IMG/VR virus record: IMGVR_UViG_3300010153_000046
Coordinates: 1-32,350 of that record
Strand: one strand, 5' to 3'
Source of the DNA: a virus
DNA: 32,350 nucleotides
Positions 1 through 32,350 of this stretch are shown piece by piece. How positions within the stretch are numbered: position 1 is the stretch's first letter; each line of letters opens with the position of its first letter. Both the position numbers and the translations under genes were made by a program. A model generated the notes under the pieces. It made no database searches. It saw nothing but the letters and a program-made list of their open reading frames with translations, and was not told the DNA's origin.

Positions 1-18
1 TATTAATCTTTATTAATC

Positions 19-861
19 TTATCCATTCATACTTACTGCAGTTGTATCACTCTTAGTTACTCTAGCGTACCAGTAATTAGAATCAGATACAAAGTCTATC
101 CATTCACCTCCTAAAGAAGAAGCTTCTATTGTAACATTATCAGCACCAATATTATCAGCACCCAAACTACCTCCGGTGAACGTTCCGTCAGCGGCTAATG
201 TGCCGTCATTAACACTCATTCCGGCCGAGACAACAACGGCTGTATTACCCACGCCACCGTCAGTGTTTTGAGTCAGTATAAAGCTGGACTCAGAAGTATA
301 AGATGCAGGAGTGAGTGTCATCTTCAACGCACCGTCAGCTCGGGCTGCTTCTAGTGCAATATGCAGTGCTTGCGTAGCTTTCGCAGCTGTATCGGCCCCT
401 ACGGTACCAAAAGTCCATGCATAAGTAGAAACTTTCGTTGGAGCTTGGTTATAGTTGGCACCTGAATTCGTAGTGAATGTTATTGTTTGCCCATCTGCAG
501 CATTAATCACAGAAAATACTGTTCCGTTTTCATCCTCTAGAGCAGCGGTGCCTTCTATTTTGGCGGTGGCTGCACTATTTGTTCCACCAACTGCATGTGT
601 TACTATAGTATCATTTCCCCCAGCACTAGTAATAACTGCATCACCAGTTCCTGAAGGTGACTTTGTATTAATAAACTGAAAGTTCAATCCTAACTGTGGT
701 GCTGGTAATGTAATAGCTATGTCTGTACTCCCTGTTATAGCTAAAAATATTGTCTCACCTGACATGTGTGGTTTTAAAACTATGTCTTCGTTAATTATAG
801 ATCTTGTGAAAGGCACATTACTACCTCTCTCTATAACGTTTAAATCTTTATAAATTCCCAT
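19..861 (-). CDS. virion surface / head-decoration-type protein with inserted beta-rich domain
   Basis: A 280-aa protein rich in Gly, Ala, Ser, Thr and Asn, with no enzyme motif, signal peptide or membrane segment. The N-terminal part (about 1-85) and the C-terminal tail (about 235-280, with G-E-W-I-D-F-V-S-D and Y-W-Y-A-R-V) look like phage decoration or fibre proteins. In between (about 120-230) is a domain of a kind that recurs in phage structural proteins: 'TITFTT', then a helix-forming Ala-rich stretch, then 'N-T-D-G-G-V-G-N-T' and a closing 'F-T-G-G'. ATG at 861 is the first start. The DNA is GC-richer than its surroundings (34 of 60 bases G or C at 181-240, against 14 of 60 at 3601-3660), suggesting different origin or codon selection for high expression. 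It is divergent from the early block, so probably late. A structural role is inferred from composition and domain resemblance; the exact place in the virion cannot be told. Confidence 0.6.
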   Translation of the reverse strand: MGIYKDLNVIERGSNVPFTRSIINEDIVLKPHMSGETIFLAITGSTDIAITLPAPQLGLNFQFINTKSPSGTGDAVITSAGGNDTIVTHAVGGTNSAATAKIEGTAALEDENGTVFSVINAADGQTITFTTNSGANYNQAPTKVSTYAWTFGTVGADTAAKATQALHIALEAARADGALKMTLTPASYTSESSFILTQNTDGGVGNTAVVVSAGMSVNDGTLAADGTFTGGSLGADNIGADNVTIEASSLGGEWIDFVSDSNYWYARVTKSDTTAVSMNG

Positions 862-1153
862 TGTATTTTATTCTTTTAAATTAATATCTCCCAAGAAGGC
901 ATAACTTTCCCCCTTATGGTTTATTTTTCAAGTTTGGATTTCACTCTAGCAGTTCTCCCATTTTACTCTGGGGACCCAAGGATACTAAAACTGGTGTTAC
1001 TTCACCGCACTTACCTGTGTGCTTATTGTACCCTAACTATAGCTTATACACTACTCTTTCGCAACTACCGGAGAAAACTCTATCTCTATTTAAGACTACA
1101 ATCCGATGTCTTTTCCCTTTTTTGGTTACCGAGGGATGAATATTGTTGCGGTG

Positions 1154-1161
1154 CAAAGATA
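1154..1161 (-). promoter_or_regulatory. candidate Bacteroidota-type -7 box (TATCTTTG) for leftward transcription
   Basis: Read on the minus strand the sequence is TATCTTTG followed by CACC, a full match to the TAnnTTTG -7 element of the Bacteroidota primary sigma factor. The expected TTTG about 20 nt upstream is only matched as TTTT in an A/T tract. If used, transcription would run left through a roughly 290-nt leader into the structural gene starting at 861. Confidence 0.35.
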
Positions 1162-1285
1162 AAACAAAATAATTGACATAAAAAAATAAATTGGGAAAAA
1201 AATTTTTTAGGGGTTTTTGTGAGAGTGAGAAGGTATTTGGAAAGTCACCCTACCTACTTCTTTCATCTCAACCACCCCCGGGTGT

Positions 1286-1293
1286 GATATTTG
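1286..1293 (+). promoter_or_regulatory. weak candidate -7 box (GATATTTG) for the first rightward gene
   Basis: GATATTTG matches TAnnTTTG at five of six fixed positions, with TTTC at 1261-1264 about 21 nt upstream in place of TTTG. A start near 1300 would give a leader of about 33 nt to the ATG at 1333. The fit is imperfect and the call is tentative. Confidence 0.25.
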
Positions 1294-1332
1294 AGATGTT
1301 TAATAAATTTATTAATTAATACCTACACAACA

Positions 1333-1779
1333 ATGGACAGAGAAACAACAACAATCGATGAGAACCTAGACACTACACCAGCAGTACTGATAGATGAGTC
1401 ATCACTACACGAGAGATTTCCAGAAGGAGAACTACTCAATTTAAAAGAGTTCACAGACTTTAGCAACGTTGGCAAACGCAGGCCTCTTTACAATGAAGAC
1501 GGTAAACGTAAGCTTGATGCTGATGATAAACCAATGTTCGAAGATGTCTACCGTTATGGTGTCTATGATACTGATGGTAAGACAGTCATTGGCTACTTCA
1601 CTCACACAGCTAGTGACATCTCTTGGAGTTACATTAGAGTTAAGACTAACCACTTCACTAATGAACAAGGAGTTCAGTACCTTTACTTTGAAGTCTTAAA
1701 CAAACTTAACAGCATTAATGATGTTGTTTCCTTCGTTAAAGGTAAGGATTTACTCAAAGAATTAACTGAAACATTCTAA
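1333..1779 (+). CDS. conserved-looking protein of unknown function, single-gene unit
   Basis: A 148-aa acidic protein. I place the start at ATG 1333, preceded by an A/C-rich leader ending ACACAACA; an upstream TTG at 1291 would add 14 unconvincing residues. The N-terminus (1-35) is Asp/Glu/Thr-rich and probably disordered. The middle holds an Arg/Lys/Asp-rich stretch (L-Y-N-E-D-G-K-R-K-L-D-A-D-D-K) and the C-terminal half looks folded (V-I-G-Y-F-T-H, S-W-S-Y-I-R-V). Codon choice uses more C-ending and CGT codons than the genes after 1937, which suggests strong expression. It stands alone, with its own gap upstream and a strong terminator directly after. I do not recognise the family. As the first gene of the early arm it could act on the host, but that is only position-based inference. 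Confidence 0.75.
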   Translation: MDRETTTIDENLDTTPAVLIDESSLHERFPEGELLNLKEFTDFSNVGKRRPLYNEDGKRKLDADDKPMFEDVYRYGVYDTDGKTVIGYFTHTASDISWSYIRVKTNHFTNEQGVQYLYFEVLNKLNSINDVVSFVKGKDLLKELTETF

Positions 1780-1787
1780 ACTAACAG

Positions 1788-1819
1788 CAACTTGCGACTT
1801 AACAGTCGTGAGTTGTTTT
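1788..1819 (+). terminator. strong rho-independent terminator
   Basis: A 12-bp stem (1788-1799 with 1804-1815, two G-U pairs) closes a 4-nt loop TAAC and is followed by TTTTA. It lies 8 nt after the stop of the 148-aa gene and should isolate that gene from the small-protein cluster. Confidence 0.8.
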
Positions 1820-1936
1820 ATATACAACACATAACATGTCACTTCACTCTGTGCTTGTGTGTTCCACATCACATTCACCACTTTTCCCCACTTTGTGACA
1901 CTAACTCAATTTATAAACATTAAATACTATAACACT

Positions 1937-2191
1937 ATGGAAACATTAATAGGAGCATCAATACTTCTTGTATTAATAGTTGTGTACATAGTTCAACAGG
2001 ACAATAAAGAAGTTATTATACCTAAAGAACTAACACCTTTTAAAACTAAACTTGCAGCACATCCTTGTTACGATAGAGTACCAACATGTGATAGAAAGAT
2101 AGACAATAGATGTGGTGACGCTAGTACATATCAACTATGGTTGATACATGTAATAAATAGCCACTTTAATAGAACTGCTGTTGAGAAATGA
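1937..2191 (+). CDS. small membrane-anchored protein of unknown function
   Basis: An 84-aa protein starting at ATG 1937; a GTG-led extension back to 1859 reads through pyrimidine-rich leader sequence and is rejected. Residues about 4-20 form one hydrophobic segment (L-I-G-A-S-I-L-L-V-L-I-V-V-Y-I-V) followed by a charged soluble part with three cysteines (in H-P-C-Y, P-T-C-D and R-C-G-D). Short N-terminal hydrophobic segment then soluble domain fits an inner-membrane-anchored protein with its bulk outside or inside depending on topology. The leader from 1820 to 1936 is T/C-rich. The last codons lie in the 5' arm of a long inverted repeat (2167-2237). A spanin or a superinfection-exclusion factor are possible but unsupported. 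Confidence 0.6.
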   Translation: METLIGASILLVLIVVYIVQQDNKEVIIPKELTPFKTKLAAHPCYDRVPTCDRKIDNRCGDASTYQLWLIHVINSHFNRTAVEK

Positions 2192-2368
2192 TTACTTATT
2201 AAGCTTTAGGCTAACAGTAACGGCAGCAATTCTATTAAATATTTTAATAACAGGCGTAACAATAAGCCCAAAGGTTAGTGATAACCATCTAGATTTGGTG
2301 TCGAATTGAGTAGTTTTTATGGGGTAAAACCGCGATAATTATATAAACCGCTGCTTATCCTGTTATTA
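2167..2368 (+). ncRNA. candidate structured RNA region between two small genes
   Basis: Two long inverted repeats sit side by side. First, 2167-2182 pairs with 2222-2237 (15 of 16 positions, one C-A mismatch, two G-U). Second, 2245-2254 pairs perfectly with 2359-2368 and, after a 7-nt bulge, 2262-2267 pairs perfectly with 2353-2358. Inside the second is a 5-bp hairpin GGTTA/TAACC (2273-2277, 2282-2286) with loop GTGA, which is a GNRA-type loop in RNA. The stretch from 2192 to 2400 has no other good gene. I cannot assign it to a known RNA family; a replication origin or a processed mRNA spacer are alternatives. Confidence 0.4.
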
Positions 2369-2400
2369 TTAACCTAAACATTAACCAAACAAATAAAGAG

Positions 2401-2628
2401 ATGACTGATACAGATATACAAAGACGTACAAAAGAGTTTTATGCTGAAATATTAGAAGAAAGTCAATGTAAAAAGACATTAAGCACAATAAAAGAATGTG
2501 AAGAATGGATTAGATATTTAATAGAAACTGGTCAGCACAAACATAATAACGAGTCATTAACTAATCTATTAACTGAGTTAACTAGAATACCTTTGACTAA
2601 GAATCACCCATTAAATAAATATAAATAA
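2401..2628 (+). CDS. small helical protein of unknown function
   Basis: A 75-aa protein with an A-rich leader (CAAATAAAGAG before ATG 2401). It is charged and predicted helical throughout, with Lys/Glu pairs and a central T-I-K-E-C-E-E-W-I-R-Y-L segment; two cysteines are 14 residues apart but no zinc motif is formed. There is no signal peptide or membrane segment, so it should be cytoplasmic. It begins the run of very small genes that continues to 3137. No family recognised; small acidic-basic helical phage proteins in early blocks often bind host proteins, but nothing here shows it. Confidence 0.55.
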   Translation: MTDTDIQRRTKEFYAEILEESQCKKTLSTIKECEEWIRYLIETGQHKHNNESLTNLLTELTRIPLTKNHPLNKYK

Positions 2629-2641
2629 ACAAAGAGAAGAT

Positions 2642-2770
2642 ATGAAGAAACTAATAACTATAGTAGTATTACTATTCACATTACAATCATGTGGAACGTG
2701 GAAATGGGTTGAACCAATGCCACCAAATGCTGCTAATAATCACAGATTTAATAACATTACATGTAAATAA
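2642..2770 (+). CDS. small lipoprotein
   Basis: A 42-aa protein not previously obvious because of its length. ATG 2642 follows an AAGAGAAGAT leader, 13 nt after the previous stop. M-K-K start, hydrophobic core (residues 4-14) and lipobox L14-Q15-S16-C17 make a clear type II signal peptide, leaving a mature lipoprotein of 26 residues beginning C-G-T-W-K-W and containing E-P-M-P-P. Such tiny proline-containing lipoproteins can be outer-membrane spanin subunits (Rz1-like); that fits size and type but there is no proof, and the partner would have to be one of the neighbouring single-span membrane proteins. The next gene starts 1 nt after its stop. Confidence 0.6.
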   Translation: MKKLITIVVLLFTLQSCGTWKWVEPMPPNAANNHRFNNITCK

Positions 2771-2771
2771 T

Positions 2772-2930
2772 ATGATTAAAATAACTATAATAGGGATATT
2801 AATGTATTTCATTGGTATCATAACAGGTATAATATTCATGCAATACCTATATAAAAAAGAAACTAAACCAGGTTGTAATTGTAAGGATCAATATCATGAT
2901 GATGATCCTGAACATCTATTAGAACCATAA
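2772..2930 (+). CDS. small single-span membrane protein
   Basis: A 52-aa protein. ATG 2772 comes 1 nt after the stop of the lipoprotein gene; a longer frame from GTG 2691 would overlap the lipoprotein and is rejected. Residues about 4-26 form one membrane helix rich in Ile, Gly and Met, followed by a Lys/Glu stretch, a C-N-C pair (residues 35-37) and an acidic tail with D-D-D. The order of genes (lipoprotein, then single-span protein) means the two could work together at the envelope. Function unknown. Confidence 0.55.
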   Translation: MIKITIIGILMYFIGIITGIIFMQYLYKKETKPGCNCKDQYHDDDPEHLLEP

Positions 2931-2940
2931 ATATTAAAAA

Positions 2941-3039
2941 ATGAAAGAAAAGATAAAAGCAAACTTTAGTGAAGAATATGGTCCATCGATTGTAATATGC
3001 ATTATAGCTTTAATAATAACTATAATAGTATTAAGCTAA
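2941..3039 (+). CDS. micro membrane protein (32 aa)
   Basis: ATG 2941 after an AAATATTAAAA leader. The first 15 residues are charged (K-E-K-I-K-A-N-F-S-E-E-Y) and the rest is a single hydrophobic helix of Ile, Leu, Val, Ala and Thr that ends the protein, so it would be tail-anchored. Its stop codon TAA overlaps the ATG of the next micro gene by one base, which supports both being translated. No function can be assigned. Confidence 0.45.
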   Translation: MKEKIKANFSEEYGPSIVICIIALIITIIVLS

Positions 3040-3137
3040 TGAAACGAGACGATCAATATAAATCAGCAATGTTACTATCAACAATAGGGTGGGGAGGGAT
3101 TGCAGTCTCCATCATATTTATTTTATTAACAAATTAA
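3039..3137 (+). CDS. micro membrane protein (32 aa)
   Basis: Starts at ATG 3039, sharing one base with the upstream TAA (TAATG). A charged start (M-K-R-D-D-Q-Y-K) is followed by a hydrophobic helix with a G-W-G-G turn to the C-terminus. It repeats the plan of the gene before it, charged head then C-terminal helix, so the two may form a pair. A terminator follows 5 nt after the stop, closing the 2401-3137 transcription unit. Confidence 0.45.
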   Translation: MKRDDQYKSAMLLSTIGWGGIAVSIIFILLTN

Positions 3138-3142
3138 ACAAT

Positions 3143-3183
3143 AAAGGTTGGGGTAAGATTAAATATACCTCAACCTTTTGTTT
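3143..3183 (+). terminator. rho-independent terminator
   Basis: An 11-bp stem, 3143-3153 with 3168-3178 (one G-U pair), closes a 14-nt A/T-rich loop and is followed by TTTTGTTTAT. It comes 5 nt after the last micro membrane gene. Confidence 0.7.
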
Positions 3184-3201
3184 ATATAAATAACAAGTAT
3201 T

Positions 3202-3495
3202 ATGACAAAAGAGACGAAGTATTTTATAGAACAAGTTAAACTAGCTAAGAAATTAGAAGAGAAATATAAACAGAACATAAAAGAGTTTGATGATTACTTT
3301 AAAGACAGTGGTAAAATAGAGCAATCTAGTATTATAGGGCCATTTAAAAATGATCCTATTAGAAAGAAACACGGATTATTCTTAAATCCTGATTATGTCC
3401 AAAGAGCTAAACGTAGATCAGAGTTTGAAGAATACCTTAAAACACTTGAGATAGATTTAAATGACTATAAAGAAGAAAACGAAGAATATTGGTAA
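3202..3495 (+). CDS. charged helical protein of unknown function
   Basis: A 97-aa protein, Lys/Glu-rich, with a long predicted helix or coiled coil over residues 1-35, a less ordered Ser/Gly/Pro middle (S-S-I-I-G-P-F-K-N-D-P) and a second acidic helix to the C-terminus (E-E-Y-L-K-T-L-E-I-D-L-N-D-Y-K). No cysteine, signal or membrane segment. It begins 20 nt after the terminator, with ATAACAAGTATT upstream of ATG 3202, and is followed by a hairpin at 3507-3535. Family not recognised; clean codon use supports it being a real gene. Confidence 0.6.
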   Translation: MTKETKYFIEQVKLAKKLEEKYKQNIKEFDDYFKDSGKIEQSSIIGPFKNDPIRKKHGLFLNPDYVQRAKRRSEFEEYLKTLEIDLNDYKEENEEYW

Positions 3496-3506
3496 AATAG
3501 ATAAGT

Positions 3507-3535
3507 GTGTGGTAACTAACGACAAGTTACCATAC
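3507..3535 (+). promoter_or_regulatory. 11-bp hairpin without T-tract
   Basis: Bases 3507-3517 pair with 3525-3535 at every position (one G-U), loop AACGACA. There is no T-run after it, so it is more likely an mRNA stability or processing element than a terminator. Its 5' arm lies within a 14-nt direct repeat found again at 3905-3918 inside the SET gene. Confidence 0.4.
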
Positions 3536-3567
3536 ATACATCATAACATTAAAAAGAATAAAATGAA

Positions 3568-3759
3568 ATGAAAATTAAATTAAAAGGTAGAATTATATCT
3601 ACTAAGAAAGGAACAAAGAGTAGAATTAGAAGAATTATAAAAGTTTGTGAGAAAATAAAAATATATCAAACAGACATTAAAGCACAAATGACTAATTTTG
3701 TTATAACAATGTTAACTAATAAATTAAAATGTAAATCAAATAGTATTAAAACTAAATAA
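3568..3759 (+). CDS. very basic small protein of unknown function
   Basis: A 63-aa protein with more than one third Lys plus Arg and only two acidic residues (one Glu, one Asp), so nucleic-acid binding is plausible. ATG 3568 follows another ATG in a different frame (AAAATGAAATGA). The stop is 1 nt before the SET gene's ATG. Very A-rich DNA can produce Lys-rich open frames by chance, and this one could be such a case; tight spacing to the next gene argues that it is real. Confidence 0.45.
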   Translation: MKIKLKGRIISTKKGTKSRIRRIIKVCEKIKIYQTDIKAQMTNFVITMLTNKLKCKSNSIKTK

Positions 3760-3760
3760 A

Positions 3761-4168
3761 ATGATAAAAGATATTAATAACAATAAATATAAACCTGTGT
3801 TAATAAGGAGTTATAATATTGAAATTAGGAAAGTACGATATAAATTTCAAGGATATGGTGTATTTGCTACTGATGAAATACCTAAAGATACAATAATTGA
3901 GGAATGTGTGGTAACTAAAGACCATATATCATATATAAATAATGCTTTACCTAATTATAAATTTTATGGAGAAAAAGGTGATGTTATAATATTAGGAATT
4001 GCATGTATAATAAATCATAACAAAGATTTTAATTGTTCTGTAAATCAAGATTTAGAATATGAAAGAGTAGTAAAAATAGTAGCAACAAGAACAATAGCTA
4101 AAGATGAAGAATTATATATTAGCTATGGTACTTATTATGACGAGAATGGAGTTAGAAATAAAGAATAA
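3761..4168 (+). CDS. SET-domain protein, possible lysine methyltransferase (copy 1)
   Basis: A 135-aa single-domain protein. Signs of a SET domain in order: G31-Y-G-V-F-A-T with D-E-I-P-K-D-T (the 'GxGvfAtedIpkgt' entry strand), an I-I-N85-H-N block in place of the usual R-x-x-N-H-S, and a closing K-D-E-E-L-Y-I-S121-Y122-G123. These match the SAM-binding N-H and the catalytic Tyr region of SET enzymes, which transfer methyl groups from S-adenosylmethionine to protein lysines. The N-H-S serine is replaced by Asn and the following P-N-C is F-N-C, so activity is less certain than for copy 2 at 20479. No pre-SET zinc cluster. Target unknown; host or phage protein methylation is inference. Confidence 0.7.
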   Translation: MIKDINNNKYKPVLIRSYNIEIRKVRYKFQGYGVFATDEIPKDTIIEECVVTKDHISYINNALPNYKFYGEKGDVIILGIACIINHNKDFNCSVNQDLEYERVVKIVATRTIAKDEELYISYGTYYDENGVRNKE

Positions 4169-4185
4169 ATAAAATAAAAAGGTTG

Positions 4186-4206
4186 GTAGTATTCCTACGA
4201 AACTAC
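4186..4206 (+). promoter_or_regulatory. hairpin in the leader of the 222-aa gene
   Basis: GTAGT (4186-4190) pairs with ACTAC (4202-4206) and, past a single bulged A, TTC pairs with GAA around a CTAC loop. It lies 30 nt before the start at 4236 and has no T-tract. It may stabilise or regulate the following mRNA. Confidence 0.3.
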
Positions 4207-4235
4207 TGTGAATCTCATTAAAAACAATTAAACAC

Positions 4236-4904
4236 ATGAGTACAAACATTATCAAGTCAGGTTCATTAGATACTTTGAAGACTGGCGAAACATTATTAGT
4301 TCAAGCAAGAAAGACTAATGGAGAGAGTAACAAAGTCCAATTAGAATGGGCGGAGAAAATTGCAGCTACAACTGTAGGACGTAGAAAAATGCGAGCAATT
4401 CAATTATTAAATTCTAGTGATCCTAGTTTCAGTTCAGGAGCACAAAGATCATGGACAGCAGTAACAGTTGCAGATGCTAAGAAATTTTTAGGTATAAATT
4501 TATCAGATGCAAATGATGCATGGTATTTATCTGAATCTAGAGCAGGAGAACAAGTAGAAGTTATGGATTTAGATATATTAAATCCTTGCACAGTTGATTC
4601 AGACAAAGCTTTATCATTTAAGATGGAGATTTGGGAGACTGTTGAGCCAACTGAGTGGCAGAAACTTAATGCTGAGACTGCTTGTAAAAGAGCAGGTAAA
4701 AATGGAGATACTATTACTCATGAAGGTCAATTAATATTCAGAAATACTGATATGATTATAGTTGATCCTAATGATGATAGTACAAAAGCAGAACATATAT
4801 TTCTTGTACCTGATGCTAGAAATGTAGAATTAGCTGACTTGGAAGGAGATACATTAGATTTCGAAGAAGTTAGTATGTTAGATGCAGAAGTAGTAGAAGG
4901 ATAA
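4236..4904 (+). CDS. 222-aa protein of unknown function, flanked by hairpins
   Basis: An acidic soluble protein with no signal or membrane segment. The start is ATG 4236 directly after the leader motif CAATTAAACAC, which also precedes two other genes here. The N-terminal third has a K-T-N-G-E-S-N-K and a R-R-K-M-R-A-I-Q stretch, the middle a W-T-A-V-T-V-A-D-A-K-K-F-L-G-I segment that looks like an all-beta or alpha/beta domain, and the C-terminus (190-222) is very acidic, ending D-A-E-V-V-E-G. I do not recognise the family. Isolated position between two RNA hairpins (4186-4206 and 4915-4982) and tidy codon use suggest a well-expressed protein made in quantity, possibly a DNA-associated or regulatory protein; this is inference. 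Confidence 0.7.
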   Translation: MSTNIIKSGSLDTLKTGETLLVQARKTNGESNKVQLEWAEKIAATTVGRRKMRAIQLLNSSDPSFSSGAQRSWTAVTVADAKKFLGINLSDANDAWYLSESRAGEQVEVMDLDILNPCTVDSDKALSFKMEIWETVEPTEWQKLNAETACKRAGKNGDTITHEGQLIFRNTDMIIVDPNDDSTKAEHIFLVPDARNVELADLEGDTLDFEEVSMLDAEVVEG

Positions 4905-4914
4905 TATTAAATAA

Positions 4915-4982
4915 AAGTATAAAGGAATTAAGTATATTTAGAGACGTGTAGGTTGATATTTATATTTAATTTCTTTATATTT
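4915..4982 (+). promoter_or_regulatory. 22-bp hairpin between the 222-aa gene and the DNA polymerase gene
   Basis: Bases 4915-4936 pair with 4961-4982 at all 22 positions, three of them G-U, with a 24-nt loop at 4937-4960. The G-U pattern means it is a better RNA helix than DNA palindrome. It ends 17 nt before the polymerase ATG. A double-stranded stem of this length could be cut by host RNase III or shield the 3' end of the upstream mRNA. Confidence 0.6.
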
Positions 4983-4983
4983 G
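4976..4983 (+). promoter_or_regulatory. candidate Bacteroidota-type promoter (GTTG-N20-TATATTTG)
   Basis: TATATTTG at 4976-4983 is a full match to TAnnTTTG, with GTTG at 4952-4955, 20 nt upstream, in place of TTTG. Transcription would begin near 4990, leaving a leader of about 10 nt to ATG 5000. The box lies in the 3' arm of the 22-bp hairpin, so it may be coincidental. Confidence 0.4.
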
Positions 4984-4999
4984 TTAAAATAATTGAATT

Positions 5000-6886
5000 A
5001 TGATACACTTTATAGGGCCGGACAGCATTTTACCAAGTTGTAAGATGTCAACAATAGAAGAAGTAAAAGAGTATTGTCAGAGTAAAACAGTACTAGGAGT
5101 GGATACAGAAACAGAAGGATTTGATTTTACTTGTAAGAAAATGATTATGTTTCAAATTGGAGATGAAGACAATCAATTTATAATAGATACAAGACATATA
5201 AATATAGAACCATTAAGAGATATACTAGAGAACCGTGATATTACTAAAATATTTCATAATGCTAAATTTGATTATAAATTTATTAAAAAATGGGCCAATA
5301 TAGAATGTGAAGGAATATATGATACATTTCTAGTAGAATTAGTAAATAATTGCGGTAAAAAAATAGGATTTGGATTAAAAGACTTAGTTAAAAGAGAATT
5401 TAATATAGAATTAGACAAAGAAATAAGAAATAAGTTTATTAGATTAGAAGGAGCACCATATACAGAGAGTCAAATAGTTTATGGAGCTAAAGATGTAGAG
5501 TATTTATGTAAATTAAGAGAAATACAAATACCTAAAACTAAAGCTAATAAATTAGAAAGAGTGGTAGAGCTTGAAAATGAAGCAGTTCTTGCATTTGCAG
5601 ACATAGAATATAATGGTTTAAGTTTAGATACAGAAGAATGGAAGAAAATAGAAAAAAGAAATATAATACAAGCTGATATTTTATTAATAAACTTAGATAA
5701 TACATTAACAGAAGACGGGAGATTAAAGAGATTCGTAGCTAAATATATACAAGCAGATTTATTTGAAGATGTACAAAACTTAAGAAAAGTTAATGTTAAA
5801 TGGACATCACCTAAACAAGTATTAGAAGTATTTAAAACTCTTATACCTAAGTTAGAGAATGTAAATGGTAAAGAAATGTATAAATATAGATATAAATTCC
5901 CACTTATAGATACATATGTACAATATAAAGAAGCTATGAAATTATGTACATCATATGGAGAGGCTTTCTTTAAAAATTTAAAATCTGATAATAAGATTCA
6001 TACGAATTTTCATCAGATACTTGATACCGGTCGTGTTAGTAGCAGTAAACCTAATATGCAACAGATACCAGCAGATAATACATATAGAAATTGTTTTGTT
6101 GCGGATAAAGGTTGGAAATTTGTAAGTGCAGATTATTCATCTCAAGAATTAAATGTAATTGCCTTTGGGTCTAAAGATCCTGTGTGGTTGGAAGCTTTGG
6201 AAGAAGGTCAAGATTTACATTCTACCTGTGCAGAATTAGTTTACGGTAACGAGTGGTTAACCTGTGGAGAAGATAATTGCGCTTACCTTAAGAAAAAGGA
6301 GAAGTGCAATTGTCCTTCACATAAAAAACTTAGAACTAATGTTAAAACAATTAATTTTGGACTGGCTTATGGTATGGGTCCTAATAAGCTTGCTGATACC
6401 CTTAATATTACTATTGACAATGCTAAAATACTTATTAATAAGTACTTTAAGACTTTTCCTGCTATTAAAGGATTTCTTGAAAAACTAGGAAACTTTGGGA
6501 AGACTCGTGGATTTATCACAACATTTCCTCCTTATAGAAGGCGTAGATGGTTTACTAATTGGTACCCAAGAATATGGGACAATAAACTAGCATCTATGGA
6601 ACTTGGTACTATTGAGAGAGCATCTAAAAACACACCTATACAAGGAGCTAGCGCAGATATGACTAAACGTGCTTTAGTATTAATGCGTAATCACATAAAT
6701 GGAAGCAATGCGCCTGTAAAGTTAGTAATGACTGTACATGATCAAATAGATACTATATGTAAAGTTGAATATTTAAATGAATGGACTGTGATTATGAAAA
6801 AAATCATGGAAGATGCAGCATTAGAAATAGTAACCAATGGCTTATTAAAGGCTGAAGTTACAGTTAGTAATTGTTGGGAAAAATAA
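5000..6886 (+). CDS. polA: family A DNA polymerase with 3'-5' exonuclease domain
   Basis: A 628-aa replicative polymerase. Proofreading domain: exo I D35-T-E37, exo II around N87 and D91, exo III Y161-x3-D165. Polymerase domain: R345-V-S-S-S-K-P-N with Q354-Q-I-P, motif A D378 (S-A-D-Y-S), motif B R445-x3-K449-x3-F453-G-x2-Y457, motif C H580-D581. The Glu that normally follows His-Asp in motif C is Gln here. Between motifs A and B sits a Cys-rich insertion (C422, C427, C436, C438, H441) that could bind zinc. Length is typical of phage family A enzymes lacking the 5' nuclease domain; that activity is encoded separately at 18611. It starts the replication block, with a promoter-like box and a strong hairpin just upstream. 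Confidence 0.95.
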   Translation: MIHFIGPDSILPSCKMSTIEEVKEYCQSKTVLGVDTETEGFDFTCKKMIMFQIGDEDNQFIIDTRHINIEPLRDILENRDITKIFHNAKFDYKFIKKWANIECEGIYDTFLVELVNNCGKKIGFGLKDLVKREFNIELDKEIRNKFIRLEGAPYTESQIVYGAKDVEYLCKLREIQIPKTKANKLERVVELENEAVLAFADIEYNGLSLDTEEWKKIEKRNIIQADILLINLDNTLTEDGRLKRFVAKYIQADLFEDVQNLRKVNVKWTSPKQVLEVFKTLIPKLENVNGKEMYKYRYKFPLIDTYVQYKEAMKLCTSYGEAFFKNLKSDNKIHTNFHQILDTGRVSSSKPNMQQIPADNTYRNCFVADKGWKFVSADYSSQELNVIAFGSKDPVWLEALEEGQDLHSTCAELVYGNEWLTCGEDNCAYLKKKEKCNCPSHKKLRTNVKTINFGLAYGMGPNKLADTLNITIDNAKILINKYFKTFPAIKGFLEKLGNFGKTRGFITTFPPYRRRRWFTNWYPRIWDNKLASMELGTIERASKNTPIQGASADMTKRALVLMRNHINGSNAPVKLVMTVHDQIDTICKVEYLNEWTVIMKKIMEDAALEIVTNGLLKAEVTVSNCWEK

Positions 6887-6909
6887 ATATAAATTAAAAT
6901 AAAATAAAA

Positions 6910-7164
6910 ATGATTAGACAAACACAGGTTGACTCCTTTAACAAGTTAAATAATCTAGACGGTAAAAGAAAAATAGTTTATGATGTTATTACAAATTTAA
7001 ATATGTCTACTAATAGAATGATAGCTAAAGAATTAGGATGGGATATAAATAGAGTAACAGGTAGAGTAACAGAACTAGTAAATTTAGGGTTAGTTACTTC
7101 AGATGGTACTTATTATGATGAAGATACTAAAAGAACTGTGACATTATGGAAAGCTTTGTATTAA
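6910..7164 (+). CDS. winged helix-turn-helix DNA-binding protein
   Basis: An 84-aa protein consisting of one wHTH domain: a helix with K-I-V-Y-D-V-I, then N-R-M-I-A-K-E-L-G, a recognition helix R-V-T-G-R-V-T-E-L-V-N-L-G-L-V and a wing with T-S-D-G-T-Y-Y-D-E-D-T-K-R-T-V. This is the plan of small phage transcription regulators or replication accessory factors. It follows the polymerase by 23 nt of A-rich leader, and its 3' end overlaps the helicase gene by 19 nt in another frame, so the two are probably translated together. Whether it regulates transcription or replication cannot be told. Confidence 0.75.
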   Translation: MIRQTQVDSFNKLNNLDGKRKIVYDVITNLNMSTNRMIAKELGWDINRVTGRVTELVNLGLVTSDGTYYDEDTKRTVTLWKALY

Positions 7165-8309
7165 ATAAAGAAAAGAATAAACAGCAAAGAAAAGCATTAA
7201 ATGCTTGGGCTCTTAACAATTGTTATGGTAGTATTATTGCTGGAACTGGGTTTGGTAAATCTAGATGTGGTGTTCTTGCATGTAAATATGTATTAGAGAG
7301 TACAACAGATACTAGAGCCCTTATTTTAGTTCCCACAATACAATTACGAGAACAATTTGCTGATGAATTTCACAAATGGGAGTGTAGTGAGTATTTAGAT
7401 AGAATAGATATTCTTTGTTATCAAAGTGCTTATAAATTACACAAGCAACAATATGAACTAGTGGTATGTGATGAAGTACATTTAGGATTAAGTAAAGAGT
7501 ATAGAAAGTTTTTTATAAATAATAATTATAATCGATTACTTACAATGACTGCTACAATGCCTGAAGATATACTATATAAATTAGAGCTATTAAAAATGGC
7601 CCCTAAAGTGTATGAAATAACCTTGGACCAGTGTGTGGCCATGGGTTTAGTGTCTCCTTATGAAATCTACTGTCTTCCTCTTGAATTAACATTAGGAGAA
7701 AGATTAGAATATGATGCTATTCATAAAGAATTTGTAGAACATAAGGTAGCACTAGGTCCGGATGCTTTTAATATAGCTAAAGTATTTATTAAAAGTAAAC
7801 AGGCAACATCAGAAGAGAAATATCATGCAGCTGGTTTTTATAAAACAATAAGAGAAAGAAAGAGTATAGTAGACCAAGCACAAGCAAAAATAACTAGTTT
7901 TAAAGAGCTAGTTAATAATAACTTAGATAAGAGAATAATTACATTTGGAGGGTTAAATGAATTTACAGATAAATTAGCTAAAAGTGTTGAGCCTTTAGCT
8001 GAAGTATATCATAGTAAACGTACACTTAAAAAGAGAAGAGAAGCTTTGAGAAGATTTAAAGAAGGAGAAGTAAATATATTATGTTCAACAAAAGCATTAA
8101 ATCAAGGATTTGATATACCTAATGCTAATGTAGGGATAATATGTGGATTAACTTCAAAAGCTTTGTCAATGATCCAACGAATAGGAAGACTAATTAGATT
8201 CGAAGAGGGTAAGGTAGGTAAGATATATATACTATATATTAAAGATTCTCAAGAAGAAAAATGGTTAAGAAATTCAGTGCGTGATTTGAGTGGAGTTAAA
8301 TGGCTATAA
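7146..8309 (+). CDS. superfamily 2 DNA helicase (UvsW/DEAD-like)
   Basis: A 387-aa helicase with both RecA-like lobes. Lobe 1: Walker A G33-T-G-F-G-K-S39, the I-L-V-P-T motif Ia, Walker B D109-E-V-H112 and motif III T135-A-T137. Lobe 2: I-I-T-F-G-G motif IV, S-T-K-A-L-N-Q-G-F-D-I-P motif V, and motif VI Q344-R-I-G-R-L-I-R351. There is no added nuclease or zinc domain and the enzyme is short for SF2, like T4 UvsW and its phage relatives, which unwind branched DNA and remodel stalled forks or recombination intermediates. Overlap with the wHTH gene and place next to polymerase support a role in replication or recombination-dependent replication. Confidence 0.9.
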   Translation: MESFVLNKEKNKQQRKALNAWALNNCYGSIIAGTGFGKSRCGVLACKYVLESTTDTRALILVPTIQLREQFADEFHKWECSEYLDRIDILCYQSAYKLHKQQYELVVCDEVHLGLSKEYRKFFINNNYNRLLTMTATMPEDILYKLELLKMAPKVYEITLDQCVAMGLVSPYEIYCLPLELTLGERLEYDAIHKEFVEHKVALGPDAFNIAKVFIKSKQATSEEKYHAAGFYKTIRERKSIVDQAQAKITSFKELVNNNLDKRIITFGGLNEFTDKLAKSVEPLAEVYHSKRTLKKRREALRRFKEGEVNILCSTKALNQGFDIPNANVGIICGLTSKALSMIQRIGRLIRFEEGKVGKIYILYIKDSQEEKWLRNSVRDLSGVKWL

Positions 8310-8349
8310 AAATTAATTAAATAAAAAGTTATATTATGATAAAAATTAG

Positions 8350-8357
8350 TATATTTG
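8350..8357 (+). promoter_or_regulatory. candidate Bacteroidota-type -7 box (TATATTTG)
   Basis: TATATTTG followed by C, a full match to TAnnTTTG, in the 88-nt gap after the helicase gene. The upstream element is weak (AGTT/GTTA around 8327-8331). A start near 8364 would place the dyad at 8377-8391 in the transcript leader, or as an operator just downstream of the promoter. Confidence 0.4.
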
Positions 8358-8376
8358 CATTAATGTTCCGTTCGCT

Positions 8377-8391
8377 TATAAAGACTTTATA
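8377..8391. promoter_or_regulatory. 15-bp dyad TATAAAG-A-CTTTATA, possible operator
   Basis: A perfect inverted repeat of 7-bp arms about a single A, between the candidate promoter and ATG 8398. Its size fits a homodimeric repressor site; as RNA it could not form a hairpin because the centre is one base. The wHTH protein at 6910 is an obvious but untested candidate binder. Confidence 0.35.
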
Positions 8392-8397
8392 TATATT

Positions 8398-8952
8398 ATG
8401 AGATTAGAAATAGATTTCGAAGTACTTAAATTAACAAAAATGAGTGCTGACGACTATCTTTACTTATACATAGTATATAGAAAAGGATTTAATTATTTGA
8501 ACATCCTCAATTTAAAACCAAATTTGAGTAAATTGAAAGAAAATGGATACATCGAGATAGGTGAAACTCCTGAAAACCATAGAGTTACTCAAGACTTTAT
8601 CGATCTCTTTGTATCCAATTTTGATCAAATGTTTACAGATTTAGTTGCTAAATACCCTTGGAAAGTATCATCTCCGGGTAGAGGAGTAAGAGTATTGCAT
8701 GCCGTGGATCCCAAGGCAAAATCAAACAATAAAGCTAGAAGTAGGTATAAGAAAATTGTGGATAATAAACCAATATTGCATAAACATATTATGCAATGCC
8801 TAGATAGACAACTTCTAGTAAATAAAGATAATCTCGGATTTTTACAAAATTTAGAGGTTTGGATTAATAACTATACTTGGGAAAAGTATGAAAACTTAAA
8901 CGATTATGCAACAGAAAACGAACAAAAACCAAGAATCACAAGATCCCTTTAA
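8398..8952 (+). CDS. probable replisome organiser / helicase-loader-type protein
   Basis: A 184-aa protein. The first 65 residues look like a winged-helix domain (alternating helices, then L-K-E-N-G-Y-I-E-I-G). A basic linker follows (K-A-K-S-N-N-K-A-R-S-R-Y-K-K). Near the C-terminus is F-L-Q-N-L-E-V-W-I-N-N-Y-T-W-E-K-Y-E, which resembles the 'tWLnn..WEdy' signature found at the end of many phage replication organiser proteins. Such proteins bind origin DNA or replisome parts and deliver the DnaB helicase. The gene overlaps the DnaB-like helicase gene by 47 nt, the longest overlap in the window, which supports a working partnership. Family assignment is from this motif and context only. Confidence 0.55.
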   Translation: MRLEIDFEVLKLTKMSADDYLYLYIVYRKGFNYLNILNLKPNLSKLKENGYIEIGETPENHRVTQDFIDLFVSNFDQMFTDLVAKYPWKVSSPGRGVRVLHAVDPKAKSNNKARSRYKKIVDNKPILHKHIMQCLDRQLLVNKDNLGFLQNLEVWINNYTWEKYENLNDYATENEQKPRITRSL

Positions 8953-9853
8953 AAAGAGAGGCTTTAAAAGTATAAATAAAGCTATATCAGCATCGTTACA
9001 CCAAGTAGTAAATGGTATGACGGGTAAAAGACTTGTATTCCCAACAAAATGGCCTAGATTAAATAAGAATTTACTAGGAGGACTACAACCAGGTAAGATG
9101 TATGTAATTGCAGGTAGACCAGGTGTAGGGAAATCAGCATTTAGTAATCAATTAATATTTGATTTGCTAGATGCAAATGATAAAAGTAACTTATTAGTTT
9201 TATATTGGAGCTTTGAAATGCCTGGGTATCAACAAATACTTAGAGCAGGAGCTAAAGGTTCCGGTAAACAAGTAGGAGAGTTATTATCAGTTACAGATAG
9301 ATTAGATAATGATGCATATAATTATTTTAAAAGAGAAGTTATGAAATATGCTCATTACCCAATTCATTTTAATAATGTTCCTAGAGATATGGAGTTTATT
9401 AAAGAGTCTAATACTGAGATAACACAAAAATATCCAGATAGAACAATAGTTAATATATTTGATCACTCTAGACTTATATTAAGTGATAAAGATAAAGAAT
9501 TATTAAAACTAAATGAAGTTAGTAAAGGATGTATGTGGATGCAATCAACAATGGGCTGTATTAATATACTTATATCTCAGTTAAATAGAAATATAGAACA
9601 AGAACATAGGGCTAAAGCACAATATCAACCTTTATTAACAGATTTATTTGGAGGAGATAGTATTGGGCAAGATGCACATGTCGTAATGATGTTACAAAGG
9701 CCTAATGATTTATATGGTATAACGGATACATATTGTCAAGAAGATCCTGTAGGATTATTAGCATGTCATGTAGAAAAAAATAGAGATGGCTTATTAGGTA
9801 TGATACCTTATGAAGCTGAAATGTCAACATTTACAATTAAAGAAAGAAAATAA
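8906..9853 (+). CDS. DnaB-like replicative helicase (RecA-fold core)
   Basis: A 315-aa protein equal to the C-terminal ATPase half of DnaB. A short linker helix (R-G-F-K-S-I-N-K-A-I) leads into P-T-K-W-P-R-L-N-K-N-L-L-G-G-L, Walker A G70-R-P-G-V-G-K-S77, the Y-W-S-F-E-M-P motif 1a, the L-I-S-Q-L-N-R motif 3 and an arginine-finger region E-K-N-R-D-G near the end. The N-terminal primase-interacting domain of bacterial DnaB is absent, as in many phage versions. It unwinds the fork as a hexameric ring. The start at 8906 lies inside the upstream organiser gene. The Walker B position reads V-N-I-F-D-H-S. It shares one base with the next gene. Confidence 0.9.
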   Translation: MQQKTNKNQESQDPFKKRGFKSINKAISASLHQVVNGMTGKRLVFPTKWPRLNKNLLGGLQPGKMYVIAGRPGVGKSAFSNQLIFDLLDANDKSNLLVLYWSFEMPGYQQILRAGAKGSGKQVGELLSVTDRLDNDAYNYFKREVMKYAHYPIHFNNVPRDMEFIKESNTEITQKYPDRTIVNIFDHSRLILSDKDKELLKLNEVSKGCMWMQSTMGCINILISQLNRNIEQEHRAKAQYQPLLTDLFGGDSIGQDAHVVMMLQRPNDLYGITDTYCQEDPVGLLACHVEKNRDGLLGMIPYEAEMSTFTIKERK

Positions 9854-10062
9854 TGAAATACGGAAATTATAAAACTAAAAAAAATTTAGCCAAATATATA
9901 ATTGGTGAATTAACTAGAACGATTAACATCATGGGAGACTCAAATGGACTACAATCAGAGAATTCAATGTTTAAAGCGCCTAGAGCTAGAAAGAAAGACT
10001 TGAAAGCTAAAAGAAAAGAGATAATGTTAAAATATAATATAACTCATAAAGATTTAGTATAA
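9853..10062 (+). CDS. small basic protein of unknown function
   Basis: A 69-aa basic protein beginning at ATG 9853, one base inside the helicase stop (TAATG). Residues 45-60 are strongly basic (A-R-K-K-D-L-K-A-K-R-K-E) and the C-terminus I-T-H-K-D-L looks like the end of a helix-turn-helix. DNA binding is plausible. Translationally coupled with the helicase and with the next small gene, whose ATG overlaps its stop by one base. No family recognised. Confidence 0.55.
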   Translation: MKYGNYKTKKNLAKYIIGELTRTINIMGDSNGLQSENSMFKAPRARKKDLKAKRKEIMLKYNITHKDLV

Positions 10063-10184
10063 TGGGAAAACAAAATGATAAATTAATTAAAAATTTAAGA
10101 GAATATGACGAAAAAAAGAAAGCTAAACAGCACAAATCCAAAGTACATGGACAAAAGCAAAGAAAAAAAACCAATAATACTTAA
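10062..10184 (+). CDS. micro basic protein (40 aa)
   Basis: ATG 10062 shares one base with the preceding TAA. It is 40 aa long with many Lys and Gln and probably forms one long helix. Its last 80 nt overlap the next small gene in another frame. The overlap and extreme A-richness mean that one of the pair may not be real; the TAATG coupling favours this one. Confidence 0.4.
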   Translation: MGKQNDKLIKNLREYDEKKKAKQHKSKVHGQKQRKKTNNT

Positions 10185-10245
10185 GAAAATACCATTAACA
10201 GGAAAAGCTCCTGGACATGGTGTATTTTACGCAGATGATAAATAA
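10105..10245 (+). CDS. small basic protein (46 aa), overlapping frame
   Basis: ATG 10105 lies within the 40-aa gene. The protein begins with a Lys/Asn-rich 25 residues, then has a better-looking C-terminal part, K-I-P-L-T-G-K-A-P-G-H-G-V-F-Y-A-D-D-K. Its stop is 1 nt before ATG 10247 of the ATPase gene, which fits a coupled operon and argues that this frame is used. Function unknown. Confidence 0.4.
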   Translation: MTKKRKLNSTNPKYMDKSKEKKPIILKKIPLTGKAPGHGVFYADDK

Positions 10246-10246
10246 T

Positions 10247-10945
10247 ATGGAACTACCAAAAACAAAGGTAAAGGCTAGCCGTAAATCGCCTAAAAACATG
10301 ATAATATATGGGGCTCCTAAAATTGGGAAAACTACAGCATTATCACAACTAGACAATTGTTTAATTATTGATTTAGAATCAGGTTCAGATATGGTTGATG
10401 CTTTAAAGGTTAAAGTAAATAACTTAAAAGAATTAGCTGATGTAGGTAGAGAGATACTTAAACAAAATAAACCATATAAATATGTTGCTATTGATACTAT
10501 TTCAAAATTAGAAGAATGGTGTGAAGAGGAAGGTAAACAAATTTATATGAAAACTCCTATGGGTAAAAACTTTGAGCAAAAGAATCCTGGGATGTCAATT
10601 TTATCATTACCTAATGGAGCTGGTTATTTATATTTAAGACTAGCTTATAAGAAATGGATAGACAGATTAAATATGTTAGCAGATCACATAATTTTAGTTG
10701 CCCACCTTAAAGATAAAATGCTTGAAAAGAAAGGTAAAGAGGTTGCTGTTAAAGATCTTGATCTAACTGGTAAAATTAAACAAATTACATGTACTAATTC
10801 AGATGCTATTGGTTATATATATAGAGATGGAGAAGACACTATGATCTCCTTTAACTCTTTAGATGATATAGCTGCTGGTACTAGATGTGATCATTTAAAA
10901 GGAGCAACCATGCCTTTAACTTGGGATAAAATATTTATAGATTAA
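10247..10945 (+). CDS. Sak4-like RecA-fold ATPase (AAA_24 type), single-strand annealing
   Basis: A 232-aa P-loop ATPase. The start at ATG 10247 is preferred over ATG 10217, because it sits 1 nt after the preceding stop and the extra residues do not look conserved. Motifs: M-I-I-Y-G22-A-P-K-I-G-K-T-T30 (Walker A), L-I-I-D-L-E-S-G, and Y-V-A-I-D83-T-I-S (Walker B), then L-V-A-H-L-K as the sensor strand. This order is that of the phage Sak4/AAA_24 family, RecA-like proteins that help ssDNA annealing and recombination, generally together with a phage SSB; an SSB-like gene lies just downstream. Size fits the family. Confidence 0.8.
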   Translation: MELPKTKVKASRKSPKNMIIYGAPKIGKTTALSQLDNCLIIDLESGSDMVDALKVKVNNLKELADVGREILKQNKPYKYVAIDTISKLEEWCEEEGKQIYMKTPMGKNFEQKNPGMSILSLPNGAGYLYLRLAYKKWIDRLNMLADHIILVAHLKDKMLEKKGKEVAVKDLDLTGKIKQITCTNSDAIGYIYRDGEDTMISFNSLDDIAAGTRCDHLKGATMPLTWDKIFID

Positions 10946-10964
10946 TTAAACAAAACTAACTAAA

Positions 10965-11459
10965 ATGAGAGAAAATGTAACACCAGGAGAAACGCCTGAA
11001 AAAATTACTGTTTCTATGATCGATCAAGATCTTAAAGACGGTATTAGTAAGCCAGAAATGGCAATTAAATATGGTATTAAACCATGGGAAGTAGATGAGA
11101 TGTTTAAACATCCACTTCTTAAAGGTAGAAGACCTAGTAGAAAGAAAGCCTTATCTTTTACCTTTGTAGATGATACTGATACGCCTGAAATTACAGGCAT
11201 ACCACAAGGAGATACTATGTCAGATACAGACGATGAAGATTTTGTAAATCCTAATCAAATAACATTAGAAGAAGCTATAGACGATGCTATTGAAACAGTT
11301 GAAGAAGCTAAAGATCAAATGCAACAAACTCAAGAAGCTATTGTAGATATGTTAAGTCCTACAGAGTTTCATACTAATGAAGATTTGGTAGAACAATTAA
11401 CAGAAATAGTTAAAGAAGAAGAAGAATTAGAAGTGAATGATGATACATTCGAATTATAA
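10965..11459 (+). CDS. acidic protein with N-terminal HTH-like segment, unknown
   Basis: A 164-aa protein in two parts. Residues about 15-50 read like a helix-turn-helix (D-L-K-D-G-I-S-K-P-E-M-A-I-K-Y-G-I-K-P-W-E-V-D-E-M), followed by a basic K-G-R-R-P-S-R-K-K. The remainder is a long acidic tail, helical at E-E-A-I-D-D-A-I-E-T-V-E-E-A-K and very Glu-rich at the end. Lying between the Sak4-like ATPase and the SSB-like protein, it may be a recombination mediator or DNA mimic; I cannot confirm either. No family recognised. Confidence 0.6.
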   Translation: MRENVTPGETPEKITVSMIDQDLKDGISKPEMAIKYGIKPWEVDEMFKHPLLKGRRPSRKKALSFTFVDDTDTPEITGIPQGDTMSDTDDEDFVNPNQITLEEAIDDAIETVEEAKDQMQQTQEAIVDMLSPTEFHTNEDLVEQLTEIVKEEEELEVNDDTFEL

Positions 11460-11486
11460 ATTAATAACAATTAAAAATCAATAAAA

Positions 11487-12266
11487 ATGGCAATACAAAG
11501 TAACCCAAGTGATGTAGCAGATGCAGGAATTGAATTATGGTCTGGAATCACAAACATGAATATTTTAGCAGTTAACCCTACATTAGCAGAATTAAATGCT
11601 ATGGATATAAATGCTAAGTCAGAACCTAATTACACTGTAGAATTTAGTGGACAAGCATATAATAAGATTGTATTCTGGTTAGGAAATGATGATGCAAAAG
11701 TTAAAGCAGAAATTTTAATGGCTCCTGAACTTAGAACATCTAAAACAGGTAAAAACCAATGGATTAATAAATTTGGTGTTAACTGCTGGTCTGAAGAAGC
11801 TCCAACTTATGAATGGTTTAAAGAAGATGGCCAACATAAAGCTTATATAGGAGAAGAAACACTTATTAAATTTATGATTGCATGGGCAAATGTTCTTAAA
11901 GGTGGAGAAGTAACATTAGACACTATGGAACAAATAGTACAAGGAAATGTATCAGAACTTCAAGCTTATGTAAAAGCGTTAACTAATAACCAAATTAAAG
12001 TTTTAGTAGGAGTTAAAGACGGTAAATATCAAACTGTTTATAGTAAATATTTTGGTAAAACAAGTGTAAACCGTACTGATTTCTTTGTAAATGAATTAAA
12101 TAAAGAATTTGGTAGCTTTAATGCAGATTTTAATGCTGATCTTGAATGGGGAACACATAAACCTACAGCATCATTAGTTACTCCAGATAGTAATGATGAT
12201 GGAGATTGGGAATTTCCAGATGCTCCTCAAAATGGGGCTAAAAAGACTGAAGAAGTCCCTTTCTAA
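11487..12266 (+). CDS. probable phage single-stranded DNA-binding protein
   Basis: A 259-aa protein. The central region (45-130) is beta-rich and could be an OB fold (V-E-F-S-G-Q-A-Y-N-K-I-V-F-W-L-G-N). The C-terminal 30 residues are acidic with Pro and Gly and end E-E-V-P-F, closely resembling the acidic tail with terminal Phe through which SSB proteins (D-D-D-I-P-F in E. coli) and T7 gp2.5 contact partners. Larger than bacterial SSB, as is normal for phages. Neighbours are a Sak4-like ATPase upstream and primase directly downstream sharing one base, fitting a replication and recombination role. The call rests on tail and context more than on fold. Confidence 0.65.
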   Translation: MAIQSNPSDVADAGIELWSGITNMNILAVNPTLAELNAMDINAKSEPNYTVEFSGQAYNKIVFWLGNDDAKVKAEILMAPELRTSKTGKNQWINKFGVNCWSEEAPTYEWFKEDGQHKAYIGEETLIKFMIAWANVLKGGEVTLDTMEQIVQGNVSELQAYVKALTNNQIKVLVGVKDGKYQTVYSKYFGKTSVNRTDFFVNELNKEFGSFNADFNADLEWGTHKPTASLVTPDSNDDGDWEFPDAPQNGAKKTEEVPF

Positions 12267-13264
12267 TGAGTATAGACTGCAGAAGCAGTGATGATAGATT
12301 ACACACGAGTGTCATACTTAGTAAAATTACTGAGTATGACATTTTTGTGTACTATTGTCCAAACTTTAAAAAATTAGGTAAAAAATTTCTTAGTGATTTA
12401 CGTCAAGATAAATCTCCTACTGTATCTATTATACCTTATAATGGGAGATTGTTATATAAAGACTTTGGCAGTTCTGATCATACTTTTGATTGTTTTAATT
12501 ATGTTAAATATAAATATAATTGTCAATTTGTAGACGCTTTACGAATAATAGATAATGATTTTAATTTAAATTTAAGTCCTAAAACTGATAGTATTAAATT
12601 TACTATGGGGGTAATGGGATATAGACAATCGACTCCTAAATTTAGTAAGCCTCCAGTAATAATTAGAAAAAAACGTCGGCTTTGGAATAAAAAAGATGCG
12701 AAATTTTGGACAAAATATTTGGTCACTAAGTCAATTTTGTCTATGTTTGCTGTCGAACCAATAAGTCATTTTTGGATTAACGAAACTAGATTTGATTGTA
12801 GATCAGTTAGTTACGCCTTTAAATTTAAAAATCGATATAAAATCTATTCTCCTTACGAAGATAAAAATAAGTGGTTAAGTAACACAACAAAGTCGGATAT
12901 ACAAGGCTTTACACAACTCCCTGATACTGGGGAAAGACTTATAATTACTTCCTCTCTCAAAGATATTATGTGTTTATATGCAGCAGGATATACCGCTGTC
13001 GCTATGCAAAGTGAAATGCAAATACCTGATGAGAAATTAATAAGTGAGCTAAAAGAAAGATTTACTACAATAGAAATTTTATATGATAATGATTTTGATA
13101 AGGAAACTAATCCTGGTCAAACTATGGCTAAGAAAATTTGTGACTTATATGGATTCAATAACATTTGCATACCCGATGAATTTAAATCAAAAGATCCATC
13201 AGATTTAGTTCATAAGGTAGGTAATTTTAATGAACTTAAAAATATATTAAATGAACAGAGATGA
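12266..13264 (+). CDS. DnaG-like primase (Toprim)
   Basis: A 332-aa primase. The N-terminal part has the phage-primase pattern I-T-E-Y-D-I-F, then L-R-Q-D-K-S-P-T-V-S-I and Y-K-D-F-G with F-N-Y-V, but no four-cysteine zinc ribbon. The Toprim core has L-I-I-T-S229-S-L-K-D232 where bacterial DnaG has a conserved Glu, a replacement common in phages of this type, and the acidic motif Y-D274-N-D276-F-D278. It makes RNA primers for the polymerase at 5000. It shares one base with the SSB gene and overlaps the next gene by 14 nt. A long terminator-like hairpin (12310-12346) lies within codons 15-27, so expression relative to SSB may be reduced by attenuation. Confidence 0.85.
   Translation: MSIDCRSSDDRLHTSVILSKITEYDIFVYYCPNFKKLGKKFLSDLRQDKSPTVSIIPYNGRLLYKDFGSSDHTFDCFNYVKYKYNCQFVDALRIIDNDFNLNLSPKTDSIKFTMGVMGYRQSTPKFSKPPVIIRKKRRLWNKKDAKFWTKYLVTKSILSMFAVEPISHFWINETRFDCRSVSYAFKFKNRYKIYSPYEDKNKWLSNTTKSDIQGFTQLPDTGERLIITSSLKDIMCLYAAGYTAVAMQSEMQIPDEKLISELKERFTTIEILYDNDFDKETNPGQTMAKKICDLYGFNNICIPDEFKSKDPSDLVHKVGNFNELKNILNEQR
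12310..12346 (+). terminator. intragenic terminator-like hairpin at the start of the primase gene
   Basis: Bases 12310-12323 pair with 12328-12341 at all 14 positions (one G-U), loop AAAT, and TTTTT follows at once (12342-12346). By sequence this is a better intrinsic terminator than most in the window, yet it lies inside the primase reading frame 44 nt after its ATG. It could end most SSB transcripts and let only part proceed into primase, or be kept open by translating ribosomes. Confidence 0.65.
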
Positions 13265-14420
13265 AATCATCGAAAAACTAAGGACACGTAAAGGATTCTT
13301 AAAAAAAGGAGCACAATGGTTAGCAGATAAATGGGAAGTAGATATAGCTATTATTAAAGATTGTAAGAAACTTGTAACTTCTGAAGAATGGGTACAAGAA
13401 AGAATGAATAATGATAATGGACATGAATTAAGTGAAAGTCAAGCATTTTCAAAACATTTATTAGATAATGGATTAACTATGGCAGATGTAAAATCTGTCA
13501 AATTCTGGCAAAATTTTCAAGGTGAACAAAGATATAGTATAGTAACACATAATCAGTGGCATGAACAGCCTCAAGTTAAAGACGAGTTATTAAATTATTT
13601 TAAATCTAAATCACATAAAGTTAAGAAAATTAAATACTCTAAACCTAAAGATCCTGTATTATATGAAATATCATTACCAGATATACATTATGGTAAGATA
13701 ACAGACGATGATCCAGGAGCTATAGAGGATCATTATATGAAAGCTATAATAGACTTACATAGGAAAGCTGATGGCTTAGAAATAGATAGATTTTTATTAC
13801 CAGTAGGTAATGATGGTCTTAATTCAGAAGGATATTCTAGAGCTACTACTAAAGGAACACCTCAACAAGATCATTTATTGTGGAGACAATCTTTTAGAGG
13901 GTATTGGCATTTAGTTATGAAATCAATTGATTATTTAACCCAATTTGCTCCAGTAGATGTTATAGTGGTACAAGGTAATCATGATTTTGAACGCATGTTT
14001 TATGTGGGAGAAGTTTTAGATGCTATGTACCATAATAATAAAAATGTAAATATAGATAATGGGTTAAATACTCGAAAATATTACGAATATGGAACTAATA
14101 TGATTATGTTTACACATGGTGATAAAGAAAAAGCTCAAGAGTTACCTTTATTAATTGCTACTGAAGAACCAGAAATGTGGAGTAGATGTAAAGTTAGGGA
14201 AGTGCATTGTGGACATAAACATAAAGAAATGCTTAATGAATATATGGGAACTAAAGTTAGATTTATCCCTTCTATTTGTGGTAATGACGCCTGGCATAAA
14301 ACACAAGGTTATGTTGGTACATTAAGATGTGGACAAGCATTTATCTGGAATAAGAATAGAGGATTGGAAGGGTATCTTCAAACTAATGTTATGAATTATG
14401 CCTTGGAAGAAGAAATATAG
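13251..14420 (+). CDS. calcineurin-like metallophosphoesterase with N-terminal HTH
   Basis: A 389-aa protein. Residues about 11-40 resemble a helix-turn-helix (F-L-K-K-G-A-Q-W-L-A-D-K-W-E-V-D). The catalytic domain has the five metal-binding blocks: L-P-D144-I-H146, V-G-N-D188 with N191, G242-N-H-D245, T-H289-G, and H-C-G-H322-K-H324. This fold covers SbcD/Mre11-type nucleases, phosphodiesterases and protein phosphatases; in phage replication blocks it is usually taken to be a DNA end-processing nuclease. It overlaps primase by 14 nt and the resolvase by 23 nt, which supports DNA metabolism. The substrate cannot be read from the sequence. Confidence 0.85.
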   Translation: MNRDEIIEKLRTRKGFLKKGAQWLADKWEVDIAIIKDCKKLVTSEEWVQERMNNDNGHELSESQAFSKHLLDNGLTMADVKSVKFWQNFQGEQRYSIVTHNQWHEQPQVKDELLNYFKSKSHKVKKIKYSKPKDPVLYEISLPDIHYGKITDDDPGAIEDHYMKAIIDLHRKADGLEIDRFLLPVGNDGLNSEGYSRATTKGTPQQDHLLWRQSFRGYWHLVMKSIDYLTQFAPVDVIVVQGNHDFERMFYVGEVLDAMYHNNKNVNIDNGLNTRKYYEYGTNMIMFTHGDKEKAQELPLLIATEEPEMWSRCKVREVHCGHKHKEMLNEYMGTKVRFIPSICGNDAWHKTQGYVGTLRCGQAFIWNKNRGLEGYLQTNVMNYALEEEI

Positions 14421-14841
14421 AGCAAAACGTTCTAAAGTAAAGAATGCAAAGAAAAGTACTTATAATGGTCATAATTTTCAATCTAATTTAGAATTATATT
14501 GTTATAAGCAACTTGAAGAGGCAAAAGTTCCTATAGAATATGAAGCAACTACTTTTACAATATTCGACGGATTAGTTTATCCTCAAGCATGTTACGAGGG
14601 TACAGCTAAAAAACTATATAATAAAGGATCTAAGATCAGGCCTATAACTTATACTCCTGATTTTGTAGATCCAAACGGTAAATTTATTATCGAAACAAAA
14701 GGCTATGCAAATGAGTCTTTTCCTTTAAGATGGAAACTATTTAAGAAACATCTTAGAGATAACAATCATCACTATGTACTTTTTATGCCAAGAAATAAAA
14801 AGCAAGTAGATGAGGTTGTAGATCTTATCAAACAATTATAG
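14398..14841 (+). CDS. endonuclease I-like Holliday junction resolvase (PD-(D/E)XK)
   Basis: A 147-aa nuclease. After a very basic N-terminus come S29-N-L-E32 (helix with the first catalytic Glu), Y-T-P-D88-F-V and I-I-E99-T-K101-G-Y, the E...PD...ExK array of T7 endonuclease I and related phage nucleases. These enzymes resolve branched DNA before packaging and can degrade host DNA. The size fits. It overlaps the metallophosphoesterase by 23 nt and ends the replication block with a TAG stop, followed by a terminator-like structure. Confidence 0.8.
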   Translation: MPWKKKYRAKRSKVKNAKKSTYNGHNFQSNLELYCYKQLEEAKVPIEYEATTFTIFDGLVYPQACYEGTAKKLYNKGSKIRPITYTPDFVDPNGKFIIETKGYANESFPLRWKLFKKHLRDNNHHYVLFMPRNKKQVDEVVDLIKQL

Positions 14842-14896
14842 GTTAGGGGATAACAGAGGCCACGCGCGCAGTAGGACGAAACCCCTTTCCTTTTTT
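14842..14896 (+). terminator. terminator-like element with GC-rich loop and alternative pairing
   Basis: AGGGG (14845-14849) can pair with CCCCT (14882-14886), followed by TTCC and six T. The same AGGGG lies in the loop of a competing GTTA/TAAC hairpin (14842-14845 with 14851-14854), so the two structures are mutually exclusive. The 32-nt interior holds a GC-rich island (GGCCACGCGCGCAG) out of keeping with the AT-rich surroundings. It could be a plain terminator or a switch. Confidence 0.45.
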
Positions 14897-14897
14897 A

Positions 14898-14913
14898 TTA
14901 ATCAATTAAACAC
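14898..14913 (+). promoter_or_regulatory. leader motif TTAATCAATTAAACAC
   Basis: A 16-nt sequence 8 nt before ATG 14922 that is repeated exactly at 16282-16297, 7 nt before ATG 16305. Its last 11 bases also stand directly before ATG 4236. Constant spacing to starts suggests a translation-initiation enhancer of the A/T-rich kind used in Bacteroidota. Confidence 0.45.
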
Positions 14914-14921
14914 TTAAAATT

Positions 14922-15116
14922 ATGGCAGAATTAGTCAGTCCCTGCTGTGGGGCAGAATACAGCGATATGGTAGATTCACAAGGATATGAAGCACATGAAT
15001 GTTCTTCATGTAAAGATATATTTGCTGAACCAATTGAAGATTATGAATATGACGAAGCTCAAAAAGAAGCTAAGGCAGAAGCTGAAGCGGATGAACGTAG
15101 AGATATGGGATTATGA
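14922..15116 (+). CDS. small zinc-ribbon protein
   Basis: A 64-aa protein with C-C-G-A near the start (residues 8-9) and C-S-S-C in the middle, spaced like one zinc ribbon, then an acidic helical tail of Glu, Ala and Lys with a final R-R-D-M-G-L. Small proteins of this layout are frequent in phages and usually have no known role. Starts after the shared leader motif and overlaps the VWA protein gene by 4 nt (ATGA), so it belongs to the same operon and could be an adaptor for it. Confidence 0.65.
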   Translation: MAELVSPCCGAEYSDMVDSQGYEAHECSSCKDIFAEPIEDYEYDEAQKEAKAEAEADERRDMGL

Positions 15117-16285
15117 GAACAGTCCAAGATCAACTTTCTAGAATATCTAAAACATTGATATTTTCAGAACCTTTCTACGGTATATTTCTTATTGGATTAC
15201 AAAAACAATTCACTAAGAGCTGTGCTACCGCAGGTGTAGGAAAACACGGTATAGGAATGAGACTAGTAATTAATCCAGATTTCTTTGGAGAACTAGAAGA
15301 ATTACATCAACAGGGCCTATTAAAACATGAGCTATTACACATAGCTTTTGGACATATTATACTGTCAGATAGATACCCTGATAAAAAGCTATTTAATATT
15401 GCGGCGGATATAGAAATCAACCAATATATTGACAGCAAAATGCTCCCGCCAGGTGGCTTACAGTTAGATTCTTTCCCTGGTATATATTTACCTCGTAAAG
15501 CTGGGACAAAAACGTACTATGATTTATTAAGCCAAACCTGTGACGGTAAAGGAGGGTCTTCTAATGAAGAACTCGATAAACTACTTAGTGAAATGAATGG
15601 TGAAAGCCAGTATTGTCACAAACACTGGGATGAAATAAGTGAACTCCCTGAAGCAGAAAAGAAGTTAGTGCAAAAGCAATATGAACATCAGATGAAACAG
15701 ACCGCGGAAGAGATACAGAAAAAATGTGGATCCATCCCAGGGGAGTTAGCTGAGATCATTGAAAGGCTATTTACTATAACGCCTCCTAAGTTCAATTGGA
15801 AGCAATATCTTAAAAGGTTTATTAATAACGCATCTAAAGTCTATACTAAAAAGCTTAGGAGAAAGAATAACAAACGTTACGCTGGTAACCCGGGCCTTAA
15901 GATTAAACATAGAAATCACGTGCTAGTAGGTGTGGATACTTCTGGGTCAGTAAGTAGTGAAGAGCTAGTAGAGTTTATGCATGAGTTAACACATATGCAT
16001 AGAACTGGTAATCAAATTACTGTTGCACAATTTGATACAACGTTAACAGACGTCTCACCTTTTGATCCTAAGAAAAGCTGGGAAATCAAAGGTAGAGGTG
16101 GAACTCATTTTCAGGCCGTGGTAGATCATTATAATGACCCTAAACTTAGATATTCTGCTTTTATATGTCTTACAGATGGAGAAGCAGGTAATCCTGAGAA
16201 CTGCCCAAAGAATGCATTATGGGTACACAGCAGTATGTCTAGGATAAACGAAGATTTACCTGGAATTAAAATACAATTAAATTAA
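15113..16285 (+). CDS. VWA protein with zincin-like domain (DUF2201 type)
   Basis: A 390-aa protein. N-terminal domain: L-K-H72-E-L-L-H76-I-A-F-G-H81, a zinc metallopeptidase HExxH with third His, then N-I-A-A-D-I-E-I-N, the known signature of the putative metallopeptidase domain of DUF2201. A helical linker follows (about 190-260). C-terminal VWA domain: MIDAS D275-T-S-G-S279, G329-G-T331 and L-T-D355-G-E. VWA proteins of this family work with MoxR AAA+ ATPases, and one is encoded immediately downstream. Such pairs act as metal-dependent chaperones or complex remodelers. Full motifs suggest both domains are active. Substrate unknown. Confidence 0.85.
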   Translation: MRTVQDQLSRISKTLIFSEPFYGIFLIGLQKQFTKSCATAGVGKHGIGMRLVINPDFFGELEELHQQGLLKHELLHIAFGHIILSDRYPDKKLFNIAADIEINQYIDSKMLPPGGLQLDSFPGIYLPRKAGTKTYYDLLSQTCDGKGGSSNEELDKLLSEMNGESQYCHKHWDEISELPEAEKKLVQKQYEHQMKQTAEEIQKKCGSIPGELAEIIERLFTITPPKFNWKQYLKRFINNASKVYTKKLRRKNNKRYAGNPGLKIKHRNHVLVGVDTSGSVSSEELVEFMHELTHMHRTGNQITVAQFDTTLTDVSPFDPKKSWEIKGRGGTHFQAVVDHYNDPKLRYSAFICLTDGEAGNPENCPKNALWVHSSMSRINEDLPGIKIQLN

Positions 16286-16297
16286 TCAATTAAACAC
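16282..16297 (+). promoter_or_regulatory. leader motif TTAATCAATTAAACAC, second copy
   Basis: Identical over 16 nt to 14898-14913 and at nearly the same distance (7 nt against 8 nt) from its start codon. It overlaps the last bases of the VWA gene, so selection there acts on both coding and leader function. Confidence 0.45.
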
Positions 16298-16304
16298 AAA
16301 TAAA

Positions 16305-17480
16305 ATGAATGAAGTAAATTTAAATATTGATGAACTACAAGATTTTGTAGGGCACATTATAACAAACAACCGACACTTACAAGCAGGCGGAAAGAAGCCT
16401 GTAGCAATTGAAGTAGTAGGTGAGTCTGGTATTGGTAAAACAACTAGTATTATGGATATGACTCAAAAACACGGCTTAGATTTTGTTAAGCTAAACTTAG
16501 CACAGATTGAGGAGTTAGGTGATTTAGTAGGATTTCCTATTAAACAGTTCCAAATGTGGATAGAAAAAGATGGTAAAAAGAGAGGTAAATGGGTAGATGA
16601 GGTAGCAGTTAATGATCATTCTAAAGGAGGATGGCAAACTACTGGTAAAAGTAGAATGTCTTATAGTGCTCCTGAATGGATTGCTGATAAGAAAGCCGGT
16701 GGTGTATTACTTCTTGATGACTGGAACCGTGCAGATACAAGATTTATCCAAGCATGTATGGAGCTAGTAGATAGACAAACTTATATATCATGGACCCTCC
16801 CTAAAGACTGGCACATTATATTAACCGCTAATCCTGATAATGGTGATTATATGGTAAATAGTACTGATCCTGCACAAAAGACTAGATATATTACAGCAAA
16901 CTTAAAGTTTGATATTAATGTGTGGGCCCGCTGGGCGGAGGAGAATAACATGGATACTAGATGTATTAATTTCTTGTTGATGCATCCTGAGTTAGTTACA
17001 CAGGAAACTAACGCGCGTTCTATTTCAACATTCTTTAATAGTATTTCAAGTATAAAGAGTTTTGAAGACCAGCTACCATTAATCCAAATGATTGGAGAAG
17101 GCTCAGTGGGTAATGAATTCGCATCTATGTTTACTACATTTATTAATAATAAATTAGATAAACTCGTAACTCCACGAGAAATAGTGACCGGAGATGAAGA
17201 AGTATTACCTCAATTAAGAGAGTGTATAGGTAAAGATGATAGTTATAGAGCTGATATAGCTAGCCTTTTAGCAACCAGAGTAGCTAATTTCTCTGTTGCT
17301 TTCTCAAAAACGGACACCGTAACTCAAAAAGTGCAAGAACGTTTGATTAAGCTATGCACTTCTGACTATTTTACTGATGATTTAAAGTACTTAGTAGTTA
17401 GGACCATATTCAATGGAAATAAAGCAAAGTTTAACAAAATGATGATGAATCCAGCCATCATTAAAATGACTATTAAGTAA
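16305..17480 (+). CDS. MoxR-type AAA+ ATPase
   Basis: A 391-aa ATPase. Walker A G39-E-S-G-I-G-K-T-T47, the D-L-V-G-F-P segment (MoxR-type 'dllG'), Walker B L-L-L-D138-D139-W-N-R-A-D typical of MoxR proteins, and sensor 1 in L-T-A-N176-P-D-N. The C-terminal part is all helical. MoxR ATPases remodel or mature protein complexes together with VWA proteins. Here the VWA partner ends 19 nt upstream and an unknown protein begins at the last base of this gene, giving a three-gene unit. It may serve virion assembly or act on host complexes; the sequence does not decide. Confidence 0.85.
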   Translation: MNEVNLNIDELQDFVGHIITNNRHLQAGGKKPVAIEVVGESGIGKTTSIMDMTQKHGLDFVKLNLAQIEELGDLVGFPIKQFQMWIEKDGKKRGKWVDEVAVNDHSKGGWQTTGKSRMSYSAPEWIADKKAGGVLLLDDWNRADTRFIQACMELVDRQTYISWTLPKDWHIILTANPDNGDYMVNSTDPAQKTRYITANLKFDINVWARWAEENNMDTRCINFLLMHPELVTQETNARSISTFFNSISSIKSFEDQLPLIQMIGEGSVGNEFASMFTTFINNKLDKLVTPREIVTGDEEVLPQLRECIGKDDSYRADIASLLATRVANFSVAFSKTDTVTQKVQERLIKLCTSDYFTDDLKYLVVRTIFNGNKAKFNKMMMNPAIIKMTIK

Positions 17481-18517
17481 TGGCTAGTAAAAATATACAT
17501 AAACAAGAACTCCCGGATCAGGTATTAACTGATCTAGGGTTCGATGAGGCCGTGGAAGTTGGGATGATGATGAAAAATCTAGATATAGAAGAAATATATC
17601 TATCTGAATCATTAGCTCAATATGATAAAGTAAAAGCTCTTTTAGAAACAGAAACAACTTCTGATCTAACTGTAGTTAAAAGAGCTTTTGTTTTACCTAT
17701 GCATAATGTATCAACTGATAGACTTAAAGCAGCGCTTAAAGAGCATAAGATTGGTATTACTAATGATTATGAGAAAGCTGATTTTATTATACCTCATACT
17801 AATTTCTATGACATGTATCAAGGTGTAGAAAATATACCACAAAGTAAACTTATGTTTAAATTGTGTAATGGTTATTATTCTAATGAACATAGACAATCTG
17901 TTATAGATTATTATAAAAACACTAATAATAATATTATCTTAGAAAAAAATAGTTTAGGAGACAGGTGGCAACATAATATAGATTATGAAAGTGCTCCATA
18001 TGATAGCTATTGTTTTAGTAAGATGTCTTTACTTCTAGCAGATCTAATTGAGAAAGAAGAACTACAAGTTATTGAAACTGATACTATTCTTAATCAATCA
18101 GCTAATAGAGTTCCTATGACTGAAGAGTTAATGGAAGATATTAAAAAGATGGTAGATACCTATCAGGCTAGTGATGAAGAAATAGAAATGGCAGGTAAGA
18201 TAATTCCAACTATTGATCCTACAGGAGAACCATATCTATTATATAAATATGCAGAAGACTTTTTAGAACATTGCTCATACAAATATAATAGAAATAAGGA
18301 TGTAATGTATTGGATGGAAAAACATAAGATTTCTTACTTATCTAGAATGAATGCTGAACAAGCTATTAAACACTTTGAAGAAAACGAGATGTTAGATTCA
18401 AGATGTTTTAGAGCATTAGAAGTAAAATGCAGGAAAGAAATACAAATCCATAATAGGGAATTGTATACATTTAAAGTTCAAGTTAAACCCGAATACAGGA
18501 AGTATATGCAAGATTAG
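17480..18517 (+). CDS. unknown protein, third member of the MoxR/VWA unit
   Basis: A 345-aa acidic soluble protein; ATG 17480 shares one base with the ATPase stop (TAATG). No motif is recognised. Two parts are visible: an N-terminal alpha/beta part (1-135) containing L-P-M-H-N-V-S-T-D and E-K-A-D-F-I-I-P-H, which has a faint resemblance to BRCT-like 'kADfiv' strands, and a helical C-terminal part (190-345) with R-N-K-D-V-M-Y-W-M-E-K-H and S-R-C-F-R-A-L-E-V-K-C-R. Tight coupling suggests that it is the substrate, adaptor or third subunit of the ATPase/VWA machine. That role is inference from position alone. Confidence 0.7.
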   Translation: MASKNIHKQELPDQVLTDLGFDEAVEVGMMMKNLDIEEIYLSESLAQYDKVKALLETETTSDLTVVKRAFVLPMHNVSTDRLKAALKEHKIGITNDYEKADFIIPHTNFYDMYQGVENIPQSKLMFKLCNGYYSNEHRQSVIDYYKNTNNNIILEKNSLGDRWQHNIDYESAPYDSYCFSKMSLLLADLIEKEELQVIETDTILNQSANRVPMTEELMEDIKKMVDTYQASDEEIEMAGKIIPTIDPTGEPYLLYKYAEDFLEHCSYKYNRNKDVMYWMEKHKISYLSRMNAEQAIKHFEENEMLDSRCFRALEVKCRKEIQIHNRELYTFKVQVKPEYRKYMQD

Positions 18518-18524
18518 TCGTGAA

Positions 18525-18581
18525 GGACTGTCTTGCAGTTCGTGTTTAATTGATGCATAAAGGGGGCCTGAGATGGTCCCC
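18525..18581 (+). promoter_or_regulatory. tandem hairpins after the MoxR/VWA unit
   Basis: GGACTG pairs with CAGTTC (18525-18530, 18536-18541, one G-U) and GGGGGCC with GGTCCCC (18562-18568, 18575-18581, one G-U). Between them, 18542-18554 is the exact reverse complement of 13 bases of the leader motif. There is no T-run after the second stem, so this may be an RNA-protecting or processing element, or a weak terminator, in the 93-nt gap before the exonuclease gene. Confidence 0.4.
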
Positions 18582-18610
18582 AATATGTTTAACCTAATTA
18601 AAATTAAAAT

Positions 18611-19369
18611 ATGAAAAATAAAATAGCTTTAATAGACGGAGATAGTTTAATCTATTATGAAATGAACAAACCTTCTTTAGATTTAGCTTTAGAAGGTATT
18701 GATTCCAGATTAGAAGATTTATTCAATAAGACAGAAGCAACACATTTTGCAGGGTTTTTAACTACTGGAAAATGCTTTAGATATGATAGAGCTAAAACAA
18801 GAAAATATAAAGGAAACAGAAAGCATAGTAATAAACCTATTATATTCCCTGCTATAAAAGAATATTTAAGACAAGAATGGAAATTTAAAGCTGTATCTGA
18901 ACTAGAAGCAGATGATTTAGTATCTGTGTATCATACAGATCCTTTTGGAACAACAGTTATATGCAGTCCAGATAAAGATGTATTATATCAAAATAGAGGT
19001 ATACATTATAACTATGGAAAAGCAGAAACAGTAGTTGTTGATGAGGTTGAAGCTATCACATTTTTATGGAAACAAGTACTAATGGGAGACTCAACAGATG
19101 GGATACCCGGGTTACCTAAGATAGGACCAAAGACAGCAAATACGTGGTTAAAAGATATAGGACGAGAAGAAATGCCTACTTTTGTATTGAACAAATATAT
19201 AGAAACATTTGGAAATCATGAAGGAATTCTTAAATTTGTAGAAACATTTCGTCTAATATATATACTTAAGACACATGACGAAGTCAAATTAGAGACTGGA
19301 GTAGAGCTGCCTGAGTTAGAAATTACGGAGGTAAATATTAAACAAAACACTGACGAACTATGGGAGTAA
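18611..19369 (+). CDS. flap-type 5'-3' exonuclease (FEN)
   Basis: A 252-aa nuclease with the acidic sites of the phage T4 RNase H / T5 D15 / Pol I N-domain family: L-I-D9-G-D11, Y-K-G-N-R in the helical arch, S-E-L-E99-A-D101-D102, S-P-D121-K-D123, and G-D160-S-T-D163-G followed by I-P-G-L-P-K-I-G-P-K-T-A, a helix-hairpin-helix type DNA-binding loop. It removes RNA primers and 5' flaps, the activity missing from the polymerase at 5000. Its end overlaps the next gene by 10 nt. Confidence 0.9.
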   Translation: MKNKIALIDGDSLIYYEMNKPSLDLALEGIDSRLEDLFNKTEATHFAGFLTTGKCFRYDRAKTRKYKGNRKHSNKPIIFPAIKEYLRQEWKFKAVSELEADDLVSVYHTDPFGTTVICSPDKDVLYQNRGIHYNYGKAETVVVDEVEAITFLWKQVLMGDSTDGIPGLPKIGPKTANTWLKDIGREEMPTFVLNKYIETFGNHEGILKFVETFRLIYILKTHDEVKLETGVELPELEITEVNIKQNTDELWE

Positions 19370-20094
19370 AATGTAAAACACTAATCTATACACCTATTAA
19401 TGCTATAAGTTTTAGGATATTAGGAGGCACAAAAATTATTAATTCTCACAGTAAGAGTGATAATACTATAACATCTTTAGAAACAGAAAAAGGAATCTTT
19501 TTGACCTTAGGAGACACTATTAAAGTTAAAGGATTAAAATATACTGCTAATACTATAGTTAAATATAAAGTAGGAAAAGTAATACATTATGATGTTTCAA
19601 TGTGTAATAGAACTAAAACTTCTACTTTTATATTACCTATATTAGGAGGAACTAAGAAATTATTCTTATGGAACACATTTTTTGTAAATGCCCATCTCAA
19701 TAAAGATAAAACATTAACATTAGTATATAGAGATATAAATGACCCTTTATTAAATCGTTTTAGAAGTACAATAGAATCGTTTGCTATTTTTATAAGTGGA
19801 GAAGAAATAAATGATCAATTTATAGCTTATACCTTAAAAGTACGTCATAAATATAAACAGATAGTAGAATTTTTCCTTAAAGGTAAATATTCAAAGTTTC
19901 CAATTGAATATAAATTAAAAATACTAGAATTTCATGAGAAAGATATGGATGATTTAGTAGGGCAAGTTTTATTTAAAAGTAAAAAACGTAAAGCTTACCT
20001 AGAAGATTTATTAGGATGTGAAATAGATAAAGAAATAGACTTATTAAGTCTTCCAGAAAATGAAGAGTTTAACATAAAAAAATATATAAAATGA
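19360..20094 (+). CDS. 244-aa protein of unknown function
   Basis: A basic protein overlapping the exonuclease gene by 10 nt and the next gene by 4 nt (ATGA), so it is part of this operon. The N-terminal two thirds alternates short beta-strand-like segments and turns (L-G-D-T-I-K-V-K-G-L, L-P-I-L-G-G-T-K-K-L), suggesting a beta-rich fold; the C-terminal third is helical and charged. There are no recognisable catalytic motifs, no signal and no membrane segment. Its place with nuclease and nucleotide-related genes hints at DNA metabolism. Confidence 0.65.
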   Translation: MGVKCKTLIYTPINAISFRILGGTKIINSHSKSDNTITSLETEKGIFLTLGDTIKVKGLKYTANTIVKYKVGKVIHYDVSMCNRTKTSTFILPILGGTKKLFLWNTFFVNAHLNKDKTLTLVYRDINDPLLNRFRSTIESFAIFISGEEINDQFIAYTLKVRHKYKQIVEFFLKGKYSKFPIEYKLKILEFHEKDMDDLVGQVLFKSKKRKAYLEDLLGCEIDKEIDLLSLPENEEFNIKKYIK

Positions 20095-20489
20095 CAAAGA
20101 AAAAAAGTAGTAAAATAAAAATGTCTGCCCCAGAAGGATATGAACTTGATACAGAATACGTTATGAGTAGTACTCACAATGAATTATATTGGGATACAGA
20201 TAGAAATGGAAAAGATACTATTGAAAGTGAGGCATTTGCGGCCAAGGTTGACAGCATTATGAAGAAAATAACAGATCTTTTAAAAGAAAAGAATAAAGCT
20301 TATGGCAACACGGCGTTAAACCCTACTAATATATTTAGTAAACTTAGCGCGGTAGAAGCTATATGCGCAAGATTAGATGATAAAATAGCACGAATAAAAA
20401 ATAAAGGAATTAATGATAAAACAGAGGATACAGTAGATGACCTAATAGGATACCTATTATTACTTAAAATATCAATGAATGAAAAATAA
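20091..20489 (+). CDS. DUF1599-like protein (MazG-type helical nucleotide-pool protein)
   Basis: A 132-aa protein. From residue 50 on it reads as an all-helical domain with L-L-K-E-K-N-K-A-Y-G-N, then I-C-A-R-L-D-D-K-I-A-R-I, and E-D-T-V-D-D-L-I-G-Y-L-L-L-L. This R-L-x-D-K...D-x-x-x-D-L-I-G-Y order is that of DUF1599 (nucleotide modification associated domain), related to MazG-like NTP pyrophosphohydrolases. It may hydrolyse a nucleotide or keep a modified one out of DNA. The first 40 residues are a Lys-rich and polar extension. It overlaps the SET gene by 11 nt. Confidence 0.65.
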   Translation: MTKKKSSKIKMSAPEGYELDTEYVMSSTHNELYWDTDRNGKDTIESEAFAAKVDSIMKKITDLLKEKNKAYGNTALNPTNIFSKLSAVEAICARLDDKIARIKNKGINDKTEDTVDDLIGYLLLLKISMNEK

Positions 20490-20808
20490 AGAAGAATACA
20501 AACCATTACCTGACTACTTAGCTATAGGCCCTTCAACAATTCATGGAGCAGGAATATTTGCTACAGAAGATGTACCAAAAGAGATTGAAATTGGTATAAG
20601 TCATATATATGACCCTAATTTTCAGCATGACTATATAAGAACTCCTTTAGGAGGATTTGTAAATCATTCTGAAAGTCCTAATTGTGAGTTAATAGATGAT
20701 GTTGAGAATACAGATTACAAGAAGATAAAAACTAGTAAAAAGATAAATGAAGGAGAAGAATTAACATTAAAGTATAGTTTATACGATATATGTGACTATC
20801 TTAGTTAA
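20479..20808 (+). CDS. SET-domain protein, probable lysine methyltransferase (copy 2)
   Basis: A 109-aa minimal SET domain with well-kept motifs: H22-G-A-G-I-F-A-T-E (entry strand), F-V-N62-H-S64-E-S-P-N67-C (SAM-binding N-H-S-x-x-P-N pseudoknot), and G-E-E-L-T-L-K-Y99-S as the end strand. It keeps N-H-S and P-N-C, which copy 1 at 3761 has lost, so it is the better candidate for an active methyltransferase. It is the last gene of the rightward block, ending just before the shared terminator. Protein lysine is the expected target; which protein is unknown. Confidence 0.75.
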   Translation: MKNKEEYKPLPDYLAIGPSTIHGAGIFATEDVPKEIEIGISHIYDPNFQHDYIRTPLGGFVNHSESPNCELIDDVENTDYKKIKTSKKINEGEELTLKYSLYDICDYLS

Positions 20809-20814
20809 GAAAAG

Positions 20815-20839
20815 AAAGGGGTTTTACACCCCTTTTTTT
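20815..20839. terminator. bidirectional terminator between convergent blocks
   Basis: AAAGGGGT (20815-20822) pairs with ACCCCTTT (20828-20835) around TTTAC, followed by more T on the plus strand; on the minus strand the A-rich left flank gives TTTCTTTTC after the stem. The stop codon of the leftward giant gene (20838-20840) overlaps the end of the element, so the last codons of that gene are part of the signal. Confidence 0.8.
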
Positions 20840-23800
20840 ACCTTGCTGGTTGGTCATATGGATTCCTTTTATCTGTCTCATGTACTTCAAGCAATCTAAA
20901 TAATTGTGTTAACCCAGGAGTTAAACGTTTTGTTTCATAAAAGAAAGGACTTTTATCTCTTTTATTCTCAATTCCCATAAGAGCCTCATACGATTCTTGA
21001 GTAAGATTATTTATCCATCTTTGCATATCTACACTTAATCCTATTAAAGGTATTGGGTTTTTAACCATTTGCGTTAAATCTGTTGGATTTAATAAAAATC
21101 CTATCTCTAACATAGCCTTAGATAATATCATATTAGCCTTTCTAGTAACCCATGTATGGTTATAAATAGGTTCCCCGTCATCTCCTTCCATTCCTAAAGC
21201 AAATATAGTTGTAAGGAGGGCAAATATTGCTTGAAGTTCTGCTGCCATAGCCCTTAATTGACCTCTTTTCATATCATAAAAATCTTCTTTTTCCATATTT
21301 TGTATATGTGGGTCGTCTAGATTTTCTGTTCTATGTTTATAATATTCTTTTTCTGCACGCTTCTCATTCATCTTTGTTCCTTTATACAATCCAAAGGTCA
21401 ATACTTCTATAGCAAGTTTAGTAAATTTTACTCCTGTATCTTTCACAAGCTCTATACCACTCAATTCTAGATCTACTAATTCATTCCTCATTATTTTATA
21501 ACGCCCCATTTCATAAGTATTTGTTTTTTCAACATATCTAAATTTTCCTATTCTCTCTTCAATTAATCTTGGGGCCCATCCTTTAAATTGCATAAATAAT
21601 TTACCTAGTAATGTAGTATCTGCAGCAATTTTAGAATCATGATGCATACTTCCCTTTATTGAACTTGTAGTATATTTTACCATTTCTCTAAACCTTATCT
21701 CTCCCTCTTCACTTAATCCTGTAAATACAGATTTCTCTTCTGTATTAACTGTAAATATTTCAAATAAAGATTTCCTACCTTCTGGTAATCGTTTTAATCT
21801 TTTAGGCATTCCATTCTCATCAACACCATAGTTTCTCATCATTGCTGTTAAAGTAGTATTATCTAAAACATTATCTGCTAGTCTAAATGGAGCAAATAAG
21901 GTATCCATACTCACAATTCTAACTAATTTTCCAGCAGATACTTTTAAAGCACGTCTTGCCCCCATATCTTCTTGCCAAATCTCAAAATAATTAACAATAG
22001 TATTAAATCTATTACGATCTTTAAAAGGATCTCTTCTAGCAGCTTTAAGCTGCTTCTCATTATAAGCAGTGCCTTTTTTACTTTCTATCCATAATGCCAT
22101 CTGACCTACAGTTCCTGCAGCTGCTGCTGGTATAACTGCAAGTCCTAATTTACTAGCACTAAAATATGACATTAATGAACTTACTGTTCTATTCATACTA
22201 TAACCCATAAACTCTATATCCTTACTTTGTATACGTTGTCCATATAAGGAATCTTTTACAAAAAGTCTCTCAAAATGATCTGCTGCCTCTGCCCCCATTT
22301 TTGATTTAGATATACGTCCTGCTACATTTTCTATTAACCCTCCTGTAGGACTTGTAGCTAATGTTTCTGTAGACGGATCTTGTAAATACCCTAATAAAGT
22401 TAAATTAATTTCTTCAATCTTATTCTTCTCAGCATAATTATATACCGTATCTCCCATTAGTTTTAAAGAGTTTCCTAGATCTGTACTTTTTAACCTTAAA
22501 TCTATTTCTCCTGTATCAGGATCTATTAAAGTTGCTGGAGACGTATATAATAAAGGTATAGTCTGAATTAGTTTTCCATTCTCATCTACATGTTCAGGAT
22601 TTACTTCATCCTGTCTAATCTTTAAGTTTTCTAAAAAGCCTTTAAGTAAACTTTTACTACTAAATCCTCCTTGAGATAGAGAATCAATAACATCTCTGTG
22701 AATATTACCTACAAAGTTATCTGCAAGATTCATATTAGTAAGCTCACTAAACTCTTTATTCTTTTGAATATAAAAATTATAAAAACCTAATAATGAAGGA
22801 CTATTCTTTATTCTTAAGTACTCTTCAGAATATTGCTCTTCTACAACTTGTTCTTTTAACTCTGTATATATATATGAGTATTTTCCTGTCCACATACTTT
22901 TTGATGATGGATCATTATCTCGTAAAAAGTTTGCTTTAAGTATATCTCTTGTTTGTTTTTGACTTTTTCTTGGGGCTACACGTTTTTCTCCTTCATATAA
23001 AGCTTCATAATCTTTAAAGTTTCTCTCTATTGAAGCAAATTGAACTTTCTTTCTTTTAAGAAATCTTTCATTAGCATCTTTTTTTAATTTATAATGTCTT
23101 TTTGCCCAAGCAGTATCCCCTTCCTCAAAAGCTTTATTTCTTCTTTCCCAGAATTCTTTTTTGATCTTTGGATATAAGTTGCCAGTCTCAGGATTTAAAA
23201 GTAACTTATATGCATCTTGAAGATTTCCAAAAGCTTCCCTTAATTTACTTTTATGTTCTTCAATCTCTTCATATAATTTCTTTTCCGCCTTTCGTGTAGT
23301 ATTATTTACTCGTTCTAAATACTTTCTAGCTACTTGAAATATAGGATGAGAATGAGATGCATCCGATTCTAACCATTTAAGGGGCCCAAATTCTCTCTGT
23401 GCTCTTGTAGCATCTACAATACCAACATTATCTGCTAATTCTAATATTCTATTAGCCCTTTCTTCTTTAAGAGTGTCATACATTTGATTAATAGGGATAG
23501 TATATCTTTCTCTAGCTACTTTTATATTTCTTTTTAAAGCTTTCTCTTCTTTAGTATCTCCTAAGTTTTTATAATATTCCTCAGAATTTTCAGTTAATAA
23601 TACTGCCCTAGATACCTCTTTATGGAATTCATTTAATTCTTCTAATTGAATATACTCAGGGTCTTCCTTATCTTGTATAGGTAATCTATCTTCTAGCTCA
23701 CTTATAAGAGTCCCAGCTTCTGCATATAAATCAGATATATCTCCAGACATCTGCATTAGTCTTACAGCTTTATCTATCTTTTCTATTTTATATCTTAAAG

Positions 23801-25835
23801 CTTGTTTCTTCTGAGTATTCTTTTCTGTTTCTAATTTTGCTTTTAATACAGCACGCTGCTGTAACTTAGGCTGAAGTAACTTATCTAATCCTTTCTTTTG
23901 TGTTAACTCATTAGCTACAGGTATTGGACTTAAATGAGGATCACCGGATATAAGTTTTGCAACCTTTTTCCCATCTTTAGTCTCAGTCTCTACATCAAAA
24001 GCCATCTTTAATGTAGTTATAGTTGGTGTAAGAACTTTCTCTCCCTTCATACCCTCCCATTTATACTGAACATGAATAGGTATAATTCTAGAACGTCTAA
24101 TTTTTTCAACGCCATAGAATTGTTTTAGAATACTTTTATATGCTCCAATTTGCATATTATACCCATCTTCCTTACTTCCAAATGGGCTTTCCATTATTCT
24201 AGCCTTTTGGCCAAACCCAGATACTTGTCTAGGACTTATAAATTTCCAATCATATATAGAAGCACTTCCATCTGAGAAAATAGCTAGTACATCTACAGTA
24301 CCTGCAGTATCTGCATAATACTTATTTCGATCTTCTGCTGGAGCATATACCATTGCTTCAGATTTAATAACAACTTTACCTTTCTTTCCTGTTTCCTTAT
24401 TTATATCTCGTTGTTGTTTTTTAATCTCCTTTACAATATTCTTAACATTTTGATGTATTACATTCCATTGCGTCTCTGTCATTATTTGTTTCCCCGTGTC
24501 TGGAGAAAACTTAGCTTGTTTTTTAATATCTTCAAAATTATTTTTTGTAGCAGGCATATTTCCTGCGTAATAATCTATTAGATTTTGCATAGTAGAATGA
24601 TGATAAGTACCTTGATTACGCTTAAGCTCATTAGGCTGTCTTTGGTTTACATCTCTCATCCATTCTAAGCCTTTCTTCTTAATAAGTTTTTGTTGGTACA
24701 TATCTGAGACTCTTCCTTGAATAAAAGTATCATCAGATCTTCTCTTATATCTCTTAGTTGTCTTACCTTCTGGTAAATCGATCACGGCTTTCATCATCTT
24801 ACCTAGCTCCTTATTATCTATATCAGCCTGAACTAGGTCTTCTGCAGTTTCATCTAATCTTTGTATAATATTCTCTTGCTTATCTTTAGGAGTATCTTGA
24901 TAGAAATCTCCTAACTCTACTTGTTCTTCAGTTATTAAGTCTGCAGAATTCTGCTGTATTTCATTATTAAGAATAGACAATGCTGCTTTAGCATATGGAT
25001 CCGATGTAGGGCTACCAAGAAGTCTTTTAATCTTAGCTAAAAGTTTATTCCACCAACGTTCAAGTCTAGATAAGTTTTCAGAGAATTCATTATCCGCATC
25101 TTGATTAAGAATATGTTTAGCTATGGCCTTACCTATAGCTTCTTTCTTTAATTGTTCTTCAGAGTATTTTTGATAATTAGAGTTTTGCGCAACTTCATCA
25201 TAGACTTTATATTTATCTATATTATTCATCATAGATGCTATTAAAGGATCTCCTTTAGCTTCTAATATGTTTACAAAGAAATGGGCCGCTTCCTCAGGTA
25301 AAGTATCAATTCCCGCTCTGTCTTCAACTACATGAACAGCTTTATTAAGCATGTCCGCTTTAGCCGCAAAACCCAAAGGGTTACCTTCCCTGTCAGTAAT
25401 TTCGTTTACCGCTTTGTATTCAACTCCAATATTCTGTAGGAAAACCCGCATCTTATCTTCGATCCTTTCATCGCGTTCTTCACGTTTATCTGCTATATCT
25501 TGAAATAGGGTTAATTGGTCTATAGAAGATCTATTCCAGTTTTCTATTAAAGATGTAGTATAGGTATACTCTCTCTTACCTTCATATGCTTCTCCTGTAG
25601 CTAAAAACTTTAATCTATGCGCAGTTCCTAATTTAGAATTATACGCTGTTAATCTCTTTAGAATATTTATTTTTTGTTGATACGAAACAATACCACTATT
25701 AGGAATTTTTAAATCTCTCCCTATATTAGGGGTACTTTCATTATTTCTTAAAAATAAAGACATAGCTTCGTATTCTCCTACCTTAGCTACTAAATTTTGC
25801 CATCCAGGTAAATTTTTATTTGGACATTTAGCCAT
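20838..25835 (-). CDS. giant virion protein with RecB/Cas4-type nuclease domain (crAss-like ejected protein)
   Basis: A 1665-aa protein. Residues 165-190 carry D-T-L-P-E181-E-A-A-H185, like the zincin segment of large phage polyvalent proteins but with Glu where the first His of HExxH should be. Residues 405-570 form a RecB-family PD-(D/E)XK nuclease: H412/H413, G-T-V-D515-V-L, Y-D529-W-K531, and Q562-I-G-A-Y566. The rest is charged and mostly helical, with two short hydrophobic segments near 1230-1250 and 1530-1545. In crAss-like phages, very large proteins next to the virion RNA polymerase travel with it into the cell; the order here (polymerase, small gene, this protein) matches. The nuclease may act on entering or host DNA. 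Its ATG at 25835 overlaps the stop of the upstream gene by one base. Confidence 0.8.
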   Translation of the reverse strand: MAKCPNKNLPGWQNLVAKVGEYEAMSLFLRNNESTPNIGRDLKIPNSGIVSYQQKINILKRLTAYNSKLGTAHRLKFLATGEAYEGKREYTYTTSLIENWNRSSIDQLTLFQDIADKREERDERIEDKMRVFLQNIGVEYKAVNEITDREGNPLGFAAKADMLNKAVHVVEDRAGIDTLPEEAAHFFVNILEAKGDPLIASMMNNIDKYKVYDEVAQNSNYQKYSEEQLKKEAIGKAIAKHILNQDADNEFSENLSRLERWWNKLLAKIKRLLGSPTSDPYAKAALSILNNEIQQNSADLITEEQVELGDFYQDTPKDKQENIIQRLDETAEDLVQADIDNKELGKMMKAVIDLPEGKTTKRYKRRSDDTFIQGRVSDMYQQKLIKKKGLEWMRDVNQRQPNELKRNQGTYHHSTMQNLIDYYAGNMPATKNNFEDIKKQAKFSPDTGKQIMTETQWNVIHQNVKNIVKEIKKQQRDINKETGKKGKVVIKSEAMVYAPAEDRNKYYADTAGTVDVLAIFSDGSASIYDWKFISPRQVSGFGQKARIMESPFGSKEDGYNMQIGAYKSILKQFYGVEKIRRSRIIPIHVQYKWEGMKGEKVLTPTITTLKMAFDVETETKDGKKVAKLISGDPHLSPIPVANELTQKKGLDKLLQPKLQQRAVLKAKLETEKNTQKKQALRYKIEKIDKAVRLMQMSGDISDLYAEAGTLISELEDRLPIQDKEDPEYIQLEELNEFHKEVSRAVLLTENSEEYYKNLGDTKEEKALKRNIKVARERYTIPINQMYDTLKEERANRILELADNVGIVDATRAQREFGPLKWLESDASHSHPIFQVARKYLERVNNTTRKAEKKLYEEIEEHKSKLREAFGNLQDAYKLLLNPETGNLYPKIKKEFWERRNKAFEEGDTAWAKRHYKLKKDANERFLKRKKVQFASIERNFKDYEALYEGEKRVAPRKSQKQTRDILKANFLRDNDPSSKSMWTGKYSYIYTELKEQVVEEQYSEEYLRIKNSPSLLGFYNFYIQKNKEFSELTNMNLADNFVGNIHRDVIDSLSQGGFSSKSLLKGFLENLKIRQDEVNPEHVDENGKLIQTIPLLYTSPATLIDPDTGEIDLRLKSTDLGNSLKLMGDTVYNYAEKNKIEEINLTLLGYLQDPSTETLATSPTGGLIENVAGRISKSKMGAEAADHFERLFVKDSLYGQRIQSKDIEFMGYSMNRTVSSLMSYFSASKLGLAVIPAAAAGTVGQMALWIESKKGTAYNEKQLKAARRDPFKDRNRFNTIVNYFEIWQEDMGARRALKVSAGKLVRIVSMDTLFAPFRLADNVLDNTTLTAMMRNYGVDENGMPKRLKRLPEGRKSLFEIFTVNTEEKSVFTGLSEEGEIRFREMVKYTTSSIKGSMHHDSKIAADTTLLGKLFMQFKGWAPRLIEERIGKFRYVEKTNTYEMGRYKIMRNELVDLELSGIELVKDTGVKFTKLAIEVLTFGLYKGTKMNEKRAEKEYYKHRTENLDDPHIQNMEKEDFYDMKRGQLRAMAAELQAIFALLTTIFALGMEGDDGEPIYNHTWVTRKANMILSKAMLEIGFLLNPTDLTQMVKNPIPLIGLSVDMQRWINNLTQESYEALMGIENKRDKSPFFYETKRLTPGLTQLFRLLEVHETDKRNPYDQPAR

Positions 25836-26437
25836 TATCTATTATATTTTTCTTTAAAGTTCTTATCTTTTACGATTTCAACTTCCTTAGTTGCCTTGAC
25901 TTTTCTTGTGGGTATATGTTGAAGCAAATTTACTATGTATATAACAACACTCGAATCCTTCTCATTAAATTCTATCTTTCCTCCGTCGCGAGCTAGCTCT
26001 ACGAGCGATGCAAACTCAGCTCCTTGTTGATGCTCTTTCTGTACTTTAAATACTTGAACTGTATCTTCTTGTATATACTCTTCCATATCATAAACAGCTA
26101 CGTCAATCTCTGTTTGTACAGTTACTAAATCTTGCTCATCTTGAGATAATTCCTCTAGCTCTGCTGTTCGAATTATAACCTCCGCCTCTTCTTGTGCTTC
26201 GTCAAGAGCAATTATCTCAGGAGTAGTTACGCTTATATCCTCAAATACTTGCTCTTCATCATCTTTAGGTACAACCTTTATTTCAGGCTTCCGTATATAG
26301 GAAATATATAATCTAAGTAATTTTTCATACTCTAAAAATCCTCTTTTATTCTCCTCTCTAAGTACCTCTACTTGTTTCTTAGTTAAGACTTTAAATTCTT
26401 TTAAAAACTTTTGTATATCCTTAGGAAGTTCTGCCAT
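25835..26437 (-). CDS. 200-aa acidic protein between the two giant virion genes
   Basis: Starts 3 nt after the polymerase stop and overlaps the next gene by one base, so it is translationally coupled on both sides. The N-terminus is a Lys/Glu helix (residues 1-50), the middle (55-125) is very acidic with E-E-A-E and D-E-Q-D, and the C-terminal third (140-200) looks folded (G-G-K-I-E-F-N, V-V-I-Y-I-V-N-L-L) and ends basic. No family recognised. Between two proteins that are packaged and ejected, it is probably also a virion component or an assembly partner of them. Confidence 0.65.
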   Translation of the reverse strand: MAELPKDIQKFLKEFKVLTKKQVEVLREENKRGFLEYEKLLRLYISYIRKPEIKVVPKDDEEQVFEDISVTTPEIIALDEAQEEAEVIIRTAELEELSQDEQDLVTVQTEIDVAVYDMEEYIQEDTVQVFKVQKEHQQGAEFASLVELARDGGKIEFNEKDSSVVIYIVNLLQHIPTRKVKATKEVEIVKDKNFKEKYNR

Positions 26438-26440
26438 AAT

Positions 26441-29400
26441 TTAACAATTTAATAATTTTTTAATTACTTTAATATGTGCAATTCCAGCATCAGTATTGCT
26501 TACTTCTGAAGATGCCACTACTATACTAATATTTGGACTACTCTCTATTAATGTCTTTAAAAGTGGAACAATTACATTTACATCTCCGTCTAGCAAAGGT
26601 ACTAAAATTTTCTTATCTGGGTATGTTTGTGCTATTTTTGATACTTTAGCTAATCCATTACGAGTTAAGTTTAAGTCGTTAAGGCCTTCAAGTTCTAACT
26701 TAGTAGGCATTACAATTATCTTAGTAGTAGGTTTAAAATTATTATCTATTGATTCTTTTAATAACCCTCTCCGTTTAGCTTGTAATGCTAATCCTTCTGA
26801 ATGAACTCCTTCTAAATTAATTGGTACTACTGGAATTCCTGCAAAAGTAAATATATTGCCTTCTAATACTTGACTATCAACTTCCTTAGATTCTGCTAAT
26901 TCACTTGCTTTAATACTCATATCCGGTGTTAATATATAATTATTTAAAGGTATAATAGATTTAGCATGTGGATTATTACTATATTCTTTTAAGTTTATAC
27001 CATCTCCTAATTTACCTACTTGTTTATATAGTATGGTTTTAGACTCTGGATTAAACATAGGTCTTTTAAATAATTTAGCTATTACTGGTAACCTTTTTCC
27101 AGCTTTCTGTAATCTTTGTTTCTTTAACTCAGAAATACTAGGATCAGGACCCCATACTTTTAAATAAGGACGTGATGCATGCCATGAAGTAGTTTTTATC
27201 TCTAACTCATTATTATTTATTGCCGGATAAGGACTTACTCCTCTTTCTTGATCTTGTGGTGATATATTTTTAGGCCTTACAGTAGGTACTAATAATTCAT
27301 TATTCCAATTATTCTTATAGAACTGCTCATAAAAACGATTCTCATCTATAGCCCCCATTTTATATCTTTCTATAGCTTCTGTAGCTAACTTTGAATACAA
27401 CCTAGGTGGTACTATTCTCATAAAAGATACTGGGCTTTTATTCATTCCAGATTGAATAATAGCTAATTTAACTAAATCTTTAGCTAAGTTCTGATTCTCT
27501 ATAGACCCATCATATAATTCAGTAAAGGCCTCTGACAGTAAATTTACTTCAGTAGAAGGCATACTTCTTGCAAAAGCACGAACGTTATCAAAACTATACC
27601 CTAAGTTCTTAGGATCAGTATGTATTTGCAATTGTGAAAATAACTCTTTAGCTAGTATATTAGTTGGATTCTCCTTTTGGAATTTTCTCCATCTTCTAGC
27701 AACAGAATTTGGCCCTTGCACTAGTCGTGACACCTCATCTGATAATGTTTGTCCTCCTTCTTTATTAATTACTCCTGAAGATATTAAGAAGGTTACAAAG
27801 TCATTTTCAGCTGTTCCAATAGCTTTCATAATATCTTGCTCAGAGTTATATTTTATTCTACTCCCCATATCATCTACTAATCTATTTATAACAGCGTTAT
27901 CATCAGTTAAATAGAAATCTTTTAATAACGGTAATACATTATTAGAAGCTTTAACCATAGTAGACATCCATGAGTCTTCTATAAACTCTGTGGTACCTTT
28001 TATTCCAAGAGAGTCGGTATTTTGATCTGCCTGTAAAAATCTATCTAATGATTTTTTCTTAAGTTTAGCGTGTAATCTATTCATAGGCGCTTTACTATCA
28101 TATGCAATCATAGAGGTAAATTCACTAACTTCTAAAGCTTCTTTTCTATATTGATTATACAACTGTAATACTGCTAATTGCCCAGCATTGAACTCTATCG
28201 ATTCTTCTTGTGTAGATTGAGTGCCTAACCACTTTGTAAGTTGTTCTACTGAAATAGGGCCTTTATGTATAGCCTTTCCAGATGCTGTTTCATAAGGAGC
28301 TGCTACTCTTTTAGCTATATCATGTCTTTTAGGATTACTAGGTAATATAAAAGATTTTGTTTTAGGTAGTTCTGCAACAAACTCTCTTAAAATAGGTTGT
28401 GTAAAGAATCTTCCTAATGTTTCAATAGAGACTCCTTTACGTAATAATGTAAGATATGTATTAATAGTTTCCATATTTGCATTTAACCCATATACAAAAG
28501 GTTTCTTAGCTACATCTACAAATGCATTTATAAACTCCCCTATAATTTCATTTATATAATTAATATCATTTATATCTTTACTGTTATTTAATGTATGCGC
28601 GCTTATGTCTGGAGACACCTCTACAGTAAGCAATTCTTCTAAACTTGTAGGTAGATTATTATCAACTACTTGATTAAGATTATAAGCCTGTGTTTTAATA
28701 TGACTAGTATTTTCAAGAGCAGCTATACCTAAAGCTTCCATTCCTTCCCAGAAACGTCGTCCCATTTCTTGTTTATGAGCAAAGTTTAAAACGCTACTAA
28801 ATGTTACATCATACTCAATAGGAGTTCCAGTCTCAGATGCTATATCATCTGCTAAATTCTCTAATCGTGTAGCTCCTACAGGTCTTATTAATTGTTCAAA
28901 GTTAAAAGGTCTTGTTAGAATATGTCTAGATATATCGAGTTCCCTATTCTGTAAAGCAGGTGTTGCATTTTTTAAGTCATTAGGTAAGAACTTAAAATAT
29001 TTAGACTTAGCTAAAGCTTCATCTAACTCTTTAAATGTCTCTTCAGCTTGATATATTTGATCTGTATATCCTGATACAATACTTAGCTTGTCTAATATTA
29101 AATCCTCTAATTGTTTATCTATAATTTTCTTAGCGTTTCTAGTTGGGGCTTGAGCACGTTGCGTTTTTAATACGTCTATTTGACCATTTAAAAGTTTAAC
29201 TGCTTCTGTATTATATACATCAGAGAGATCCTCAGTAGCTTTATTTAACATCTCCTCAAGAGTATTAAAATACTTCCTCATTATTTTCTCTGAATCTTGA
29301 ATATCTGCCATCTCTAGCATTCTTCTATAGGTAGTATTATCATGCCTACGTAACGCCTGTACTTTAGTTAAATCATCAGTACTTTCATCTAAATATGGTA

Positions 29401-32350
29401 TCTTAATTAATTTCTTAATACCTCCTTCTCTAACTGTAGTATAACTAGGAAAAGCCATAGTTAATTTATCAATATCATAATCTGAACCAGCTTTAACGAC
29501 AATTTCTGACGGAGTCATAACAGCTTCCCCAGCTTCTTTAGGTAAAAATCCTTTAATAGTAATAGCCTCAATAGAGTTAAGACCAGATGTTGGAATTCTA
29601 AATCCTATTAAATCTAATAATTCTGAATCTCCAACTACATTTCCATCAGAATCTATAATAGTCCCATTAACTACATTGATATTATGCCCTAAAAATTGTT
29701 TAAAATAATGAGGTAACATAACTTCCATTCCTAGAACTTCTGAATTATCCTCAGACATTCTATAAAAATTGAGAAGACTGGATTCAGAACCATAAATATG
29801 ATCTTTCTGTTTTGTAATATCTGCTATAACTCTCCCAGATTCAGCAAACTCCATCCCAGTTGATGATACTTGTGCGTATGATCCTCCAAAATATTTCTTA
29901 GCTATTACTTCACTTTTAAATAAAGAATGTAGTACACTGTCTAATTTAGGCTTATTACTTACTAACTCTAAGAACTTATCATCACTTGCTAATAATATCT
30001 CTAAACCTTCTAACTCATTATCATCTAATTTTCTTTGCTTAGTCTCTTGAGTAAGAGCTTCTTTAATTTTTTCGAAGTCTTCAACTTGATTAAATTCTGA
30101 ATCAAAGCCTAATTTATGTACAAAATTATTAAATGTTTGCTCTGTTAGAGAATTATGTGCATTTTTATATTCAGTAGCTAATGATGCTGCTTCAGGAGAT
30201 ACAGCTTGTCCTCTATCATATAAATTAGATAGTATAAGCGCAACTCGTTGTATACCACGTCCTACCTTATCTTTTACTTTAGTCCCCATATCTACTTGAA
30301 CTCCTAAATAATCATAATATAAAGTTTGAATATTTGAAGGGTTAATATTATCTTCACTATATCTTCCACTATTATCATAGAATTGTTGATGCTGTCCAGT
30401 AATAGGATCAACTTTACTTCCAAGTTTCACACCACTTTCAAATACAGCTATACCTACTTGATGTTTAACCATATCTTCATGTAAGCTTTTTAATACAGTT
30501 GCTTCTGCTCTTCCTGTTATAGGATTATATCTTTGAAGCATTTGAGGTAATAAAGGTGCTAATGATAATTTATAATATGCAGGACTAAATAACTCTTTAG
30601 ATTGTGTAGGCCCATAATATTGAGGCTTTAAAGGAGTAAAATAAATCATTTCTTCTGAAGATAATTCTTCTCCTTTCTGCACTTTTTGGTATAATTCAAG
30701 ATGGTTTAATGTAATATCTCCTGTTCTAGTTAAAAACTCTATATACTCATCGATTGTTATATATCCTTGAGCATCTCCTTCGTTATACTTTAAGTAAGGT
30801 GCAGCTGCGTCAGGACCTAAAGTTCTCATATACTCTGCATAGTATTGAGATCTTGCTTCTATGTCTTTAAGTACTATAGTCCTTACTTTATCATCAGGTA
30901 TTTTATTATCGTATCTTGTAATATTTTGACGTAGCCAGTCTGAAATCCCAGGCCCTGTAATAGCAAACTTCTTAACCCCATGAGGACCAGCTGTTCTTTT
31001 ATATAACGATTCTTTTGTGAAAAATCCTACATCTCCATAAAATAATTTTAATTGCTCTAACGCTGATAATCTATCTCTTAATTCAAATGCTTCTATAAAA
31101 TCAAATAACTCTTTAGAAGTTACTTTTAACTTACTAGAAGCTTTAGCTTTAGGATCTACTGTCTTCCCTAAAGTTCTATTAAAAGTCTCAGCATCTATAC
31201 CATAAAGATGTACCATGTTATCCCCAAGTCTGACAATCATTCCACTTGCTTCTAACCTGTCTGTAATAGGAGCTATAGATTCTCCTATATTAATATCTAT
31301 TAAAGTCTTAATTGGAGTTAAGTACTGGGATACAATTTCTTTAGCGGATAATCTACTATCTTTATCTTGTAATAATTCTAATAAAGTTTGCTCTCCAGTT
31401 TCCGTAGTAGGCATATCATTTAAGAAATCAAATGTACGAAGCTGTCTAGCATTCTCTTTAAATCCTGTAATATCATTTCCTATATTATCTCTAATAAGAT
31501 TTAATGTTACTTGCATTTCATCTACTAAATGCTCTACTAACATATTTATAGACTCTTGTTTATTTACACTAGGTGTAATCTTCTTACCATTCTTATTAAG
31601 TAATTCAATACCAAATACAGTTTTCTTTTCAGACGCTTGTAAGAATGGATACCTTCCATTTAAGGTATTATGTATATACATAGCATCTCTATCCACAGGT
31701 GTTAAGTCCTTAGTTACTTTACCAATCATTCCTGAGTCTTCCGGAGTTGCTCCTTCTAATGTTACTACTTTAATCTTTCCTCCCTTTACTACATGTTGTA
31801 GCCATTGGGATCCTAGCATAACTTCCTTTGCATCTTGTATATACTGAGGTATAATACCTCTACTTAAAGAATTAGAGACTCTAGTTAAAAAGTTTCCTAA
31901 AGTTACTCCATAAGCCTTCTTATTGTCAGGAGTTATGTGTTGAAGCTCAATAGTATTATTATAGTATGGGCGTTCCAGACTTACTAAAGAATTCAATCTT
32001 GCCGCTACCCCTGTATCTTCATCTTTAAATAAATCTTCTACCTCTAAAGTAATATCCTCTCCTTGTTTATCTAAAAAGAAATTTTTAATATAAGTAGTTT
32101 GCGCAACTATTTCATTAAAGGCCTCTGGATTATTCTTTAAAGCTTCCTTATTAGTAAACTCAACCCCTATTAATTCCAAGAAGTTAAAGTAATGATCTCC
32201 TCTTAATTTTGGTAATGTTTTATATGTAACCCCGGAGATAGGGCCAAACTTAAATTTCTTTTTAGAGTCAATAAATATCCCTCCTGTTTCATCATTTATC
32301 TTTAAAAATCCATCTTCTAATCTTGCTCTATCTCTAAAGTTAGCTTGCCA
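26441..32350 (-). CDS. virion RNA polymerase of crAss-like type, partial (5' end beyond window)
   Basis: The frame is open to the right edge, giving at least 1969 aa; no start is visible (a TTG at 32179 only looks like one because 58 more in-frame codons precede it). The catalytic signature is G-S-D-Y-D-I-D at 29468-29485, the metal-binding DxDxD of two-barrel RNA polymerases, preceded by G-F-R-I-P-T-S-G-L-N-S-I, which corresponds to the Arg-x-Pro block of the beta' subunit. Both occur in this form in the single-chain crAss-like phage polymerase packaged in the virion to transcribe early genes on entry. At the C-terminus (26444-26863) is a macro-domain-like segment: G-N-I-F, V-V-P-I-N, G-V-H-S-E-G-L-A-L-Q, then I-L-V-P-L-L-D-G-D. 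It heads the leftward late operon with 25835-26437 and 20838-25835. Confidence 0.9.
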   Translation of the reverse strand, partial: WQANFRDRARLEDGFLKINDETGGIFIDSKKKFKFGPISGVTYKTLPKLRGDHYFNFLELIGVEFTNKEALKNNPEAFNEIVAQTTYIKNFFLDKQGEDITLEVEDLFKDEDTGVAARLNSLVSLERPYYNNTIELQHITPDNKKAYGVTLGNFLTRVSNSLSRGIIPQYIQDAKEVMLGSQWLQHVVKGGKIKVVTLEGATPEDSGMIGKVTKDLTPVDRDAMYIHNTLNGRYPFLQASEKKTVFGIELLNKNGKKITPSVNKQESINMLVEHLVDEMQVTLNLIRDNIGNDITGFKENARQLRTFDFLNDMPTTETGEQTLLELLQDKDSRLSAKEIVSQYLTPIKTLIDINIGESIAPITDRLEASGMIVRLGDNMVHLYGIDAETFNRTLGKTVDPKAKASSKLKVTSKELFDFIEAFELRDRLSALEQLKLFYGDVGFFTKESLYKRTAGPHGVKKFAITGPGISDWLRQNITRYDNKIPDDKVRTIVLKDIEARSQYYAEYMRTLGPDAAAPYLKYNEGDAQGYITIDEYIEFLTRTGDITLNHLELYQKVQKGEELSSEEMIYFTPLKPQYYGPTQSKELFSPAYYKLSLAPLLPQMLQRYNPITGRAEATVLKSLHEDMVKHQVGIAVFESGVKLGSKVDPITGQHQQFYDNSGRYSEDNINPSNIQTLYYDYLGVQVDMGTKVKDKVGRGIQRVALILSNLYDRGQAVSPEAASLATEYKNAHNSLTEQTFNNFVHKLGFDSEFNQVEDFEKIKEALTQETKQRKLDDNELEGLEILLASDDKFLELVSNKPKLDSVLHSLFKSEVIAKKYFGGSYAQVSSTGMEFAESGRVIADITKQKDHIYGSESSLLNFYRMSEDNSEVLGMEVMLPHYFKQFLGHNINVVNGTIIDSDGNVVGDSELLDLIGFRIPTSGLNSIEAITIKGFLPKEAGEAVMTPSEIVVKAGSDYDIDKLTMAFPSYTTVREGGIKKLIKIPYLDESTDDLTKVQALRRHDNTTYRRMLEMADIQDSEKIMRKYFNTLEEMLNKATEDLSDVYNTEAVKLLNGQIDVLKTQRAQAPTRNAKKIIDKQLEDLILDKLSIVSGYTDQIYQAEETFKELDEALAKSKYFKFLPNDLKNATPALQNRELDISRHILTRPFNFEQLIRPVGATRLENLADDIASETGTPIEYDVTFSSVLNFAHKQEMGRRFWEGMEALGIAALENTSHIKTQAYNLNQVVDNNLPTSLEELLTVEVSPDISAHTLNNSKDINDINYINEIIGEFINAFVDVAKKPFVYGLNANMETINTYLTLLRKGVSIETLGRFFTQPILREFVAELPKTKSFILPSNPKRHDIAKRVAAPYETASGKAIHKGPISVEQLTKWLGTQSTQEESIEFNAGQLAVLQLYNQYRKEALEVSEFTSMIAYDSKAPMNRLHAKLKKKSLDRFLQADQNTDSLGIKGTTEFIEDSWMSTMVKASNNVLPLLKDFYLTDDNAVINRLVDDMGSRIKYNSEQDIMKAIGTAENDFVTFLISSGVINKEGGQTLSDEVSRLVQGPNSVARRWRKFQKENPTNILAKELFSQLQIHTDPKNLGYSFDNVRAFARSMPSTEVNLLSEAFTELYDGSIENQNLAKDLVKLAIIQSGMNKSPVSFMRIVPPRLYSKLATEAIERYKMGAIDENRFYEQFYKNNWNNELLVPTVRPKNISPQDQERGVSPYPAINNNELEIKTTSWHASRPYLKVWGPDPSISELKKQRLQKAGKRLPVIAKLFKRPMFNPESKTILYKQVGKLGDGINLKEYSNNPHAKSIIPLNNYILTPDMSIKASELAESKEVDSQVLEGNIFTFAGIPVVPINLEGVHSEGLALQAKRRGLLKESIDNNFKPTTKIIVMPTKLELEGLNDLNLTRNGLAKVSKIAQTYPDKKILVPLLDGDVNVIVPLLKTLIESSPNISIVVASSEVSNTDAGIAHIKVIKKLLNC

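Follow-up and report, generated by a model that had tools for sequence, protein, structure and literature searches.

In this study, the C-terminal end of a crAss-like virion RNA polymerase was recognised as a macro-like domain, best explained as a diverged relative of the DarG/TARG1 macro domains. The polymerase is encoded in the window, i.e. the whole stretch of DNA that was analysed, whose 32,350 bases constitute the entire IMG/VR entry. As judged from sequence profiles, its macro-type homology is confirmed over the whole length of the domain, with a resemblance well above chance. Delivered on the polymerase before phage expression, the domain would most likely bind or remove ADP-ribose, a reading that we favour with about even confidence. 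Alignment of related polymerases supports its placement as an accessory domain, in a variable C-terminal slot outside the polymerase body. Phage macro domains are already known, as is multidomain virion cargo; in the literature searched, no description was found of a virion RNA polymerase bearing a macro domain, nor of a polymerase slot that takes up SLOG, NADAR and macro modules.

The virion RNA polymerase and its neighbours

The record ends within the polymerase gene, so that the N-terminal part of the protein is lacking. The 1969 residues that could be seen matched the structure of the phi14:2 virion RNA polymerase (PDB 6vr4, phmmer E 4.9e-29), and tblastn with this open reading frame (ORF) retrieved 140 phage records, Crassvirales for the most part. 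Residues 956-961 (SDYDID) were aligned with SDFDIDK of phi14:2. A virion RNA polymerase was what the first-pass annotation had named here, and homology to phi14:2 gp66, DxDxD motif included, confirmed the ORF at 26441-32350 as that of a crAss-like phage. By analogy with the homologous polymerases of phi14:2 and crAss001, the polymerase and the module that it carries are presumably packaged in the virion. The following features were delineated:

26441..32350, minus strand: ORF of the crAss-like virion RNA polymerase, truncated at its N-terminus, 1969 residues seen
29468..29482, minus strand: DYDID (DxDxD) catalytic motif, residues 957-961, from the sequence and its alignment with phi14:2
25835..26437, minus strand: acidic, cysteine-free ORF of 200 residues between the polymerase and the next cargo gene, no function assigned
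20838..25835, minus strand: gp65/gp49-like polymerase-associated cargo protein of 1665 residues, placed like phi14:2 g065, with one cysteine (position 4)

Other ORFs of the window were read by eye. Small ORFs at 3761-4168 and 20479-20808 looked SET-domain-like (GVFATDEIPKDT...NHNKDFNC and GIFATEDVPKEIEIG...NHSESPNCE, respectively), which is unusual for a phage, and a VWA/metallopeptidase-like ORF was followed by one for a MoxR-type AAA+ ATPase (15113-17480). In a related locus, L002 (cr108_1), the polymerase was broken exactly at the catalytic motif (9836-10130): the first ORF ended in ...KAGSD and the second began about 290 bases later, which suggests an intron or another interruption.

A macro-type domain at the polymerase C-terminus

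The first-pass annotation had proposed a macro-like module at 26444-26863, i.e. residues 1830-1969 of the 1969-residue translation, fused to the C-terminus of the polymerase. The fusion was borne out by a continuous reading frame, and the motifs lay where they had been put: GNIF at 1831-1834, VVPIN at 1841-1845, GVHSEGLA at 1848-1855 and ILVPLLDGD at 1915-1923. To these is added MPTK (1881-1884), absent from that list, which carries the equivalent of the catalytic lysine of DarG and TARG1. The domain was delimited as follows:

26444..26872, minus strand: macro-like domain, residues 1827-1969 (about 143 residues), based on hhalign with null sets, hmmsearch, the structural model and the DarG/TARG1 matches

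At the sequence level, the independent evidence for macro homology is a profile match that exceeds its null sets. The viral macro profile comprised 80 macro proteins, all stand-alone and taken from viral contigs, that had been collected without use of the window. Compared with it by hhalign, the domain scored 44.1 over 116 columns, and the runs together gave scores of 40-44, probabilities of 90-93% and 116-122 colinear columns. Maxima were 27.0 for 400 random natural segments of 155 residues (from ORFs of related phage loci) and 21.0 for 200 shuffles; the reversed sequence reached 15.0, and the means of the null sets were 12-13. The macro resemblance claimed from the letters alone was thus upheld. 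Likewise, hmmsearch with the viral macro profile gave 17.8 bits (E 1.1e-7 for a single sequence).

Pfam (even at E up to 10), NCBIfam and PHROGs did not match the domain, and PF01661 found zero matches in the whole record with controls working; simple HMM annotation would therefore miss it. A PDB sequence search with the domain returned a chance glycosyltransferase match alone (E 1.2). Close homologues were encountered neither in viral, phage, plasmid and species-genome collections nor by exact-peptide scans of viral and genome contigs, and tblastn against phages and plasmids (E up to 10) gave insignificant matches, among them one DarG-like macro protein at E 7. When P[VI]NxxGxHxxGLA was searched for as a degenerate pattern in DNA, three stretches were retrieved, none of them fused to a polymerase; two were macro proteins outside polymerases, on contigs of 264-267 kb.

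Predicted structure

The AlphaFold model of the domain from its single sequence was poor (pLDDT 48.6, pTM 0.40) and displayed an alternation of strands and helices as in the macro core. Foldseek found no significant match with this model. In VIA its leading matches were mixed, with MACROD2 ranking second (Z 5.3) and alphavirus macrodomains also present, none of them beyond the Z range that common arrangements reach. A second model, for which an alignment of 37 macro domains (A3) served as input, reached a pLDDT of 75.3 and a pTM of 0.70. DarG macrodomains ranked first with it in Foldseek (E 2e-4, TM 0.60) and in VIA (Z 12.7 over 123 residues, rmsd 2.6), TARG1 obtained Z 12.1, and both outranked the macro domains of ALC1, PARP9, macroH2A and ThsA. 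As the alignment itself consisted of macro domains, this model is a consistency check and not an independent proof.

Pocket and catalytic residues

Ligand-binding and catalytic residues were taken from Thermus DarG (PMC5179494), with their numbering verified on 5m31, and the window equivalents were assigned by alignment A3:

26816..26830, minus strand: VVPIN, residues 1841-1845, N1845 being the equivalent of DarG N22 (A3; PMC5179494)
26786..26809, minus strand: first loop GVHSEGLA, residues 1848-1855 (GVMGKG in DarG), from A3
26699..26701, minus strand: K1884 (in MPTK), corresponding to the catalytic residue K80 in DarG and to the TARG1 lysine (A3; PMC5179494)
26582..26590, minus strand: degenerate second loop DGD, residues 1921-1923 (GAGNGG in DarG), from A3

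Residues N8 (N1832), N22 (N1845), Q34 (Q1857), T79 (T1883) and K80 (K1884) of DarG were retained. K1884 and N1845 occupy invariant columns of A3, and two features of a DarG/TARG1-type hydrolase, catalytic lysine and pocket asparagine, are therewith present. Replacements concerned T20 (Pro), G28 (Ser), K29 (Glu, E1852) and W83 (Leu, L1887), and the loop 2 glycines G117 and G119 were missing, with DGD instead. In DarG, K80A abolished activity and N22A was the second worst mutation, and K29E and G119E strongly reduced the activity of the Thermus protein (PMC5179494).

The first loop is short of one usual glycine, as the first-pass annotation had pointed out, and the second has lost its GCG too: GVHSEG and LLDGDV stand in place of GVMGKG and LGCGNGG, so that neither the GxG of loop 1 nor a glycine-rich loop 2 is displayed. 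Both traits are typical of macro domains, not universal. The lost glycines weaken the claim that ADP-ribose is bound in the usual mode. Since the centre of the chemistry is kept and the phosphate-binding loops are altered, activity, an altered ligand and loss of function are all possible, and because of E1852, the lost glycines and L1887 the domain was not filed as an active DarG-type hydrolase.

A variable C-terminal slot

Whether the module was general or specific had been left by the first-pass annotation to an alignment of crAss-like polymerase C-termini. In this alignment it lay outside the polymerase body. The polymerases shared an end block, Y-(R/I)-P-I-x-K-x-G-(N/D)...E...S-I-(I/L)-P-x-N, and the body ended at about window residue 1804 in eight aligned polymerases, on which ground the macro-like segment as a general part of the polymerase body was rejected. 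The corresponding features are:

26939..27022, minus strand: final block conserved in the polymerase body (ILYKQVGKLGDGINLKEY...SIIPLNN), approximately residues 1777-1804, aligned with L017, L046, L034, L027, L044, L059 and L012
26873..26938, minus strand: linker between body and module, residues 1805-1826, unconserved in the alignment of polymerase ends

Among relatives, the slot contained SLOG plus NADAR, SLOG plus an A1S_2505-type macro domain, a helicase, RNase H, or nothing. The L189 tail (4511-5902) combined a cpYpsA SLOG domain (PF12694, E 1.7e-9) with NADAR (PF08719, E 8.4e-14), both exceeding the curated Pfam cut-offs, and the L059 tail (13025-15106) a SLOG/DprA-like domain (phrog_768, E 3.2e-38) with an A1S_2505 domain (NF049995, E 1e-35). 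A1S_2505-type domains also occupied the slot in L009 (cr50_1, residues 3750-3882), followed there by a Dda-like helicase, and in L072 (residues 4040-4174); they were found upstream of the polymerase core too (L075, L079, L053 and L048). A DprA-like annotation was recorded for cr109_1. Helicases were present in 4 of 25 tails, and further tails displayed RNase H, a PD-(D/E)XK nuclease or, in one case, ART-PolyVal. Multidomain transcription proteins of crAss-like phages with a PD-(D/E)XK nuclease are noted in PMC7886860. The FpV4 tail had a SprT-like segment under the cut-off (E 0.0037), and tails of phi14:2, crAss001, L017 and L044 were without recognised domain.

The macro type of the window was found in none of the relatives scanned (80 loci in the first polymerase scan and 16 in the second, partly overlapping), and none of the 16 loci of the second tail scan had a macro-like tail. 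The A1S_2505 group matched the viral macro profile (P 4.4e-9, probability 96%), which brings the crAss-like cargo proteins with macro-type domains to nine, window included, L054 and L048 being counted on weak split matches. Taken together, SLOG, NADAR and A1S_2505-type macro domains in relatives suggest that modules can be exchanged at the C-terminus of the polymerase, which would serve as a slot for their delivery.

Some readings of the tails were discarded. A NADAR-like look, noted by eye in the middle of the L059 tail and in the L067 tail, was not borne out when these were compared with the NADAR domain of L189, which Pfam confirms. In L048, Pfam lent no support to an ART-like domain downstream of the macro-type one. 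Two further modules recurred. An ASCH/PUA-looking one (ILxGxKT...GxYxLPDGxxVxL) was seen in the tails of L031, L032, L035, L036, L037, L022, L043, L188, L191 and L200, with no convincing Pfam or PHROGs match among the tails scanned. The other (xxFIGxGxxxSxTxxYxxxA...VSxNGN...), in the L027/L197 and L188 tails, gave no significant match in Pfam or PHROGs and is possibly another Rossmann/SLOG-like family.

Terminal cysteines of cargo proteins

The polymerase of the window has a single cysteine:

26444..26446, minus strand: C1969, final residue and sole cysteine in the 1969 residues of the polymerase, from the sequence

The next cargo protein (gp65/gp49-like) likewise has a single one, C4 (25824-25826). 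In phi14:2, one cysteine was counted in g067 (final residue), two in g066 (positions 3 and 2179 of 2180) and one in g065 (position 3); in crAss001, gp50 has cysteines at 5, 1334 and 2404, and gp49 at 5 alone. Overall, the giant crAss-like cargo proteins were nearly devoid of cysteine (0.09%) except at their ends. Of 88 boundaries at which giant ORFs adjoin (about 90 loci), 84 had the same arrangement: a cysteine in the last 14 residues of the upstream protein was accompanied by one near the methionine of the downstream protein, counts which are not independent events since the loci are related. C-terminal cysteines occurred in 0 of 59 last ORFs, and the chance level per stretch of 14 residues was 1.2%. 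An N-terminal cysteine was present in 18 of 18 polymerases with a short N-terminal part, against 2 of 19 in which the upstream partner was apparently fused. The polymerase-gp65 fusions that were inspected had no cysteine at the junction, with one cysteine-rich outlier (L091).

It is possible that the terminal cysteines link the cargo end to end in a disulfide-bonded chain. Disulfides exist elsewhere in crassvirus virions (PMC10172136), and no report of such a chain was found in the literature searched, a scope outside which the phi14:2 polymerase paper falls. Macro-type domains embedded in cargo were cysteine-free in all nine proteins, whereas each of the 80 stand-alone ones had at least one cysteine (mean 3.1); part of the divergence of the window domain is thus due to the cargo-wide cysteine rule.

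Relation to known systems

The DarG macrodomain of DarTG (PDB 5m31, 5m3e and 5m3i) and TARG1/OARD1 (4j5s) provided the best structural and profile matches. Identity was about 20%; loop 1 differs (GVMGKG to GVHSEG), as do loop 2 (GCGNGG to DGD) and W83 (Leu), and the domain is distinguished from both DarG and TARG1 by its lack of cysteine and its fusion to a polymerase. Reading the ORFs of the record, a fragment, by eye revealed no DarT near the polymerase. The A1S_2505 family (NF049995, phrog_2072), annotated as macrodomain or ADP-ribosyltransferase in some phages, shares the GxHxxGxA and TK motifs with the window domain and occupies the same slot in L059, cr50_1 and L072. The NF049995 HMM did not match the window domain at E up to 1, and a four-sequence A1S_2505 profile did so weakly in hhalign (P 0.006).

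The Macro, NADAR and SLOG domains described in phages by Iyer et al. 2022 (PMC9503650) belong to the same classes as those of the crAss-like polymerase slot. There, they are typically stand-alone, unlike those of the slot, which are fused to the virion RNA polymerase; crAss phages go unmentioned in the text of PMC9503650. Polyvalent proteins (Iyer et al. 2017, PMC5512222) are likewise large, virion-packaged deliverers of several enzyme domains, and the text of PMC5512222 mentions neither crAss phages nor macro domains. Polymerase body, DxDxD and gene order with the gp65/gp49-like protein were as in phi14:2 (gp66, PDB 6vr4) and crAss001 (gp50), yet in both of these the slot is a tail without recognised domain where the window has its macro-like domain.

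Proposed function and alternatives

As part of a cargo protein, the macro domain would enter the cell with the polymerase, ahead of any phage gene expression. In crAss001, the virion cargo comprises gp47, gp49 and gp50 (polymerase proteins), thought to be partly unfolded at ejection (PMC10172136). Inside the host, the domain would bind or remove ADP-ribose; the target could be the DNA as it comes in, an early transcript, a protein or an immune signal that derives from NAD and diffuses, and the first minutes of phage transcription would thereby be protected. We infer ADP-ribose as the ligand, and adducts or signals that contain it are the probable substrates of the domain. Iyer et al. 2022 (PMC9503650) propose that Macro, NADAR and SLOG domains of phages act early in infection against immune signals based on NAD-ADPr. 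A role in counter-defence or NAD signalling is plausible, and it is strengthened by relatives whose slot likewise holds SLOG, NADAR or other macro-type domains: on the simplest reading, some crAss-like phages may load a NAD-ADPr counter-immune toolbox (Macro, NADAR, SLOG) onto their polymerase. A wider scheme joins this slot for ADP-ribose-processing modules to a cargo held together by its terminal cysteines, threaded into the cell and released by reduction, with the macro domain clearing ADP-ribose from the template or quenching a signal before expression; as a whole, it is rather unlikely to hold.

Other readings of the same residues have to be weighed. The domain might be a sensor that binds but does not catalyse, keeping an ADP-ribose or nucleotide pocket and tuning the polymerase or anchoring it to ADP-ribosylated DNA or a host protein. 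Retention of the catalytic-type lysine and two pocket asparagines beside changed phosphate-binding loops would agree with this, as would the fact that macro domains serve as readers besides erasers (PMC9503650), and regulation would fit a direct polymerase fusion. Yet no conserved contact to the polymerase body was visible, and a role specific to the polymerase is made less likely by the differing module types in the slots of relatives; we consider such a sensor unlikely. More doubtful is a structural remnant, i.e. a macro fold captured long ago that has lost cysteines and ligand binding and persists ahead of the terminal cysteine as a spacer or for packaging. Erosion of both glycine-rich loops speaks for it, as does the contrast between cysteine-free embedded domains (nine of nine) and stand-alone ones with cysteine (80 of 80). 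However, the cargo-wide purge accounts for the cysteine loss, and joint survival of N1845, Q1857, T1883 and K1884 is unexpected in a decayed domain.

The fusion itself could be incidental if the domain acted on its own, either cut off by proteolysis or translated from a start inside the ORF. An in-frame ATG (Met1811) does occur in the linker, and phages commonly encode stand-alone macro proteins (a macro consensus matched 538 records), but the reading frame is unbroken and its final residue is the conserved terminal cysteine of the whole cargo class, making a free form very improbable. Least credible is an unrelated alpha/beta domain whose motifs resemble those of macro domains by chance: although curated HMMs were without match and the single-sequence model had low confidence and mixed leading matches, the profile score lay far beyond both null sets and was colinear across 116-122 columns. 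A macro domain directed at ADP-ribose thus remains our preferred reading.

Implications for crAss-like phages

The crAss-like phages form an order that dominates the virome of the human gut and is related to many phages of the environment. If the terminal-cysteine rule is true in the form of disulfide links, ordering and ejection of their megadalton cargo would become directly testable. If the domain functions as proposed, its activity would be present from time zero, ahead of the point at which a defence such as DarTG stops the infection. The slot idea offers a simple rule for finding further payloads, including those that domain databases miss.
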